Below are positions 1-64,000 of a DNA stretch of 64,000 bases, in pieces (positions within the stretch are counted from its first letter, which is position 1; each line of letters begins with the position of its first letter). Below the pieces are notes generated by a model. That model was not told where the DNA came from. It did not search any database and worked only from the letters and a program-made list of their open reading frames with translations. Both the position numbers and the translations under genes were made by a program. The DNA is taken from assembly GCA_018433245.1 (NCBI GenBank), contig JAHDRN010000001.1, forward strand, positions 1-64,000, in the 5' to 3' direction. This DNA is from Candidatus Proruminimicrobium quisquiliarum. Its GTDB lineage: Bacteria > Elusimicrobiota > Endomicrobiia > Endomicrobiales > Endomicrobiaceae.

Positions 1-1
1 T

Positions 2-847
2 AATAATTACAACAAAAATTATGACAATTTTAAAACAAATTCAGTCGGTTTTAGGGATTATGAGTTTAGTGAAACAAAAGAAAGAAATATTAAAAGGATT
101 TTAGTTTTTGGAGATTCAATTACGGTTGGTACGGATTCTATAGAATATTCTGAAGATGTTTACTCAAAACAATTGGAAAATATCATTTCAAAAGATAAAA
201 CTTTAAAATATAAATATGAAGTTTATAATATGGGAGTTGACGGGTATAATACAGTTCAAGAAGCAGAAAATCTAAGATTGCATGTTGATAAATATAAACC
301 GGATATAGTTATTGTTACATATTGTTTAAATGATACTGATGATTATGAATGTGGTATATATTATCAGATTTTGTCGTATTTAAAACTCGGCAAAATAGGA
401 TATTTTTTAACGGGGTCCAAATTATACAAAGCGTTATGTCAGATTTTATTTGACAAAATAAATTTACAAGATAAAGCAAAAGTTGAAAAAAAATGTGACA
501 GATATTGGGGTTTTGAAGAGTCCGATATGAACATTCCGGAAAAAGGATTCAGAATGTTTGATTTTCTGCAAAAAAAATATAACTTTAAACTGTATGTTTT
601 CATAGTTCCTTTTATGGTTGATTATAATAATTACGAATATGAAAAAGAGCATGAATCAGTGATGTCTGTCCTGAACAATTATAATATAAAAGGTTTTGAT
701 ATGATTAAATGTTTTTCCGATGTTTCAAAAGATGGTTCAATTTTTGATTCTGAAATAAAGGATAAAATACATCCAAATGAGTTTGGACACAAGCTTATGG
801 CTGAATTTATGTATAAAAAATTGAAAGCAGAAAATGCGTTGAATTAA
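2..847 (+). CDS. SGNH/GDSL-type hydrolase, 5' end outside window
   Basis: The reading frame is open from base 2 and its true start lies upstream; the first internal ATG at 173 would cut off the active site. Seen: FGDSIT (nucleophile Ser codon 116-118), a YCLNDT block resembling the GxND block, and a C-terminal KIHPNEFGH block carrying the expected Asp/His pair. The stretch NSVGFRDYEF before the GDS block is typical of SGNH proteins found with polysaccharide genes, where relatives remove or transfer acyl groups; substrate is not predictable here. No signal peptide can be judged because the N-terminus is missing. Very AT-rich, like the glycan genes at 15.5-24 kb. Confidence 0.8.
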   Translation, partial: NNYNKNYDNFKTNSVGFRDYEFSETKERNIKRILVFGDSITVGTDSIEYSEDVYSKQLENIISKDKTLKYKYEVYNMGVDGYNTVQEAENLRLHVDKYKPDIVIVTYCLNDTDDYECGIYYQILSYLKLGKIGYFLTGSKLYKALCQILFDKINLQDKAKVEKKCDRYWGFEESDMNIPEKGFRMFDFLQKKYNFKLYVFIVPFMVDYNNYEYEKEHESVMSVLNNYNIKGFDMIKCFSDVSKDGSIFDSEIKDKIHPNEFGHKLMAEFMYKKLKAENALN

Positions 848-887
848 ATAATAAATTTAAGTGTTTATGAAGTCTGCGTTGATTTTG

Positions 888-917
888 TTGAAATAGACGG
901 CAAAGATATGGTATACT
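888..917 (+). promoter_or_regulatory. Promoter of pyrB-pyrC
   Basis: TTGAAA (888-893), 18-bp spacer, TATACT (912-917), 27 nt before the pyrB start codon. The 19 bases 901-919 recur with one mismatch at the pyrK promoter (7558-7576), which points to shared regulation. Confidence 0.65.
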
Positions 918-944
918 TAATCAGTTCAAATTAGAGGGAGAAAT

Positions 945-1901
945 ATGTCTTTTAACAGAAAAGATCTGTTGGGATTAGAGTACCTTGCCAAAGAAGAAAT
1001 TCACACAATAATTGAAACAGCAAAACCGTTCAAAAGTTTATTTACCCGTTCAATCAAAAAAGCTCCGGCATTAGTCGGTAAAACAGTAGTTAATCTCTTT
1101 TACGAACCCTCCACAAGAACAAGAACTTCGTTTGAATTTGCAGCCAAAAGACTTTCGGCAGACGTCGTAAGCATAGCTACCGCCACATCAAGCGTCGTTA
1201 AAGGAGAAAGTCTTATAGATACGGGCAAAACTCTTGAAGCGATGAAAGCCGATATTATAATAATAAGACACACGCTTGCCGGTACGCCTGAAATACTTGC
1301 AAAAAATTTAAACGCTTCAATAATAAACGCCGGCGACGGATTTCATGAACATCCGACGCAAGGGCTTTTGGATCTTTTTACGATTCTTGATAAAAAGAAA
1401 AAAGTTGAAGGGCTTAAAATTCTTCTTGTCGGAGATATTCTTCACAGCAGAGTTGCAAAATCAAATATATGGGCTCTTACTAAAATGGGAGCAAAAGTAA
1501 GAGTTTCGGGTCCTTCAACTCTTATACCGAAAAATATTACAGATTTAGGCGTTGAAGTTTTTTATGATCTTGATAAGGCAATTAAGGATGTTGACGTTGT
1601 TAACATTCTCAGAATACAGATGGAGCGCCAGCAGGAGAATCTTTTTCCGTCAGTGCATGAATATGTTGAGCTGTATCAGGTAACTGAAGAAAGACTTGCA
1701 ACTGCAAAACCGGACGTTTTGGTGATGCATCCCGGCCCTATGAACAGGGGAATAGAAATATCTTCGTATGTCGCAGACAGTCCTAATGCCGTAATAAACG
1801 AGCAGGTTACAAACGGAATAGCCGTAAGAATGGCGGTATTGTATCTTTTGGTTGCGGCAAGAAACAAACAACAGGGGAAGAAAAATGGCAATATTAATTA
1901 A
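945..1901 (+). CDS. pyrB: Aspartate carbamoyltransferase catalytic subunit
   Basis: Second step of de novo pyrimidine synthesis: carbamoyl phosphate plus L-aspartate gives N-carbamoylaspartate. The 318-residue length is normal for the catalytic chain. Seen: the carbamoyl-phosphate motif STRTRTS at residues 56-62, the mobile-loop Lys near residue 86 (VVKGES), HPTQ at 136-139, and a late HPGPMNRG block. A GAGGGAGAA ribosome-binding site precedes the ATG. No regulatory chain gene (pyrI) is nearby. The 3' end overlaps pyrC by 17 bases, so the two are translationally coupled. Cytoplasmic. Confidence 0.96.
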   Translation: MSFNRKDLLGLEYLAKEEIHTIIETAKPFKSLFTRSIKKAPALVGKTVVNLFYEPSTRTRTSFEFAAKRLSADVVSIATATSSVVKGESLIDTGKTLEAMKADIIIIRHTLAGTPEILAKNLNASIINAGDGFHEHPTQGLLDLFTILDKKKKVEGLKILLVGDILHSRVAKSNIWALTKMGAKVRVSGPSTLIPKNITDLGVEVFYDLDKAIKDVDVVNILRIQMERQQENLFPSVHEYVELYQVTEERLATAKPDVLVMHPGPMNRGIEISSYVADSPNAVINEQVTNGIAVRMAVLYLLVAARNKQQGKKNGNIN

Positions 1902-3168
1902 AAATATAAGAGTTATTGATCCCGCGTCAAAAACTGATAAGGTAAAAGATATTTATATTGAAGGAAGTAAAATAGTTTCAAAACCGTCAAAAGAGCCTGA
2001 AACGGTAATTGACGGTAAAAATAAAATAGCGGTTCCGGGGCTTATAGATGTTCATTCTCATTTAAGAGATCCCGGGCAGGAAGAAAAAGAAACTATAAAA
2101 ACAGGAACGCGGTCGGCCTGTAAAGGCGGAATAACGACTGTGTTCTGCATGCCTAATACGAAACCTGTGACTGATAACGCTCCGTCGGTTGAATATATTC
2201 TTTTAAAAGCCCAGAAAGAAGGCAAAGTAAATGTTTTGCCGATAGGATGTATTACAAAAGGATCTCTCGGAACAGAGCTTGCCGAAATAGGAATACTTAA
2301 AAAAGCCGGAATAGTAGCAGTTTCCGACGACGGAAGTCCCGTAGCCAGTTCTCAGGTTATGAGAAGAGCGCTTGAATATACGAAAATGTTTAATCTGCCG
2401 GTAATATCTCATTGTGAAGATAAAGATTTAAGCAGAACGGGAGTTATGAACGAAGGCAAAAATTCAATGAAATTGGGGTTAAGAGGCATTCCGGCTCAGA
2501 GTGAAGAAATTATGGTTTCAAGAGATATAATGCTTACCGAACTTACCGGCGGACATCTTCACATAGCTCATGTTTCAACCGAAGGCTCGGTTGAACTTGT
2601 AAGACAAGCTAAAAAGAAAGGTTTAAAAGTTACTGCCGAAACATGTCCTCATTATTTTACGCTGACGGATGATTCTTTAAAAACTTTCAATACAAATTAT
2701 AAAATGAATCCTCCTTTAAGATCCGAAAAAGACGTTCAGGCCGTAAAAAAAGGATTAAAAGACGGAACAATAGACTGTATATGCACAGACCATGCGCCGC
2801 ACACTCTTGAAGAAAAGAGCAGAGAGTTTGATATCGCTCCTTTCGGCATTATAGGTTTTGAAACACTTCTTTCGCTTGTTTTAAACGAACTTGTCGATAA
2901 AAAAGTTTTGACTCTTCAGGAAGCAATAGCCAAGATGACCGTTAATCCGGCAAAGATATTTTCTATTAAAGACAGAGGAACTTTAAAACCCGGCGCTTTC
3001 GCCGATGTTACCATAATAGATACTAAATATTCTTATGAATATAAAAAAGAAGATATACTTTCAAAAAGCAAAAACTCTCCTTTTATAGGCAGAAAATTCA
3101 AAGGCGGAGCCGTTATGACTATCGTCGGCGGTAAAATCGTATGGACGGTAAAAGACGGTATTATATAA
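1885..3168 (+). CDS. pyrC: Dihydroorotase
   Basis: Third pyrimidine step: cyclises carbamoylaspartate to dihydroorotate. 427 residues, class I dihydroorotase of the amidohydrolase superfamily. Metal and catalytic ligands visible: DVHSH (residues 55-59), SDDGSP, SHCED, HIAHVSTEG and CTDHAPH. The ATG at 1885 is preferred over an upstream ATG at 1852 because it follows GGGGAAG at normal spacing and gives the usual MxILIKN start. It begins inside pyrB and is followed by a clear intrinsic terminator, so pyrB-pyrC is a two-gene operon. Confidence 0.95.
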   Translation: MAILIKNIRVIDPASKTDKVKDIYIEGSKIVSKPSKEPETVIDGKNKIAVPGLIDVHSHLRDPGQEEKETIKTGTRSACKGGITTVFCMPNTKPVTDNAPSVEYILLKAQKEGKVNVLPIGCITKGSLGTELAEIGILKKAGIVAVSDDGSPVASSQVMRRALEYTKMFNLPVISHCEDKDLSRTGVMNEGKNSMKLGLRGIPAQSEEIMVSRDIMLTELTGGHLHIAHVSTEGSVELVRQAKKKGLKVTAETCPHYFTLTDDSLKTFNTNYKMNPPLRSEKDVQAVKKGLKDGTIDCICTDHAPHTLEEKSREFDIAPFGIIGFETLLSLVLNELVDKKVLTLQEAIAKMTVNPAKIFSIKDRGTLKPGAFADVTIIDTKYSYEYKKEDILSKSKNSPFIGRKFKGGAVMTIVGGKIVWTVKDGII

Positions 3169-3183
3169 TATAAAAACAATTTT

Positions 3184-3224
3184 AAATTGCGCGACTTGTT
3201 TTTAACGGCTGCGCAATTTTTTTT
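3184..3224 (+). terminator. Intrinsic terminator after pyrC
   Basis: Perfect 9-bp stem AAATTGCGC / GCGCAATTT (3184-3192 with 3211-3219), 18-nt loop, then a run of T to 3224. It separates the pyrimidine genes from the efflux operon. Confidence 0.85.
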
Positions 3225-3241
3225 CGGAATAAATCTGACTT

Positions 3242-3269
3242 TTGACTGGAAACAAAAAACATATAGGAT
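3242..3269 (+). promoter_or_regulatory. Candidate promoter of the efflux operon
   Basis: TTGACT (3242-3247), 16-bp spacer, TAGGAT (3264-3269), just after the pyrC terminator and about 40 nt before the tolC-like start. The -10 is weak (4 of 6), and TATGCT at 3291 is an alternative. Confidence 0.4.
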
Positions 3270-3310
3270 ATCTGTAACATTTAAGCTTGTTATGCTGTCT
3301 AAACTACATT

Positions 3311-4573
3311 ATGAAAAAGATATATATTTTATTTATTTTGTTTTTTTCCGTTACGGCTGCAGGCGCGCAGGAACTTAAAAATTTTACATGGGGCCAATGC
3401 GTGGAAATTGCCAACAAATACAATCAAAATCTTATAACTGCAAAAAAGAATCTTTCAATAGCCGAATATAATTATTACATATCAAGAAACGGTTATTATC
3501 CTTCGGTTAACTTTAAATATGGTTTTTCAAGGAAAGGGAACGGAGTTAATGAAAACAGCTGGGACGCCGGTTTAAATGCATCTCAGACTATATATGACTT
3601 TAAAACAAGCGCCGATTTAGGCGGTAAAAAAGCCGTTATTGAGCAGACTGTCGCCCAGCTTACAAAATCGTATGCGGAAGTTTATTATTCGATAAAAGAA
3701 GCTTTTTTAAAAATGTGCTATGCCCAGGAAAATGTCAATCTTCTTAATAATATTTATAATTTAAGACTGCAAAGTTCGGAAATGGTCAGACTTCAGTATG
3801 AAGGCGGCAAAGAAAGCAAAGGAAATATGTTAAAAGCGCAGGCTCAGAAATATTCGGCCCATACTGATTTTTTAAATGCCAAAAGAGACCTTCTTTTAGC
3901 AAGAAGATCTTTGTGTGAAGCTATGGGAACAGATTCTGTTTCTGAGTTTAATGTAGACGGTAATCTTTCCGTATCAGAGGATGTGGCCGCAGTAAATGTT
4001 GATTCGGAAGCTTTAAAGGCGCCCGATGTGATTATTTCTTCTGCGGATGTGAAGATATCCGAGTATAAAGTTGATTATGCCCAAGGCGATTTATATCCGA
4101 ATATTTCCGCTTCGGCATCCATAGGCGTGTCGGATGAAAACAATCCCATTCCTCCCGCAGACAGCAAGGCATGGACTCTGGGAGTGGCCTTAAATTATCC
4201 TTTGTTTTCAGGCGGGCTTACTAATGTCCGCAATACAGTTCTTGCTTCAAAAGAAGAACTAAACCAAAAAATGACGGAATATGAAAAAGCCGTATTGACT
4301 GCCAAAACTTCTTTGCAGGAAATAGAAATAAACATAGAAAAATACAGAGACAGCATCGCTACAAGCAAAATGTTTATGGAAGCATCAGAACAGAGACAAA
4401 AAGAGGCAAATATAAAATATCTTGCCGGAAGCATGGAATTTCAGACATGGCAGGATATAGAGCAGGAACTCGTAAACAATCAAATTTCTCATTTATCATC
4501 GCTGTATAATTATAATCTTGCGTTGGCAAAAAGAGATAAAATGCTCGGAAATACAAACGGAGAAATAAAATGA
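3311..4573 (+). CDS. TolC-family outer-membrane efflux protein
   Basis: Outer-membrane channel of a tripartite pump. 420 residues. Signal peptide is clear (MKKIYILFILFF... then AGAQ at the cleavage region), followed by two similar halves rich in long helices and short strands, as in the outer-membrane efflux protein family; PLFSGG in the second half is a typical family block. I take the ATG at 3311, which gives a normal signal peptide, over one at 3287. No Shine-Dalgarno sequence is seen. It overlaps the next gene by 4 bases and belongs with the membrane-fusion protein and MacB-like ATPase/permease downstream. Confidence 0.88.
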   Translation: MKKIYILFILFFSVTAAGAQELKNFTWGQCVEIANKYNQNLITAKKNLSIAEYNYYISRNGYYPSVNFKYGFSRKGNGVNENSWDAGLNASQTIYDFKTSADLGGKKAVIEQTVAQLTKSYAEVYYSIKEAFLKMCYAQENVNLLNNIYNLRLQSSEMVRLQYEGGKESKGNMLKAQAQKYSAHTDFLNAKRDLLLARRSLCEAMGTDSVSEFNVDGNLSVSEDVAAVNVDSEALKAPDVIISSADVKISEYKVDYAQGDLYPNISASASIGVSDENNPIPPADSKAWTLGVALNYPLFSGGLTNVRNTVLASKEELNQKMTEYEKAVLTAKTSLQEIEINIEKYRDSIATSKMFMEASEQRQKEANIKYLAGSMEFQTWQDIEQELVNNQISHLSSLYNYNLALAKRDKMLGNTNGEIK

Positions 4574-5574
4574 AAAAGAAAACTGTTTTAATTTCGGCGG
4601 TTATAATACTTATAATTTGTTTTGCCGGCTATAAATATTTTTCAAAAAAGGAAAATAAACCTCAAATTTCATATGTTCAGGTTGAAGCATTTCAGTCCGA
4701 CGTAAAGGAAGTTATAGACACGACGGGAGAGGTCGCGGCTTTAAACAGAGTTGAAATAAAGCCAAGCGTGGCGGGAAGAGTTGATTCGCTTCTTGTTAAC
4801 GAAGGCGATTATGTCAGAAAAGGACAGATCCTTGCGTATTTGAGCTCAACCGACAGAGTGGCTATTTTAGACGCCGTAAGAGCAAACGAAAAAGAAAAAT
4901 TATCGCAGTGGGAAGATACTTATAAGCCTACTCCTGTACTCTCTCCGATGAACGGCAAAATTATTTTAAGAAACGTAGTTGAAGGCCAGACTATTTCAAC
5001 AAGCGACGTTTTGTTTGCTCTTGCCGATGAACTTATAGTTGTCGCAAGCGTTGACGAAACCGATATAGGTAAAATTAAATACGGGCAAAAAGCTGTAATT
5101 ACGCTTGACGCTTATAAAGACGAGTCTGTTGACGGAAAAGTTTTCCAAATTCTTGAAGAGGGACAGAACGTAAGCAACGTTATTACTTATTATGTGAAAA
5201 TCAGACCCGGGCATACTCCTAAATTTTTTAAATCTCTGATGACAGCCAATATTGAAATTACCGTCACTGAAAAGAAAAACGTCACCGTCATTCCGTGGGA
5301 TGCCTTAAATGAAGATTCTGAAGGTAAATTATACGTTTTGACCGGCGACAACAATGTTAATAATAAAAAAGAAGTAACAGCCGGAATAAATGACGGCGAT
5401 AAAGTTGAAATAATTTCTGGATTAAATCCGGGAGATACGGTGCTGATAAAAAAACAAAAATATAAATCCGGCGGCAATACCGAAGAAACAAAAGGTTTTT
5501 TACAGATGAGACCTCAGAAAAGAAAAACAAACAGCGAAATTCTTACCGGCACTTCAAGCGCTCAGGGTAAATAA
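4570..5574 (+). CDS. macA: MacA-like periplasmic membrane-fusion protein
   Basis: Adaptor that links the inner-membrane MacB-type pump to the TolC-like channel. 334 residues: N-terminal membrane anchor (about residues 3-24), lipoyl-like half motif around 61-92 (IKPSVAGRVDSLLVNEGDYV), second half near LSPMNGKI, then the beta-barrel and membrane-proximal domains. The helical hairpin between the lipoyl halves is only about 35 residues, much shorter than in E. coli MacA, so contact with the channel may differ. Coupled to both neighbours (4-base overlap upstream, 2-base gap downstream). Confidence 0.85.
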   Translation: MKKKTVLISAVIILIICFAGYKYFSKKENKPQISYVQVEAFQSDVKEVIDTTGEVAALNRVEIKPSVAGRVDSLLVNEGDYVRKGQILAYLSSTDRVAILDAVRANEKEKLSQWEDTYKPTPVLSPMNGKIILRNVVEGQTISTSDVLFALADELIVVASVDETDIGKIKYGQKAVITLDAYKDESVDGKVFQILEEGQNVSNVITYYVKIRPGHTPKFFKSLMTANIEITVTEKKNVTVIPWDALNEDSEGKLYVLTGDNNVNNKKEVTAGINDGDKVEIISGLNPGDTVLIKKQKYKSGGNTEETKGFLQMRPQKRKTNSEILTGTSSAQGK

Positions 5575-5576
5575 TC

Positions 5577-7535
5577 ATGACAGAACAGCATAAACCATTA
5601 CTGGCTATTAAAGGTATAACGAAAATTTACGACGTCGGAGATACAAAACTTGACGTTTTAAAAGGAATAAATCTTACCATAGAAGAAGGGGAGTTCGTCG
5701 CAATAATGGGTCCTTCGGGATCCGGGAAAAGCACCCTTATGCATATACTCGGTCTTTTGGACAGGCCTTCCGGCGGGGTTTATGAAATATACGGACAAAA
5801 TGTTTTAAAGTTTGATGATAACCGTACGGCTTTCTTAAGATCAAAAATAATAGGTTTTGTTTTTCAGCAGTATAATCTTTTAAATAAAATGACGGCATGC
5901 GACAATGTCGCTCTTCCTATGATTTATTCCGGCGGTACAAACAAGGTTGAAAGAGCTAAAAAACTGCTTGAAAGCGTAGGTCTTTCGGAAAGAATATTTC
6001 ATAAGCCGAACCAGCTTTCCGGAGGCCAGCAGCAGCGAGTCGCTATAGCAAGAGCGCTTGTAAACGAACCGAAAATTATTTTTGCCGACGAGCCTACGGG
6101 AAATCTCGCATCGGCGCAGTCTGACGAGATAATGCAGATTCTGACGGATTTAAATAAAAAAGGGATAAGCGTTATTCTGGTTACTCATGAGCCTGATATC
6201 GCCCAATGGGCAAACAGGGTTATAACTATAAAAGACGGACAGGTTGTATCAGATACAAAAAAAACAGAGACGGAAAAAATACAACATAATCCTTTGAAAA
6301 TACACAAGGATTCTTCAAGGTTAAGCGTCGCTGAATTTTCAGAAAACTTTTTTTCGGCGATAAGAGCCATTCTTGCAAATAAAACGCGTTCAATTCTTAC
6401 GATGCTCGGAATAATTATAGGCGTGGCGTCAATTATTTCAATGCTTGCTTTGGGTACTGGAGCTCAGCAGTCTCTTGAAAAACAGATTAAATCCATGGGG
6501 ACGAATCTCTTATATCTTATGCCCGGAAGAATTTCGGTTGGGGGAGTGGCGGGAAGCGTAGTAAGAAGAATTACTCTTGAAGATGTTGACGCGCTGGCTT
6601 CAAATACCGAACTTGTCAAAAATATAGATCCGACTGTAAGCGGAAATGTTCAGGTTGTTTACGGCAATAAAAATACTAATACAAGCCTTACCGGCGCAAC
6701 TACGGCATATCAATACATGCAGAACGCGGTGCCTGAATACGGCCGTTTTTTTACCAATACGGAAAATAACAATTCAGCCAAAGTGTGCGTTATAGGCGCT
6801 ACCGTCGTAAAAAATCTTTTCGGCGACCAAGAGCCGGTCGGGAAATATATTAAAATAAACAGAAAACAATTCAGAGTTATAGGAATACTGCCTGTCAAAG
6901 GAGCGCAGGGCCCCAGAGACGGCGACGATATAATTATAGTTCCGTTAAACACGGCTATGAAAAGACTTTTGGGCACCAGATACGTGTCTTCTGTTTCCGT
7001 TGAAGTTCAGGAAGGAAAGATAGATGAAACCGAAAAATATTTATTGGCTACAATGCTTGAAAGAAACAAACTCGGCGCCGATCAGGCTGACTCTTTCAGA
7101 ATAAGAAATATGTCGGATATGATACAGATGCTTTCAAGCACGACAAAAACAATGACTATGCTTTTAGGTTCCGTTGCCGGCATTTCTTTAATAGTCGGCG
7201 GTATAGGAATAATGAATATAATGCTTGTAAGCGTAAGCGAGAGAACCAGAGAGATAGGGTTAAGAAAGGCGATAGGAGCTACAAAAACGGCCGTTTTATT
7301 GCAGTTTTTAATAGAATCGTCGGCTTTATCAGTGATGGGAGGATTTTTCGGAGTAGCTCTAGGCGTGCTTATTTCTTTTGCAGTTTCAAAATTTGCCGGC
7401 TGGGCCGCTTTTGTATCGGGATTTTCAGTTTTCTTATCCGTTTCATTTTCAGTATGCGTAGGTATTGTTTTCGGTCTCTGGCCTGCCAAAAAAGCCTCGG
7501 AATTGTCGCCGATAGAAGCGCTCCGCTCGGAATAA
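5577..7535 (+). CDS. macB: MacB-like ABC transporter, fused ATPase and FtsX permease
   Basis: 652 residues. ATPase domain first: Walker [10 protein letters not shown] at 45-53, signature LSGGQQQRV at 147-155, Walker B IIFADEP ending at Glu172. The permease half has a membrane segment near residue 270, a large periplasmic domain, and three C-terminal membrane segments from about 520, with the FtsX block [15 protein letters not shown]. This ATPase-permease fusion is the MacB arrangement, and the tolC-macA-macB order supports a mechanotransmission-type exporter of peptides, macrolides or lipidic substrates; the substrate is not predictable. Confidence 0.92.
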
Positions 7536-7544
7536 AACAGCAGA

Positions 7545-7574
7545 TTTACATAATTTACAAAGATATGATATACT
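7545..7574 (+). promoter_or_regulatory. Promoter of pyrK, shares an element with pyrB
   Basis: TTTACA (7545-7550), 18-bp spacer, TATACT (7569-7574), 28 nt before the start codon. Bases 7558-7576 match pyrB 901-919 at 18 of 19 positions. Confidence 0.65.
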
Positions 7575-7602
7575 TAGTTAACTTAAAAACGGATGGTTTT
7601 AT

Positions 7603-8373
7603 ATGTGTTTTGACGTCAACAGTAAATCGCTTGCAAAAAGATATGATATCAGCGCTAGAATAAAAAGCAATAAACATGTATGTTTAAGTTTTTATGAAAT
7701 TATAGTTGAAGCTCCTGAAATGGCTCGTTCCGCTCAGCCCGGACAGTTTTGCATGGTTTCGGTTCCGAATTCATATCTCAGAAGGCCTTTAAGTATATAT
7801 AAAAGCGGGAAAAATACGCTTTCATTTCTTTACAAAATAGTTGGAAAAGGCACCGAAGTTTTAGCTTCATTAAGACCCGGCGATTATATTAAAGTTTTAG
7901 GACCGCTTGGTGCTTCCTATCCGTACAAAGATATCGGCGCAATACCGGTGCTTGTTGCGGGCGGAACAGGCATTGCTTCGGTTCATTTTCTCGCTTCAAA
8001 ACTTAAAAATAAAGGTGTTTTATTTTACGGCGCCAAAACAAAAAAAGAGTTGCTGTGTCTTTCCGAGTTTAAAAAACTCGGATGGAAGGTTTTTGTCGCA
8101 ACCGAAGACGGATCTCAGGGATTTAAAGGTTTTGTAACAGATTTAATGAAAGAAAAAATTAAAAAAGACAATATAGTTTATACCTGCGGACCTACTCCGA
8201 TGATGAAAAAGGTAATAGAAACGGTAAAAGATTTAAAACTTAAAGGTTATGCTTCTCTTGAAGAAAAAATGGCATGCGGCATAGGAAACTGCCAGGGCTG
8301 CGCGGTGAAAATCGGAGATGAGTATAAGATGGTCTGTAAAGACGGTCCCGTTTTCTCAATGGATTTATTATAA
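7603..8373 (+). CDS. pyrK: Dihydroorotate dehydrogenase electron-transfer subunit
   Basis: FAD and [2Fe-2S] protein that passes electrons from the PyrD1B subunit to NAD+. 256 residues: FAD-binding barrel with RRPLSIY, NAD-binding fold with VAGGTGIASVHF and TCGPTPMM, and a C-terminal cysteine cluster MACGIGNCQGCAVK ... VCKDGPVF that binds the iron-sulfur centre. Normally pyrK sits next to pyrD; here it stands alone behind its own promoter and ends against a convergent gene, so pyrD must be elsewhere. The stop codon region overlaps the mtaB stop by 6 bases. Confidence 0.92.
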   Translation: MCFDVNSKSLAKRYDISARIKSNKHVCLSFYEIIVEAPEMARSAQPGQFCMVSVPNSYLRRPLSIYKSGKNTLSFLYKIVGKGTEVLASLRPGDYIKVLGPLGASYPYKDIGAIPVLVAGGTGIASVHFLASKLKNKGVLFYGAKTKKELLCLSEFKKLGWKVFVATEDGSQGFKGFVTDLMKEKIKKDNIVYTCGPTPMMKKVIETVKDLKLKGYASLEEKMACGIGNCQGCAVKIGDEYKMVCKDGPVFSMDLL

Positions 8374-9516
8374 AGGTTTTATTTCAACGTCAAAAATTCC
8401 TTTTTGACGCGGAATATTTTTAACTGTCAGATAGTTATCCGTAAGCGCCTGATTGCCTCTTAATGAAACTGCTTTTCTTGTTGTTCCTGTAAATTTTGAA
8501 TAAAAATTCTTTCTTAAAATTTTATCCAATTCAAGAAGTTCGGAGACTCTTTTGTTAATTTCAGTCTGTTCTGAAATTTGTTTTAATTCAAAAGCTTTTG
8601 TCCCATGTCTTTTGGAATATGGGAAAACATGAAGTCTTGCAAAATTCGCATTTTTTAAAAAGTTGCGCGTTTGTTCAAAGTCATACGCTGTTTCGCAAGG
8701 GAATCCGCAAATCACATCCGTTGTTAAAGATATATCAGGTATATTTTTTTTAAGTTTTTTTAGAACAGAATCAAAATCAGACAAAGTATATTTTCTGTTC
8801 ATTTGTTTTAAAATATTATCTGATGCCGACTGCAGAGGAATGTGGAGATGATTGCATATTCTGAGAGGCTCATTTTTCATTATTGATATCAGTTCGTCGT
8901 CTACTTCGTTTACCTCAATTGATGAAAGTCTGATTCTGAAGTCTTTTTTTATGGAGGCAAGTATTTTTTTTAGAAGTCGGCTTATGCCGTTTTCATATTT
9001 TCCTATATGTATGCCTGTCAGCACAATTTCCGTATAGCCGTTATCTGTTATTGTTGAAATTTCTCCGATTATTTCGTCTTCCGGTTTTGACCAAAGAATA
9101 TTTCTTGCAAAAGGCACTATGCAGTATGAACAGAAGCTGTTGCACCCGTCCTGAATTTTTATAAAGGCTCTTGAATGATTGTCAAAAGATTTTATTGTCT
9201 GAACAGAATTTTTGAATAAATCTTCTTTAAGTATTATTTTTATTTTGGGAAATTCTTTTTTTATTTTGTCGTATGATGTTTTTGCGTAGCATCCCGTAAG
9301 AATGATTTCTTTGTCATTATGCAAAAATTTATTTATAAAAGAATTGCACTGTCTGTCGGAACTGTCCGTTACCGTGCATGAATTTATTATTATGGTATCG
9401 GCTTCTTCAGGCGAATTTACGAATAAATATCCGTTCTTTTCAAACAATTCCCTTATTAGCTGCGATTCATATTGGTTAACTTTGCAGCCGAAAGTTGATA
9501 TAAAAATTTTTTTCAT
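8368..9516 (-). CDS. mtaB: tRNA (t6A37) C2-methylthiotransferase, radical SAM
   Basis: Adds a methylthio group to N6-threonylcarbamoyladenosine at position 37 of tRNAs reading ANN codons. 382 residues. N-terminal domain with its cluster cysteines in FGCKVNQYES, SCTVT and LTGCYA; radical-SAM CxxxCxxC in CNSFCSYC. FGCKVNQYES is the MtaB signature rather than MiaB or RimO. The C-terminal TRAM region is short (about 40 residues after the radical-SAM domain), making this protein smaller than the usual 430 residues. It follows rsmE with a 4-base overlap. Confidence 0.88.
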   Translation of the reverse strand: MKKIFISTFGCKVNQYESQLIRELFEKNGYLFVNSPEEADTIIINSCTVTDSSDRQCNSFINKFLHNDKEIILTGCYAKTSYDKIKKEFPKIKIILKEDLFKNSVQTIKSFDNHSRAFIKIQDGCNSFCSYCIVPFARNILWSKPEDEIIGEISTITDNGYTEIVLTGIHIGKYENGISRLLKKILASIKKDFRIRLSSIEVNEVDDELISIMKNEPLRICNHLHIPLQSASDNILKQMNRKYTLSDFDSVLKKLKKNIPDISLTTDVICGFPCETAYDFEQTRNFLKNANFARLHVFPYSKRHGTKAFELKQISEQTEINKRVSELLELDKILRKNFYSKFTGTTRKAVSLRGNQALTDNYLTVKNIPRQKGIFDVEIKPL

Positions 9517-10235
9517 GATTTATTTATAACCAGAATACAGGCGGCAAGCGCGGCAGTTTCAACTCTCAAAATATTTTTGCCCAAAGTGACGGGTGTAATA
9601 TTGTTTTTAAATGCGTATTCTGTTTCTGAATTTTCAAATCCGCCTTCAGGTCCTATAAAAATATTTATATTTTTAATATTTTTTAAGTCTTTTAAAACGT
9701 TGTCTACGGCGTTTGTTTCTTCGCATTCCCACGGAATCATATTTGACGCGTCTTTCTGTTTTGAAACAAAATCAACCGCGTTTATAAATTTAACCGGATG
9801 TTCAATTATCATCAAATCTGCTCTGTTTGACTGAGAACTTGCCGATATGGATATTTTTTTATATCTTTCAAATTTATTTTCGGATATTTCGTTTATAACG
9901 CTTCTTGCCGTTATAACAGGGACTATTTTTGATACTCCCAGTTCGGCGCATTTTTCAATAAGCCATTCAAATCTTTCTCCTTTTGCTATTGCGGTATACA
10001 GCGTTACTTTGATTTTGGGCAGTACAAAAGGAAGTTTTGAGATTATTTGTCCCGTCAGAGAATTTTTGTTTACGGATATTATTTTTGCCGAGAAAGAATT
10101 GCCAAGCCCGTCAAAAATGTTTATTTCGTCTCCGGATTTGAATCTTCTGACTCCGGAAAGATAATGAAACTGTTCGCCGGTTAAAGTGAAGTTGCTGTTA
10201 ACGATGTCTTTAGGATTTACGTAGAAATGAGGCAT
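9513..10235 (-). CDS. rsmE: 16S rRNA (uracil1498-N3)-methyltransferase
   Basis: SPOUT methyltransferase acting on U1498 of 16S rRNA. 240 residues, normal length. N-terminal PUA-like part (HYLSGVRRFKSGDEI) and C-terminal knot with the SAM-binding blocks FIGPEGGF and LGKNILRVETAALA. Second gene of the minus-strand nadC-rsmE-mtaB set: 13 bases downstream of nadC, overlapping mtaB by 4. Confidence 0.93.
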   Translation of the reverse strand: MPHFYVNPKDIVNSNFTLTGEQFHYLSGVRRFKSGDEINIFDGLGNSFSAKIISVNKNSLTGQIISKLPFVLPKIKVTLYTAIAKGERFEWLIEKCAELGVSKIVPVITARSVINEISENKFERYKKISISASSQSNRADLMIIEHPVKFINAVDFVSKQKDASNMIPWECEETNAVDNVLKDLKNIKNINIFIGPEGGFENSETEYAFKNNITPVTLGKNILRVETAALAACILVINKS

Positions 10236-10248
10236 AATATACCGTGAA

Positions 10249-11094
10249 TTATTTAGGTACTTTAATTTTTAAAGAAATATCCAGCGACGGAGCAGAATGA
10301 GTAAGCATTCCTATTGAAATTCTGTCAATGCCGAGTTTTGCGTATTCTTTGATTGTATTGAGATTCACGCCGCCTGAAATTTCAATTTCGGGTTTATACG
10401 TTTGCGTTGAATTTTGCCTTATCAGCTTTATCATTTTTTTAACCTGTTCTTTTTTCATATTATCAAGCATTATAAGGTCAACTTTCGCTTTCAGCGCGTC
10501 AAGAACGTGTTTTTTTGTTTCGCATTCAACCTGTATCAAAATATTTTTATGTTTTTTTCTTATCTCTTCAACTTTTTTAACTAGATTAGTTATTAATTTC
10601 AGATGGTTGTCTTTGATCAGAACCATATCCGCCAGACTCATTCTGTGGTTTTTACCGCCGCCGCATCTTACGGCGTATTTAGATATGTGTCTCAGACCCG
10701 GCATGGTTTTTCTTGTATCGTAAATACATGTGTTTGTGTTTTTAACGATGTTTGCGAATATGTTTGTCGTAGTGGCTATTCCGGACAATGCCTGTATGAA
10801 ATTTAACGCTGTTCTTTCTCCGCATAAAAGATAATAGGCAGGTCCTTTCATTTTTAAAATTATATCGCCGTTTTTTACTTTCTGTCCGTCGTTTTTGAAA
10901 ATTTCAAAATGAAAATTTTTATCCAATTTTAAAAAAACTTGTTTAAAAACATCAATGCCGCATATAATGCCGGAATGTTTCGCCATTAAAACTGCCGAAG
11001 CGACGGTATCTTTTGAAATAATATTTTTAGAAGTAATGTCGTTAAGCGCCGAATCTTCTTCCAGCGCAAGTGATATAATTTTATCAAGGTTCAT
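10249..11094 (-). CDS. nadC: Nicotinate-nucleotide pyrophosphorylase (carboxylating)
   Basis: Converts quinolinate plus PRPP into nicotinate mononucleotide, CO2 and pyrophosphate in de novo NAD synthesis. 281 residues. Seen: the family start LDKIISLALEEDSALNDIT, the catalytic stretch YDTRKTMPGLR with RCGGGKNHRMSL, and the C-terminal barrel strands LIMLDNM and EISGGV. The start codon lies only 8 nt from a perfect TATAAT box (11103-11108), so the transcript should have almost no 5' leader and no Shine-Dalgarno sequence. NadE, the last step of the pathway, is at 40820. Confidence 0.95.
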   Translation of the reverse strand: MNLDKIISLALEEDSALNDITSKNIISKDTVASAVLMAKHSGIICGIDVFKQVFLKLDKNFHFEIFKNDGQKVKNGDIILKMKGPAYYLLCGERTALNFIQALSGIATTTNIFANIVKNTNTCIYDTRKTMPGLRHISKYAVRCGGGKNHRMSLADMVLIKDNHLKLITNLVKKVEEIRKKHKNILIQVECETKKHVLDALKAKVDLIMLDNMKKEQVKKMIKLIRQNSTQTYKPEIEISGGVNLNTIKEYAKLGIDRISIGMLTHSAPSLDISLKIKVPK

Positions 11095-11102
11095 AGTTTG
11101 GC

Positions 11103-11131
11103 ATTATATAAAAAAAGTAATTTGTTTACAA
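11103..11131 (-). promoter_or_regulatory. Promoter of nadC, near-leaderless
   Basis: On the minus strand: TTGTAA (11131-11126), 17-bp spacer, TATAAT (11108-11103). Only 8 nt separate the -10 box from the nadC ATG at 11094. Confidence 0.7.
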
Positions 11132-11157
11132 TAAATTTTATTAATTTATAAATACGT

Positions 11158-11186
11158 TTGACTATTTGTTAATCTATTTATATAAT
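11158..11186 (+). promoter_or_regulatory. Promoter of the DUF4912-GH57-rsmI operon
   Basis: TTGACT (11158-11163), 17-bp spacer, TATAAT (11181-11186): close to consensus. Divergent from the nadC promoter. Confidence 0.75.
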
Positions 11187-11232
11187 AGCCGTTGGGTTAT
11201 TTGTGTTTGCAAAATACAATAAGGATGTCCTT

Positions 11233-12105
11233 ATGGAAAAATTAAGTTCAAAACTTGAAGGAGCCGATAAAGCAGTTAATAAAGCCGGTTTACCTACCGA
11301 TTACGGCGATACAAAAATCACCATTTTACCCAGAGATCCTATATGTATTTTCGCTTATTGGTCAATTTCCGAAGAATCAAAAGAAAAAATTAAAAATCAA
11401 TACGGTCAAAATATATTTTCCGATTCCAAACTCGTAATAAGAGTTTATGATACGACCGATATAAATTTTGACGGCGGCAATGCCCACAGATATTTTGATA
11501 TTTTTATAACGCCTAATGCCGACAGCTGGTATATAAACGTCGGAGAATATAACCGCAGCTGGTGCGCGGACATAGGTTTTTTAACAAATGACGGCAAATT
11601 TGTATGTATAGCAAGATCAAATAAATTAAGTATGCCCAGATACGGCGTTTCAAATGTTACCGACGAACAATGGGCGATGCTCCAGATTGAATTTGAAAAG
11701 TTGCTCAGAATATCCGGAGTTAACCAGATAGGAATGAGTTCTTTTGACATAGCGCGTCTGATGAGAGAAAGATGGGAAGAAATAGTTTCAATATCATTGC
11801 CGAGTTCGCATGTTCAGACAAGTTCGTTTAAAACTCATCCTAAACATTTCGGAGTTGAACAGCAGACCGAAAAACAAAAAAGTTTTTGGCTTAAAGCCGA
11901 TACAGAGATAGTAGTCTACGGCGCTACGGAAGCGGACGCAAAATTGACTATGAACGGACAGCCGGTAAAATTATCCGCCGACGGCTCATTTTCAGTCAGA
12001 TTTTATTTGCCTAACGGCGAACATACGTATTCCATAGAAGCGACGTCAAGCGACGATTCTATGAAGAAAGCAATAACTTTTGAAGTTAAAAAGAATACAA
12101 AATAA
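11233..12105 (+). CDS. DUF4912 protein with C-terminal beta-sandwich
   Basis: 290 residues from the ATG at 11233, chosen over a GTG at 11203 because AAGGA lies 7 nt upstream. The N-terminal half carries the DUF4912 pattern (LPRDPICIFAYW, then RVYDTT and WYINVG). The C-terminal ~75 residues (from SFWLKADTEIVVYGATE) look like an Ig-like or carbohydrate-binding beta-sandwich. Function of the family is not established. It lies 17 nt upstream of a GH57 branching enzyme, a pairing I recall in several bacteria, which suggests a role in storage-glucan metabolism. Confidence 0.75.
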   Translation: MEKLSSKLEGADKAVNKAGLPTDYGDTKITILPRDPICIFAYWSISEESKEKIKNQYGQNIFSDSKLVIRVYDTTDINFDGGNAHRYFDIFITPNADSWYINVGEYNRSWCADIGFLTNDGKFVCIARSNKLSMPRYGVSNVTDEQWAMLQIEFEKLLRISGVNQIGMSSFDIARLMRERWEEIVSISLPSSHVQTSSFKTHPKHFGVEQQTEKQKSFWLKADTEIVVYGATEADAKLTMNGQPVKLSADGSFSVRFYLPNGEHTYSIEATSSDDSMKKAITFEVKKNTK

Positions 12106-12122
12106 AATTATTCGGATTTTTG

Positions 12123-13706
12123 ATGAAATATAAGGGTTATTGGTGTTTACAACTTCATGCGCATTTGCCTTTTGTACGCCATCCGAACTTTCCTGATTTT
12201 CTAGAAGAAGATTGGCTGTATGAAGCAATAAGCGAAACGTATCTTCCGATTCTTTCCGTATTTGAAAATTTTGTTAATGACGGCATAGATTTTCGCGTTA
12301 CGATGACGATTACTCCGACTCTTGCCAATATGCTCGCAGATCCTCTTTTACAGTCAAGATATTATGCAAAGTTAAACAAACTGATAGAACTTTCCGAAAA
12401 AGAAATTTTAAGAACAAAAAACCAGCCTGAATTTCATCAGGTTGCGTTAATGTATGAGAGAAATCTTAAAAACTGCAGAAGAATATGGGAAAAATACCAC
12501 GGCAATATTTTAACGGGATTTAAAAATCTGCAGGATATGGGTAAAATTGAAATAATAACGTGCTGCGCTACGCACGGTTTTTTGCCTCTTATGCTAAACG
12601 AAACCGCCGTAAGAGCTCAGATAAGAATAGCCTGTCAGGACTATAAAAAACATTTCGGAAGAGAACCGAAAGGAATTTGGCTGGCAGAATGCGCTTATAC
12701 GTACGGAATAGATAAAATATTGAAAGAAGAGGGTTTGAGATTTTTCTTTCTTGAAGCGCACGGGCTTTTGTATGCCTCCCCCAGACCGCGTTACGGAGTT
12801 TTTGCTCCGATATACTGTCCGAGCGGCGTAGCGGCTTTCAGCAGAGATATGGAAACGGCGCATCAGGTTTGGAGCGCCGATTCAGGCTATCCGGGAGATC
12901 CCGATTACCGAGAATTTTACAGAGACTTAGCTTATGATTTGGATTATGACTATATAAAACCGTATCTTCATTCTGACGGAGAAAGAAGGAATATCGGCAT
13001 AAAGTACCACAGAATAACCGGCAAAGTGGCTCTTCATGAAAAACAGCCTTATAATCCCGAATGGGCGGAAAACAAAGCAAAAATGCACGCCGAAAATTTT
13101 GTTTTTAACAGAAAAAACCAGATAGATTATTTATCGGGGATTTTAGGAAGAGAACCCATAGTGGTTTCAATGTATGACGCAGAACTTTTCGGACACTGGT
13201 GGTTTGAAGGCCCTCAGTTTATAAATCATTTGTTCAGAGCCGTAAACAAACAGAAAATTTTTGCGCCGATCACTCCGGTTGAATATCTTGAAAAATTTAA
13301 AACGAATCAGGTTGCAACGCCTTCTCCTTCGTCGTGGGGTGATAAAGGATATTTTGAAGTATGGCTCAATTCAAAAAATGACTGGATATATAAACATTTG
13401 CATGTTATAGCCGATAGAATGGTTGAAATAGCTTCCGCAAACAGAACGGCAGCAGGATCAAAATTGAGATTATTGAATCAGGCGGCAAGAGAACTTTTAC
13501 TCGCGCAGTCTTCAGATTGGGCTTTTATAATGACGACCGGTACAATGGTTGAATACGCCGAAAAAAGAACAAAAGAACATATATATAATTTCAATACTTT
13601 GTACGACCAAATAAAAAACAATAATATTGATGAAGGATTCCTTTCAAATTTGGAATATACGAATAACATATTCCCCGATATAGATTATACAGTTTATATA
13701 AAATAA
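12123..13706 (+). CDS. GH57 1,4-alpha-glucan branching enzyme
   Basis: 527 residues from the ATG at 12123. Probably makes alpha-1,6 branches in glycogen-like glucans. Seen: the GH57 start with LQLHAHLPFVRHP, the nucleophile region GIWLAECAY (Glu) and the acid/base region SMYDAELFGHWWFEGP (Asp), plus a C-terminal helical domain (KHLHVIADRM ... SSDWAFIMTTGTMVEYA) characteristic of the branching-enzyme subgroup rather than amylases. Cytoplasmic, no signal peptide. The stop TAA shares one base with the rsmI start (TAATG). Confidence 0.88.
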   Translation: MKYKGYWCLQLHAHLPFVRHPNFPDFLEEDWLYEAISETYLPILSVFENFVNDGIDFRVTMTITPTLANMLADPLLQSRYYAKLNKLIELSEKEILRTKNQPEFHQVALMYERNLKNCRRIWEKYHGNILTGFKNLQDMGKIEIITCCATHGFLPLMLNETAVRAQIRIACQDYKKHFGREPKGIWLAECAYTYGIDKILKEEGLRFFFLEAHGLLYASPRPRYGVFAPIYCPSGVAAFSRDMETAHQVWSADSGYPGDPDYREFYRDLAYDLDYDYIKPYLHSDGERRNIGIKYHRITGKVALHEKQPYNPEWAENKAKMHAENFVFNRKNQIDYLSGILGREPIVVSMYDAELFGHWWFEGPQFINHLFRAVNKQKIFAPITPVEYLEKFKTNQVATPSPSSWGDKGYFEVWLNSKNDWIYKHLHVIADRMVEIASANRTAAGSKLRLLNQAARELLLAQSSDWAFIMTTGTMVEYAEKRTKEHIYNFNTLYDQIKNNNIDEGFLSNLEYTNNIFPDIDYTVYIK

Positions 13707-14410
13707 TGAATAAAGGTATTTTATACGTAGTTCCAACTCCGATAGGAAATCTTGAAGACATTACTTTCAGGGCCGTCAGAATTTTGAAAGAATGCGACGC
13801 CGTCGTATGTGAAGACACAAGGCAGACTTTAAAACTCTTGTCTCATCTGCAGATATCAAAACCTCTTATAAGTTTTTATACGCAAAACCAGTTAAGAAAA
13901 ATTCCTCAGATAATATCAATGCTTGAACAGGGAAAAAATATTTCGCTTGTTTCAGACTGCGGAACTCCGGCGGTATCCGATCCGGGCTATTATCTTGTTA
14001 AAGAAGCCGTAAATAAAGGTATTGAAATTGTTTCTCTGCCCGGCCCGTGCGCTTTGATAACCGGTCTTGTCGGCTCGGGACTCCCGACAGATTCATTTAT
14101 TTTCCTCGGATTTTTGAGAAAAAAAACAGGCAAAATGAAAAAAGAACTTCTTGAAGCAAAGTCTTTAAATAAAACTATTATATTTTATGAATCTCCTCAC
14201 AGAATTTTAAAAACTCTTGAAACATGCGCCGAAGTTTTCGGCGGAGAATGCAGCATAACGCTCGGCAGGGAACTTACAAAAAAATTTGAAGAGTATATAA
14301 GAGGCACTATTTCCGGAGTTTTGGATATTTTAAAAAATAGAGAAATACTCGGAGAATTTGTTATAATTATTTATGCGGTAAAAGATACGGCTGAAGAGAC
14401 CGATTGTTGA
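13706..14410 (+). CDS. rsmI: 16S rRNA (cytidine1402-2'-O)-methyltransferase
   Basis: 234 residues, tetrapyrrole-methylase fold. Modifies C1402 in the decoding centre. Seen: LYVVPTPIGNLEDIT at the N-terminus, CEDTRQT, SDCGTPAVSDPG, the SAM-contact loop LPGPCALITGLVGSGLP, and the FYESPHRI and LGRELTKKFEEY blocks. Somewhat shorter than the E. coli enzyme (286) because it lacks the C-terminal extension. Coupled to the GH57 gene by a one-base overlap. Confidence 0.94.
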   Translation: MNKGILYVVPTPIGNLEDITFRAVRILKECDAVVCEDTRQTLKLLSHLQISKPLISFYTQNQLRKIPQIISMLEQGKNISLVSDCGTPAVSDPGYYLVKEAVNKGIEIVSLPGPCALITGLVGSGLPTDSFIFLGFLRKKTGKMKKELLEAKSLNKTIIFYESPHRILKTLETCAEVFGGECSITLGRELTKKFEEYIRGTISGVLDILKNREILGEFVIIIYAVKDTAEETDC

Positions 14411-14437
14411 TTTATATTTAAAAACGGAGTTTTTTAT

Positions 14438-15508
14438 ATGATATATGTGACAAAAAGTTTTTTGCCGCCGGTAAAACTGTATAAAAAATATATAGACAAT
14501 ATCTGGAAAACCAATCAAATTACAAACCAGGGACCTTTATTAAAAGAACTTGAAAATAAACTTAAAAAATATCTGCACGTTAAATATCTTCATTTTCTTT
14601 CAAACGGAACCGTTGCTCTTCAGCTTGCTTTGGACGCTTTAAATATAAAAAACGGGGAAATTATAACCACTCCTTTTTCTTATGTCGCTACGACGTCTTC
14701 AATTTTATGGGAAAGATGTTCTCCCGTTTTTGTTGATATAGAACCGGATAATTTTACCATAGACGTCTCGCAGATAGAAAAGAAAATAACAAAAAAAACA
14801 AAAGCGATTCTTGCGGTGCATGTTTTCGGATATGCATGCGACATTGACGGAATTCAAAAGATCGCAAAAAAATATAATCTTAAAGTTATTTATGACGGAG
14901 CTCACGCTTTCAGCGTTAAATATAAAGGAAAATCTCTGCTTGATTACGGAGACATAACGACATGCAGTTTTCATGCCACGAAACTTTTTCATACCGTTGA
15001 AGGCGGCTGCTGCATAACAAAAGACAAAAAAACAAACGATAAACTGGAACTTGCAAAAAGGTTCGGGCATAATGGAGATATTCATAAACAGCTTGGAATA
15101 AATGCAAAAAATTCAGAATTTCATGCCGCAATGGGGCTTTCTAATTTACCTTTCATTGACAAAATTATAAATGAAAGAAAAAAAATATCAAAACTTTATG
15201 ATAAACTGCTTCCTGAAATACAAAAACCGAAAAAACAAGAAAATCTTGAATACAATTACGCCTATTATCCAGTAATTTTTAAAAATGAAAAACAATTATT
15301 AAATGTTATCAGCCGATTAAACAAAGAAAATATTTTTCCGAGAAGATATTTTTATCCTTCTTTGAATACCCTTCCTTATTTAATGAAAAAACAAAATTGT
15401 TCTGTTTCGGAAAATATTTCAAAAAGAATAGTTTGTTTGCCTATATATGCCGGACTTGAAAATAAAAATATAGAAAAAATCATAAAAATTATAAATAGAA
15501 TCATTTAA
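14438..15508 (+). CDS. DegT/DnrJ/EryC1-family sugar aminotransferase
   Basis: PLP enzyme that aminates a keto-sugar nucleotide to a 4-amino (or 3-amino) sugar. 356 residues. Seen: FLSNGTVALQLALDAL for phosphate binding, VHVFGYACD and YDGAHAFSVKYKGK around the PLP Asp, and the Schiff-base Lys in SFHATKLFHTVEGG. The short length and the NeuD-type acyltransferase just downstream resemble the VioA/VioB- and QdtB/QdtC-type pairs that build N-acylated dideoxyhexoses. First gene of the glycan island, following rsmI by 27 nt with an ACGGAG ribosome-binding site. Confidence 0.85.
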   Translation: MIYVTKSFLPPVKLYKKYIDNIWKTNQITNQGPLLKELENKLKKYLHVKYLHFLSNGTVALQLALDALNIKNGEIITTPFSYVATTSSILWERCSPVFVDIEPDNFTIDVSQIEKKITKKTKAILAVHVFGYACDIDGIQKIAKKYNLKVIYDGAHAFSVKYKGKSLLDYGDITTCSFHATKLFHTVEGGCCITKDKKTNDKLELAKRFGHNGDIHKQLGINAKNSEFHAAMGLSNLPFIDKIINERKKISKLYDKLLPEIQKPKKQENLEYNYAYYPVIFKNEKQLLNVISRLNKENIFPRRYFYPSLNTLPYLMKKQNCSVSENISKRIVCLPIYAGLENKNIEKIIKIINRII

Positions 15509-15540
15509 AATAAATTAATTTGAAGAAAGGAGAGATTATT

Positions 15541-16197
15541 ATGTTTCTTGGTATATATGGCAGCGGCGGACTGGGCCGTGAAGTTTTAGAACTTTCAAAT
15601 CAAATTAATGCTATTTCACATAAATGGGACGATATTATATTTATTGACGATACAAAACCGGAAGGCCTATATAAAAATCATAAAATTTATCCTTTTGAAG
15701 AAATATTAAAAAATTATAAGACGAATGATATTGAAATTATTATTGCAATCGGAGAGCCTGATGCTAGAAAAAAATTATGGAATAAAATATCAGAACATAA
15801 ATATTCATTTGCAACGCTTATTCATCCGAATGTTTATATACCTGAAAGTACTAAAATTGAAACAGGGACAACAATTTGTGCAGATGCTTATATTTCATGT
15901 GATGTAAAAATTGGTAAAAATGTATATGTTCAACCTAAAGCTTCTATTGGACATGATTGTAAGGTTTCTAATCATTCAGTTTTAGCACCTTTTGTTTCTT
16001 TAGCAGGATATTGTAATATTGGAGAAGCAACATATATTGGAATGAGCGTTCCAGTAAAAGAAAAAGTCAATATAGGTTCTGAATCAATAATCGGAATGGG
16101 GTCTGTAGTAGTTAGAGATATTCCGGATAATGTTATTGCTCTCGGCAACCCGGCCAGGGTTATGAAAGAAAATACGGATAAAAAAGTATTTAAGTGA
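15541..16197 (+). CDS. NeuD-family sugar acyltransferase
   Basis: 218 residues. N-terminal Rossmann-like part (IYGSGGLGREVLELS) followed by a left-handed beta-helix of hexapeptide repeats (IGKNVYVQPKASIGHDC, IGSESIIGMGSVVVRDI), the organisation of PglD/VioB/NeuD acyltransferases. The catalytic His is expected in IGHDC. Likely N-acylates the amino sugar made by the preceding gene; the acyl donor could be acetyl-CoA or, given the downstream ACP and ligase, an acyl-ACP. Start 15541 follows AAGGAGAG. From the middle of this gene onward the DNA becomes visibly more AT-rich than its neighbours, which suggests transfer. Confidence 0.82.
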   Translation: MFLGIYGSGGLGREVLELSNQINAISHKWDDIIFIDDTKPEGLYKNHKIYPFEEILKNYKTNDIEIIIAIGEPDARKKLWNKISEHKYSFATLIHPNVYIPESTKIETGTTICADAYISCDVKIGKNVYVQPKASIGHDCKVSNHSVLAPFVSLAGYCNIGEATYIGMSVPVKEKVNIGSESIIGMGSVVVRDIPDNVIALGNPARVMKENTDKKVFK

Positions 16198-16216
16198 AAT
16201 TAGAGGAGTATGAAAT

Positions 16217-16962
16217 ATGTTATTAAAAGGCAAGACAGCGGTTATTACAGGCTGTATGCAGGGAATAGGTAAAGCTACTCTTGATATGTTCGCAAAAGAA
16301 GGTGCCGATATTTTTGCCTGTTGTCAAAAAGAATCTGAAGATTTTATAAGACATCTGGAAAATTTAAAAAAAGAATATAACATTGAAATAATTCCCGTAT
16401 ATTTTGATTTGGCAGATACTGACAGTATAAAAAATGCATCAAAAAATATTTTGCAAACAAAAAAAACGGTTCATATTCTTGCCAATATTGCAGGTATCAC
16501 AAAAGATGCATTATTCCCGATGGTTACAAGAGAGCAGCTTCAACAAGTGTTTGAAATTAATTTTTTTCACAAATTTTATTTACGCAATACATAGTAAAAA
16601 TTATGTTAAAATATGGTTCTGGAGGAAGCATAATTAATACTTCAAGCATATCCGGTATAGATGGGAATAGAGGACAGCTTGCCTATGGCGCTTCAAAAGC
16701 AGCATGGGTATCTGCGACAAAAACAATGGCAGAGGAATTAGGGGCCAACGGCATAAGAGTAAATGCAATAGCTCCGGGAGTTATTGCAACGGCAATGACT
16801 GAAAATTTGCCTGAAGAAGCTTTAAATAAAAAAATATCAAAAAGCAATATAAAAAGAAAAGGAACACCTGAAGAAGTTGCCGGAGTAATAACTTATTTGG
16901 CTTCTGATTTATCAAGTTTTGTTACAGGTCAAATCATTCGCGTTGACGGAGGAATAGGATAA
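16217..16962 (+). pseudogene. SDR-family oxidoreductase (FabG-like), frameshifted
   Basis: Two adjacent open frames (16217-16594 and 16603-16962) together make one short-chain dehydrogenase. The first has the NAD(P) motif TGCMQGIG and the end of the central fold; the second has the catalytic SGGSIINTSS and YGASKAA blocks and a normal C-terminus. The intact paralogue at 16967 has eight T where this gene has seven (16561-16567); adding one T restores a 248-residue protein with TQYI at the join, matching TQYI in the paralogue. The lesion is therefore a single-base loss in a T run: a recent pseudogene, a phase-variable or slippage site, or a sequencing error. Strong GAGGAG ribosome-binding site. 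Confidence 0.85.
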
Positions 16963-16966
16963 ATTT

Positions 16967-17710
16967 ATGTTGTTAAAAAATAAAAATGCAATAATAACCG
17001 GAAGCAACAGGGGAATAGGGAAAGCTATGCTTATAGCATTTGCACAGAACGGCGCAAATATATGGGCTCATTCAAGAAAAGAATCTCCTGAATTCACAGA
17101 ATTAATAAATACAGTGTCAAAAGATTATAATGTTCAAATATGGCCTATTTATTTTGATCTTACAAATTATGCTGAAATGAAAAATTCTGTAAAACAAATT
17201 AATGAATACAAAAAAACAGTTGATATTCTTGTTAATAATGCAGGTATAATGAATAATTCTTTATTTCAAATGACAACAAAAGATATCTTATATAACCAAT
17301 TTGAGATTAATTTTTTTTCAATATTTACGTTCACGCAATACATATCAAAATTTATGGTAAGACAAAATTCCGGAAGTATTATAAATATTGCTTCAATTGC
17401 AGCTTTGGATGGCTTTGACGGACAATCTGTTTATGGTGCGACAAAATCTGCAATAATTGCAATGACCAGATCAATTTCAAATGAATTGTCTCTAAATGGT
17501 ATTCGTGTTAATACAATTGCGCCAGGGATTATTGATACGGATTTAATAAACGTAATGAGTAAAGAGGTAATAGAAAAAAATATAGCAAATACTGCGTTAA
17601 AGAGATTGGGAAAACCCTTTGAAGTAGCGAATACCGCTGTTTTCTTGGCATCAGAATATTCTTCTTATATTACAGGACAAGTGATCCGCGTAGATGGCGG
17701 CAGATTATAA
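16967..17710 (+). CDS. SDR-family oxidoreductase, 3-oxoacyl-ACP reductase-like
   Basis: 247 residues, NAD(P)H-dependent. Seen: TGSNRGIG cofactor motif, NNAGIM, catalytic Ser in SGSIINIASIAALDG, YGATKSA (Tyr/Lys pair) and a C-terminal TGQVIRVDGG. Closest in style to FabG, so it may reduce a 3-oxoacyl group on the neighbouring acyl carrier protein, for example to give a hydroxyacyl substituent for an amino sugar; a sugar-nucleotide reductase is also possible. Clearly a tandem duplicate of the frameshifted gene just upstream (4-nt gap). Confidence 0.85.
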   Translation: MLLKNKNAIITGSNRGIGKAMLIAFAQNGANIWAHSRKESPEFTELINTVSKDYNVQIWPIYFDLTNYAEMKNSVKQINEYKKTVDILVNNAGIMNNSLFQMTTKDILYNQFEINFFSIFTFTQYISKFMVRQNSGSIINIASIAALDGFDGQSVYGATKSAIIAMTRSISNELSLNGIRVNTIAPGIIDTDLINVMSKEVIEKNIANTALKRLGKPFEVANTAVFLASEYSSYITGQVIRVDGGRL

Positions 17711-17725
17711 TAATGAGGTAATAAA

Positions 17726-17965
17726 ATGACAAATTTGGAAAAGTATACGAATGTATTTGCTGAAATATTCGGGATTTCTGAAAAACAAATAGAAAAACTT
17801 AAATATCAGGATATAAAACAATGGGATTCCGTAGGACACATGACATTGATTGCCAAGCTTGAAGAGACTTTTGATATTATGATGGATACCGAAGATATTA
17901 TAGGTTTAAGCTCGTTTGAAAAGGGCAAGGAAATAATGGCAAAATATGGTATTGAAATTAAGTAA
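17726..17965 (+). CDS. Acyl carrier protein of the glycan island
   Basis: 79 residues, helical, with the phosphopantetheine attachment Ser in WDSVGHM (about residue 36). It differs from housekeeping ACPs, which carry DSLD; the WDSVGH type is usual for ACPs dedicated to a specialised pathway. GAGGT ribosome-binding site. It overlaps the acyl-activating enzyme by 20 bases, so the two should be made together: the ligase probably loads this carrier. Confidence 0.85.
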   Translation: MTNLEKYTNVFAEIFGISEKQIEKLKYQDIKQWDSVGHMTLIAKLEETFDIMMDTEDIIGLSSFEKGKEIMAKYGIEIK

Positions 17966-19364
17966 TTTTGAAAATAAAAAGGCTGTTATAACCGAAGACA
18001 ACAAAAATATTACTTATTCGGAAATTCTTTTTAATTGCGATGAACTTGTAAAACATATAAAAAAAAGATGCCTCGTTTTACTTCTAAGTTCCAATACTAT
18101 AGGTTCATTGGTCGGATATATAGGTTTTTTAAATAATAATATTGTGCCGTTAATGCTTGATTCAAAAATTGATAATTCCCTTTTGCAAAAATTCTTATAT
18201 TTATATAAGCCGGATTATATATATTTGCCGTCGGAAATAACTGAAAAATTTACAAATTTAAAGAATATATATTCAAATTTAAACTATTCTCTCTTAAAGA
18301 CCGATTATAATTCGGGATTTGAGTTAAACGACGAATTGGCTTTGCTTTTGACAACTTCAGGATCTACAGGCAGTCCCAAACTCGTACGTCAGAGTTATAA
18401 TAATATTAAAGCAAACACGGAATCAATTGTAGAGTTTTTAAAAATAAATGAGACGGAAATAACGATAACTACTCTTCCAATGAGTTATACATACGGCTTA
18501 TCTGTAATAAATTCCCATCTTTATGCAGGGGCGACTATAGTTTTAACGGAAAAGACTCTTATGCATAAAGAATTCTGGCAGCAGTTTAAAATAAACGGAG
18601 TGACCTCTTTTGCCGGAGTACCGTATATTTATGAAATGCTGGCAAAATTAAGATTTTTTGGTATGAAACTGCCTTCATTAAAAACTATGACTCAGGCAGG
18701 GGGAAAATTGTCCTTTGAATTGCATAAAAAATTTGCTGAGTGGGCTGAAAATAATAAAAAAAAATTTATAGTAATGTACGGACAGACCGAAGCGACAGCC
18801 AGAATGTCATATTTGCCGCATCAAAGATCATTGCAAAAATGCGGAAGCATAGGAATAGCAATACCGGGCGGTAAATTTTATTTAGCGGATTCTAAAGGAA
18901 ATAAAATTACTTCTGATGAAACTGTCGGTGAACTTGTATATGAAGGTGATAATGTTTCTTTGGGCTATGCTGAATCAGGTTTGGATTTGTGCAAAGCGGA
19001 TGAAATGAACAAAAGGCTTTTTACAGGAGATTTGGCAAAATTTGACAAAGACGGATATTATTATATTGTTGGGCGCAAAAAAAGATTTCTTAAAATTTTT
19101 GGTAACAGAATTAATCTTGATGAAACGGAAGAACTTATAAGAAGCAGTTTCAGTGGAATTCAATGCGTCTGCGGAGGTATTGACGATTTAATGTATATAT
19201 TTATTACTGACGATTCAAAAAAAGAAAAAATTCTAAAATTTATTGCCGAGAAAACAGGCTTAAATCAGACTGCTTTTAGAATCAAAACAATAGAGCAAAT
19301 TCCTAAAAACGAATCGGGAAAAACGCTTTACAGTGAATTGAGTAAATATTATGATAAAGTTTAA
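17946..19364 (+). CDS. AMP-forming acyl-activating enzyme (ANL superfamily)
   Basis: 472 residues. Adenylates a carboxylic acid and transfers it to a thiol, here most likely the ACP encoded immediately upstream. Seen: P-loop LLTTSGSTGSPKLVRQ, MYGQTEA, LFTGDLAKFDKDGYYYIVGRKKRFLKIF (given as blocks TGDLAKFDKDG and GRKKRFLKIFG), and the catalytic C-terminal Lys in KNESGKTLYSEL. The substrate acid is unknown; amino-acid, hydroxy-acid and short fatty-acid activation all fit. The start overlaps the ACP gene by 20 bases; ribosome-binding site is weak. Confidence 0.85.
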   Translation: MVLKLSNFENKKAVITEDNKNITYSEILFNCDELVKHIKKRCLVLLLSSNTIGSLVGYIGFLNNNIVPLMLDSKIDNSLLQKFLYLYKPDYIYLPSEITEKFTNLKNIYSNLNYSLLKTDYNSGFELNDELALLLTTSGSTGSPKLVRQSYNNIKANTESIVEFLKINETEITITTLPMSYTYGLSVINSHLYAGATIVLTEKTLMHKEFWQQFKINGVTSFAGVPYIYEMLAKLRFFGMKLPSLKTMTQAGGKLSFELHKKFAEWAENNKKKFIVMYGQTEATARMSYLPHQRSLQKCGSIGIAIPGGKFYLADSKGNKITSDETVGELVYEGDNVSLGYAESGLDLCKADEMNKRLFTGDLAKFDKDGYYYIVGRKKRFLKIFGNRINLDETEELIRSSFSGIQCVCGGIDDLMYIFITDDSKKEKILKFIAEKTGLNQTAFRIKTIEQIPKNESGKTLYSELSKYYDKV

Positions 19365-20436
19365 TACGGTTCTGGAAAAACATCCTTTTTGTATGTTAAA
19401 ACAAGAAAAAACGCTGTTTTTAAATGAAACGTTAAAACAACTTACGCTGTTTCATTATAAAAACTGCGATAAATATAAAAAAATATTGGATTCGCTTGAT
19501 TTTAATCCGAATGCAATTGATAATTATTACAATATACCTTTTTTGCCGGTTTCACTGTTTAAAGAATTGGATTTGTTAAGCGTCAATAGGAATGATGTGT
19601 TCAAAATTATGACTTCTTCGGGTACAACCGGACAAGCCGTTTCAAAAATATATTTAGACAAAACAACAGCAGTCAACCAGCAAAAAATTCTTGTAAAAAT
19701 TGTTTCTGATTTTATAGGTTCGTCAAGAATACCGATGCTTATTATTGACAGTCCGTCTGTGATAAAAGACCGAGCTAATTTTTCTGCCCGCGGTGCGGGA
19801 ATTTTAGGATTTTCAATATTTGGAACAGACATAACGTATGCTCTTGATGATAATATGAAAATAAATATTAGCGCAATTGAAAATTTTTTAGAAAAACATA
19901 AAACAAAACAAATTTTACTTTTTGGTTTTACTTTTATGATATGGCAGCATTTTTATAAAGAACTTAAAAAATTAAATAATAAAATAGATTTTTCAAGAAG
20001 CATGCTTATTCACGGCGGCGGCTGGAAAAAACTTATTAATGAATCTGTTTCGCGCAAAGAATTTAAAAAAGCGTTAAAAGATATTTGCGGATTAACAAAA
20101 GTGTATGATTATTACGGTATGGTTGAACAAACAGGATGCGTGTATATGGAATGTGAATACGAACATTTACATTCAAGTATTTTTTCCGATGTGATAACCA
20201 GGAGATATAATGATTTTTCATCTTGTAACATAGGTGAAAAAGGTATTGTTCAGGTTGTTTCAATTCTTCCCCAATCATATCCCGGACATTCTTTATTAAC
20301 TGAAGATGAAGGTATTATTTTGGGTGAAGATGACTGCCCGTGCGGGAGAAAGGGAAAATACTTTCAAATATTGGGCAGACTTGGAAATGCCGAGATAAGG
20401 GGGTGCAGCGATACTTATGCAGCCAAATTCAGATAA
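19351..20436 (+). CDS. LuxE-like acyl-protein synthetase
   Basis: 361 residues, LuxE family of the ANL superfamily. In luminous bacteria LuxE activates a fatty acid as acyl-AMP and holds it for the reductase LuxC. Seen: the family blocks FLPVSLFKE, the P-loop MTSSGTTGQAVSKI, SARGAGILGFSIFG, LLFGFTFMIW, LIHGGGWKK and YGMVEQ. It overlaps the preceding ligase by 14 bases and LuxC-like by 20. No luciferase (luxAB) gene is near, so the role is in acyl activation for another product, presumably a glycan substituent or lipid. Confidence 0.85.
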   Translation: MIKFNTVLEKHPFCMLKQEKTLFLNETLKQLTLFHYKNCDKYKKILDSLDFNPNAIDNYYNIPFLPVSLFKELDLLSVNRNDVFKIMTSSGTTGQAVSKIYLDKTTAVNQQKILVKIVSDFIGSSRIPMLIIDSPSVIKDRANFSARGAGILGFSIFGTDITYALDDNMKINISAIENFLEKHKTKQILLFGFTFMIWQHFYKELKKLNNKIDFSRSMLIHGGGWKKLINESVSRKEFKKALKDICGLTKVYDYYGMVEQTGCVYMECEYEHLHSSIFSDVITRRYNDFSSCNIGEKGIVQVVSILPQSYPGHSLLTEDEGIILGEDDCPCGRKGKYFQILGRLGNAEIRGCSDTYAAKFR

Positions 20437-21607
20437 TTTACAATATATTGTAGGTAATGATCAGATTGTAGAGCAAATGCTTAAAGTAGCGCCGTTACCC
20501 GTTTTTTCAGAGCAGTCAATTTCTTTTTTAAACGAAATATCAAAGTTGCTTATGAAAGAAACAAACAAATTTTCAGATGTGACAACATTCGCTTTTTGGT
20601 GCAGGAAATCCGCTTTGTTGCAGCAGAAGAATAAATATAATGATTTGTCTTTGAGATTTGGAAAAGGCATTGCGTTTCACAGCACACCTTCAAATGTGCC
20701 TGTTAATTTTGCATTTAGTTTAGCGGCAGGCTTACTTGCCGGCAATGCAAATATTGTCCGTCTGCCGTTGAAAAATTTTATTCAAGTTGACATTATATGC
20801 GGCGTTATAAATAAATTATTAAAAAGTTCGTATAAGAATATGCGTCCGTATGTATGTATGCTTAAATATTCTTCGTCAAAAGAGATTTCCGACAGATTTT
20901 CATCAATATGCGATTCAAGAATTATTTGGGGAGGAGACAAAACTATTGAAGGACTAAGACAGTCTCCTTTAAAAATTAAAGCTGATGAAATTATATTCGC
21001 CGACAGATATTCAATAGCGGTTATAGAGACCGATAAATATTTACAAGCAAAGGATAAAACAAAAATTGCTTTTGACTTTTACAATGATACGTATTTTTCA
21101 GATCAAAATGCTTGTACTTCGCCAAGAATTATCTTTTGGATAGGGAAAGAAAAAGAAAGGGCAAAAAAAGAATTTTGGGAACAAATGCACAGGCAAATAA
21201 AAGAAAAATATATTATGCAGCCTGTACAGGCTGTTTTGAAATTGTCGGCATATTATCGTGCGGCGTCTGAATTTGACGTAAAACTGATAAAAAACAATAA
21301 TACTTCTGTTATGCGTGTTGGCGTTAAAAAAATTGCCGGCAATATTATGGATTTTAAATATCACAGCGGTTTCTTTTTTGAATATGACATAAATAGTTTA
21401 AAAGAAATATTACCCATGTGTTTGGAACGGTGTCAGACTATTGTATATTACGGGATTGATAAAAGTAAATTTGCGGAATTTTTAAATAAATATAGACCTC
21501 GGGGAGTAGACCGTATTGTTCCTTTGGGGAAATCTCTTGATTTTTCATTGATTTGGGACGGCTATGATTTAATAAGCAGTTTGTCTAGAAAAATTACAAT
21601 TTGCTAA
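20417..21607 (+). CDS. LuxC-like acyl-CoA/acyl-protein reductase
   Basis: 396 residues, LuxC family (aldehyde-dehydrogenase fold). Reduces an activated acyl group to the aldehyde with NADPH. Seen: GKGIAFHSTPSNVPVNFAFS, AGLLAGNANIVRLP for cofactor binding, and the catalytic Cys in SDQNACTSPRI. Shorter than V. harveyi LuxC (about 480) mainly in the middle. Start overlaps luxE-like, so the two form a complex-encoding pair as in lux operons. An aldehyde product could be aminated, reduced to an alcohol or attached to a sugar; this is open. Confidence 0.86.
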   Translation: MQPNSDNLQYIVGNDQIVEQMLKVAPLPVFSEQSISFLNEISKLLMKETNKFSDVTTFAFWCRKSALLQQKNKYNDLSLRFGKGIAFHSTPSNVPVNFAFSLAAGLLAGNANIVRLPLKNFIQVDIICGVINKLLKSSYKNMRPYVCMLKYSSSKEISDRFSSICDSRIIWGGDKTIEGLRQSPLKIKADEIIFADRYSIAVIETDKYLQAKDKTKIAFDFYNDTYFSDQNACTSPRIIFWIGKEKERAKKEFWEQMHRQIKEKYIMQPVQAVLKLSAYYRAASEFDVKLIKNNNTSVMRVGVKKIAGNIMDFKYHSGFFFEYDINSLKEILPMCLERCQTIVYYGIDKSKFAEFLNKYRPRGVDRIVPLGKSLDFSLIWDGYDLISSLSRKITIC

Positions 21608-21634
21608 ATGTAATATCGGTGCGGAGGTTCGTAA

Positions 21635-22777
21635 TTGATTATAAATTGTTTAAAATATATAAAAAGATTTTTTTTGTATCCGTTAAGAAATTTAAAAGTT
21701 TTTAGATTTTCTTTTCATAGATACCCGCCAAATGGGTACTATCCGTGTCATGTTAAGAACTACGATAAAAATCAAAAAAAATTAATAGAACAATATAAAA
21801 ATGAAAAACAGATTGTTGTATTTTTTAATCTTACAATTCACATAGTGACAGGCGGAATGCTTTCAATAAATAATTTTGTAGAACATTCAAAACAATTTTC
21901 AGCCGAATATAATTTTGGATTGATAATGTCGGGACTTCCTTTTGAACATGCCGTAATTCCAAACAAATATTTTGAATATGCTTTGGAACCGATAGATTTT
22001 AATTATATTATAAAATATACAAAACCGGAAAAACTATTATTGAATATACCTGAAGTTTTTATAATATCATTTTTAAATGCTTTGTCTGTAAAACATATTG
22101 AGTGGTTAAAAAGCATAAATAAGCTGAATATAAATATTTTAAACCAAAATGATGAATTGATGCCTGAACAAAAATATATTGAGAAAATCAGAGAAATTTG
22201 CAATAACAGACTGACGATAACAGCGGCGCATAAGAGTTATTGTACCGGTGAGAAAAGCGTTCAATACGGAACGCCTGTTTTTTTGTTGCGGCCGTTTGCC
22301 GAAAAATATTATAAAACGGATTTTAAAGATAAAAAAAATATAATATTATTGTCCCCTGATTTAAATGCTTATAAAAATAAAGTAGTCAAAAAACTTAAAA
22401 AAGAATTACCTGATTACAAATTTAAAATAATAAAAAATATGAAATTTGAAGATTATAAGAAAGAAATATCAAAAGCAAAATATACAATAACTTTCGGAGA
22501 GGGATTTGACGGATATTTTTTAGAACCTTATCTTAGCGATTCAATCGGTTTTGCCGTTTATAACAATGTCTTTTTTCCGAAGGATTTTCCAAAAATACAG
22601 ACGTTGTATGCTTCGTGGCAAGACTTATATGACAATATAGTTGAAGATATCAGAAATATTGATAAAAACCCTTTGAAATATAAAGAAATTTCAAAAACCA
22701 TAGAAAATTATTTTTTGGCAAACGATACATCAATGATTAATTTGGAAGATTTATATAAAAGATGGATGGGAAATTAA
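21635..22777 (+). CDS. Probable glycosyltransferase (GT-B-like), TTG start
   Basis: 380 residues. The start is TTG, supported by a perfect GGAGGT ribosome-binding site 6 nt upstream; there is no suitable ATG. I do not recognise the family with certainty. The N-terminal part has VVFFNLTIHIVTGGMLSI-like features (short blocks FNLTIHIVTGG, INNFVEHS) and the C-terminal part TITFGEGFDGYFLEP with a downstream acidic/aromatic block, which together resemble GT-B enzymes of the rhamnan-synthesis type (WsaF-like). Sits between LuxC-like and two GT2 genes, so a role in building the same surface glycan is likely. Strongly AT-rich. Confidence 0.6.
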   Translation: MIINCLKYIKRFFLYPLRNLKVFRFSFHRYPPNGYYPCHVKNYDKNQKKLIEQYKNEKQIVVFFNLTIHIVTGGMLSINNFVEHSKQFSAEYNFGLIMSGLPFEHAVIPNKYFEYALEPIDFNYIIKYTKPEKLLLNIPEVFIISFLNALSVKHIEWLKSINKLNINILNQNDELMPEQKYIEKIREICNNRLTITAAHKSYCTGEKSVQYGTPVFLLRPFAEKYYKTDFKDKKNIILLSPDLNAYKNKVVKKLKKELPDYKFKIIKNMKFEDYKKEISKAKYTITFGEGFDGYFLEPYLSDSIGFAVYNNVFFPKDFPKIQTLYASWQDLYDNIVEDIRNIDKNPLKYKEISKTIENYFLANDTSMINLEDLYKRWMGN

Positions 22778-22780
22778 CAA

Positions 22781-23755
22781 ATGCAGGTTTCAATAATAAT
22801 AGTAAATTATAAAACGAAAGAACTAACCAAAGACGCCGTACAATCCGTATTTGACAAAACGGACGGCGTTGAGTATGAGATTATTGTTATAGACAACGAT
22901 TCAAAAGACGCTTCATCCGAATATTTAAGAAACAAATTCGGAAATAAAATAGAAGTCATTGAAGCGGGCGCCAATCTCGGTTTCGGCAGAGCAAACAATA
23001 TTGGGATTAGAAAAGCAAAAGGTAAATATATATTTTTATTAAATTCTGATGCTAAACTTGTAAATAATGCAGTTAAGATATTTTATGATTATATGGAGTC
23101 AAATCCGGATGTCGGGGCATGCTGCGGGAATTTATATGATGACAATATGAATCCTGTTTTGTCATTTTCAATGAGAAATCCGACAATATTGTCATATTTT
23201 TATACGAAATATTCGCATATTATTTCTAAAATGGGAACTTTTAATAAAAAGAAACAATACGGATTTTTTAATTATACAGATAAAATAATAGATATCGGAT
23301 ATGCTGCCGGAGCAGATATGTTTATAAAGAAATCAGTTCTTGATAAGTCCGGAGTATTTGACGAAGATATTTTTATGTACTATGAAGATGTTGATTTAAA
23401 TTATAGAATTAAAAAGGCAGGTTTTAAACTTAAATCTGTTCCGCAGGCAAAAATTATACATTTAGAGAGTCAGTCAACTAAAAATTTCCAAGAAAAATAT
23501 AAAAAAAGTTTAAACGGTGAATATAAATTCTATTTTAAAATATACGGTCATAAAACGGTTATATTTTATATTGAAATGCAGTTGTTCAATATAGTAAAAC
23601 TGATTATGCATTATGTTTTGCCAATAAAAATATTGAGAAAAATTTTTCATAATATATATAGCGTACAGGATTATAAAAATATGATTAAAAATAATTTCAA
23701 TGAGTATTGTGAAGCTAAAAAAAATTACATTGCCCAATTAGAATATAAAAAATGA
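22781..23755 (+). CDS. Glycosyltransferase family 2, rhamnosyltransferase-like
   Basis: 324 residues. GT-A fold: VSIIIVNYKT start, IDNDSKD, GFGRANNIGI, the metal/nucleotide motif LLNSDA and the acceptor-side block MYYEDVDLNYRIKKAG. These are the marks of WbbL-type enzymes that add deoxy-sugars to polysaccharide repeat units. The C-terminus is hydrophobic and amphipathic (around residues 255-295), probably membrane-associated. Its stop overlaps the next gene's ATG by 4 bases. Confidence 0.87.
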   Translation: MQVSIIIVNYKTKELTKDAVQSVFDKTDGVEYEIIVIDNDSKDASSEYLRNKFGNKIEVIEAGANLGFGRANNIGIRKAKGKYIFLLNSDAKLVNNAVKIFYDYMESNPDVGACCGNLYDDNMNPVLSFSMRNPTILSYFYTKYSHIISKMGTFNKKKQYGFFNYTDKIIDIGYAAGADMFIKKSVLDKSGVFDEDIFMYYEDVDLNYRIKKAGFKLKSVPQAKIIHLESQSTKNFQEKYKKSLNGEYKFYFKIYGHKTVIFYIEMQLFNIVKLIMHYVLPIKILRKIFHNIYSVQDYKNMIKNNFNEYCEAKKNYIAQLEYKK

Positions 23756-24690
23756 AAATATCTATAGCTTTATGCACTTATAACGGAGCAAAATACCTTG
23801 AAGAACAGCTGAAAAGTTTAGCAGAACAAACTTTAAAAGCTGACGAAATTATTATATGTGATGATAATTCTTCAGATAATACGGTTAATATAATAGACCG
23901 ATATAAAGACAATTTAAACATAAAACTGACTGTAAATAAAGTAAATCTCGGAGTAACTAAAAATTTCGAACAGGCGATATATCTTTGTAGCGGAGATATC
24001 ATCTTTTTATGCGATCAGGATGATGTGTGGGATAAAAACAAAGTAAAAATAATGTCCGAAAAAATGATTGAAGAAAAAACGGGTATTTGCTGTTGCGACG
24101 GGATTGTAGCGGACGAAAATCTTAAACAGATTGATTCATACACATTGTGGAATACTTCGGGGCTTTCAAAAATTGATTTGAACAGATTCAGCCCGTACAG
24201 CCTTATCAATAATTACTGCTTTACCGGAATGGCTTTGTGTTTTAGAAAAAATTTTACAAAATATTTTATGCCCATAAGCGAAAATGCGGTTCATGACGAA
24301 TGGATTGCGTTTATAATTTCATGTTTTTCAAAAGTTTCTTTTGTAAATCAAAAACTTGTCGTTTACAGGCAGCATTCGGAACAAAAGATAGGAATTAATT
24401 CAATTAAATCGTTAAAAGAAATATGGAAATTTTTGCGCTTATGCAAAATTGCCGATATGGAAAAGGAAACAAGAAAATTTGAAGATTTGGCGCTTAAATT
24501 AAAACAGCTTGAAATGGAAGCAAACCTTATAACGGCGATAGAAAATAAAATAAAACATTTAAAACGCCGCACTTCAAGAAGCAAATTCAGGTTTTTTGTT
24601 TTAACCGCGGAATTAATTTTCGGACAATATAAAAAATATTCCAACGGAACGTATAAAGCTTTTCTGAAAGATTTGTTTTCCGGCAGATAA
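23752..24690 (+). CDS. Glycosyltransferase family 2
   Basis: 312 residues. GT-A enzyme: ISIALCTYNGAKYLEEQL start, ICDDNSSDNT, the DxD-type motif FLCDQDDVWDKNKV, and HDEWIAFI acceptor block. This LCDQDDVW subgroup usually transfers galactose or rhamnose to lipid-linked glycans. Last gene of the island before the flippase; translationally coupled to the preceding GT2. Confidence 0.87.
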   Translation: MKISIALCTYNGAKYLEEQLKSLAEQTLKADEIIICDDNSSDNTVNIIDRYKDNLNIKLTVNKVNLGVTKNFEQAIYLCSGDIIFLCDQDDVWDKNKVKIMSEKMIEEKTGICCCDGIVADENLKQIDSYTLWNTSGLSKIDLNRFSPYSLINNYCFTGMALCFRKNFTKYFMPISENAVHDEWIAFIISCFSKVSFVNQKLVVYRQHSEQKIGINSIKSLKEIWKFLRLCKIADMEKETRKFEDLALKLKQLEMEANLITAIENKIKHLKRRTSRSKFRFFVLTAELIFGQYKKYSNGTYKAFLKDLFSGR

Positions 24691-24708
24691 TATAATTTTT
24701 TAATTTTG

Positions 24709-24714
24709 TATAAT
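24709..24714 (+). promoter_or_regulatory. -10 box just before the flippase gene
   Basis: A perfect TATAAT ends 6 nt before the ATG at 24721; no convincing -35 element is seen. There is no Shine-Dalgarno sequence between, so transcripts from here would be almost leaderless. Confidence 0.45.
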
Positions 24715-24720
24715 AAACGT

Positions 24721-26454
24721 ATGTTTAAATACTTTGATATACTTAAAAAAATCAATTTTCTTTTCGGTTTAAATCAAAAGATTAAGTTTGTAATTTTAGC
24801 GTTTGGAATTTTTATATCCTCCCTTTTGGAATTAATAGGAGTTTCGCTTGTTCTGCCGCTTATCGGCGTTGTTATGGACCCTTCCGTAATTGAAACAAAC
24901 AGAATATTGAAATATGTGTACGATTTTTTAAATATAAACTCCACTACAAATTTTCTCATACTGATATCTTTTTCTCTTGTAGGCGTATATGTGTTAAAAA
25001 ATATTTATATGACGGTCTTGTATTACTTTCAGTATAAAATGATTTTTAACGCCCAGAAAGAAATATCTACCAGACTTATGACTTTTTATTTGAAACAGCC
25101 GTATTCTTATCATTTGACCATAAATACAGCTGAAATAATAAGAACGGTAACTAATGACGTTGCTTATTGTTTTCAATTTCTTATACATCTTTTTGCGTTT
25201 GTTTCGGAACTATCGGTTGTTTTACTTTTAATATCGTTTTTGTTTTTTGTAAATAAAGCTATAACTCTCTCTCTTATATTTCTTTTCTTTTTAAGTTTTT
25301 TATTTTTATTCAAAAAACTGAAAATAAAAATGTCTTCGGTAGGCCGCGATAACCAGTTTTACGCAGGTCTTATGATTAAGTGGATAAATCAGGCTTTCGG
25401 AGCGATAAAAGATATAAAAACGCTTTCAAAAGAGCGTTTTTTTATAGATGAATATTATAAAAATTCCATTAAATATACTTCAGCCCAGAAATATTTTAAT
25501 TTTTTGCAGCAGCTGCCGAGAATTTTTATAGAAACTCTCGTTATATCTGTGGTCCTGCTTATGATAATTTATTTTCTTTACAAAGGAACAAATATAGCTT
25601 CAATTTTTACGCAGATATCGGTTTTTGCTATGGCTTGTTTTAGAATGATGCCTTCCGTAAGCAGAATTCAGGTTTCAATGAACGCTATGATTTTTTACAG
25701 ACCTTCGTTAAATGTTTTATACAACGATTTGAAAAAAACGGATGATTCCGAAACAAACGGCGGCGATGAAAATAAAGAAATAAACACGGAAGACGGCATA
25801 TCGGCGGAGAACATAAGCTACAGATATCCCAATACCGATAAACTTATTTTTGAAAACGCCGGATTTGAAATAAAAAACGGGCAGTCCGTCGCTTTTGTCG
25901 GTAAAACCGGTTCCGGCAAAACTACGCTTGCGGATATTATACTCGGTCTGTTAAAGCCTGTTACGGGAACGCTTAAAGCCGGAAGCGTTGATATATATAA
26001 AAATAAAAAAAGCTGGTCAAAAAAAATAGGATATGTTCCTCAGTTTATTTATCTTACAGACGATACAGTAAAAAATAATATTGTTTTTTACGACCGCTCA
26101 AACGTTGACGAAAAAAGACTCGCAAACGCCGTTGAAAAATCCCAGTTAAAAGAATTTATAGATTCGCTTCCTTCCGGCATTGAAACCGTGGTCGGCGAAA
26201 GAGGCATAAGACTTTCCGGCGGACAAAGGCAGAGAATAGGCATAGCGAGGGCTTTATACAACGAACCCGAATTTCTTGTTCTTGACGAAGCGACCTCATC
26301 GCTTGATACCGATACGGAAAAAGCCGTTATGGACGCGATTGAAAATTTATACGGTAAAATAACCATGATAATAATTGCCCACCGTCTGACCACAATAGCA
26401 AAATGCGACGTAATATACAGGGTTGAAAACGGTAAGATAATAAAAGAAAAATAA
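24721..26454 (+). CDS. ABC transporter, fused permease/ATPase (PglK-type flippase)
   Basis: 577 residues from the ATG at 24721 (an upstream TTG at 24706 would place the -10 box inside the gene). N-terminal half: about six membrane segments, beginning FVILAFGIFISSLLELIGVS. C-terminal ATPase: Walker A GKTGSGKTT, signature LSGGQRQRIGIARAL, Walker B FLVLDEATSSLD, H-loop IIAHRL. The export-type fusion at the end of a glycosyltransferase cluster suggests flipping of a lipid-linked oligosaccharide across the inner membrane, as PglK does; an MsbA-like lipid role is an alternative. Confidence 0.85.
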   Translation: MFKYFDILKKINFLFGLNQKIKFVILAFGIFISSLLELIGVSLVLPLIGVVMDPSVIETNRILKYVYDFLNINSTTNFLILISFSLVGVYVLKNIYMTVLYYFQYKMIFNAQKEISTRLMTFYLKQPYSYHLTINTAEIIRTVTNDVAYCFQFLIHLFAFVSELSVVLLLISFLFFVNKAITLSLIFLFFLSFLFLFKKLKIKMSSVGRDNQFYAGLMIKWINQAFGAIKDIKTLSKERFFIDEYYKNSIKYTSAQKYFNFLQQLPRIFIETLVISVVLLMIIYFLYKGTNIASIFTQISVFAMACFRMMPSVSRIQVSMNAMIFYRPSLNVLYNDLKKTDDSETNGGDENKEINTEDGISAENISYRYPNTDKLIFENAGFEIKNGQSVAFVGKTGSGKTTLADIILGLLKPVTGTLKAGSVDIYKNKKSWSKKIGYVPQFIYLTDDTVKNNIVFYDRSNVDEKRLANAVEKSQLKEFIDSLPSGIETVVGERGIRLSGGQRQRIGIARALYNEPEFLVLDEATSSLDTDTEKAVMDAIENLYGKITMIIIAHRLTTIAKCDVIYRVENGKIIKEK

Positions 26455-26459
26455 TTTTT

Positions 26460-27740
26460 TTATTTTACGGCTGTTTTTTTCAATATTTTGAAGATATCGC
26501 TATTGTCAATTATGCCGTTTTTTCCGGCATATATTTTCAGTAAATCCGACTGCGTTCCGAACGCATATATTCCCACAAGTTCGTTTGTATGATTTTTGCT
26601 TTTATATTTTACCGTTCTGTCAAATTTTAAAAGCATATTTTTGCCTGCAAAAATCATTTTTGAAGGCAGACGCCCTTTTTGGGGCTGTTCGTTAAATCTT
26701 AAAAAACCGGTTGCGTGGTCTGCCGTTACAAGCACAAGAGTGTTTTTCGGCGTCATATCGGTTTTGCCGGAATTGATTAGTTCAATTATTGATTTTACCG
26801 CGTTGTGCAGTTCATAAACGGAAGATACCATTGTATGATAATCGTTATCATGATTTGCCGAATCAATGTCTGACATTTCTATAACGGCAAAAAATGGCTT
26901 TTTTTTGGCAAGAAGTTTGTCTGCGGCAAAAAGCGCTATTTCCGAAAATTTTAAATCGTCTTCGCGGTATGAAAAAGAGGGCCTGTTTTTTTCGTTTTCG
27001 GGTATTGGAATATTGTAATTATCAAGGATAACAAACAGTTTTTTAGAGTCGTTGTAAAATAACATATTGTTTTTTATTTCTTTTGAATTCGTTACGTAAT
27101 ATCCGTTTGTTTCGGCAGTATCTTTCAGATAATCGTATTCGTTGCGTGCGATTATTATCTCGGGTTTTGAGATTGATAAAATCTCTTCGGCTATTTGTTT
27201 GCGGTTTTGCCTTGAAATATTATGAGCCGCAAAAGCCGCCGGAGTCGCATCATAAAAAAAAGTCGTTGTTATGAGGCATGTGTTATAGATTTTTTGTTTG
27301 TTCAGAATATCAAATATGTTTTCAAAAAAACTTCCTTTTTCATTTGTTGAGATGCAGCCGTTAACTGTCTTTTTACCGGTTGCAATTGCAGTCGCTGCGG
27401 CGGCAGAATCGGTTGCAGAAGCAGTCTCAAAATACTTTTCTGACGATTCGCTGAAATAATAGGGATAAGGTACTGCGCCGGCCTTGATTGCGTCGTATCC
27501 GTCGGGATTTCTTTCGTTGACGCAGGAAAGGCTCCAAGTCGCCGCAAAAGCCTTACACGGAAAAGAATCCCATATCAAATTTCCGCCTGTCCCGCATAAA
27601 TATGAACTTGCGGCAAATTCGCTTGACACGGACATTCCGTCGCCTATGAATAAAAAAACATATTTTGGAAAATCCGCTTCTGAAAGATTTGAAACTGTAA
27701 AGAGAATAAAAAAGAGAAGGAATATTTTTAAATTTTTCAT
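26460..27740 (-). CDS. phoA: Alkaline phosphatase
   Basis: 426 residues from the ATG at 27740, which gives a proper signal peptide (KIFLLFFILFTV); an ATG at 27764 would put the TATAAT box inside the gene. Secreted phosphomonoesterase. Seen: metal site FIGDGM, nucleophile Ser in SATDSAAAATAIATG, DIDSANHDND for metal 2, and ADHATGF near the C-terminus. Convergent with the flippase gene, 5 nt between stops, no terminator visible. Whether it is induced by phosphate starvation cannot be seen from the sequence. Confidence 0.9.
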   Translation of the reverse strand: MKNLKIFLLFFILFTVSNLSEADFPKYVFLFIGDGMSVSSEFAASSYLCGTGGNLIWDSFPCKAFAATWSLSCVNERNPDGYDAIKAGAVPYPYYFSESSEKYFETASATDSAAAATAIATGKKTVNGCISTNEKGSFFENIFDILNKQKIYNTCLITTTFFYDATPAAFAAHNISRQNRKQIAEEILSISKPEIIIARNEYDYLKDTAETNGYYVTNSKEIKNNMLFYNDSKKLFVILDNYNIPIPENEKNRPSFSYREDDLKFSEIALFAADKLLAKKKPFFAVIEMSDIDSANHDNDYHTMVSSVYELHNAVKSIIELINSGKTDMTPKNTLVLVTADHATGFLRFNEQPQKGRLPSKMIFAGKNMLLKFDRTVKYKSKNHTNELVGIYAFGTQSDLLKIYAGKNGIIDNSDIFKILKKTAVK

Positions 27741-27752
27741 TTTTACGTTAAT

Positions 27753-27758
27753 ATTATA
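27753..27758 (-). promoter_or_regulatory. -10 box of the alkaline phosphatase gene
   Basis: TATAAT on the minus strand, 12 nt before the ATG at 27740. No good -35 match, which would fit an activator-dependent promoter. Confidence 0.4.
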
Positions 27759-27792
27759 ACACATAATAAATGTTTTTATTATTCGTTTTTAA

Positions 27793-27821
27793 TTGCTTTT
27801 TGAAATAGGCTATGGTATAAT
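27793..27821 (+). promoter_or_regulatory. Promoter of the PHP gene, near-leaderless
   Basis: TTGCTT (27793-27798), 17-bp spacer, TATAAT (27816-27821), then only 8 nt to the ATG at 27830. Confidence 0.65.
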
Positions 27822-27829
27822 CTACCGAT

Positions 27830-28474
27830 ATGATAGACTTACATACTCATACGCTGTTTTCTGATGGGGTTTTGTTGCCGAGCGAACTTGTTTACAGGGC
27901 AAAGTTCAGAGGTTATGAGGCTATTGCTTTAACGGATCATGTTGACTACTCAAATTATGAGTTTAATATTCCTAAAATAGTTGAAGTCGCAAAAATTCTT
28001 CAGGATAATTATGACATAAAAGTTTTGCCGGGCGCGGAAATAACCTATGTTCCGCCTAAGCTGATATCTGATATCGCGGCGAAGTGTAAAAAATTGGGCG
28101 CAAAAATCATAGTTGTTCACGGTGAAACTGTCGCCGAAACCGTGCCTCCGCAAACCAATCATTACGCTTTAAAAGCCGATATTGATATTTTGGCGCATCC
28201 CGGACATATAACGGAAGAAGATGTGATACTGGCCAAAGATAACGGAGTTTATCTTGAAATTACCACGCGTCACGGACATAATGCCACAAATAAAGAAGTC
28301 GCAGGGCTTGCTTTGAAACACGGAGCCAATCTTGTGCTCAATACCGACTCTCATTTGCCGGAAGATTTGATGGATTTGGACAAAATAGAAAAGACGCTGA
28401 AAGAATCCGGTTTAAATTTTAAATATTTTGAAACAATGCAAAAAAATTCAAAAAATATAATTGATAAAAAATAA
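27830..28474 (+). CDS. PHP-domain metal-dependent phosphoesterase
   Basis: 214 residues. PHP fold with its metal ligands in HTHTLFSDG, LTDHVDY, GAEITYV, VVHGET, LAHPGHI and NTDSHL. Family members include histidinol phosphatases and nucleoside 3',5'-bisphosphatases; the short single-domain form with VVHGET is usually annotated as histidinol-phosphate phosphatase-like, but no his gene is near and the substrate stays open. The start codon lies 8 nt from a TATAAT box, so translation is probably leaderless. Confidence 0.8.
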   Translation: MIDLHTHTLFSDGVLLPSELVYRAKFRGYEAIALTDHVDYSNYEFNIPKIVEVAKILQDNYDIKVLPGAEITYVPPKLISDIAAKCKKLGAKIIVVHGETVAETVPPQTNHYALKADIDILAHPGHITEEDVILAKDNGVYLEITTRHGHNATNKEVAGLALKHGANLVLNTDSHLPEDLMDLDKIEKTLKESGLNFKYFETMQKNSKNIIDKK

Positions 28475-28484
28475 GAGGATACAA

Positions 28485-29102
28485 ATGAAAAAAAAAGAAG
28501 ATGTTATAATAAAAGTTATAAATAAAATCAAAAAAAATAAAACGGCTTTTTTTACGGCGGCAGCTTTTGTATTGGGCGTTTCATTGTTTGTTGGTTTTGT
28601 TTATTACAGACTGCAGATAATAAAAGACACGGCTTCCACTAAACTGTCCCTCGCGGTTAATTACGTTGCATCCGGAAATATGGATCAGGGACTGGGCGTT
28701 ATAGATGAGATTATCTCCAAATATTCAAATACGCCGGCTGCGTATAGAGCGATGTTGATGAAATCAAATTATTTTATTTCCCAAAATAAATATGACGAAG
28801 CAGAACAGTTATTGAAAACGGTTATTAAAAATGCCAAACCGGATACAGTAAAGCCTTTGGGTTATCCCGGGCTGATATTGGTTTACGACAATACAAATAA
28901 AATTGATAAAGCTATAGAAATTTCAAACGAATTTTTGACTAAATACAAAACAAATTATTTGGCTGCAAGCGTTACCGAAAATATGGCAAGATTATACGAA
29001 TTGTCGGGAAATGAACAGGAAGCGCAAAATATTTATAAAAAGATAACAGAGATTTATACCGGTACGGAATATTCCGAAAGGGCAAAAAGTAAAATAAAGT
29101 AA
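28485..29102 (+). CDS. Membrane-anchored TPR protein
   Basis: 205 residues. Lys-rich N-terminus, one membrane segment at about residues 20-42 (AAAFVLGVSLFVGFVYY), then helical repeats of the tetratricopeptide type (NKYDEAEQLLKTVI, KIDKAIEISNEFL, SGNEQEAQNIYKKI). The layout resembles YfgM/BamD-like envelope scaffolds. The ATG at 28485 follows AAGAGGA; an upstream TTG at 28461 inside the PHP gene is less likely. Function unknown; probably co-transcribed with the PHP and GH57 genes. Confidence 0.75.
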   Translation: MKKKEDVIIKVINKIKKNKTAFFTAAAFVLGVSLFVGFVYYRLQIIKDTASTKLSLAVNYVASGNMDQGLGVIDEIISKYSNTPAAYRAMLMKSNYFISQNKYDEAEQLLKTVIKNAKPDTVKPLGYPGLILVYDNTNKIDKAIEISNEFLTKYKTNYLAASVTENMARLYELSGNEQEAQNIYKKITEIYTGTEYSERAKSKIK

Positions 29103-29125
29103 TTTGTTTGACAGGATGTTTGTAA

Positions 29126-31315
29126 ATGAAAAAAGTATACTTGGCATTTTTATGGCACCAGCATCAGCCTATTTATAAAAACCCTCTAAATAACGTTTAT
29201 GAACTGCCGTGGGTAAGACTGCATGCGACTAAAGATTATTACGATATGGCCGCTATTTTAGAAGACTATCCTAAAATAAAATTAAATATAAATTTAGTTC
29301 CTTCGCTGCTTGTTCAGCTTGACGAATATGCGCGAGGCGAGGCAAAAGATAAATTTCTTGATTTAACTTTAAAACCTGCGTTGGAACTTTCCGAAGAAGA
29401 TAAAATATTCATACTTATGAATTTTTTTATGGCAAACTGGGAAACGATGGTTTTTCCGAATAACAGATATTATCAGCTTCTTGAAAAAAGAGGAAAACAG
29501 ACAAGCGAAACAGATATTAAAAGAATATTAAATTACTTTAAAGATAACGATATGAGAGATTTACAGGTATGGTTTAATCTTTCATGGTTTGATCCTTATT
29601 GGCGCAAAAATGACGGGTTTATAAACGAGCTTTATATAAAAGGCAGGGATTTTACGGAAGATGAAAAACGCAAACTGATAGAGAAGCAGCTGCAAATCTG
29701 CGGTATGATAGCCGCAAAACATAAAGAACTTCAGGATAAGGGGCAGATTGAAGTTTCCGTCACGCCTTTTTATCATCCGATTCTTCCTTTATTATGCGAT
29801 ACTAATAATGCTCTTGACGCAACGCCGGATATAGTATTGCCCGAAAGAAGATTTGCGCATAAAGACGATGCGCAGTGGCACGTAAATAATGCCGTTACTT
29901 ATTATGAAAATATTTTCGGAAAAAGGCCGTCCGGAATGTGGCCCTCCGAAGGCTCCGTTTCAAATGAAGTTGTTGCGCTTGCAGCCGGCAACGGAATAAA
30001 ATGGCTTGCAACGGATGAAGCGATTCTTTTCGGAAGTTATAAATCTGCTTCACAAAACAGACAGTATCTGTTCAGACCGTATACGGTTAACATAAACGGA
30101 AATATCGTAAATATGATATTCAGAGATCACGGATTGTCTGATTCTATAGGTTTTGTTTATTCAAAATGGAATTCGGACGACGCCGTAAGAGATTTTATAG
30201 ATAAAGTAAAAAATATAGGCAGTTATGTGGGAGATTCATACGAATATCCTCTCGTTTCGGTTATTCTTGACGGCGAAAACTGCTGGGAATATTATAAAAA
30301 CGACGGGTGGGATTTTTTAACGAAATTATACGGAGAACTGTCAAAGGAAGAAAGTATTGAAACGGTTAAAATAAGCGATTATTTGAACAGATTTCCTCCG
30401 AAAGATACGATAACGAATTTAAAGGCCGGTTCATGGATAAACGGGAATTTCGGAATATGGATAGGGCATAGCGAAGACAACACGGCGTGGAATTATCTCG
30501 GCAGAACAAGAGATTTTTTGCTGGATTATGAACAAAAAAATCCGTCTTTTAAAGGCAGCGAACCTGAAAAAAAAGCGTGGCAGATTTTATACGCCGCTGA
30601 AGGTTCGGACTGGAATTGGTGGTACGGAGAGGAACATTCGTCAAGCAATGACGAGATATTTGATAAGCTGTTCAGACAGCATTTAATGACCGTGTATGAA
30701 TTGTTAAATCAGAGAATTCCGGATTATTTATACAAATCAATAAAAATGTTAAGACAGTCGTTGGCAAAATTTATAATGACAAATCCTACGGCTTTGATTT
30801 CTCCGAAAATTGACGGCGAAATTTCAAATTTTTTTGAATGGAAAAACGGAGGATTGTATTCGGTAGGACATACCGGCGGATCAATGCATCAGGTTTCAAC
30901 CGTTATTAAAAATTTTATGTTCGGATTTGATTTAAATAATATTTATATAAATATTATGACTAATGTTCCGACAAATTCAAAAGATATAGAAAACTTGCAT
31001 TTTAATATTAATTTTTTGACGCCTGTAGTGAAAAAAATATCGGTTAAATTTGACATAAACAAAAATGTTGTTGAATTTGCCGTTATAAGCAACGGCGAAA
31101 AGGTTTCAATTTCTCCTGACAATATTGCCGTAAAAACTCTGATAGAAATGGCTATACCTCTGAAAATTCTTGAACTGCCGGATGATTTTAACAATATTGA
31201 ATTTACAATCAGCGTTGATAAAGATTATATGGAGATTGAAAGATGGCCTTACCAGTCTTCCGTTATAATTCCCAAGCCAAGCGAAACCTTTAATGAAACG
31301 GCGTGGATGGTTTAA
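29126..31315 (+). CDS. GH57 glycoside hydrolase (amylase/pullulanase type)
   Basis: 729 residues. GH57 catalytic core with FLWHQHQPIYK at the N-terminus, VTPFYHPILPLLCD, nucleophile region MWPSEGSVSNEVV (Glu) and acid/base region VILDGENCWEYY (Asp), then a C-terminal beta-rich domain with GSMHQV and long strands, as in amylopullulanase-like members. No signal peptide, so it should act on cytoplasmic glucan. Together with the branching enzyme at 12123 it suggests a glycogen-like store. AGGAT ribosome-binding site. Confidence 0.85.
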   Translation: MKKVYLAFLWHQHQPIYKNPLNNVYELPWVRLHATKDYYDMAAILEDYPKIKLNINLVPSLLVQLDEYARGEAKDKFLDLTLKPALELSEEDKIFILMNFFMANWETMVFPNNRYYQLLEKRGKQTSETDIKRILNYFKDNDMRDLQVWFNLSWFDPYWRKNDGFINELYIKGRDFTEDEKRKLIEKQLQICGMIAAKHKELQDKGQIEVSVTPFYHPILPLLCDTNNALDATPDIVLPERRFAHKDDAQWHVNNAVTYYENIFGKRPSGMWPSEGSVSNEVVALAAGNGIKWLATDEAILFGSYKSASQNRQYLFRPYTVNINGNIVNMIFRDHGLSDSIGFVYSKWNSDDAVRDFIDKVKNIGSYVGDSYEYPLVSVILDGENCWEYYKNDGWDFLTKLYGELSKEESIETVKISDYLNRFPPKDTITNLKAGSWINGNFGIWIGHSEDNTAWNYLGRTRDFLLDYEQKNPSFKGSEPEKKAWQILYAAEGSDWNWWYGEEHSSSNDEIFDKLFRQHLMTVYELLNQRIPDYLYKSIKMLRQSLAKFIMTNPTALISPKIDGEISNFFEWKNGGLYSVGHTGGSMHQVSTVIKNFMFGFDLNNIYINIMTNVPTNSKDIENLHFNINFLTPVVKKISVKFDINKNVVEFAVISNGEKVSISPDNIAVKTLIEMAIPLKILELPDDFNNIEFTISVDKDYMEIERWPYQSSVIIPKPSETFNETAWMV

Positions 31316-31609
31316 ATGATAACAAAAGATATAACGGTAAATGAAACGGTATTTAAAGCAGTGCAGATTGACCTGAGCGAGAGAGGGAAATTGCTTATGA
31401 TCATAGGCGCAAAAGGATACGTTATGTGCGGCTATCTTAATATTAATACCGCCCAAAAGCTCGGAGATGCCGCCTGTATGGTTACAGGAGTAAAAACGAT
31501 TGACGATGTTTTAAACGCAGATATAGTCGCGCTAACCGCCGAAGCGCAAAAACTGGGCATTGAAATGGGAATGCCTGTAAAAGACGTTCTTAAAAAGCTT
31601 TCAAATTAA
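31316..31609 (+). CDS. DUF1805 (YunC-like) protein
   Basis: 97 residues. Begins directly after the GH57 stop codon. The blocks LLMIIGAKGYVMCGYLN and KLGDAACMVTGVKTIDD are typical of DUF1805/YunC, a small family of unknown function that binds no known cofactor. Its stop codon overlaps the stop of the convergent TMTC-like gene by 3 bases. Confidence 0.8.
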   Translation: MITKDITVNETVFKAVQIDLSERGKLLMIIGAKGYVMCGYLNINTAQKLGDAACMVTGVKTIDDVLNADIVALTAEAQKLGIEMGMPVKDVLKKLSN

Positions 31610-33378
31610 CTTCCGGCCTTTTTTAATACATCAATAGCTATTTTGTTGGCAGGTTCAAATTTTAAAATTTCATTGACATACTTTACCGCATTATTTTTGT
31701 CATTGAAATCTGCATATAATAAGGCTAAGTTCTCAAGATATTCAATATTGCCTTTATCACTTTTTAATAAATTTAAAAGAATTTCAATGGCTTTTTTATA
31801 CTCTCCGGTTACTGCGTAAAATTTTGCCAACATCTTAAATGAATTTGTATTATAAGGCGATAATTCTAATGATTTTTCTGCAAATTCAACAGACTTTTTA
31901 AAATCCATTTTATGCAGATAAATATTGCTTAGATTTATGTAGTATTGATGCAAAATGTAATTTTCATGATTGGTTTTAAGCGCTTCTAAGAATATTGTTT
32001 CGGCTTCATCATATTTTTTTTCAAGGAATAAAATATTACATAAAGTCGGAATATAATTGTAATATTTGTATTTCATTGCTTCATAAATCAAGTCTTTTGC
32101 CTTTTGATACTTTTCTTGCGCTATTAATACTTTTGCAAGTCCGTGTAGATTTTCAGGATAATTAGGAGCATCCGTGTATGCGTTTGTCCAAAATGATTCG
32201 GCATTTTTATATCTGTTTGAATAAATATTGGCAGTTAAAGAAAAAACAACAAACAACGAAATAAATAAAAAAAATAAATATTTTTTTGCAAAAGGATACT
32301 TTATTATTATTTTACCGGTTAATTCGGATAAAAGTATAACTACGGCGACGGCAGGAATAACAAATCTGTGAAATAGCAATAAGTAATCCGGTATAAAAAA
32401 TGTAGGCAGTAAAGATAATATAAACCATGTTCCGCTAAATAATATAACTTTTCTATTAATAAATCGGGTAAACCAAACAATCATAATTAGAAGTAATAAA
32501 ACAATGTTAACTGTTAATAATTTCGGCGTTAATTGGATTTTATATAACATAACAGGTATATAATCCGGGATTATGAATTTAGTTGTGTAAGTTAACAGCC
32601 CCGTTATGATGACGCCTGCAGATTCTTTAAAGTTTGTCAGATAAGATGATAATTCCACGGTTGTTATTGAAATTGTTCTCAAAATAAAATAAACAGCCAG
32701 CATGGGCAATAATATTGAAGATATTTTAAATAATTGTTGTTTTGATATTTTATAATTAAAACAGTATAGAGTAAGCGGAAATATCGGCAATAAAACAAGG
32801 GCAGTTTCTTTTGTAAAGATTGATAATATAAAGAAAAATATAAAAAAGAATAAATCTTTTTTTTTGTTTGTTTCAATAAATTTGAGAAAAGACGTTAAAG
32901 TTAATGTGAAAAAAATGACCAACAGGGTGTCGTTTCTTGCCGGTATCCATGCAGGACACGACATAAGTATGGGATGAACCGCTAATAATAAACAAATAAA
33001 TTTGGCTGCGGAAGTATTAAATCTTAATTGTGCCACTAACAAAAATATACAGAAGATACTCAATATAAAATATATTATGTTTGCAGTATGAGAAACTTTT
33101 AAATTGTAACCGAATAATATTGCTTCCGCCGCAAAAGAGATGCTTAAAACAGGTCTGTAATAGGGGAATTCTTTTGAATAATAACAGGACTCCGTAAAAA
33201 AATTAGGTATATTTTGAATTTTTGAAATGTATGTTATATTGTTTTGAACAAGATAGTCGTCATCTAAATTTGTAAGCTGGAAATTAATATTGTGTCCGTA
33301 AACGGTAAAGACAACACCCGTTAAAATTATAAAAAAAAATAAATTTGATTTGAAAAACTTATAGATTTTAGACAACAT
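31606..33378 (-). CDS. TMTC-like GT-C membrane protein with TPR repeats
   Basis: 590 residues. About ten hydrophobic segments occupy the first ~375 residues; the rest is a row of TPR repeats (for example NYPENLHGLAKVLIAQEKY, KSVEFAEKSLELSPYN, YKKAIEILLNLLKS). The first loop carries LDDDYLVQ and YYRPVLSISFA, and a later loop HPILMSCPAWIPARNDTL; this arrangement matches TMTC/PMT-type GT-C mannosyltransferases, in which the acidic residues are catalytic. A protein or glycan glycosyltransferase using a lipid-linked sugar is likely. The start codon lies 10 nt after the tmRNA 3' end and has no Shine-Dalgarno sequence. Confidence 0.75.
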   Translation of the reverse strand: MLSKIYKFFKSNLFFFIILTGVVFTVYGHNINFQLTNLDDDYLVQNNITYISKIQNIPNFFTESCYYSKEFPYYRPVLSISFAAEAILFGYNLKVSHTANIIYFILSIFCIFLLVAQLRFNTSAAKFICLLLAVHPILMSCPAWIPARNDTLLVIFFTLTLTSFLKFIETNKKKDLFFFIFFFILSIFTKETALVLLPIFPLTLYCFNYKISKQQLFKISSILLPMLAVYFILRTISITTVELSSYLTNFKESAGVIITGLLTYTTKFIIPDYIPVMLYKIQLTPKLLTVNIVLLLLIMIVWFTRFINRKVILFSGTWFILSLLPTFFIPDYLLLFHRFVIPAVAVVILLSELTGKIIIKYPFAKKYLFFLFISLFVVFSLTANIYSNRYKNAESFWTNAYTDAPNYPENLHGLAKVLIAQEKYQKAKDLIYEAMKYKYYNYIPTLCNILFLEKKYDEAETIFLEALKTNHENYILHQYYINLSNIYLHKMDFKKSVEFAEKSLELSPYNTNSFKMLAKFYAVTGEYKKAIEILLNLLKSDKGNIEYLENLALLYADFNDKNNAVKYVNEILKFEPANKIAIDVLKKAGS

Positions 33379-33388
33379 ATTTTTAAAG

Positions 33389-33779
33389 TGGAGGTGGCGG
33401 GAATTGAACCCGCGTCCGAAAATGTTTCAGTAAGACCGCTACAAGCTTAGCCTGGAATTTTTTTCTCGTTTATGAGACCATCTCCAGACGTGAATATCCC
33501 ATAAACCAGCACCGTTAAAATTTTGCATTAGCCTGACGGTACAAGCCGGTTAACGCTAACCTACTCTTGTCGTTTTATCCCGCCAGTAGGTGTCACGGGT
33601 AAAACGTAGCTGACTTAAGCAGCTATTGGCATTGCGCCAAAACCCATAAAGGGTTTGAGCATGCCGTTAGGAACGATTTGTTTGTCGTTTCTATTTTAGC
33701 CGATTTTTAACCGAGCCATCGGCCAACTCGGGCTTGCTGTCTTTACCTCTTCCATTCCCGTCGAACCCAATTCACCCCC
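33389..33779 (-). ncRNA. ssrA: Transfer-messenger RNA
   Basis: Rescues stalled ribosomes and tags the unfinished protein. The 5' end GGGGGTGAATTGGGTTCGAC and the 3' T-arm/acceptor (ACGCGGGTTCAATTCCCGC) are diagnostic. The acceptor pairs GGGGGTG with CACCTCC and keeps the G3-U pair needed by alanyl-tRNA synthetase; the discriminator A is at 33389 and CCA is not encoded. Pseudoknot 1 is visible (CCGAG/CTCGG and GCCGAT/ATCGGC). The tag frame ends ...AMPIAA, stop at 33615-33617 in the loop of a 6-bp hairpin (TAGCTG/CAGCTA), as in other tmRNAs. Counting from the AAC GAC codons after pseudoknot 1, the tag would be 24-25 residues, about twice normal. Confidence 0.95.
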
Positions 33780-33802
33780 GAAAAAAAACAGATAAAGCAC
33801 AA

Positions 33803-34255
33803 TTATCTTTTGCTTTTAAAGAACTCCTTTATTATTGTAGCACACTCTTCTTCCAAAAGTCCACCGTAGACTTCTATTTTATGGTTTAATTTCTTTTCTG
33901 AAACGATATTGAAAACGCTTCCGCAGGCTCCTGCTTTGGCATCGTATGCTCCGAACACTATTCTGTTTACTCTGGCCCATATTAAAGCTCCGGCGCACAT
34001 TGCGCAGGGTTCAATTGTCACATAAATCGTACAGCCGTTTAAACGGTAATTTTTTAATTTTTTGCATGCTTTTCTTATCGCAATGATTTCGGCATGCGCT
34101 GTGGTATCGGAAGATTTGACGCTTTTATTGTATCCTTTTGATATTATCTTGCCGTCTTTTACAATCAAAGCGCCGACAGGAACTTCTTGTGACAGGAAAG
34201 CTTTCTGCGCGCATTTAAGCGCTTCCTGCATAAAAAAAGCGTCGTTTTTATTCAT
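33803..34255 (-). CDS. tadA: tRNA-specific adenosine deaminase
   Basis: 150 residues. Converts A34 to inosine in tRNA-Arg(ACG). Zinc site: HAEI (His and catalytic Glu) and PCAMCAGA (two Cys), with ARVNRIVFGAYDAKAGACGS following. Length and motifs fit TadA rather than guanine or cytosine deaminases. Overlaps the thioesterase gene by 8 bases; the tmRNA gene follows 23 nt downstream on the same strand. Confidence 0.93.
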   Translation of the reverse strand: MNKNDAFFMQEALKCAQKAFLSQEVPVGALIVKDGKIISKGYNKSVKSSDTTAHAEIIAIRKACKKLKNYRLNGCTIYVTIEPCAMCAGALIWARVNRIVFGAYDAKAGACGSVFNIVSEKKLNHKIEVYGGLLEEECATIIKEFFKSKR

Positions 34256-34652
34256 TGGCGTTAATATATTTTTCCAAAAGAGTTTTTAAATCCTGAGGTA
34301 TTCTTATGGGTTTAAAAGATCTGTTTACCAAAGGATGTTTGGTTTTTCCGTCGGCAATCAATTTGTCAGCGCATTTTATTTTATACGCAAATACAACGCT
34401 TGCGTTTTTTAATTCAGAAATAGATGTTTCAATCGTCAGCAAATCGTCATATTTAGCAGGTGAAAAGTAGTTGCATTCCGCATGCATAACGGGAAAAAAC
34501 AAACCTAGTTCTTCCATCTGTCTGTACGTAAAGCCGGCTTCTCTCATGAATTCGCTTCTGCCTCTTTCAAAAAAAACCAGATAATTTGCGTAATATACAG
34601 TGCCCATTTGGTCTGTGTCTCTGTACGAAACTCTTAAGTTGAATTTATTCAT
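34248..34652 (-). CDS. YbgC-type acyl-CoA thioesterase (4HBT fold)
   Basis: 134 residues, hot-dog fold. Seen: YRDTDQMGTVYYANYLVFFERGR (key blocks DTDQMGTVYY and FERGR), the family signature with the catalytic Asp. Hydrolyses acyl-CoA or acyl-ACP; in proteobacteria YbgC sits with tol-pal, here it is inside the def-fmt-tadA set. Substrate not predictable. Confidence 0.85.
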   Translation of the reverse strand: MNKFNLRVSYRDTDQMGTVYYANYLVFFERGRSEFMREAGFTYRQMEELGLFFPVMHAECNYFSPAKYDDLLTIETSISELKNASVVFAYKIKCADKLIADGKTKHPLVNRSFKPIRIPQDLKTLLEKYINANE

Positions 34653-34661
34653 TTATTTGCC

Positions 34662-35600
34662 TCAATTAAATTTACTCCCTATATTTAAGCCTGAACCGTT
34701 TAGAAAATCACAGGCTGACATTTTTGCTTTGCTTTCCGGCTGTACTATTTTTATAAGAAGGGCGTCTTTGCCGCATTTAACTACAAAACCCATTCCTTTT
34801 TTTACAGATATAACAGAACCCGCCGGAGCATTTGAATCGTCGGCGACGAATTCGCATTCGGCTATTTTTAATATTTTGCCGGCCATTTTACCTTCTGATA
34901 TTGAAGTAAATATTCCGGGCCATAAAAACAACCCTCTGAAAAGATTTTTTATATGTTCAGCCGGTTTAGTCCAGTCTATTTTGCCGTCTTCTTTTTTAAA
35001 AGTACGGCAGAATACGGGTTGTCCTGACTGCGGTTCGGCGGCGCATTGACCTTTATCAATCATATCAATAGTGCGGTTCATTACGGATATTCCAAGAGTA
35101 ATAAGTTTATCAAACAAAGAACATGCCGTATCGTCGGCAGATATATCAAGAGAATCCTGAAGAATTATATGTCCGCTGTCTAATCCTTTATCTATAAAAA
35201 AAGACGTTACACCGGTTTTTAGTTGACCGTCAATAAGAGCCTGCTGCACCGGAGAAGCTCCTCTGTATTGCGGCAAAAGAGAAAAATGTACGTTGAAACA
35301 TCCGAATTTAGGCAGAGTAAATACTTTTTCGGGAATAATCTTTCCGAAAGAAACAACTACGCCGATATCCGTATTATAACTTTTTATTTTTTCAATAATT
35401 TCATCCGTAAATTTTTCAATCTGTATGCAGGGTATATTATTTTCAACTGCGAAAACTTTGACGGCCGGCATTTTAAGACGCTGTCCTCTTGACGCCGGTT
35501 TGTCCGGCATTGTGACAACGGCTGAAATTTTATGATGTTTGTCAATATTTTCAAGAAATGTTTTTGAAATATCGGCGGTTCCGAAAAATATTATATTCAC
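34662..35600 (-). CDS. fmt: Methionyl-tRNA formyltransferase
   Basis: 312 residues. Formylates initiator Met-tRNA with 10-formyl-tetrahydrofolate. Seen: IIFFGTADISKTFLENI start, the catalytic N-terminal fold with SFGKIIPEKVF, FNVHFSLLPQYRGASPVQQALIDG (key residues NxH and SLLPxYRG) and ITSFFID-like VTSFFIDKGLDSGHI, then a C-terminal OB domain. Overlaps def by 4 bases, the usual def-fmt pair. Confidence 0.95.
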   Translation of the reverse strand: MNIIFFGTADISKTFLENIDKHHKISAVVTMPDKPASRGQRLKMPAVKVFAVENNIPCIQIEKFTDEIIEKIKSYNTDIGVVVSFGKIIPEKVFTLPKFGCFNVHFSLLPQYRGASPVQQALIDGQLKTGVTSFFIDKGLDSGHIILQDSLDISADDTACSLFDKLITLGISVMNRTIDMIDKGQCAAEPQSGQPVFCRTFKKEDGKIDWTKPAEHIKNLFRGLFLWPGIFTSISEGKMAGKILKIAECEFVADDSNAPAGSVISVKKGMGFVVKCGKDALLIKIVQPESKAKMSACDFLNGSGLNIGSKFN

Positions 35601-36106
35601 CAGTCGCCGCCTTTTTTTCTTCTCTTTATTTCCTTTTCAACAAGTTTTCTCTTCCAAGGCTGAAGATAATCTATAAAAAGTTTTCCGTTTAAATGGTCTG
35701 TTTCATGCTGAACTGCTTTTGCCAGAAACCCTTTGGCTTCAAGCGTTTTAATTTGTTCGTTTAAACCGAGATACTGCACGGTTATTTTGTCAAATCTCGG
35801 AACATTTTCGTATATTCCCGGAAAAGACAGACATCCTTCTTCCATATTTATCTTATTCTCGCCTGATACTATAACGGGATTTATTAAAACTACAGGGTTT
35901 CTCTTTCCGTCGGGCATTACGTCTATTACGCATATTTTTAAAGGAATTCCTATCTGCGGGGCCGCAAGACCGGCTCCGTAAAAAGCATACATTGTTTCAA
36001 TCATGTCTTCTGCCAGTTGTTTAATTTCTTTTGTGATTTTTTCAACAGGTTTTGTTTTGCTTCTGAGAATCTGATCTCCGTATTTTACTATTTGAAATTT
36101 AGCCAC
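35597..36106 (-). CDS. def: Peptide deformylase, GTG start
   Basis: 169 residues. Removes the formyl group from nascent N-termini. Zinc/iron motifs: GAGLAAPQIG, EEGCLSFPG (Cys) and QHETDHLNGKLF (HExxH). I place the start at GTG 36106, preceded 6 nt upstream by AAAGAGGT; longer starts in the open frame would run into the promoter. The start gives the normal MAKFQIVKYGD N-terminus. First gene of the minus-strand operon. Confidence 0.93.
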   Translation of the reverse strand: MAKFQIVKYGDQILRSKTKPVEKITKEIKQLAEDMIETMYAFYGAGLAAPQIGIPLKICVIDVMPDGKRNPVVLINPVIVSGENKINMEEGCLSFPGIYENVPRFDKITVQYLGLNEQIKTLEAKGFLAKAVQHETDHLNGKLFIDYLQPWKRKLVEKEIKRRKKGGDW

Positions 36107-36140
36107 GCAATACCTCTTTATCATCTGAAATAATACGGAA

Positions 36141-36169
36141 ATTATATGAAACAAACGGATTAAAATCAA
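36141..36169 (-). promoter_or_regulatory. Promoter of the def operon
   Basis: Minus strand: TTGATT (36169-36164), 17-bp spacer, TATAAT (36146-36141). Its -35 lies 7 bp from the -35 of the divergent tRNA-Ala promoter. Confidence 0.7.
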
Positions 36170-36176
36170 TAGTCTA

Positions 36177-36206
36177 TTGACGATTGTTTTATAAAAATAG
36201 TATACT
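36177..36206 (+). promoter_or_regulatory. Promoter of tRNA-Ala
   Basis: TTGACG (36177-36182), 18-bp spacer, TATACT (36201-36206), 25 nt before the mature tRNA 5' end. Confidence 0.7.
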
Positions 36207-36231
36207 CTCCGCTGCAAACACTTAAAAATAC

Positions 36232-36304
<73 letters not shown>

Positions 36305-36319
36305 TTTTTTTCTTCGGTC

Positions 36320-36416
36320 TTTTCGTTTTATACTTCGTTGCCAAAACGTTCGGATACCTCGGGCTTCGCCCTTTACAGTATACGCTTACATTTTGTCGCC
36401 TCGTCTAAAACGAAAA
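36320..36416. repeat. Imperfect palindromic intergenic element, copy 1
   Basis: Outer arms TTTTCGTTTTA (36320-36330) and TAAAACGAAAA (36406-36416) pair perfectly; further in, CGGATAC (36351-36357) pairs with GTATACG (36378-36384) with one mismatch, and the tip GGGC-TTC-GCCC (36361-36371) is perfect. The 50-bp core 36348-36397 is repeated downstream. Confidence 0.8.
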
Positions 36417-36454
36417 TATAGGTTTGGAAATAGTATCTTTTATTTTTATCAAAT

Positions 36455-36504
36455 GTTCGGATACTTCGGGCTTCGCCCTTTACAGTATACGCTTACATTT
36501 TGTC
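36455..36504. repeat. Palindromic intergenic element, copy 2 (core only)
   Basis: Matches 36348-36397 at 49 of 50 positions (one C/T change). The hairpin tip and inner arms are kept, but the perfect outer arms of copy 1 are missing. Confidence 0.85.
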
Positions 36505-36684
36505 TCGGTTTAAAACAGAAATATTTTTTGAAAAAATGACAGTTTTTTGTTTTTATGATTGAATATACCGATTAGTTTCACTCCGCGGATGTTTATAAAG
36601 GCATAAAAAATATTTAATAATTCAGTCAGTCAAAAAATTTCTAACATTTCTTTGCGTTTGGTAAATACAATAATGTAAAATAAA

Positions 36685-36713
36685 TTGACGTAAATGTATA
36701 AATTTGTTAAAAT
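36685..36713 (+). promoter_or_regulatory. Promoter of the sugar ABC importer
   Basis: TTGACG (36685-36690), 17-bp spacer, TAAAAT (36708-36713), about 35 nt before the start codon. Confidence 0.6.
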
Positions 36714-36747
36714 CTTCAGCATCATTATAATAATTTTTGGGGGATAT

Positions 36748-38046
36748 ATGTTCAGGAAGTTAATGTTTTTACAGGTATTATTTGTCGCATTGGCGCTAAC
36801 TGTTGCCGGATGTTCTCAAAAACAAGAACAGAAAACAGATGATAAAAATATTGTTAAAATTTGGCACTGGATGACCGACAGACAGTCCGCTTTTGACAAA
36901 CTTGCAGACCAATATTTCAATGAAACCGGCGTGAAAGTCATTTTTGAAACGTATGCGCCCACCGATGTTTATAAAAATAAAATAACTGCAGCCGCAAGCG
37001 GACAGCTGTTGCCGGATATATTTAATCCTTTAAGCGATAAAAGAGAACTTGCTTCATATATAAAAGCGGGATTTATCGCTGATTTAACCGATGAAATGAA
37101 TTCAGGCTGGAAAGATATTTTCTTTGAAAAATCTCTGGAACAAAACAGATTTACCGAAGGTAATGAATGGGATGTAAAACCCGGTTATTACGGAGTTCCT
37201 CTTGATGTCAGCTCTCTTATGATATATTACAACAAAGATTTATTTACTCAGGCCGGGCTTGACCCGAATAATCCTCCAAAAACATGGGCTGAATTTATAG
37301 AAGCCGGCAAAAAATTAAGAGCGGCCAATATACAGCCTTTTGTAAGCGGATTCGGTGAAGCATGGCTTATAGGAGCTTTTGCCGCGTCTTATCAGTGGGA
37401 ATTGTTCGGCAAAGAAGGAATTTTAGACACTATAGACGGTAAAGTCGCATATAATGACCCCAGATGGGTAAGAATATTCGGACTGTTAAACGAAATGAAA
37501 GAGAATAAAATGTTTGCCTCCGGCATGGTAACAATGGTAAATAAAGATGCAGAAAGAACGTTTGCAACCGGAAGAGCGGGAATGACATTTAACGGTTCAT
37601 GGGGCGTCAATGTTTATAAGTCAATGAATCCTAATTTGAATTACGGAGTTATGGCTCCGCCTCAGCTTCCTGACGCTAAATATCCTTTATTAATATTCGG
37701 CGGAGACGGTTCGGCTATGTTTGTTAATGCAATGTCTCCTAACAAAGATAAAGCGATAGCTTTCTTAAAGTGGCTTACTCAGAGACCTCAGCAGTCTTTT
37801 TTGTCTGCAGAAACATTGAACATCCCTTCAAATAAAGAAAGCGCGCAGGATTTGCCGGATGTTTTAAAAACATTTTCCGAAAGCATAGCAAATACTTTTG
37901 AAAATTTGCCGAAATTGGAATCATGGCAGGTTGTAAATTACATAAATATAAATCTGCAGTCCGTTATGATAGGTGAAAAAACCCCTAAACAGGCGGCTGA
38001 TGAAGTTCAAGCTGAAAAAATCAGACAGGAAAAGGCAAAAAAATGA
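36748..38046 (+). CDS. Sugar-binding lipoprotein of an ABC importer
   Basis: 432 residues from ATG 36748 (GGGGGAT ribosome-binding site). Lipoprotein signal MFRKLMFLQVLFVALALTVA then Cys20 (lipobox VAGC), anchoring it in a membrane facing the periplasm. The body is an extracellular solute-binding protein of family 1: KIWHWMTDRQSAFDKLADQ, YYGVPLDVSSLMIYYNKDLF region (key blocks GVPLDVSS and YYNKDLF) and FNGSWGV. Such proteins bind oligosaccharides or glycerol phosphate compounds; the exact ligand is unknown. First gene of a binding protein-permease-permease operon. Confidence 0.88.
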   Translation: MFRKLMFLQVLFVALALTVAGCSQKQEQKTDDKNIVKIWHWMTDRQSAFDKLADQYFNETGVKVIFETYAPTDVYKNKITAAASGQLLPDIFNPLSDKRELASYIKAGFIADLTDEMNSGWKDIFFEKSLEQNRFTEGNEWDVKPGYYGVPLDVSSLMIYYNKDLFTQAGLDPNNPPKTWAEFIEAGKKLRAANIQPFVSGFGEAWLIGAFAASYQWELFGKEGILDTIDGKVAYNDPRWVRIFGLLNEMKENKMFASGMVTMVNKDAERTFATGRAGMTFNGSWGVNVYKSMNPNLNYGVMAPPQLPDAKYPLLIFGGDGSAMFVNAMSPNKDKAIAFLKWLTQRPQQSFLSAETLNIPSNKESAQDLPDVLKTFSESIANTFENLPKLESWQVVNYININLQSVMIGEKTPKQAADEVQAEKIRQEKAKK

Positions 38047-38921
38047 TAACGCCGAAAGAAAAAACGATAAATATGATGTTTATAATGCCGGCGCTGCTTT
38101 TGTTTTTGGTATTTAATTTTTATCCGCTTTTGAGAACATTCCAATTGAGTTTTTTCCAATGGAACGGCATAGATAAAGAAATGGTTTTTGTCGGTTTTGC
38201 GCAATATAAGGATATATTGTTCAATAATCCTGCTTTTTGGAAGTCAATGTTAAATGCCGGATATATTACTTTGCTTGCGCTTACGCTGCAAAACGGTTTG
38301 GCTTTACTGCTTGCACTTTTGGTTAACAGACAGATCAAAGGCGATAATATATACAGAGTTATATTTTTTCTTCCTCCCGTTCTGTCAGGCATAGTAGTCG
38401 GATTGATATGGAAATTTGTATATGACGGCAATTTTGGAATTTTAAATCATTGGCTTATATCGCTCGGATTTGACAATTTTAAAGATTTTGCGTGGCTTTC
38501 AGAAATAAAAACAGCGTTGTCCTCGGTTGCGGTAGTTCATATGTGGAAAGGATTTGGATACGGATTTATAATATTACTGGCGGGCTTGCAGACTATACCG
38601 AATGAGTTATACGAAGCTGCCGAAGTTGACGGAGCCGATACATGGCAACAGTTTAAACATATAACATTTCCTAGTATGATTCCTGTTTTTACAATAGTTA
38701 CCATTCTTACAATTTTAGGAACGATGCAAATCTTTGATTTGATATACTCTATGACAAGAGGAGGCCCCGCGGGATATACGCACGTTCCGATAACAAAAAT
38801 TTATGAATATATGAGTAACGGTGAATTTGGTTATTCTACTGCGATGGCCATTATTTTTGGAGTGGTTTTATTAGTAGTTTCTTTCGGGCAGTTATATGTA
38901 AGTAAAAAATTTAACAGGTAA
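38043..38921 (+). CDS. Sugar ABC transporter permease, MalF type
   Basis: 292 residues, six membrane segments. Starts inside the lipoprotein gene (ATGA overlap). The cytoplasmic EAA loop that docks the ATPase is clear: ELYEAAEVDGADTWQQFKHIT (blocks YEAAEVDGAD and FKHITFP). N-terminal segment MPALLLFLVFNFYPLL. Confidence 0.9.
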   Translation: MITPKEKTINMMFIMPALLLFLVFNFYPLLRTFQLSFFQWNGIDKEMVFVGFAQYKDILFNNPAFWKSMLNAGYITLLALTLQNGLALLLALLVNRQIKGDNIYRVIFFLPPVLSGIVVGLIWKFVYDGNFGILNHWLISLGFDNFKDFAWLSEIKTALSSVAVVHMWKGFGYGFIILLAGLQTIPNELYEAAEVDGADTWQQFKHITFPSMIPVFTIVTILTILGTMQIFDLIYSMTRGGPAGYTHVPITKIYEYMSNGEFGYSTAMAIIFGVVLLVVSFGQLYVSKKFNR

Positions 38922-38926
38922 ATAAA

Positions 38927-39766
38927 ATGAATTTATTTAAAGCAAAAAAAATATTGACGAGCTCTATAACCCATATTATACTTATAGCGGTTGCTGTAAC
39001 TTGTATTTTCCCGGTTTTTTGGATGTTATCGTCATCTCTTAAAACGCAGGAAGAAATATTCACAAAAATGGCTCTTTTTCCGGAAACATGGCAGTGGGGC
39101 AATTATGTTGAAGCATTTGTAAAAGCCGAATTCGGAATATATTTTCTTAACAGCGTTTTTTATACTGTTGTCGGAGTTTCGTGCATAGTTTTTATAACCT
39201 CTCTAGCCGCTTATGGTTTTGCAAGGCTTGAATTTTGGGGTAAAAATTTCTTTTTTTATCTTTTGATATCGACGCTTCTTATTCCTATACCCGGTATTTT
39301 TGTTCCTTTGTATCTTTTATTAAAAAAACTGACTCTTCTTGATACCAGAACGGGGCTTCTGCTGTGTTATATAAGCGGAGGTCTTGCTTTTGGATTATTT
39401 GTATTAAGATCTTTCTTTGAGGAATTGCCGAAGGAGATAGAAGAAGCGGCTCTTATAGACGGTTGTTCAAGATTCGGAATATATTGGAGAATAGCTCTTC
39501 CTCTTGCAAAGCCGGCCATAGCGACGCTTGTAATTTTAAATTGTCTTACTATATGGAATGAATTTTTGATGGCTTTGGTAGTTTTACAAGATAAGGCAAA
39601 GATGCCCATACAGAGAGGATTGATGGTGTTTCAGGGTACTTTTATTACCGATTATCCGCTTTTAATGGCAGGATTGACAATAGCGACAATTCCTATACTT
39701 ATAGTATACCTTCTTATGCAAAAACATATAGTCAAAGGTATTGCCGCAGGTGCGCTTAAAGGATAA
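38927..39766 (+). CDS. Sugar ABC transporter permease, MalG type
   Basis: 279 residues, six membrane segments. EAA loop: EIEEAALIDGCSRFGIYWRI, and a C-terminal LMQKHIVKGIAAGALKG, the typical MalG ending. No ATP-binding gene follows, so the importer must borrow an MsmK/UgpC-type ATPase encoded elsewhere. Confidence 0.9.
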   Translation: MNLFKAKKILTSSITHIILIAVAVTCIFPVFWMLSSSLKTQEEIFTKMALFPETWQWGNYVEAFVKAEFGIYFLNSVFYTVVGVSCIVFITSLAAYGFARLEFWGKNFFFYLLISTLLIPIPGIFVPLYLLLKKLTLLDTRTGLLLCYISGGLAFGLFVLRSFFEELPKEIEEAALIDGCSRFGIYWRIALPLAKPAIATLVILNCLTIWNEFLMALVVLQDKAKMPIQRGLMVFQGTFITDYPLLMAGLTIATIPILIVYLLMQKHIVKGIAAGALKG

Positions 39767-39786
39767 TTTTTACTATCGGCAAACGG

Positions 39787-40413
39787 ATGTTGGATATGGC
39801 AATAGAAGTTATAGTTTTTGATTTGGGAAAAGTTATTTTTGATTTTGACATCAATAAACTGTCGGACGGTTTTCACCTTTCATCAAAAAGTTCAAAACAG
39901 GATGTTGTGGATTTAGTCTCCGGACATAAAGATATATTTATAAATTATGAAAAAGGGACGATGTCTTCCCGTGAATTTTATAATCAAATGTCATCGCTTC
40001 TGAAATTAAATACGGATTATGATAAATTCAGCGATATATGGAATGATATATTTACGCCTTTTGAAGACATATCGGCCTTTATAAAAATATTATCAAAAAA
40101 ATATCCTCTTGCAATACTTTCAAATACAAACGACCTGCATTTTGAATATTTAAAAAATAAATATCCCGAAACTTTTTCATATTTTAAAAATTTTCATTTG
40201 TCTTATAAAATCGGAGCAAGAAAGCCGGACGACGAAATATATAAAAAAGTTATAGATTTTTACAATATAAATCCCGCAAACATATTTTTTACCGACGATC
40301 TTGAAAAAAACATAATTTCCGCCAGAGCATCGGGCATAAACGCGTACAAGTTTGAAGGATTGGGAAAATTAAAAAAAGATTTAAATTTACTCGGAGTAAA
40401 TTTCGGTTTATGA
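39787..40413 (+). CDS. HAD-superfamily phosphatase (YihX-like)
   Basis: 208 residues. HAD motifs in order: nucleophile FDLGKVIFDFD (the Asp at the start), motif II LSNTND, motif III Lys in GARKPDDEIY, motif IV FFTDDLEKN. The second catalytic Asp of motif I is two residues further as in FDLGxVIFDFD, which fits the YihX/GPH group of small-molecule phosphatases (sugar phosphates). Either ATG 39787 or 39796 could start it. Overlaps the next gene by 4 bases; first gene of the nadE operon. Confidence 0.82.
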   Translation: MLDMAIEVIVFDLGKVIFDFDINKLSDGFHLSSKSSKQDVVDLVSGHKDIFINYEKGTMSSREFYNQMSSLLKLNTDYDKFSDIWNDIFTPFEDISAFIKILSKKYPLAILSNTNDLHFEYLKNKYPETFSYFKNFHLSYKIGARKPDDEIYKKVIDFYNINPANIFFTDDLEKNIISARASGINAYKFEGLGKLKKDLNLLGVNFGL

Positions 40414-40823
40414 TAGATTTCGGAATAAGCATTTCAAAACAGCAGTTGTTGCAAAAAAAGTTTGAAAGATTTAATATTAAAGAAAGTGATATCACCGAAA
40501 AATTTGTTCATTCATCCGGCCATGGCGGGCAAAATCTCAATAAAGTGGCGACTTGCGTATATTTGAAACATATACCGACTTCAATAGAAATTAAATGCCA
40601 GAAATACAGAACGCAGCTTTTAAACAGATATGCCGCCAGAAAAATGCTGGCTGATATGATTGAATCAAAAATTTTGGGAGAAAAAAGCGAAAGGGTAAAA
40701 GAAATAGAAAAAATAAGAAGGCAAAAGAGAAAAAGATCAAAAAGAGCAAAAGAAAAAATGCTTGATAATAAAAAAATAAACTCTGAAAAAAAACAAAACA
40801 GAAAAAGACCGGAATATTTATGA
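40410..40823 (+). CDS. Release-factor-like peptidyl-tRNA hydrolase, GGQ protein
   Basis: 137 residues. Contains only the catalytic domain of class I release factors, with the GGQ tripeptide in SSGHGGQNLNKVAT, and a strongly basic C-terminal tail (QKRKRSKRAKEKML). It lacks the codon-recognition domains, so it cannot be RF1 or RF2; it belongs with ArfB (YaeJ) or, by the SSGxGGQNxNKVxT form, the mitochondrial MTRFR-like group, which release peptides from stalled ribosomes. It is a second rescue route besides the tmRNA. Overlaps both neighbours by 4 bases. Confidence 0.82.
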   Translation: MIDFGISISKQQLLQKKFERFNIKESDITEKFVHSSGHGGQNLNKVATCVYLKHIPTSIEIKCQKYRTQLLNRYAARKMLADMIESKILGEKSERVKEIEKIRRQKRKRSKRAKEKMLDNKKINSEKKQNRKRPEYL

Positions 40824-42457
40824 AAATAGCGATAGCTCAGGTAAATCAGAAGGTCGGCGATATCAAAGGCAACAGACGCAAAATAGTAGATTATGTCCGT
40901 TCGGCAAAAAAACAGAATGCCGATTTGGTTATATTTCCCGAATTTGCGATGATAGGCGGGTATGTTGAGGATTTGCTCCTAAATAAAAATTTCATTGATA
41001 AAAATTATGAAAATATTGAAATTATTACCACGCGTTCCGATTTGGATTCAATGATAACCCTTATCGGGACGGTTTCAAATGATAAATTTGAAAAAGAACA
41101 TATAATAAACACTGTTTCAATGTTTACAAAAAATACCATGAAAGTCGTGGCGTCAAAGGATATTCTTGATGATTCCGATTTTAAAGATTCAAAATATTTT
41201 AAAAGATCCGGATTTTCAAATGTGTTTAAAATTCATGATAAAAATTTTGCATGCGTAATAGCCGACAGTCCTGTTTCAGTTTTAAAAAATGTGGAGAAAG
41301 CTTCGTGGCTGGGAGTTGACGTTATAGCGGTATTTAGTTGTTCTTCTTACTACAAAGGCAAAACGGCTCATATAAGGGAAATATTGAAAAAAGCGGCAAA
41401 AGAATATAATGTAGATGTCGCTTACGTGAATATGGCAGGCGCGCAGGACGGTTTTGTTTTTGACGGCGGAAGTTTTTATGTCGCCAAAGAAGGCGTTTTT
41501 AAGGCTTTGTTGAAAAATTTTGAAGAAGAGTTGTTTATTTTTGACACCGACGGAAAAAATGTTACAGAAAATGAAGAAAATATCGCAAAAGAAATGTATG
41601 ATGCTTCCGTTTTGGGATTAAAAGATTATTGCGTTAAAAACGGTTTTAAAAAATGCGTGTTGGGCGTAAGCGGCGGCATAGATTCCGCTCTTACTCTTGC
41701 GATAGCGGTTGATGCGTTAGGCTCGGAAAATGTTATTGCCGTTTCAATGCCTTCCGAACACACTTCCGATGAAAGTATTCAATACGCCGGCAAGTTATGC
41801 GTAAGATTCGGCGTTAAAATGCATACGATTGCCATAAATGATATTTATAATTCTTATTTAAAAAATTTTGAAAAAGTTTTTGAAGGTACCAATAAAGATT
41901 CAACTGAAGAAAATATTCAGGCAAGAATAAGAAACAACATACTTATGTCTATTTCAAATAAATTCGGATATATATCTTTGTGCACATGCAACAAGTCGGA
42001 AGACTCAGTAGGATACAGCACTTTATACGGAGATGCCGGAGGCGGCTATGCTCCGATAAGCGATCTTTTGAAGAAAGAAGTATATCTGTTGGCCGAGTAC
42101 GTAAATAAAACGGCAGGTTCGGAGTTAATTCCGGAAGAAATAATCAAAAGAGTTCCGACGGCTGAACTAAAGCCCGGACAGAAAGACTCTGATTCATTGC
42201 CGGAATATAATGTTTTGGACGATATTCTTGAAAAGATTTTTTATAAAAATATGAAATATCAAGAAATTATTGATTCCGGAGTTTCCAAAGAAGAGCTTGA
42301 TAAAGTTTCTTCTCTGATTTTTTGCTCCGAATACAAAAGGCGCCAGGCTCCGGTAGGAACAAAAGTAAGCAGAGCCGCTTTTCTTAAAAATATACAATTT
42401 CCAATAACAAACGGATATATATGGGAACATACTTCAGGGGACATAGACAAAGAATAA
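40820..42457 (+). CDS. nadE: NAD+ synthase with catalytically altered nitrilase domain
   Basis: 545 residues: N-terminal nitrilase-fold glutaminase domain (1-250) and C-terminal synthetase domain with the pyrophosphate loop SGGIDS at 284-289. It makes NAD+ from deamido-NAD+. In the glutaminase domain Glu41 (FPEFAMIGGY) and Lys113 are in place, but the nucleophile Cys of the usual ICEDxW motif is Ala148 (VIADSP; codon 41261-41263). The protein therefore probably cannot use glutamine and depends on free ammonia, unless Cys145 substitutes. The last 37 bases overlap radC. Confidence 0.9.
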   Translation: MKIAIAQVNQKVGDIKGNRRKIVDYVRSAKKQNADLVIFPEFAMIGGYVEDLLLNKNFIDKNYENIEIITTRSDLDSMITLIGTVSNDKFEKEHIINTVSMFTKNTMKVVASKDILDDSDFKDSKYFKRSGFSNVFKIHDKNFACVIADSPVSVLKNVEKASWLGVDVIAVFSCSSYYKGKTAHIREILKKAAKEYNVDVAYVNMAGAQDGFVFDGGSFYVAKEGVFKALLKNFEEELFIFDTDGKNVTENEENIAKEMYDASVLGLKDYCVKNGFKKCVLGVSGGIDSALTLAIAVDALGSENVIAVSMPSEHTSDESIQYAGKLCVRFGVKMHTIAINDIYNSYLKNFEKVFEGTNKDSTEENIQARIRNNILMSISNKFGYISLCTCNKSEDSVGYSTLYGDAGGGYAPISDLLKKEVYLLAEYVNKTAGSELIPEEIIKRVPTAELKPGQKDSDSLPEYNVLDDILEKIFYKNMKYQEIIDSGVSKEELDKVSSLIFCSEYKRRQAPVGTKVSRAAFLKNIQFPITNGYIWEHTSGDIDKE

Positions 42458-43095
42458 AAGAAAGGTTTTTGCGCTCAGGGTTAAAGGATTGGAAAGATTA
42501 CGAAATCCTTGAACTTGCGTTGACTTTTGCCGTTGCCCGCAAAGATACAAAACAAATTGCCAAACAGGTTATTGAAAAATTCGGAAACCTCAAAAATGTA
42601 CTTAATTCCGACATTGAAAGATTAAAAGAAATCAAGGGAATAAAGGACCACGCCGCTTTCTTTATTTCTTTTTTAAAAAGTTTTGCCGTAAAATATTCAG
42701 AACTTGAACTCGCCGAAAAAGAAAAGATATCTTCTCCGTCTGATACGGTTGTTTTTTTGAAAGCATTAATAGGTTCTTCAAAAGATGAAATTTTTTACGC
42801 TATTTTTATGAATGCTTCAAATAAAATTTTATTTTATGACGAAATCAACAGGGGTGTAGTAAATAAATCTGCCGTTTATCCGAGAAAAATAGTTGAATTA
42901 GCCTTAAAACACAATGCGACATCGGTAATTGTAGCGCATAATCATCCGGGAGGCGGGTGTAATCCCTCGCAAAATGATATAATAGCTACAGAGGCAGTTT
43001 TAAAAGCTTTGAAAACCGTAGATATTTCTTTATTGGATCATATAATAGTTACCGACAAAAATTATTACAGCTTTAAAGATAACGGATTAATTTAA
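42421..43095 (+). CDS. radC: RadC-family JAB/MPN domain protein
   Basis: 224 residues. N-terminal helix-hairpin-helix part (GHRQRIKERFLRSG, DYEILELAL) and a C-terminal JAB metalloprotease-like domain with VIVAHNHPGGGCNPSQND (HxH-type zinc site HNHPGG). RadC proteins are linked to DNA repair by old genetics, but their biochemical role is unsettled. Starts within nadE. Confidence 0.9.
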   Translation: MGTYFRGHRQRIKERFLRSGLKDWKDYEILELALTFAVARKDTKQIAKQVIEKFGNLKNVLNSDIERLKEIKGIKDHAAFFISFLKSFAVKYSELELAEKEKISSPSDTVVFLKALIGSSKDEIFYAIFMNASNKILFYDEINRGVVNKSAVYPRKIVELALKHNATSVIVAHNHPGGGCNPSQNDIIATEAVLKALKTVDISLLDHIIVTDKNYYSFKDNGLI

Positions 43096-43106
43096 AGGAG
43101 AAAAAA

Positions 43107-44528
43107 GTGAGCGGTTTATTCGGAGTTATTTCAAAGAGCGATTGTTCGGAGTTTTTAATTTACGGGACGGATTATCACACTCACATGGGTTCCGAATACG
43201 GCGGACTTGCAGTGCTGGATAAAGATTTTTCAAGATATATCCATAAAATGAGCAATGCAAACTTCAGAGACAGATTCTTTGAAAATATAAAAGAATTAAA
43301 AATAACGAAAGGTATCGGATGTATAAGCGATTTGGATGAGCAGCCGATATATATAAAATCCAATTTAGGAGATTTCTGTATCGTTACGACAGGCAGAATA
43401 GAAAATATAAAAGAATTATCCGAAAATTTAATGGGAACAGGCGTTTGTTTTACGGAATTCAGTAAAGATTACGTAAATATGACCGAAGTTATAGCAAGAA
43501 TTGTGGCAAGCAGTTCAAGTATTGTTGAAGGAATAAAAAAAGTTTTTCAAAAAATAAAAGGCTCCTGTTCTTTGCTGATACTCAGCAGAGAAGGTTTGTA
43601 CGTGGCAAGAGATTATCACGGAAGAACTTCTTTGATTTTAGGCAAAAATCAGGATTCAATTGCCGTGTGTTCGGAAACTTGTTCATTTACAAATTTAGGA
43701 TATAAGACAATCAGGGATTTAAATCCGGGAGAGATTATATTAATTAATCAGGATGAAATAAAAACATTATATGAGGGTGAGAAGAAAAAGAAAATTTGCG
43801 CGTTTTTATGGATATATACGGGATTTCCCGCATCCGATTATGAAGGAATAAATTCTGAAATTGTCAGAGAAAGATGCGGCAAGGCATTGGCAAAAAGAGA
43901 CAAAGATATAAAAGCGGATTTTGTAGCCGGCGTTCCTGATTCCGGAATAGCGCATGCAATCGGATATGCGATGGCATCTAAACTGCCGTTTAGAAGAGCT
44001 CTTGTAAAATATACTCCGACTTACGGCAGAAGCTATACGCCGCCGTCTCAATTTTTAAGAGATCTTACGGCAAAAATGAAGTTGGTTCCGATAAAGGAAA
44101 TTGTTAACGGCAACAGCCTTGTAATTCTTGAAGACTCGATTGTAAGAGGAACGCAGCTGAAAAATTTTACCGTTGAAAAATTATGGAACTGCGGCGCAAA
44201 AGAAATTCATGTAAGACCGGCATGTCCTCCGTTGATGTTCCCGTGTTTATATTGTAACGCTACCAGAACGAACAGTGAACTTGTTACAAGAAGAGCAATA
44301 AAAGAAATAGAAGGCAAAGAAATTGAAAATATAGACAAATACTTGGATTATACTACGCCTCAATATGCAAAAATGATAGAATGGATTCGTAAAGATCTTA
44401 ATATTACATCGTTAAAATATCAGACGCTTGAAGATATGATAGAAGCCATAGGATTGCCGGAGCAGGATTTATGTACATTTTGTTGGAACGGGAAAGGATG
44501 CAAAGGATGCGGAAATGAAACAGTATGA
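43107..44528 (+). CDS. PurF-like phosphoribosyltransferase without N-terminal Cys
   Basis: 473 residues, GTG start with AAAGGAG 6 nt upstream. Amidophosphoribosyltransferase architecture: Ntn glutaminase-like half (1-230) and a phosphoribosyltransferase half with the PRPP loop VILEDSIVRGTQ. The normal N-terminal nucleophile (MCGI-) is replaced: the sequence starts MSGLFGV, Ser2 codon 43110-43112, and the NG-N block is degenerate (TTGRIEN). Cysteines PCLYC and LCTFCWNGKGCKGC could bind an iron-sulfur cluster as in B. subtilis PurF. I recall Bacteroidetes relatives that begin MGG-, so this is probably a subfamily, ammonia-dependent or with another role. No other purine gene is near. Confidence 0.82.
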   Translation: MSGLFGVISKSDCSEFLIYGTDYHTHMGSEYGGLAVLDKDFSRYIHKMSNANFRDRFFENIKELKITKGIGCISDLDEQPIYIKSNLGDFCIVTTGRIENIKELSENLMGTGVCFTEFSKDYVNMTEVIARIVASSSSIVEGIKKVFQKIKGSCSLLILSREGLYVARDYHGRTSLILGKNQDSIAVCSETCSFTNLGYKTIRDLNPGEIILINQDEIKTLYEGEKKKKICAFLWIYTGFPASDYEGINSEIVRERCGKALAKRDKDIKADFVAGVPDSGIAHAIGYAMASKLPFRRALVKYTPTYGRSYTPPSQFLRDLTAKMKLVPIKEIVNGNSLVILEDSIVRGTQLKNFTVEKLWNCGAKEIHVRPACPPLMFPCLYCNATRTNSELVTRRAIKEIEGKEIENIDKYLDYTTPQYAKMIEWIRKDLNITSLKYQTLEDMIEAIGLPEQDLCTFCWNGKGCKGCGNETV

Positions 44529-44760
44529 AAAAATAACGCTGTATTCTTTAAGCACGTGTTTTTGGTGCGCGAAAGTTAAAAAGTTATTAACCGAACTGAA
44601 TGTTGTTTTTCAAGAAACATATGTAGATTTGTTAGATGAGAAAGAGCAGGTTAAAATAATGGCCCATTTAAAAGCAAAAGACACATTTCCGATACTTGTT
44701 ATTGACGGCAAATATATTATAGGCTATGACGAAGAAGCCGTGAAAAAATTATTTGAATGA
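44515..44760 (+). CDS. Glutaredoxin-like protein
   Basis: 81 residues. Thioredoxin fold with a CFWC active site in LSTCFWCAKVKKLL and the cis-proline block DTFPILVIDGKYIIGY. Small glutaredoxin-like thiol reductant. Overlaps the PurF-like gene by 14 bases, which raises the possibility that it reduces that protein's cysteine cluster; inference only. Confidence 0.85.
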   Translation: MKQYEKITLYSLSTCFWCAKVKKLLTELNVVFQETYVDLLDEKEQVKIMAHLKAKDTFPILVIDGKYIIGYDEEAVKKLFE

Positions 44761-44789
44761 CGCAATACGCGGATTAAGCCGGTTTATGC

Positions 44790-44819
44790 TTGAAAAATAA
44801 AGATAAAATTTAGTATAAT
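44790..44819 (+). promoter_or_regulatory. Promoter of the rimP-nusA-infB operon
   Basis: TTGAAA (44790-44795), 18-bp spacer, TATAAT (44814-44819). Transcription would start near 44826. Confidence 0.75.
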
Positions 44820-44851
44820 ACAAGAACACAGTATGTTCTGGGTATATCTCG

Positions 44852-44880
44852 GGTGGCCGGAAGGTCGCCTTTTGTTTTTA
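44852..44880 (+). terminator. Attenuator-like hairpin in the rimP leader
   Basis: GGTGGCC (44852-44858) pairs over seven positions with GGTCGCC (44863-44869) across a GGAA tetraloop, followed by a T-rich tract to 44880. It lies between the promoter and rimP (44894), so it can only end transcription of the operon itself. A smaller hairpin GAACA-CAGTA-TGTTC precedes it (44824-44838). Confidence 0.7.
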
Positions 44881-44893
44881 TAGGATTTTTATT

Positions 44894-45349
44894 ATGAATT
44901 TAATAAATCAAATAGAAGAATTATTAACGCCTGAAGCCGCAAAAGAAATCATAGAAATAGTTGATATTGAATTTGTAAAAGAAAACGGACAAAAAATATT
45001 AAGGATTTTTATAGATAAGGAAAATGGAATTAACCTTGACGACTGCACAAAAATGAGTCATATTTTCGGCGTTAAACTTGATGAAGCCGATATTATAAAA
45101 GAAGAATATGTGATGGAAGTTTCATCACCGGGAATTGACAGAATTTTAAAGAAAGAAAAAGATTTTATGCGTTTTAAGGGATTTAAAATAAATGTCACAA
45201 CGGCTGTTTCAATAAATAACCAAAAACATTTTTCGGGAAAATTAATGGCGGTTGAAGGAAATAAAATAGTTATAGACGATGTTACAAATAGAATTGTTGA
45301 GATAGAAATTACAAATATTGTAAGAGCAAAAGTTGATCCGGAAATTTAA
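44894..45349 (+). CDS. rimP: Ribosome maturation factor RimP
   Basis: 151 residues. Needed for 30S maturation. Seen: LTPEAAKEIIEIVDIEFVKENGQKILRIFIDKENG (blocks VDIEFVKENG and LRIFID), LDDCTKMSH, YVMEVSSPGIDRILKKEKDF (block EVSSPGIDR). First gene of the standard rimP-nusA-infB-rbfA-nrnA-truB operon. Confidence 0.95.
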   Translation: MNLINQIEELLTPEAAKEIIEIVDIEFVKENGQKILRIFIDKENGINLDDCTKMSHIFGVKLDEADIIKEEYVMEVSSPGIDRILKKEKDFMRFKGFKINVTTAVSINNQKHFSGKLMAVEGNKIVIDDVTNRIVEIEITNIVRAKVDPEI

Positions 45350-45363
45350 AAGAGGAGAAAAAT

Positions 45364-46617
45364 ATGTCAAGCGAACTTTTAACGGCACTTGAAACAATAC
45401 AAAAGGAAAAAAAGATACCGAAAGAAGATATTTTGCATGTTATTGAAAATGCGCTGGTATCGGCATATAAAAAACATGTAGGAAAAAATGTCAATGTTGA
45501 GGCAAAAGTTGATCCTGAAACGGGAGCAATGTCTGCCTCCGTTATAAAAAAAGTGGTTGAAAACATTATCAATCCGTTAACGGATATTACGGTTCAGGAA
45601 GCCAAAAAACTCGGACAGAACAGTAAAATAGGAGATGATGTAAAAATTGCTCTCGATACTGATGATTTTTCAAGAATAGCGGCTCAGACGGCCAAACAGG
45701 TTATAGTCCAAAAAATAAGAGAGTCGGAAAGGGATTCTTTGTATGAGGAAATGAAGGGAAAGATAGGCGAAATGGTAAACGGGTCTATTTATAAAATCGC
45801 AAATAAAAACATAATTGTTGATTTGGGAAGAAGCGAAGCGATACTTCCTATTTCGGAACAGGTGCCGAAGGAAAAATTTTCAGTAGGACAGCATATAAGG
45901 GCAATTATTATAAAAGCCGAAAAAAATATAAAAGGACCAAATACTGTTTTATCAAGGGCGCATCCCGATTTGGTAAAGGTATTGTTTGAACTTGAAGTTC
46001 CGGAAATATATGAAAAAATAGTTGATATCGTAGGCATAGTAAGGGAACCCGGTTTAAGAACCAAAGTTTCGGTAATATCGCACAATTCGAAAGTTGATCC
46101 TGTAGGCGCCTGCGTAGGCGTTAAAGGGGCAAGAATAAAACCTATTATTGACGAACTTAAAGGAGAGAGAATAGATTTGATTCCTTTTTCAAATGATCCG
46201 GTGAAATATATTTCTTCGGCGTTATCTCCGGCTAAAGTTTTGAGCGTAACTATAGTTTCTGAAATTGACAAAAAAGCTGAAGTTATAGTTGCAGACGACA
46301 TGCTTTCACTTGCCATAGGAAAATCAGGCCATAACGTCAGGCTTGCAGCCAGACTTACAGGTTGGAATATTGACGTGAAATCCGAGGAACAAAAAAGGCA
46401 GGCAAGCGAGCAGAAATTAGAAGCTCAGGCTTCTGAGCTTGAACAGTTGAAAGGAATAAGCCAGAAAAATATAAATTTGTTGGCTGCAGCGGGACTTACA
46501 AACCTTAAGAAAATAGCCGAGCTGACAATTGACGATTTGACGACATTGCCGGGCATAGGTCCGAAAACTGCCGAAAAAATTATAGAATCAGCAAAAGAAG
46601 TTGTTTCTAAAAAATAG
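45364..46617 (+). CDS. nusA: Transcription termination/antitermination factor NusA
   Basis: 417 residues. Order: N-terminal RNA-polymerase-binding domain (about 1-125), S1 domain (EMVNGSIYKIANKNIIVDLG region), two KH domains (CVGVKGARIKPIIDEL and AIGKSGHNVRLAARLTGWNID regions), and one C-terminal helix-hairpin-helix (LTTLPGIGPKTAEKI) in place of the acidic repeats of E. coli. It modulates pausing, termination and antitermination; a NusA-sensitive hairpin in its own operon leader would be autoregulation. AGAGGAG ribosome-binding site. Confidence 0.95.
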   Translation: MSSELLTALETIQKEKKIPKEDILHVIENALVSAYKKHVGKNVNVEAKVDPETGAMSASVIKKVVENIINPLTDITVQEAKKLGQNSKIGDDVKIALDTDDFSRIAAQTAKQVIVQKIRESERDSLYEEMKGKIGEMVNGSIYKIANKNIIVDLGRSEAILPISEQVPKEKFSVGQHIRAIIIKAEKNIKGPNTVLSRAHPDLVKVLFELEVPEIYEKIVDIVGIVREPGLRTKVSVISHNSKVDPVGACVGVKGARIKPIIDELKGERIDLIPFSNDPVKYISSALSPAKVLSVTIVSEIDKKAEVIVADDMLSLAIGKSGHNVRLAARLTGWNIDVKSEEQKRQASEQKLEAQASELEQLKGISQKNINLLAAAGLTNLKKIAELTIDDLTTLPGIGPKTAEKIIESAKEVVSKK

Positions 46618-46629
46618 GAGTTGATACAT

Positions 46630-48885
46630 ATGACAACAACAATAAAAAAAGAAACTCACAAAAAGTCGGCGCCGGCGGATGCCAAGAATACCAATAAAGA
46701 TAAAAAAATAAAAAAAATATCCTCGGGCATAAAAACGGCTAAAACTCCTAAATCCGAAAATAAAAAAGAGACGGCAAAAAAAACAACGGCCTCTGTAAGA
46801 AAATCCTCGGGAGAGAAAACCGCTTCCGTTAGATCAAAAATAAAAAAAGACATTAAAACAGCAGATTTATCTTCTGCAAAGACTGCAAAAAAGAAAGTTA
46901 AAGATACCAAACAGGCGGACATTGAACGCATAAAAAAAGAAGCCGAAATTAAACAAAAAGAGGAAGCGCGCAGGCGGGAAGAAGAAAGAATAAAAAAAGA
47001 AAAAGAAGAAGCCGAACGTAAAAGAAAAGAAGAGGAATTGCGGTTACAGGAAGAAAAAGCAAGAAAAGAAAAAGAAGAAGCCGAACGCAAAAAGAAAGAA
47101 GAATTATTGCGCGCGCAGGAAAAAGAAAACAGCAAAAATACGATAAACATAAACGAACTCATCACGGTTAAAGATTTAGCCGAAAAAATGAAATTAAAAG
47201 TCGGGGATGTTTTAAAAAAATTACTTTTAATGGGAAGTTTTGCCACCATAAACCAGCGCTTGGATACCGATACGGCTATACTTCTTGCAAACGAATTCGG
47301 TTTTGACGCGAAGTTTGTATCCATAGATTCCGAAGTAAAAATTGAAACGGAACACGAGGCCGACGATGTAAAAAATCTTCTGCCTAGATCTCCCATTGTT
47401 ACAATAATGGGACACGTTGATCACGGTAAAACTTCGCTTCTTGACGCTTTAAGAAAAAGCAACGTAGTTGCCGGCGAAGCCGGAGGAATTACGCAGCATA
47501 TAGGAGCATACAGAGTTAAAACATCAGGCGGAGAAATTACATTTTTAGATACACCGGGTCATGAGGCTTTTACGGCAATGAGATCACGAGGAGCTCATGT
47601 TACCGATATTGTAATACTTGTTGTTTCCGCCACAGACGGAGTTATGCCTCAGACTATAGAGGCCATAAACCATGCAAAAGCGGCCGGAGTTCCTATAATA
47701 GCAGCGGTAAATAAAATTGATTTGCCGACGGCAGAGCCGGAAAAAATAAGACAGGAACTCAGCAATTACGGATTATTGCCGGAAGAATGGGGCGGCGATA
47801 CGATAATGGTTGATATTTCCGCCAAACAGAAATTAAATATTGAAAATTTGCTTGAAATGGTGCAGCTTAAAGCGGAAATGATGGAATTAAAAGCAAATCC
47901 GAATAAAAAAGCCGAAGGAATTGTTGTTGAGGCAAAACTTGATCCGAAAAAAGGAACGCTTGCGACTCTATTGGTTCAGAACGGAACATTAAAAGTCGGA
48001 GATAATATCGTGGTTGGAACGACTTACGGAAAAGTCAGGGCGATGATAGATGAATACGGCAAAAGATTTGACGCTGCTCTTCCGAGCATGCCCGTTGAAA
48101 TTTTGGGCATTAACGAACCTCCTCAGGCCGGAGATAAATTTATAGTATTGGAACATGAGTCGCAGGCGAGAGAGATCGCAAATTCAAGAAAAGAAAAAGT
48201 AAAAGCAGATTCTTTAAGACCTAAACATCATGTTTCCTTAATTGACATAAGTGCAGGAAAAACAAAAGAATTAAAAATTATTTTAAAAACAGACGTACAG
48301 GGCTCGCTGGGAGCTTTATGCGATGCTCTTGAAAGAATGTCAAATTCGGAAATAACCCTTAAAATTATTCATAAAGGGGCCGGAGCAATAACAGAATCAG
48401 ACGTTGTTTTGGCAGCAGCTTCTGACGCAATGATAGTAGGATTTAACATAAGACCGGACGCTGCAGTTGAAAAACTTTCCGAAACTGAAGGCGTCAGCAT
48501 AAATGTTTACAGAATTATTTATGAACTTATAGCAGATATTAAAGCCGCAATGGAAGGATTGCTGGACCCTGATACAAAAGAAAGGATAATAGGCAAAGCG
48601 GTTGTAAAACAGGTTTTCAAATTATCGTCGGCAGGTACAATTTCAGGCTGTATGATAATAGAAGGTAAAGCACAAAGAGGCGTAAAAGTAAGGCTTCTAA
48701 GGGACAACGTTATAGTTTTTGAAGGCAGCACATCATCCATTAAAAGATTCAAAGAAGATGTTAAGGAAGTTGACAAAGGCTATGAATGCGGAATAGGCTT
48801 GGAAAATTTTTCTGATTTAAAAACATCGGATATAATTGAGTTTTTTACAATAGAAAAGACGGCAAGGAAACTGATAGAGGATTAA
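46630..48885 (+). CDS. infB: Translation initiation factor IF-2
   Basis: 751 residues from ATG 46630, 9 nt after AGGAG. The first ~180 residues are a low-complexity Lys/Ala/Glu-rich linker with KKEKEEAERKRKEE-type repeats; then the IF2 N-domain (ITVKDLAEKMKLKVGDVLKKL), GTPase domain with GHVDHGKTSLLD, DTPGHEAF and NKID, and the C-terminal initiator-tRNA-binding part. Normal length and domain order. Confidence 0.96.
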   Translation: MTTTIKKETHKKSAPADAKNTNKDKKIKKISSGIKTAKTPKSENKKETAKKTTASVRKSSGEKTASVRSKIKKDIKTADLSSAKTAKKKVKDTKQADIERIKKEAEIKQKEEARRREEERIKKEKEEAERKRKEEELRLQEEKARKEKEEAERKKKEELLRAQEKENSKNTININELITVKDLAEKMKLKVGDVLKKLLLMGSFATINQRLDTDTAILLANEFGFDAKFVSIDSEVKIETEHEADDVKNLLPRSPIVTIMGHVDHGKTSLLDALRKSNVVAGEAGGITQHIGAYRVKTSGGEITFLDTPGHEAFTAMRSRGAHVTDIVILVVSATDGVMPQTIEAINHAKAAGVPIIAAVNKIDLPTAEPEKIRQELSNYGLLPEEWGGDTIMVDISAKQKLNIENLLEMVQLKAEMMELKANPNKKAEGIVVEAKLDPKKGTLATLLVQNGTLKVGDNIVVGTTYGKVRAMIDEYGKRFDAALPSMPVEILGINEPPQAGDKFIVLEHESQAREIANSRKEKVKADSLRPKHHVSLIDISAGKTKELKIILKTDVQGSLGALCDALERMSNSEITLKIIHKGAGAITESDVVLAAASDAMIVGFNIRPDAAVEKLSETEGVSINVYRIIYELIADIKAAMEGLLDPDTKERIIGKAVVKQVFKLSSAGTISGCMIIEGKAQRGVKVRLLRDNVIVFEGSTSSIKRFKEDVKEVDKGYECGIGLENFSDLKTSDIIEFFTIEKTARKLIED

Positions 48886-48888
48886 AAA

Positions 48889-49242
48889 ATGCGCTCATAT
48901 AAAAGATCCGACAGGGTTTCTGAATTGATACATTCCGAAATGGTTAAAATTCTCAGAGATATAAAAGAATTAAACCATGGATTATTAACCGTTACAAAAG
49001 TTAAACTTACGGACGATTTGCAGACTTGCCGCATATTTTATTCCGTTATCGGAACCGAGCAGGACAGAGAAAATGCAGATAAGATTTTAAATGAAAATTT
49101 GAAACATATCAGATTCATGCTTGCTAATTCAGTTGATTTAAGAAGAACTCCTACGATAGATTTTGAATATGACAGCTCCGCGGAAGAAGCCGTAAGGGTT
49201 TTTGAATTATTGGATAAAATTAAACGGGAAAAAAAACAGTAA
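48889..49242 (+). CDS. rbfA: 30S ribosome-binding factor RbfA
   Basis: 117 residues, KH-like fold. Helps late 30S assembly. Seen: RVSELIHSEMVKILRDIK, TVTKVKLTDDLQTCRIFYSV and RRTPTIDFEYDSS (blocks of the family). Follows infB by 3 nt. Confidence 0.94.
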   Translation: MRSYKRSDRVSELIHSEMVKILRDIKELNHGLLTVTKVKLTDDLQTCRIFYSVIGTEQDRENADKILNENLKHIRFMLANSVDLRRTPTIDFEYDSSAEEAVRVFELLDKIKREKKQ

Positions 49243-49328
49243 TTTTTTAATTTCTCGTGTTTTTTCAATTGTTTTAGAAATGATTTCAGTTCGCCGTAAA
49301 CTTTTACTTCAACAGAAAAGGCAATAAA

Positions 49329-50327
49329 ATGAAAACTATCAGTCTGCAAAATACTTCAAAAAAACAAATATTGAAATCAATAACGGAAGTTATAAAAAAA
49401 TCAAAAAGTTTTTTTATCGCGGGACATATGAAACCCGATGGTGATACGATAGGGTCAGGTCTTGCTTTGGCTTCAATGCTGAAAAGACTCGGCAAAAAAG
49501 TAGTCCATTGTTCGGCTGATGAAATTCCTTATGATTTGATGTTTATGAAAGGCGTTTCAAAAATCAAAATAACGGATAAAATAACCGGTAAATACGACTG
49601 CGCGCTGATTTTGGAATCAATAAATTTAAGAAGAGTAGGAAATATAATAGAGCCTTCGCAGGTAAAAACAATAATCAATATAGATCATCATTTGGCTCAT
49701 ACTAATTTCGGATATATTAATTATGTCGTTCCGTCATCGTCATCCGTAGCTGAACTTGTTTATGAAGTTTTTACCGCCGCAAAAATAATCCCCACAAAAG
49801 AAGAAGCCGAAAATTTATATATAGGCATTGTTACCGATACCGGAAGATTTCAGCAGCTTAATACAAACGCAAATTCTCATTTGACGGCAGCCGAGCTTTT
49901 AAAATGCGGCGTTAACGCAAGTGAGATTTCTAAAAAAATATTTCTTAAAAAACCGTTAAGCAAATTAAAACTTTACGGGTTGGCGTTGTCGGATTTAAAA
50001 ACGGACATAAACGATAAATTTATATACGTAAAATTAACAAAAAATATGTTTAAGAAGGCGCAGGCAAACGATTATGACGCCGATGGTATTATAAACTATT
50101 GTATTTCCGTTCCTACGGCGGCGGTTGGATGCATAATGAAAGAAGTGAATGAAAAAACGACCAAAATAAGTTTGCGTTCAATTGAGAAATTTAACCTTTT
50201 GAATGTTGTTAAAAAATTTGGCGGAGGCGGACATAAAAACGCCGCCGGATGCACAATAAACGAAAATATTAATAAAGCCGAAAAAATAATAATAAAAGCA
50301 TTTAAGGATAAATTGAGTGCAAAATGA
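49329..50327 (+). CDS. nrnA: DHH/DHHA1 phosphoesterase (NrnA-like)
   Basis: 332 residues. Degrades nano-RNA and/or 3'-phosphoadenosine 5'-phosphate. DHH domain: GHMKPDGDTIGSGLAL and NIDHHLAHTNFG; DHHA1 domain ends with FGGGGHKNAAGCTI, the substrate-binding Gly-rich loop. 86 nt of AT-rich spacer with no feature I can name separates it from rbfA; it overlaps truB by 11 bases. Confidence 0.92.
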   Translation: MKTISLQNTSKKQILKSITEVIKKSKSFFIAGHMKPDGDTIGSGLALASMLKRLGKKVVHCSADEIPYDLMFMKGVSKIKITDKITGKYDCALILESINLRRVGNIIEPSQVKTIINIDHHLAHTNFGYINYVVPSSSSVAELVYEVFTAAKIIPTKEEAENLYIGIVTDTGRFQQLNTNANSHLTAAELLKCGVNASEISKKIFLKKPLSKLKLYGLALSDLKTDINDKFIYVKLTKNMFKKAQANDYDADGIINYCISVPTAAVGCIMKEVNEKTTKISLRSIEKFNLLNVVKKFGGGGHKNAAGCTINENINKAEKIIIKAFKDKLSAK

Positions 50328-51006
50328 TTATTCCGGGCTTCTTCTTGTAAATAAACCTTCCGGCATAACGTCTTTTAAACTGGTCAATTTAATCAAAAAA
50401 AAACTTCAGGTGAAAAAAGCCGGACACTGTGGAACATTGGATCCTCTTGCAAGCGGTCTTATGTTGGTTCTTATCGGCAAGGCTACAAAATTGCAGGATA
50501 AATTTATGAAACAGGATAAGGTATATACCGCATCCGTAAAATTGGGAACTAAAACCGACAGCGGCGATTTAGCCGGCAAAGTAGTTCAGCAATCCGATTA
50601 TTCTCATGTAGATATTGATAAAATAAAAAACGTTTGCAAAGATTTTATCGGAGAAACGGAACAGATTCCGCCTATGTTTTCGGCATTGAAAGTCGGCGGT
50701 AAAAAATTATACGAACTGGCAAGAAAAGGCATTGAAATAGAAAGAAAAAGAAGAAAAATAACAATTTATTTTATAGACGTAATTGATTATTCGGACGGCA
50801 TTATAAAAATCAGAGTAAAATGTTCAAGCGGCACTTATATCAGAACTCTTGCGGAAGATATAGGCAAAAAACTTAAAACTGACGCTGTTCTGAATAATCT
50901 CGTTAGAGAAGAAATAGGCGATTATTCGCTTGCAGAAGCAGTTGCTCTTGATGAAATCGTATCACATGAGCCTGAATTTACGTCCTCAAAAATAATTGTG
51001 GTTTAG
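50317..51006 (+). CDS. truB: tRNA pseudouridine(55) synthase, GTG start
   Basis: 229 residues, GTG start with AAGGAT 7 nt upstream, inside the nrnA gene. Makes the universal pseudouridine of the T loop. Seen: LLLVNKPSGITSF, GHCGTLDPLASGLM with the catalytic Asp, KVYTASVKLGTKTDSGDLAG (block LGTKTDSGD) and the CSSGTYIRTLAEDIG RNA-binding block. Shorter than the E. coli protein because the C-terminal PUA part is minimal. Confidence 0.94.
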   Translation: MQNDYSGLLLVNKPSGITSFKLVNLIKKKLQVKKAGHCGTLDPLASGLMLVLIGKATKLQDKFMKQDKVYTASVKLGTKTDSGDLAGKVVQQSDYSHVDIDKIKNVCKDFIGETEQIPPMFSALKVGGKKLYELARKGIEIERKRRKITIYFIDVIDYSDGIIKIRVKCSSGTYIRTLAEDIGKKLKTDAVLNNLVREEIGDYSLAEAVALDEIVSHEPEFTSSKIIVV

Positions 51007-51007
51007 T

Positions 51008-52822
51008 TTACTTTTTGCCGTTGCCGTTTTTTGATTTTCTGGCATAATATTTTTTTACGCCTTCGTATATTGAATCGGCGATTGAAAGCTGAAATCTTTT
51101 TGTGTTAAGTTTTGCCTCATCTCCGTAATTGCTCAGATAAGCGCCTTCAACAAGAACGGCCGGCATTTGCGTTCCGCGCAAAACAAAGAAATTCGCTTGT
51201 TTTATGCCTCTGAACGGTATTTTTAATCTTCCGGTAGTTTCGCATGAAATAAAACTTGACAATTCCGAAGAGTCGTTAATATATTCGTTTACGACCATTG
51301 ACCATAACATATTTTGTAATATTTCTTTTTCACCTTTCGGTTTATTCTCAAGAGAAACCACGGAGTTTTCAAGAATTGCCGTTGCCGCGGCTTCGCTGTC
51401 TGAAGCGTTTTCCGATAAAAAATAAATCTCAAATCCGGAAATTTCTTTTTTAAAATTTGCATTGTTATGTATTGAAATAAATAAATCCGCTTTATTTTCG
51501 TTGGCTATATTGGTCCTTTCAGCAAGAGGTATAAAAGTGTCGTCGTTTCTTGTCAGTATGACTTTATAATTTTTATCTTTGTCAAAAAGTTTTTTTAGCG
51601 CGAGAGTTATAGCCAAATTGATATCTTTTTCTTTCGTGCCGTTAGGCCCTATCGCTCCCGGATCTTCTCCTCCGTGTCCCGCGTCAAGAACTATAAGTTT
51701 TGCCGTCTCTGATTTTTCTTTTTCGGAAGGGATTATATCTTTGAAAGTTTCCTTGTCGTCCACAATAGCGTAAGAATCGTCAATTATTTGATCATCTGAA
51801 ACGGTTGCGGTTTTTATTTTTGACAATTCTTCAATATCGTCCCCGTCAGATACAGGTTTTTCATATACTTCGGATTCGGCGGTTATAACCGCCTGATTTA
51901 TAACCGGAATTGCCGGTAATTCTTCTTTTGACGTTTTTTTTGTATCCGTTGATATTTTTGTCATGTTATTTTCTTCCGAAAGAACCGTATTTTCAATATT
52001 TTCGTCCGGCGCAACGGTCCCGGGCAGAGACACAAGACACGGTTTTGATATGTCAACGGGAGAAGAATGTTCAATTGTAATTACCAATTTCAGCGGTTTT
52101 TTAAATTTTTTTGTGCTTACCAATTTTGGTTTTTGTTGCAAATTTATTTTAAATACAGCTTCTCTTCCTGCTGTGCCGAAAGAAATATTTTTTATTATGC
52201 CATTGTCTATATAGAGAGTGTCGCTTGCGATTTTGCCGCGCTGAAAAGCGACTATTATCGCATTTTTTGCTTTTTTTACGGTGTGAGTCATTTTTTCATC
52301 AAGTTCGATTGATATTTCAGTGCTGTTTTCTTGCGTATAGTATCTGACGGCCGAAATATTTGTTTGTGAATTCATTACGAATAATTTATTTTTTTTGTCA
52401 AAGGTAACGATTGTTTCGGATATATTTGTAAATTCTTTATAAGTAAGAAATTCGGCCGGTACATAAATCTCGTTGCGTATGTGAAGGGAAGGAGTATAAA
52501 GTTTCTTTTTTTTCTTGCCGTATGCGATTTTTTTTGTATTATAAAAAATATCAATTGAACGGTTTTTCAATTTCATTGAAACTTTGCCGCTTACGGGTTG
52601 CCATTCAATTCTTGCGTTAAACAGAACAGCTATTTCATTCAAAGACAGAAAATTTTCTTTTTGGATTTCATATATATTTATTCCGTTATAATTTATTCCG
52701 TCAAAAATGACGTTTGCTTTTTGAATTTCAATTTTAATTTCAGAATCATTTTTTTTGTCCGAGAAAACGCCGGCGGAACAAATAAATATTAATAAAGACA
52801 AACACAGTAATAATTTTTTCAT
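51008..52822 (-). CDS. N-acetylmuramoyl-L-alanine amidase with AMIN-like domain
   Basis: 604 residues. Signal peptide (MKKLLLCLSLLIFICSAGVF), a copper-amine-oxidase-N-like domain (residues ~30-150), an AMIN-like beta domain (~155-260), a Ser/Thr/Glu-rich linker (~260-375), and an Amidase_3 catalytic domain with VLDAGHGGEDPG, LFISIHNNAN and VLVEGAYLSN as the zinc/catalytic blocks. Cleaves the bond between MurNAc and the stem peptide during cell separation. Convergent with truB (one base between stops). Confidence 0.88.
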   Translation of the reverse strand: MKKLLLCLSLLIFICSAGVFSDKKNDSEIKIEIQKANVIFDGINYNGINIYEIQKENFLSLNEIAVLFNARIEWQPVSGKVSMKLKNRSIDIFYNTKKIAYGKKKKKLYTPSLHIRNEIYVPAEFLTYKEFTNISETIVTFDKKNKLFVMNSQTNISAVRYYTQENSTEISIELDEKMTHTVKKAKNAIIVAFQRGKIASDTLYIDNGIIKNISFGTAGREAVFKINLQQKPKLVSTKKFKKPLKLVITIEHSSPVDISKPCLVSLPGTVAPDENIENTVLSEENNMTKISTDTKKTSKEELPAIPVINQAVITAESEVYEKPVSDGDDIEELSKIKTATVSDDQIIDDSYAIVDDKETFKDIIPSEKEKSETAKLIVLDAGHGGEDPGAIGPNGTKEKDINLAITLALKKLFDKDKNYKVILTRNDDTFIPLAERTNIANENKADLFISIHNNANFKKEISGFEIYFLSENASDSEAAATAILENSVVSLENKPKGEKEILQNMLWSMVVNEYINDSSELSSFISCETTGRLKIPFRGIKQANFFVLRGTQMPAVLVEGAYLSNYGDEAKLNTKRFQLSIADSIYEGVKKYYARKSKNGNGKK

Positions 52823-52851
52823 TAAGTTAATTCCCGGAACATTTTTTCTGA

Positions 52852-52857
52852 TTATAC
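52852..52857 (-). promoter_or_regulatory. -10 box of the amidase gene
   Basis: TATAAT on the minus strand, 29 nt before the ATG at 52822; the -35 (TTTATT) is weak. Confidence 0.4.
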
Positions 52858-52924
52858 AAAATATTCAATTTACAATAAAGATTCTTGATAAAAGAGCTAA
52901 AAACTTGTAAAATCATTCAGGTAT

Positions 52925-52930
52925 ATAATC
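52925..52930 (+). promoter_or_regulatory. -10 box upstream of the nucleotidyltransferase/mutase gene
   Basis: TATAAT, 34 nt before the ATG at 52965; no good -35 is visible at normal spacing. Confidence 0.4.
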
Positions 52931-52964
52931 TTTTTTTAAAAATGTTTTTAGAGAGAGGTGCACA

Positions 52965-55466
52965 ATGCAAGCCGTTATTATGGCCGGCGGTTTCGGAACA
53001 AGGCTGAGACCGATAACATGCAGTATTCCAAAACCCATGGCTCCTGTAGCAAACAAACCGATGTTAAGTCATATCATAGAACTGCTTAAAAAATATGATT
53101 TTAAAGATTTAACGATGATGTTGTATTACCAGCCGGAAATAATCACAAATTATTTCGGGAACGGATCAAAATTCGGCGTTGATATAAAATATTTAAGGCC
53201 TGAAGCGGATTTGGGAACTGCCGGCAGCGTAAGATTCGCAAAAGACAACATAAGCGGAACTTTTCTTGTAATATCGGGAGATGTTCTGACCGATTTTGAT
53301 ATATCAAAAGCCATTGCTTTCCATAAAGAGAAAAAAGCGGTTGCTACTATGGTTTTGACAAGAGTTGCAAATCCTTTGCAGTTCGGAGTAGTCATAACAG
53401 ATAAGGACGGAAAAATTGAAAGATTTTTGGAAAAACCGTCTTGGGGAGAAGTTTTTTCCGATACAATAAATACCGGTATTTATATTTTAGAACCCGAAGT
53501 TTTTGATTATATAGCCGAAAATAAAGACGTTGATTTTTCAAAAGATTTATATCCCAGGTTGTTAAGAGAGAATAAGGGGTTGTACGGGTATATAGCAGAA
53601 GGATATTGGAAAGATATCGGCAACCATGACGAATACAGGTTTGCCCATTATGATATTTTGGACGGGAAAGTAAATATTAAAGTAGACGGCGCAAAAAAAC
53701 AAATAGACGGCAAAACAATAATAATAGGTAAAAATACCGTAATAGAGCCGGGAGTCGTATTTGACAGCAATTCCATAATCGGAGACAACGCGGTCATAAA
53801 AAAAGGCGCAAAAATCGGAAAATCGGTTATAGGACCGGGCGTAACGATAGGCGAGCATGCTTTGCTTTTAGGCTCTGTTTTATGGGACGGAGTTTCAATC
53901 GGCGATGAAGCAAGTTTAAAAGAGACTGTTATAGGTTCGTCTACGGTAATAGGCGAAAAAACTTCCGTTCAGGTAGGAACAATTATAGCAGATGAATGTA
54001 ATATAGGTTCCGGCGCGACAATTAAAGCAAATTTAAGAATATGGCCTCACAAGATAGTTGAAAAAGGCGCTATTTTATCATCAAGCCTTGTATGGGGCGA
54101 AAAATGGAATAAGGCTTTGTTTAACGCATACGGAAGCATAACAGGGCTTGGCAATATAGAAATCACGCCTGAATTTGCGGCAAAAATAGGTTCCGCCTAC
54201 GGAGCTTTTGTCGGAAGCGGAGCGTACGTCGTTATATCAAGAGACGACCACAGAACGACAAGAATGATAAAAAGAGGAATTATTTCGGGTCTTCTTTCGG
54301 CGGGAGTCAAAGTCGGAGATATGTTAAGTTCGTCAATCCCTGTAGCAAGATACGAAATAGGCAACGAAGGCGAGGCCGGAGGCATTCACGTAAGGCAGTC
54401 GCCGTATGACGCCAGACTTATTGATATTAAATTTTTTGACAGATTCGGAGGAGACATATCGGTCAGTCAGGAAAAAGCGATTGAACAATTATTCTTCAGA
54501 GAAGATTTCAAAAGGGCAAATATGAACGACGTAGGAGAGATTACGGTTCCTCCGAGAGCTTTGGAATATTATAAAACCGGTTATTTAAATAAAATAGGAA
54601 AAGCGAAAGATGTTTTGGGAAATACGAAGGTAGTAATTGATTACGCAAATTCATCGGCTTCAATGGTTTTTCCGGCAATACTCGGAGAACTGGGAGTTGA
54701 CGTAGTCGCATTAAACGCTTATGTAGACGGAAAAAAAATAACAAAAACAAAAGAGATGTTTGAGGAATCGCTGAATCAGTTGTCCGATATCGTTACAACG
54801 CTCAAAGCCACATCGGGATTTTTAATTGACAACGGCGCGGAAAAATTATTTTTAGTGGATGAGAAAGGTAAAATCATGGAAGACGAAATTTCCATGCTGG
54901 TTATGGCGTATCTTGTTATGACGACATATAAATCCGGAAAAATAGCGGTTCCCGTAAACGTTTCTTCGGTTATAGACGAACTTGCTTCAAAATTTGATTT
55001 TAAAATAGTAAGAACCGGCACAAGCCAGAGAAATATTATGAACGCCGCAAAAGACGAGAGCGTTGTTTTCGTGGCAGACTGCAAAGGCGGATTTATATTT
55101 CCTGAATTCCAGCACGCTTTTGACGCGATGTACGCAATAGGAAAGATGATTGAAATGTTGTCTAAAAGCGGAATTTCTCTCAGCAGAGTAAGAAGAGAGA
55201 TTCCTTCCTTTGACGTTTTGCATGTGACGATTCCGTGTTCTTGGGATAAAAAAGGCCAGACGATGCGCAATGCCATACAAAATACAAAAGATAAAAAAAC
55301 TGAATTAATAGACGGAGTAAAGATATTTTTGAATAACGGATGGGTGCTGCTGCTGCCGGATCCGGATGAAGCCTACTTTCATATTTGGGCGGAAGCAAAA
55401 GATAAAATGACCGCAAAAGGTTTTATTGATATGTACAGCGATAAGATCATACAGTGGCAGAAATAA
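52965..55466 (+). CDS. Sugar-phosphate nucleotidyltransferase fused to degenerate mutase
   Basis: 833 residues. Residues 1-235: nucleotidyltransferase (MAGGFGTRLRPIT at 6-18, metal Asp in SGDVLTDFD). 250-370: left-handed beta-helix of hexapeptide repeats. 385-833: phosphohexomutase fold. The mutase part lacks its active-site motifs: where TASHNP is expected there is HVRQSPYD (475-482) and where DGDxDR is expected there is DNGAEK (622-627), so it should be inactive in catalysis and may be regulatory or structural. The first domain most resembles GDP-mannose or glucose-1-phosphate nucleotidyltransferases. AGAGAGGTG ribosome-binding site. Confidence 0.85.
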   Translation: MQAVIMAGGFGTRLRPITCSIPKPMAPVANKPMLSHIIELLKKYDFKDLTMMLYYQPEIITNYFGNGSKFGVDIKYLRPEADLGTAGSVRFAKDNISGTFLVISGDVLTDFDISKAIAFHKEKKAVATMVLTRVANPLQFGVVITDKDGKIERFLEKPSWGEVFSDTINTGIYILEPEVFDYIAENKDVDFSKDLYPRLLRENKGLYGYIAEGYWKDIGNHDEYRFAHYDILDGKVNIKVDGAKKQIDGKTIIIGKNTVIEPGVVFDSNSIIGDNAVIKKGAKIGKSVIGPGVTIGEHALLLGSVLWDGVSIGDEASLKETVIGSSTVIGEKTSVQVGTIIADECNIGSGATIKANLRIWPHKIVEKGAILSSSLVWGEKWNKALFNAYGSITGLGNIEITPEFAAKIGSAYGAFVGSGAYVVISRDDHRTTRMIKRGIISGLLSAGVKVGDMLSSSIPVARYEIGNEGEAGGIHVRQSPYDARLIDIKFFDRFGGDISVSQEKAIEQLFFREDFKRANMNDVGEITVPPRALEYYKTGYLNKIGKAKDVLGNTKVVIDYANSSASMVFPAILGELGVDVVALNAYVDGKKITKTKEMFEESLNQLSDIVTTLKATSGFLIDNGAEKLFLVDEKGKIMEDEISMLVMAYLVMTTYKSGKIAVPVNVSSVIDELASKFDFKIVRTGTSQRNIMNAAKDESVVFVADCKGGFIFPEFQHAFDAMYAIGKMIEMLSKSGISLSRVRREIPSFDVLHVTIPCSWDKKGQTMRNAIQNTKDKKTELIDGVKIFLNNGWVLLLPDPDEAYFHIWAEAKDKMTAKGFIDMYSDKIIQWQK

Positions 55467-55508
55467 TAAGTGTGAAATTCGTAAGAAGCGTTTGCACGGG
55501 AGAAAGAA

Positions 55509-56939
55509 ATGATTAAGTTCGGGACATCAGGATGGAGAGGAATTATCGCCGAAGAATTTACATGCGACAACGTCAGAATCGTTACGCAGGCTATCGCAAA
55601 TTATATAACAGAGGATTCAAAAGATTATAAATCCGGACAGGCTGTTATTATAGGCTATGATACCAGGTTTATGTCGGAAAAATTTGCCGCAGTTTCCGCG
55701 GAAGTTTTAGCCGGCAATAAAATAAAAGCTCTTTTATGCAAAAGAAATACGCCTACCCCCGTAATAGCTTTTGACATTATAAAAAACAAACTTGCAGGCG
55801 GCATAAATTTTACGGCAAGCCATAATCCTCCGGAATATAACGGAATTAAATTTTCGCCTTCGTGGGGAGGGCCTGCGCTGCCTGAAACGACAAAATTAAT
55901 TGAAAAATATTGCGCTGAAATTTCAATAAAGAACGTAAAAATGATTCCGCTTAACGACGGCTTAAAATCAAAAATTATAGAATATTACGATCCGAAAAGC
56001 GCATATATCAAGAGAATAAAAGAACTGGTTAATTTCAAAGCGCTGAAAAAATCAGGTCTTAAAGTCGCAGCCGATCTTTTATACGGAACCGGAGACGACT
56101 ATTTGGATGCTTTATTGGAAAGCGCCGGTTTAAAAATAAAAGTCATAAATAAAAAAAGAGATCCTCTCTTCGGCGGACACGCTCCCGAACCAAACGAAGA
56201 AAATTTAAAAGAATTAAAATCAATCGTAAAAAAAGAATCATATAAACTCGGTTTGTCCGTTGACGGAGATTCCGACAGGTTCGGCATAATTGATGCCGAC
56301 GGCACATTTATAATGCCTAATCAGGTAATTCCGATTCTTTTATATCATTTAAATAAAACAAGAGGATGGAAAGGGGTTGCCGCAAGAAGCGTTATGACGA
56401 GCCATATGCTTGACAAACTTGCCGATAAATTGGGAATAGAGGTTAAAGAAACTCCGGTAGGATTCAAATATATAGGAGAAATTATGACCGAGAGTCCTGA
56501 TGATTTTATAATAGGCGGCGAAGAATCCGGCGGACTTACAATCAGAGGACATGTTCCGGAAAAAGACGGAATACTGGCCTGTCTTCTTATGGCCGAAGCC
56601 GTTGCAATGCATAAAAAATCTTTGGGCATGATTTTGAAGGAAATTATGAAATTAACGGGAAATGTGATAACCGCAAGAAAAAATTTTCATCTGCCTAAAG
56701 AAACAATGGAGGCTTTCAGGGATAATTTAAAGAAATCGCTGCCTTCAAAAATAAGCGGTATGGATATAAAAAAAGTTATAACGCTTGATGGCTATAAATT
56801 TATTATTGACGATAACACATGGATAGGATTCAGATTGTCCGGTACGGAACCGGTTGTAAGATTATATGCCGAAGCCCAGACGGAACAGGTGATAAAAAAA
56901 CTGATATCATCCGGAGAAAAATTTATTAATGGAAAATAA
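55509..56939 (+). CDS. Phosphomannomutase/phosphoglucomutase
   Basis: 476 residues. Intact phosphohexomutase: FGTSGWRGIIAEEF, catalytic Ser in TASHNPPEYNG (102-112), metal loop SVDGDSDRFG, sugar loop GGEESGGLTIRGHVPEKDG, phosphate loop RLSGTEPVVRLYAEA. It can supply the mannose- or glucose-1-phosphate used by the neighbouring nucleotidyltransferase, whose own mutase domain looks dead. Its end overlaps the DUF502 gene by 11 bases. Confidence 0.92.
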   Translation: MIKFGTSGWRGIIAEEFTCDNVRIVTQAIANYITEDSKDYKSGQAVIIGYDTRFMSEKFAAVSAEVLAGNKIKALLCKRNTPTPVIAFDIIKNKLAGGINFTASHNPPEYNGIKFSPSWGGPALPETTKLIEKYCAEISIKNVKMIPLNDGLKSKIIEYYDPKSAYIKRIKELVNFKALKKSGLKVAADLLYGTGDDYLDALLESAGLKIKVINKKRDPLFGGHAPEPNEENLKELKSIVKKESYKLGLSVDGDSDRFGIIDADGTFIMPNQVIPILLYHLNKTRGWKGVAARSVMTSHMLDKLADKLGIEVKETPVGFKYIGEIMTESPDDFIIGGEESGGLTIRGHVPEKDGILACLLMAEAVAMHKKSLGMILKEIMKLTGNVITARKNFHLPKETMEAFRDNLKKSLPSKISGMDIKKVITLDGYKFIIDDNTWIGFRLSGTEPVVRLYAEAQTEQVIKKLISSGEKFINGK

Positions 56940-57621
56940 CGAACTGCAAAAAACGACTAAGTCGGAAATGAAAAATATAAAAGATTTTTTTAAAAGATAT
57001 TTTATCGCCGGATTACTGATACTGCTTCCTTTATGGCTGACGATAGTCGTGTTTATGATTGTTTTTGACTGGACAAGCAATGTTTCCATGTCGTATACTT
57101 TGCCGATTTTAAAATATTTTATGCGCGATAAAGCATGGGTTTATTTTTCGGCCAAAATACTTAGCTTTTTTCTTACTATAATAATAATATGTTTTGTCGG
57201 TTTTTTTGCGACGAATCTTGCGGGTAAAAAAATATTAAAATTTTTTGAGGATATTCTACTTAAGGTTCCTGCCATGGGCGGGCTTTATGCCGCTTTTAAA
57301 AAATTTATTTCGTTTTTTTCCGGCAATAACCTTGGCAAAGATTTTCAGAAAGTTATATTTATTCCTTTCCCGACAAAAACATCCTACTGCGTTGCTTTTT
57401 CAACAGGAAAAAGAGTAATCAATAATCAAAAATATGTTACTGTTTTTATGCCTACTACTCCCAATCCTACAACAGGATTTCTGATACTTGTAAAAGAAGA
57501 AGATGTTATTGAAAGCGACTATACGATAGAAGAAGGAATCCAATATATAATATCGGCCGGTATAATTACGCCGGACAATAAAATCGGTTTAAAAAATATT
57601 AATAATAAGGCGGAAGAATAA
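56929..57621 (+). CDS. DUF502 membrane protein
   Basis: 230 residues. Two hydrophobic segments (FIAGLLILLPLWLTIVVFMI and the segment around residues 75-100) and the family block KVPAMGGLYAAFKKFISFF. DUF502 (COG2928) proteins are inner-membrane proteins of unknown function. Ends in TAATG with hisS. Confidence 0.82.
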   Translation: MENNELQKTTKSEMKNIKDFFKRYFIAGLLILLPLWLTIVVFMIVFDWTSNVSMSYTLPILKYFMRDKAWVYFSAKILSFFLTIIIICFVGFFATNLAGKKILKFFEDILLKVPAMGGLYAAFKKFISFFSGNNLGKDFQKVIFIPFPTKTSYCVAFSTGKRVINNQKYVTVFMPTTPNPTTGFLILVKEEDVIESDYTIEEGIQYIISAGIITPDNKIGLKNINNKAEE

Positions 57622-58883
57622 TGGCTGTTTATAAAGCACCAAGAGGCACACACGACATATTCGGACAGCTTGCGCTTGCGCTTGAAAAACTTGATATGAT
57701 TTCAAGAAAGATGTTCAAAAAACATAATTTTAAGGAAGTAAAAACTCCGATATTTGAAGACGTTAATTTATTCACAAGATCCATAGGCGAATCTACCGAT
57801 ATTGTTGAAAAAGAAATGTATGTTTTTGAAGACAGAAAGGGAAGAAAACTGGCTTTGAGGCCCGAGGGAACCGCTTCTCTTGTGCGCGCCTACATAGAAC
57901 ATAACTTTAATCAGACGGAACCGGTCGGCAAGTTTTTTTATTCCGGTGAAATGTTCAGATATGAAAGGCCGCAGGCGGGCAGATACAGACAATTTTCTCA
58001 GATGGGAGCGGAGTATTTGGGCAATCCGAGTCCGAATGCCGACGCCGAAATTATTTTGGCGGCTTCAGAAATTTTGAAAGCGTTGGGAATAAAAGATATT
58101 AAGATACATTTAAATTCTCTGGGATGTTCTTCATGCAGGGCTGGATTCAGGCAAAAACTCGTAGAATATTTTTCTTCAATAGACGATTTATGCGAAGATT
58201 GTCGCAGAAGGCTTGAAAAAAATCCTTTAAGACTTTTGGACTGTAAAATAGATGCTGCTAAATTTCAAAATGTTCCCACAATGCAGGAATGTTTATGTTC
58301 CGACTGCAAAACTCATTTTGAACAGGTTCAGAATTTATTAAAAAGCGCCGAATGCGAATATGAAATAAATCATAAACTTGTCAGAGGACTTGACTACTAT
58401 ACGAGAACGGTTTTTGAAATACGTTCGGCTTCTGTCGGTTCGCAGGATGCTTTATGCGCCGGCGGCAGATATGATAATCTGGTTGAAGAACTTGGAGGAA
58501 TGAAAGTTCCGAGCGTCGGATTTGCACTGGGCTGCGAAAGAGTTCTTATGGCTGCCGAAAAAAACGGTTTCTTTAACGGGTTAAATGACGGCGAAATCGT
58601 TTTTATCGCCGTTGCAGACCAAGAACTGTTTTATCATGCCTTTGCTTTTTCAAATAAATTACTGACTAACAAAGATAATATTGCAGATGCGCTCGGGTTT
58701 AACGGGAATATAATAATAGAAGGCCCTTTCAACGATAAGTCTTTAAAATCACAATTCAAACTGGCGGACAGACTCGGAGCAAAGAAAACCGTTATATTCG
58801 GCAAGAATGAATTTGATAACGGTAAAATTGTTATCAAAGACATGGTTACTAAAGAACAAAAAGAAGTTTTATACAAAAATTAA
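57621..58883 (+). CDS. hisS: Histidyl-tRNA synthetase
   Basis: 420 residues, class II synthetase. Motif 1 region (KAPRGTHDIFG, FKEVKTPIFEDVNLFTRSIGE), motif 2 (FFYSGEMFRYERPQAGRYRQF, block FRYERPQAGRYRQF), histidine-specific LVRGLDYYTRTVFEI (block RGLDYYTRTVFE) and motif 3 (PSVGFALGCERV), then the anticodon-binding domain. Overlaps the DUF502 gene by one base. Confidence 0.96.
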   Translation: MAVYKAPRGTHDIFGQLALALEKLDMISRKMFKKHNFKEVKTPIFEDVNLFTRSIGESTDIVEKEMYVFEDRKGRKLALRPEGTASLVRAYIEHNFNQTEPVGKFFYSGEMFRYERPQAGRYRQFSQMGAEYLGNPSPNADAEIILAASEILKALGIKDIKIHLNSLGCSSCRAGFRQKLVEYFSSIDDLCEDCRRRLEKNPLRLLDCKIDAAKFQNVPTMQECLCSDCKTHFEQVQNLLKSAECEYEINHKLVRGLDYYTRTVFEIRSASVGSQDALCAGGRYDNLVEELGGMKVPSVGFALGCERVLMAAEKNGFFNGLNDGEIVFIAVADQELFYHAFAFSNKLLTNKDNIADALGFNGNIIIEGPFNDKSLKSQFKLADRLGAKKTVIFGKNEFDNGKIVIKDMVTKEQKEVLYKN

Positions 58884-58917
58884 AAATAAAGTTTTTTTGT
58901 AAACAAACAATTTTATT

Positions 58918-59430
58918 ATGAAAAATAATAAAGGTCAGGCATTAACCGAATTGGCTTTGATAGCCCCTGTTCTTATTCTGTTTGTTATAGCCGTAATATG
59001 GTTTGCGCGGGTTGTTATAACATGGCAGCAGATGGTATCGGCTTCAAGATACGGAACCGATATGATTGCAAATACCTCATTATCGCCAAAAGAAATAAAA
59101 GAAGATATTCAGAATTATTTAACTCACCGTTGGATTCAAGGCAGAAAACTTGATAAAAATAAAATCAAAGAAATAAACATAGATATAAAAGATTATCCGA
59201 AAATAAGTTTAAATATCGCCGATTTGCCGAATTCGCTTGCCAATATCGGACAAATAGTCAAAGGATTTGTTTTGCCGTCAAAATATTTATCAAGCGTCAC
59301 TATTAAATATGAATACGATGCGCCGGCATTAATGGCATTGACTGGCGGTAAAAAATTAGATTTAATAATAAAATCAAATATATTGTCTGGAACAGGATGC
59401 CAGAGTAATTTACATAACAGGAGAAATTAA
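58918..59430 (+). CDS. TadE-like pseudopilin
   Basis: 170 residues. N-terminal KNNKGQALTELALIAPVLILF-type prepilin region (Gly before QALTE; Glu at +5) followed by one membrane helix and a short extracellular domain: the TadE family. Expected to be processed by the prepilin peptidase and to assist Flp pilus assembly. No Shine-Dalgarno sequence is seen upstream. First gene of the Tad locus. Confidence 0.82.
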   Translation: MKNNKGQALTELALIAPVLILFVIAVIWFARVVITWQQMVSASRYGTDMIANTSLSPKEIKEDIQNYLTHRWIQGRKLDKNKIKEINIDIKDYPKISLNIADLPNSLANIGQIVKGFVLPSKYLSSVTIKYEYDAPALMALTGGKKLDLIIKSNILSGTGCQSNLHNRRN

Positions 59431-59432
59431 AA

Positions 59433-59600
59433 ATGCTGAAAAACAAAAAAGGCCAAGGGATGGTAGAGTATATTCTCATTATTGTTTTGGTTGTTATTGT
59501 TGCATTGGTAGGCGTTAAATTATTTGGCGGCAATTTAAACTCATTGTTTAACAAAGCAAATACACAGATTAAAACAGAAGCAATGGAAACCGGCAAATAA
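59433..59600 (+). CDS. flp: Flp-type pilin, 55 residues
   Basis: A small gene: MLKNKKGQGMVEYILIIVLV at the start, ending in TEAMETGK. The prepilin signal is exact: cleavage after KKG leaves QGMVEY with Glu5 and Tyr6, followed by a 20-residue hydrophobic helix, as in Flp pilins. AGGAGA lies 8 nt before the ATG. Major structural subunit of the Tad pilus encoded by the surrounding genes. Confidence 0.92.
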   Translation: MLKNKKGQGMVEYILIIVLVVIVALVGVKLFGGNLNSLFNKANTQIKTEAMETGK

Positions 59601-59602
59601 CG

Positions 59603-60442
59603 ATGAAACGGCAATTTTTAACGTCGCTTATTTTTGCAGTTTTGGCTTCGCTTTTCATAGGTTTATATTTTTTTGATATAGGACGTCAGGCAAAAAGCAT
59701 GTCCGAACCAGTTAAGGCCGTTGTTGCCGCCGTAAGAATAGAACAAGGTGCTGTTATAGACCCTTCAATGTTGAAAGAAAAACTTATTCCCAAGGAATTT
59801 GCGCAGCCGAAATATGTTTCAGGCGTTAAGCAGTTTATTGTAAACGATAAGCCGGGATATATGGCGATAGTCGCTTTTGAAGAGGGAGAACAGATAACGG
59901 CAGGCAAAGTTCTTCCGGTAAATTCTGACGCCGGAATCTCCAATACAATTCCTGACGGCAAAAAAGCAATAACTCTGGCTTTTTCAAAAGACGAGGTTTA
60001 CGGAATTCTTATGCCCGGAAGCAGAATAGATCTGATTTCCGTGATTGATTACGAATCAAAGGACAGAACCGTTGTTGAAGCGGCGGGCGTTATAGCGCAG
60101 AATCTGCTTGTTCTTGCCGTAGGAGAAAATATAATAGGTGGCGCAAACGACTTGAAACGCGAACAACTTTCAGGCAGCATTCCTGTTACAATAGCGGTAT
60201 CCGTAAACGAAGCGCAGGCGATATTTCTTGCCCAGGAAAAGGGAGTTATAAAAACGCTGTTAAGACCGGCTTCCGATAATCAGACGGCCGATGTTGCGCC
60301 CGTTAAAATAAATGATATATTCAACGATGCTGCTTCTGCCAGACCCGTTATAAAACAGCAGAACGTAGACCAAAAAACTCTTAAAGAAATACAAAGAAAT
60401 CAGAAAGAAGCTTATGAAATACTGAGCAGGTATTCAAAATAA
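59603..60442 (+). CDS. cpaB: Flp pilus assembly protein CpaB/RcpC
   Basis: 279 residues. N-terminal membrane segment (LTSLIFAVLASLFIGLYFF), then a SAF domain (VVAAVRIEQGAVIDPSMLKEKLIP, with PGYMAIVAFEEGEQIT) and a beta-rich domain with GILMPGSRIDLISV. Periplasmic collar of the Tad system. Starts 2 nt after flp. Confidence 0.88.
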   Translation: MKRQFLTSLIFAVLASLFIGLYFFDIGRQAKSMSEPVKAVVAAVRIEQGAVIDPSMLKEKLIPKEFAQPKYVSGVKQFIVNDKPGYMAIVAFEEGEQITAGKVLPVNSDAGISNTIPDGKKAITLAFSKDEVYGILMPGSRIDLISVIDYESKDRTVVEAAGVIAQNLLVLAVGENIIGGANDLKREQLSGSIPVTIAVSVNEAQAIFLAQEKGVIKTLLRPASDNQTADVAPVKINDIFNDAASARPVIKQQNVDQKTLKEIQRNQKEAYEILSRYSK

Positions 60443-60452
60443 ATTTAATTTT

Positions 60453-62375
60453 ATGGCAAAATCTAAAATAATATCGGTCATTCAGACCGGAGATTCTATT
60501 TATTCAAATTTGATCTCAAGAGGGCTGCTTTCAGTTTTTATAAGGAATAATAAATCATGCGCCGTTATAGATGTAAGATCTTCGGCAAATGATGTTTTTT
60601 GGTCTCTTTGCGGTGAAAAGATCAAATATATTGACGATGTGATAAAAGTTGTTGAGGATATAAATTCGGTCATATTAAAAACATATCTCAATCCCAAAAA
60701 AGAAATTTTATGCTCAAAGGAAAAAGGCGTTGAATTTTTTAAAAACGGTAATTTCAATTATCTCATAAGATGTATGTCGGAAATATATGAAAATATTGTT
60801 TTACTGACATTTGCCGGAGAGCAGGAAATACAAAAAAACGCCGAAGTTTCCGATATCGCGATACTGCCTTTTGAAAAAGAACCGGCGGCTTGTGAAAAAG
60901 CCGGAAGTGTTTACCTGAAAATACTTTCGCTTAATAAAAAAAATATTAGTTTAATTCCGGTTTCTTTTTCATGCGGATGGAATTTTGATTTCAGCGACGT
61001 ATATGAAGGCATTTTTTTAAAAGACGCAGTTAATTTTGAACTGAATTCAAAAAACATTTATGAAGTAACAAATCCGGGGTTTTCATTTAAAGACAAATCC
61101 GAATCTTTTACAGCTTCGCTGTATAAACTTGCCGAAGAGATAGAGAAATCACATTTGCTGTCAGGCGATAAAGACGGCATTGGAGAACAATATCCCGCAT
61201 ATTTGAATTTAAAAGAAAAACTTCATAAAGAACTTATTGAAATAATGAAAGAGTTCCTAAACGTTAAGGAACAGGACAAACTAAGAGAAATAATAAAAAC
61301 AAATATTGAAAAGCTTCTTAAGTCGTATAATGTGGCATTGCCTGTTAATATAAAAAATAAAATTGTAAAAGAAATTGCGGACGATATGGTCGGTCTTGGA
61401 ATTCTTGAAGACCTTCTTGCGGATTCCGGAGTTACCGAAATAATGGTTAACGGCACGCAAAATATTTATATTGAACAAAACGGAAAACTTTTGCAAACCG
61501 ATTTGTCATTTCAGGACGCAAATAAACTAAAAATTGTGATAGACAGAATAGCGTCGGGAGTCGGCAGACATATAGACGAAGCTTCTCCCATAGTGGATGC
61601 AAGGCTGAAAGACGGTTCAAGAGTAAATGCCATAATAGCGCCTGTCGCTTTAAACGGGCCGGTTCTTACGATAAGAAAATTTTCAAAACATAAACTTTCT
61701 GCTTCCGATATAATTTCTTACGGAAGCGCCAGCCGGGAAATGATGGATTTTTTAAAAAAGGCCGTTGCTTTGAAGAAAAACATTCTGATATCCGGAGGCA
61801 CAGGCACCGGAAAAACTACGCTTCTTAATGTCGTTTCTTCGTTTATAGGAGATGACGAAAGAATAGTAACCGTTGAAGATTCAGCCGAGCTTCAGCTTCA
61901 GCAAAAACACGTTGTCCGCCTTGAAACAAGAGCAAAGTCGGTGGAAGGCACGGCTGAAATCACAATAAGACAGCTTGTGGTTAATGCTCTGAGAATGAGA
62001 CCGGACAGAATCATAGTAGGAGAATGCCGTTCAGGGGAAACTCTTGATATGTTGCAGGCAATGAATACCGGCCACGACGGTTCAATGACAACGGTTCATT
62101 CAAATTCATGCAGAGACGCAGTGTCAAGGCTTCTGGTAATGTCGCTTATGGCTGGAGTTGAACTTCCCGAAAAATCTATAATTTCAATGATAGCATCGGC
62201 AATTAATATTATAGTCCAGATCAAAAGATTTCCGGACGGTAAAAGAAAAATATCGGAAATATGCGCCGTCAAAAAAACAGACTCGCGCGATTTGTCGCAG
62301 TATGAGCTTATTCCCGCGTTTGTTTATGATCCTGAAAGCGGAGAATATAAAAAAATTACGGAAGGCTGTTTATGA
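60453..62375 (+). CDS. cpaF: CpaF/TadA pilus ATPase with N-terminal CpaE-like extension
   Basis: 640 residues. Residues ~250-640 are a secretion ATPase: GVTEIMVNG, VDARLKDGSRVNAI, Walker A GGTGTGKT (448-455), VTVEDSAELQL, RMRPDRIIVGECRSGE and HDGSMTTVHSNS. The first ~245 residues are not part of ordinary CpaF; the pattern KIISVIQTGDSIYSNLISRG ... CAVIDV ... IVLLTF ... DIAILPF follows a ParA/MinD-type fold such as CpaE but without the deviant Walker A lysines. I read this as a CpaE-like domain fused to CpaF; no separate cpaE is present here. Confidence 0.85.
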   Translation: MAKSKIISVIQTGDSIYSNLISRGLLSVFIRNNKSCAVIDVRSSANDVFWSLCGEKIKYIDDVIKVVEDINSVILKTYLNPKKEILCSKEKGVEFFKNGNFNYLIRCMSEIYENIVLLTFAGEQEIQKNAEVSDIAILPFEKEPAACEKAGSVYLKILSLNKKNISLIPVSFSCGWNFDFSDVYEGIFLKDAVNFELNSKNIYEVTNPGFSFKDKSESFTASLYKLAEEIEKSHLLSGDKDGIGEQYPAYLNLKEKLHKELIEIMKEFLNVKEQDKLREIIKTNIEKLLKSYNVALPVNIKNKIVKEIADDMVGLGILEDLLADSGVTEIMVNGTQNIYIEQNGKLLQTDLSFQDANKLKIVIDRIASGVGRHIDEASPIVDARLKDGSRVNAIIAPVALNGPVLTIRKFSKHKLSASDIISYGSASREMMDFLKKAVALKKNILISGGTGTGKTTLLNVVSSFIGDDERIVTVEDSAELQLQQKHVVRLETRAKSVEGTAEITIRQLVVNALRMRPDRIIVGECRSGETLDMLQAMNTGHDGSMTTVHSNSCRDAVSRLLVMSLMAGVELPEKSIISMIASAINIIVQIKRFPDGKRKISEICAVKKTDSRDLSQYELIPAFVYDPESGEYKKITEGCL

Positions 62376-63175
62376 TAAGCACGCTGCTGTTGGTTTTATT
62401 TTGCTTATGTGCCGCCGTATCTTTTTATTATGCGGTTTGCGCTTTGTATTCAAAAATAAAATTAAATAAAAGTGATTCCGGAAAAAAACTTTCATTAAAC
62501 CGGAAATATCTTATTGCCGTTTGTATTCTATTTACGGCCGTATTGCTGTTTTTTAATTTTATTTTTGCCGTTTTGTCCGTTATAACGGCTTTATATATAA
62601 AGTATGTCTCGGATGATAAAAAGAAAAAAGACAGAATTAAAAAAATAAATTCACAGATTGCCGAAGCTATAAAAATATTCAAAAACAGCGTTATGACGGG
62701 ACAATCTTTGATTCAGGCTGTGAATGAGGTTTCAAAACAGACTAATGAACCGTTGTCCGGAGAATTTAAAAAAGTTTGCGATTCGGTTTCTTTGGGCATA
62801 AGTCTTGATGATGCTTTAAGCCAAACCTCAAAGAATATAACAAGCAGCCAGTATAAACTTTTTATAGACGCAATAAAAATATCTAATATTACAGGAGCAA
62901 AACTTTCGGATATACTTGAAAAGATTGAAAAATCGGTCGCCAAACAAACCGAAATATACTCAAAAGTGGAAGCTTTGACGGCGCAGGGAAAAATGTCGGG
63001 TCTGATAGTCAGCATAGTCCCTTTTTTCATAATTCTTTTTGTGTATTTGTTAGAACCCGATATCATGGGGATTCTTTTTACAACAGCGATAGGCAATATT
63101 ATTTTTTTTATTGCCGTATTGATGCTTCTTTTAGGTTCCTTTTTTATGAAAAAACTTACGGAGATAGATATTTGA
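62372..63175 (+). CDS. tadB: Tad pilus assembly membrane protein TadB
   Basis: 267 residues. T2SSF/GspF-type domain between membrane segments: two near the N-terminus, then IAEAIKIFKNSVMTGQSLIQAV and SLDDALSQTSKNI, two more at the C-terminus (LIVSIVPFFIILFVYLL, GNIIFFIAVLMLLLG). Inner-membrane platform of the pilus. Overlaps cpaF by 4 bases. Confidence 0.87.
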   Translation: MISTLLLVLFCLCAAVSFYYAVCALYSKIKLNKSDSGKKLSLNRKYLIAVCILFTAVLLFFNFIFAVLSVITALYIKYVSDDKKKKDRIKKINSQIAEAIKIFKNSVMTGQSLIQAVNEVSKQTNEPLSGEFKKVCDSVSLGISLDDALSQTSKNITSSQYKLFIDAIKISNITGAKLSDILEKIEKSVAKQTEIYSKVEALTAQGKMSGLIVSIVPFFIILFVYLLEPDIMGILFTTAIGNIIFFIAVLMLLLGSFFMKKLTEIDI

Positions 63176-64000
63176 ATTATCTTATAATCGGGATATTATC
63201 GCTTGCTGTATGTGTTTTTATAATACTGAATTATATTTTTGATTTGTTGTCAGGACTCGGCAACATAAAAAAAACTTATTCCGTTAAATCCAATGACGAC
63301 GGATATTTTATTTTATCGCTTATTGTTAAGTTGTCTGATTATTTATCGCGGAATATTTCAAAGATAAACTCAAAATATTTGGCGGCTTATACGGCAAAAA
63401 CAGATGCGATGTTGAAAATTCTTGATTATCCTTATACTAAATTTAACGGCGGCAGCCTTTTTGTTTTTCAGCTTTTATGCGCTTTGGGAGGTATTTGTCT
63501 GGGATTTGCGGTTGCAGGTTTTGACTTTCCCGTAATGTTTTGCGCAGGATTTTTGTTTTTTATGCTGCCATATATTAAGGTATTTGAAACATACAAGAAA
63601 AAAAGAACGGCGGTAATAAAACAGCTTCCCAATACGGCCGATTTGCTCAGCGTTATGCTCGGAGCCGGAATAGATTTTAACAATGCTCTTTTAAAAATTG
63701 CGGCAATATCGGAAGGATATTTTGCAAAAGAAATTGAAACGGTAAACTCCAAAACGGCAATGGGCGTAAATACAAAACAGGCTCTTTCGGAACTGGCCGG
63801 TAAATATGATATTGCGCAGCTTAATCTTTTTGTGCGGACTCTTAATTCGGCTTTGGAATCAGGAGCGGGGATAAGCGATTCAATAAACAAATTATCGGAA
63901 CAGTTAAAATTGGAAAACGCTTCAATAGCGGAGAAAAAAGCGCAGGAAGCGCCTGTGAAAATGCTGATTCCTATGGTGCTTTTGATGTTCCCGACTATTT
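63172..64000 (+). CDS. tadC: Tad pilus assembly membrane protein TadC, 3' end outside window
   Basis: Open to the end of the window (276 codons). TTG start, overlapping the tadB stop (TTGA), with GGAG 8 nt upstream. Same platform fold as TadB: QLPNTADLLSVMLGAGIDFNNAL, GVNTKQALSELA, LNSALESGAGISDSI and KAQEAPVKMLIPMVLLMFPT, the typical TadC ending, so little is missing. Confidence 0.87.
   Translation, partial: MNYLIIGILSLAVCVFIILNYIFDLLSGLGNIKKTYSVKSNDDGYFILSLIVKLSDYLSRNISKINSKYLAAYTAKTDAMLKILDYPYTKFNGGSLFVFQLLCALGGICLGFAVAGFDFPVMFCAGFLFFMLPYIKVFETYKKKRTAVIKQLPNTADLLSVMLGAGIDFNNALLKIAAISEGYFAKEIETVNSKTAMGVNTKQALSELAGKYDIAQLNLFVRTLNSALESGAGISDSINKLSEQLKLENASIAEKKAQEAPVKMLIPMVLLMFPTI

Follow-up and report, generated by a model that had tools for sequence, protein, structure and literature searches.

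The Aeromonas Group II flagellin glycosylation island carries orf1-3, luxE, luxC and fgi-1 but no carboligase, and the Aeromonas glycan that goes with this gene set bears a 102 Da moiety of unassigned nature (PMC7874193). Flagellin glycosylation islands of Enterobacteriaceae encode Acp, LuxE, LuxC, CaiC and FabG (PMC4875605), and both surveys guess at a 'liposugar' as the product (PMC7874193, PMC4875605). The viosamine island of Pseudomonas syringae includes vioA, vioB, vioR and acp (PMC3927599), while in Shewanella NeuB, ThDP and SDR genes are each required for flagellin modification (PMC3765264). Here, we describe a related island in Candidatus Proruminimicrobium quisquiliarum, located within a 64,000-nucleotide stretch of contig JAHDRN010000001.1 (the window). 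Its gene combination was at first thought to be undescribed, a view that the published Aeromonas and enterobacterial islands overturn (PMC7874193, PMC4875605). The gene set has thus already been noticed in flagella-glycosylation islands, and the window presents it in a non-flagellar setting.

Gene content of the island

The ORF list shows a tight operon at 14438-24690 of the window, entirely on the + strand, with genes in the order DegT, NeuD/VioB-type acyltransferase, two SDRs, ACP, ANL ligase, LuxE, LuxC, probable GT-B and two GT2 glycosyltransferases. Island genes are separated by 3-27 nt or overlap by 4-20 nt. The operon continues beyond 24690, the end given in the initial annotation, into a PglK-like ABC flippase gene. 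The features are:

14438-15508, +: DegT/DnrJ/EryC1 nucleotide-sugar aminotransferase, VioA/PglE-like (PF01041, 4e-88)
15520-16197, +: NeuD/PglD/VioB-family sugar N-acyltransferase, hexapeptide (TIGR03570, 200 bits, cut-off 161)
16217-16962, +: SDR1, FabG-like reductase, frameshifted (ORFs 16217-16594 and 16603-16962)
16561-16567, +: T7 tract where SDR1 shifts frame (the SDR2 equivalent is T8 at 17311-17318)
16967-17710, +: SDR2, FabG-like reductase, intact (PF13561, 2e-57)
17726-17965, +: acyl carrier protein, phosphopantetheine Ser35 in WDSVGH (weak NCBIfam ACP match)
17946-19364, +: ANL-superfamily adenylate-forming ligase, proposed ACP loader (PF00501, 1e-41)
19351-20436, +: LuxE-family acyl-protein synthetase, nucleophile Cys352 in RGCSD (PF04443, 3e-54)
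20417-21607, +: LuxC-family acyl reductase, nucleophile Cys233 in DQNACTSP (PF05893, 7e-27)
21635-22777, +: probable GT-B glycosyltransferase, no known family (weak GT-B fold matches from a poor model)
22781-23755, +: GT2 glycosyltransferase (PF00535; kept in same-genus genome L178, 75%)
23752-24690, +: GT2 glycosyltransferase (PF00535; kept in L178, 72%)
24706-26454, +: PglK/MsbA-like ABC lipid-linked-oligosaccharide flippase (kept in L178, 79%)

The families initially assigned to the aminotransferase, NeuD-type acyltransferase, WDSVGH ACP, ANL ligase and LuxE-like and LuxC-like genes are all matched, and the close spacing and the absence of a luciferase among the island proteins likewise hold. 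Perosamine synthase and QdtB are among the nearest solved relatives of the DegT protein, and the best solved relative of the acyltransferase is VioB (7txp, 1e-31). An ATG start lies at 15541 within the acyltransferase gene (15520-16197). The ACP gave no match in a Pfam search and only a weak one in NCBIfam; its WDSxGH phosphopantetheine motif is kept, with the Ser invariant across 10 relatives. The nearest solved relatives of the ligase, namely oxalyl-CoA synthetase, an NRPS A domain, malonyl-CoA synthetase and DltA, use small polar acids.

LuxE aligns with the LuxE chain of 7xc6, catalytic Cys included, and the LuxC of 7xc6 is recovered for the island LuxC both by sequence and as the top PDB fold match of its model (pLDDT 88). 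The catalytic Cys is kept near the C-terminus of LuxE and in the DQxAC motif of LuxC. Family membership, catalytic cysteines and fold suggest that the pair performs an aldehyde-forming step. Neither protein reaches the NCBIfam equivalog cut-off of its luminescence counterpart (82 bits vs 550 for LuxE, 47 vs 750 for LuxC), and no LuxC relatives were found in the viral contigs searched.

Both FabG-like SDR genes of the initial annotation are present, although it overlooked the frameshift in SDR1. The break corresponds to a one-base shift in the T7 run relative to the T8 of SDR2, and the two SDR1 pieces jointly align to the intact SDR of locus L039 (57% over 247 aa). The missing T in this homopolymer may be a sequencing error of the draft genome. 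Of the three glycosyltransferases originally counted, two are GT2 enzymes. The protein at 21635-22777 has no Pfam, NCBIfam or PDB sequence match, and its GT-B-like fold matches come only from a low-confidence model (pLDDT 50), so that it is no more than a probable GT-B glycosyltransferase; one homologue adjoins LuxC in locus L037.

The best NCBIfam family for the flippase is PglK, at 382 bits, under its equivalog cut-off. The genome contains no STT3, ruling out N-glycosylation by a PglB/STT3-type oligosaccharyltransferase. A flagellar acceptor is likewise ruled out, as no Flagellin_N match occurs in the whole genome. The genome encodes RmlB, and one Bac_transf initiator lies elsewhere on the contig.

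Cassette replacement and the surveyed LuxE loci

Between the same flanks, the same-genus genome L178 carries other sugar genes. Because a different cassette occupies this site in a same-genus genome, and because the genome under study lacks flagellin, the island is an exchangeable sugar cassette that serves a glycan outside the flagellum, and the window illustrates a sugar-cassette swap in an Elusimicrobiota lineage. Neither this swap nor the carboligases of most relatives had been noticed initially.

The survey covered 84 LuxE loci from many phyla, mostly best LuxE matches and biased to gut bacteria. Nearly all have the ligase directly upstream and LuxC directly downstream of LuxE, a linkage far above chance, and ACP-ANL-LuxE-LuxC forms the core across the loci. 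Far from LuxE and LuxC never standing beside such genes elsewhere, the outcome named in the initial annotation as counting against it, adjacency to ACP, SDR and ligase genes is the rule. Gene content was counted in the 51 loci whose sequence spans 19 kb or more. ACP, ANL and LuxC are present in all 51 (in four, LuxC occurs only as a LuxE fusion), an SDR in 40, and a carboligase-family gene (split transketolase, NeuB or acetolactate-synthase-like) in 41. Of 45 TktN genes, 33 are immediately preceded by an SDR and 44 are followed by a TktC. Further associations include eight LuxE-LuxC fusions, a thioesterase immediately upstream of LuxE in 18 cases, which would correspond to LuxD in the lux scheme, and an L-lactate-dehydrogenase equivalog immediately downstream of LuxC in nine. 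Carboligase types are no more clustered on the LuxE and LuxC tree clades than shuffled labels, and the core therefore performs one common step.

These associations bear on the product. Since LuxE, LuxC, ACP, FabG and the ligase all belong to fatty-acid-type families, the module could supply a long-chain fatty aldehyde or alcohol for the glycan or its lipid anchor, as in the 'liposugar' of both published surveys (PMC7874193, PMC4875605). We regard this as rather unlikely, given the sugar-type carboligases in most loci, the VioB-type acyltransferase in many and the lactate dehydrogenase in some, together with ligase relatives that use small acids and an Aeromonas moiety of 102 Da rather than a fatty chain (PMC7874193). 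A second alternative is that the role of the module is limited to building the amino sugar's N-acyl substituent, as with viosamine, and that the aldehyde or alcohol made by LuxE/LuxC stays in the final acyl group. DegT, NeuD, SDR and ACP do correspond to VioA, VioB, VioR and ACP, and a carboligase is missing from ten loci with full flanks as well as from Aeromonas. However, the island has no ketosynthase of the VioS type, and about half of the core-bearing loci lack NeuD or GNAT, which leaves this reading with a small share of the probability.

A proposed aldehyde-supplying module

Our preferred reading, to which we give about an even chance, is that the cassette makes a lipid-linked surface glycan and that the module supplies a small aldehyde for its side groups. 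The DegT and NeuD/VioB enzymes, judged by family, would produce an N-acylated 4-amino-4,6-dideoxyhexose from dTDP-4-keto-6-deoxyglucose supplied from elsewhere in the genome. The ANL ligase would charge the dedicated ACP with a small, probably hydroxylated, carboxylic acid, and the FabG-like SDRs would set keto or hydroxyl groups. LuxE would accept the acyl group or acid on Cys352, and LuxC, via Cys233 and a nicotinamide cofactor, would reduce the acyl to an aldehyde. Co-occurrence in glycan loci gives no step order, so the LuxE/LuxC reactions could precede or follow the ACP. Glycosyltransferases would then build the repeat, which the PglK-like transporter would flip. As first proposed, the evidence supports a pathway to an N-acylated amino sugar, accompanied by a distinct step that turns an acid into an aldehyde. 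Counting against the preferred reading, DegT occurs in only about half of the loci and NeuD in about a third.

Gene linkage suggests that, in most relatives, a C-C ligase uses the aldehyde as its acceptor and so forms a side group that is branched or polyhydroxylated. The window cassette holds no linked carboligase (Tkt, NeuB or ThDP), and the only split transketolase in the genome lies within a pentose/nucleoside locus. In the window, the aldehyde might therefore be used as it is or undergo reduction, the housekeeping transketolase might extend it, or this branch of the pathway might be in decay. The missing linked carboligase and the frameshift in SDR1 also mean that the pathway in the window may be partial. 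L039, the nearest whole-module relative, has a truncated TktN too. It could even be that the cassette is decaying or inactive after transketolase loss: SDR1 is frameshifted, SDR1 and SDR2 are closest to SDRs upstream of transketolase in L073, L112 and L039, and relative G118 holds a clear remnant. We consider this quite improbable, as all remaining ORFs are intact with catalytic residues kept, transketolase-free loci are common, and the lone missing homopolymer T could have arisen in sequencing, the genome being a draft.

More broadly, and with somewhat less than even confidence, we propose that ACP-ANL-(thioesterase)-LuxE-LuxC is a mobile unit of wide distribution that supplies aldehydes and pairs freely with transketolase, NeuB or acetolactate-synthase-like C-C ligases. 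Many bacteria would thus carboligate acid-derived aldehydes into polyhydroxylated side groups or new surface-glycan sugars, an undescribed glycan role for the luminescence reductase pair. A literature search for LuxE or acyl-CoA reductase together with transketolase found nothing. The 450 Da flagellin glycan of Treponema denticola reportedly bears a 2-methoxy-4,5,6-trihydroxyhexanoyl group, which would fit a transketolase extension; the oral-treponeme-like genomes found have a different LuxE-LuxC set, without transketolase. If the aldehyde and carboligation reading is true, it would give a testable chemistry to a gene set that occurs in the flagellin and surface-glycan islands of many gut and environmental bacteria and is labelled only 'fatty acid synthesis' so far. 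It could also help to account for glycan masses with no assigned source, for example the 102 Da moiety of Aeromonas flagellin, and could show how LuxE/LuxC, best known from luminescence, serve elsewhere.

Comparison with described systems

The island pair shares the LuxC fold and both catalytic cysteines with the luminescence fatty acid reductase (LuxC-LuxE, 7xc6), but identity is low (16% in the LuxC fold alignment), the island LuxC is ~80 residues shorter, and, unlike the lux operon, the island proteins include neither a LuxD thioesterase nor a LuxAB luciferase. The viosamine island has in common with the window an aminotransferase, a VioB-type acyltransferase, an oxoacyl reductase and an ACP, but contains a ketosynthase III and a methyltransferase where the window has a ligase, LuxE and LuxC (PMC3927599). 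The viosamine analogy of the initial annotation stands for the vioA/vioB/vioR/acp set, for the NeuD protein nearest to VioB and for RmlB, but not for VioS and VioM, which are absent from 14438-26454. Shewanella sfmABCDE, with its NeuB, ThDP enzyme and oxoacyl reductase, resembles the NeuB and ThDP variants of the module, although it lacks ACP, LuxE and LuxC (PMC3765264).

The Aeromonas Group II island shares ACP, FabG-like SDR, AMP-dependent synthetase, LuxE and LuxC, followed by a GT2, but combines them with pseudaminic-acid genes and a flagellin acceptor, in place of the DegT/NeuD genes and PglK-like flippase of the window, whose genome has no flagellin (PMC7874193). In Kosakonia, locus L073 matches the window in its whole gene set but has a split transketolase besides and a flagellar setting, the neighbouring genes looking like fliA and fliZ on visual inspection. 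The Enterobacteriaceae islands have the same five families as the window (PMC4875605), in which the ACP, FabG, ligase, LuxE and LuxC of the 'fatty-acid' module of flagellin glycosylation stand together.

Operon layout and apparent enzyme competence

Gene calls in the window place a single compact operon on the plus strand at 14438-26454, between two flanking genes:

13706-14410, left flank: rsmI-like gene (named by eye and from a TP_methylase match)
26460-27764, divergent, right flank: alkaline-phosphatase-like gene (named by eye)

The operon encodes, in order, a DegT aminotransferase, a NeuD/PglD/VioB acyltransferase, two tandem FabG-like reductases (SDR1, which is broken, and SDR2), an ACP, an adenylate-forming ANL ligase, LuxE, LuxC, a 380-aa protein, two GT2 glycosyltransferases and a PglK-like ABC transporter. 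Overlaps of 20, 14 and 20 nt join ACP to ligase, ligase to LuxE and LuxE to LuxC, respectively. The gene set and tight order claimed in the initial annotation are present, with families assigned from profile matches; its third glycosyltransferase, the 380-aa protein, matches no family and is only a probable one. That annotation missed a frameshift in SDR1, where a T7 run (16561-16567) stands against T8 in SDR2 (17311-17318). The joined SDR1 pieces align full-length with the intact SDR of L039, a related locus (57%), and the frameshift could stem from sequencing error, from slippage or from decay. Two GH57-like proteins, recognized by eye from sequence, flank the island region (12120-13706 and 29126-31315), and on the minus strand near the glycan locus (31606-33378) a membrane protein of PMT_2 type, which has a TPR tail, is a candidate for an O-glycosyltransferase.

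For LuxE as for LuxC, the closest relative with a solved structure is the Photobacterium LuxC-LuxE fatty acid reductase complex (7xc6). The C-terminal LuxE cysteine C352 (RGCSD) and LuxC cysteine C233 (DQNACTSP) align with it, it is the top fold match of the LuxC model (pLDDT 88), and the ACP serine is invariant across ten relatives; with these features kept, the island enzymes look competent. Because LuxE and LuxC score far under the NCBIfam cut-offs for luminescence enzymes, a long-chain substrate cannot be taken for granted. Among solved structures, the best matches to the ligase are enzymes for oxalate, malonate, D-alanine, amino acids or 4-hydroxybutyrate, with luciferases and one fatty-acyl-CoA synthetase lower in the list, which hints at a small acid as substrate.

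A replaceable cassette in a glycan locus

A same-genus genome, G191, shares both flanks (rsmI to the left; two GT2 genes, the PglK-like transporter and phoA to the right, these at 63-83% identity) but has a different cassette between them. The segment 14438-22777 is therefore a sugar cassette that can be replaced, while the glycosyltransferase-flippase part downstream of it is stable, as in O-antigen loci. The G191 cassette (L178 1224-12464) carries, by our reading, RfbF-, RfbG- and RfbH-like genes and a YerE-like ThDP enzyme, and its product is possibly a branched-chain dideoxy sugar; an aldolase-like protein and two HAD proteins are also encoded there. Among the genomes compared, the arrangement is missing from more distant family members. 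The window genome encodes RmlB for dTDP-4-keto-6-deoxyglucose. Since it has no STT3 or flagellin and a single WcaJ-type initiating transferase, located outside the locus, the glycan is more likely an O-antigen/capsule-like polymer, or O-linked via an unrecognised transferase.

The LuxE-LuxC core and its linked carboligases

A LuxE profile built from four same-phylum genomes was used to fetch the best 80 loci from public genomes; hosts include Gastranaerophilales, Lachnospiraceae and other Clostridia, Synergistales, Treponema, Smithella, Flavobacterium and Kosakonia. Gene calls and profiles reveal a common core, ACP-ANL-LuxE-LuxC. Ligase density reaches 29 per 100 kb within 3 kb upstream of LuxE (0.5-2.3 elsewhere), and LuxC density 31 per 100 kb within 3 kb downstream (0-1.1 elsewhere). 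Each of the 51 loci that span 19 kb or more contains ACP, ligase and LuxC, and 41 of them a carboligase-family gene, an upper bound because NeuB near pseudaminic-type genes may serve another sugar in some loci. The carboligases comprise split transketolase (28), NeuB (15) and an acetolactate-synthase-like ThDP enzyme (10), some loci having two kinds. An SDR directly precedes TktN, one transketolase half, in 33 of 45 cases; in nine cases the gene after LuxC is an L-lactate dehydrogenase equivalog. LuxE and LuxC are fused in eight cases. In 18, a PF00975 thioesterase directly precedes LuxE; other loci have a hydrolase near LuxE, metallo-beta-lactamase-type by our reading. In the lux logic, where a thioesterase is followed by a ligase and finally a reductase, this position may correspond to the LuxD slot.

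In maximum-likelihood trees of LuxE and LuxC, changes in carboligase type numbered 35 and 37, against 35.8 and 35.4 with shuffled labels, and the core thus appears to pair freely with carboligase types. As all three families use an aldehyde as acceptor, our main inference, drawn from linkage, is that the core most simply provides that common acceptor. The window LuxE sits beside Gastranaerophilales (Melainabacteria) sequences (99/90 support) and its LuxC groups elsewhere, with other groups; these different neighbours point to inter-phylum transfer and reassortment within the module. Five loci (L052, L066, L072, L077, L086) have two LuxE genes within 20 kb; the extra copies form one separate, well-supported clade in both trees, which suggests a second, different reduction step.

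The window complement is that of the Kosakonia locus L073 (NeuD, ACP, SDR, SDR, ligase, LuxE, LuxC, DegT) minus the split transketolase, in the order of L075, whose contig ends early. In L039, the closest whole-module relative, TktN is truncated and the next gene encodes, by our reading, a PD-(D/E)XK transposase. Ten full-flank loci likewise lack a carboligase, so this form recurs. The window genome's sole transketolase lies in a pentose/nucleoside locus; the predicted aldehyde may be used unchanged, undergo reduction, or be a substrate for extension by this housekeeping enzyme. In the same-family genome G118 (L032 1-4934), LuxC/LuxE survives as a remnant interrupted by several stop codons, next to fragments of FkbM and NeuD; it reads as a decayed module copy.

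Other relatives were also observed. Treponema-family loci L149-L153 (LuxE near 9000-10500) carry, as named by eye, an acetyl-CoA hydrolase/4-hydroxybutyrate CoA-transferase-like gene, ACP, metallo-hydrolase, LuxE and LuxC (the last missing from the gene calls of two loci); their surroundings hold no glycan genes. LuxE relatives at 42-51% identity also lie on plasmids (records H1-H13; Ponticoccus, Deinococcus, Rhizobium), in Rhizobium adjoining an annotated acyl-CoA reductase. A 245-aa family with no Pfam match (c15; L058 14859-15596 and relatives) occurs in ~16 loci, often directly before SDR-transketolase genes.

Proposed pathway and comparison with known gene sets

Firstly, judging by family, DegT would make a dTDP-4-amino sugar from dTDP-4-keto-6-deoxyglucose, which the VioB-like enzyme would N-acylate. 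Thirdly, the ligase, adjacent to and overlapping the ACP gene, would load an acid on ACP; the SDRs would reduce a keto group; LuxE/LuxC, given their family, catalytic residues and fold, would turn the acyl group to an aldehyde; and, in relatives, linkage suggests carboligation. Steps three to six may follow another order. Finally, the glycan would be assembled and flipped.

The combination is partly known already. Flagellin glycosylation islands of Aeromonas Group II carry ACP, FabG, AMP-dependent synthetase, LuxE and LuxC, then GT2 (PMC7874193), and enterobacterial islands carry Acp, LuxE, LuxC, CaiC and FabG (PMC4875605); LuxE/LuxC therefore do co-occur with such genes, contrary to the possibility, raised initially, that they never would. 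Both papers proposed a liposugar or fatty aldehyde, without test (PMC7874193, PMC4875605). The Pseudomonas viosamine island joins VioA, VioB, VioR and ACP to a ketosynthase, where the window island has ligase, LuxE and LuxC (PMC3927599). Normal flagellin modification in Shewanella depends on NeuB, on a ThDP enzyme and on an SDR, each of them required; unlike the module, that operon lacks LuxE and LuxC and so gives experimental support to the carboligase side only (PMC3765264). The literature examined yielded no description of the gene set in a non-flagellar, swapped cassette of this phylum, of a core shared across phyla, of the thioesterase slot or of free pairing with carboligases.
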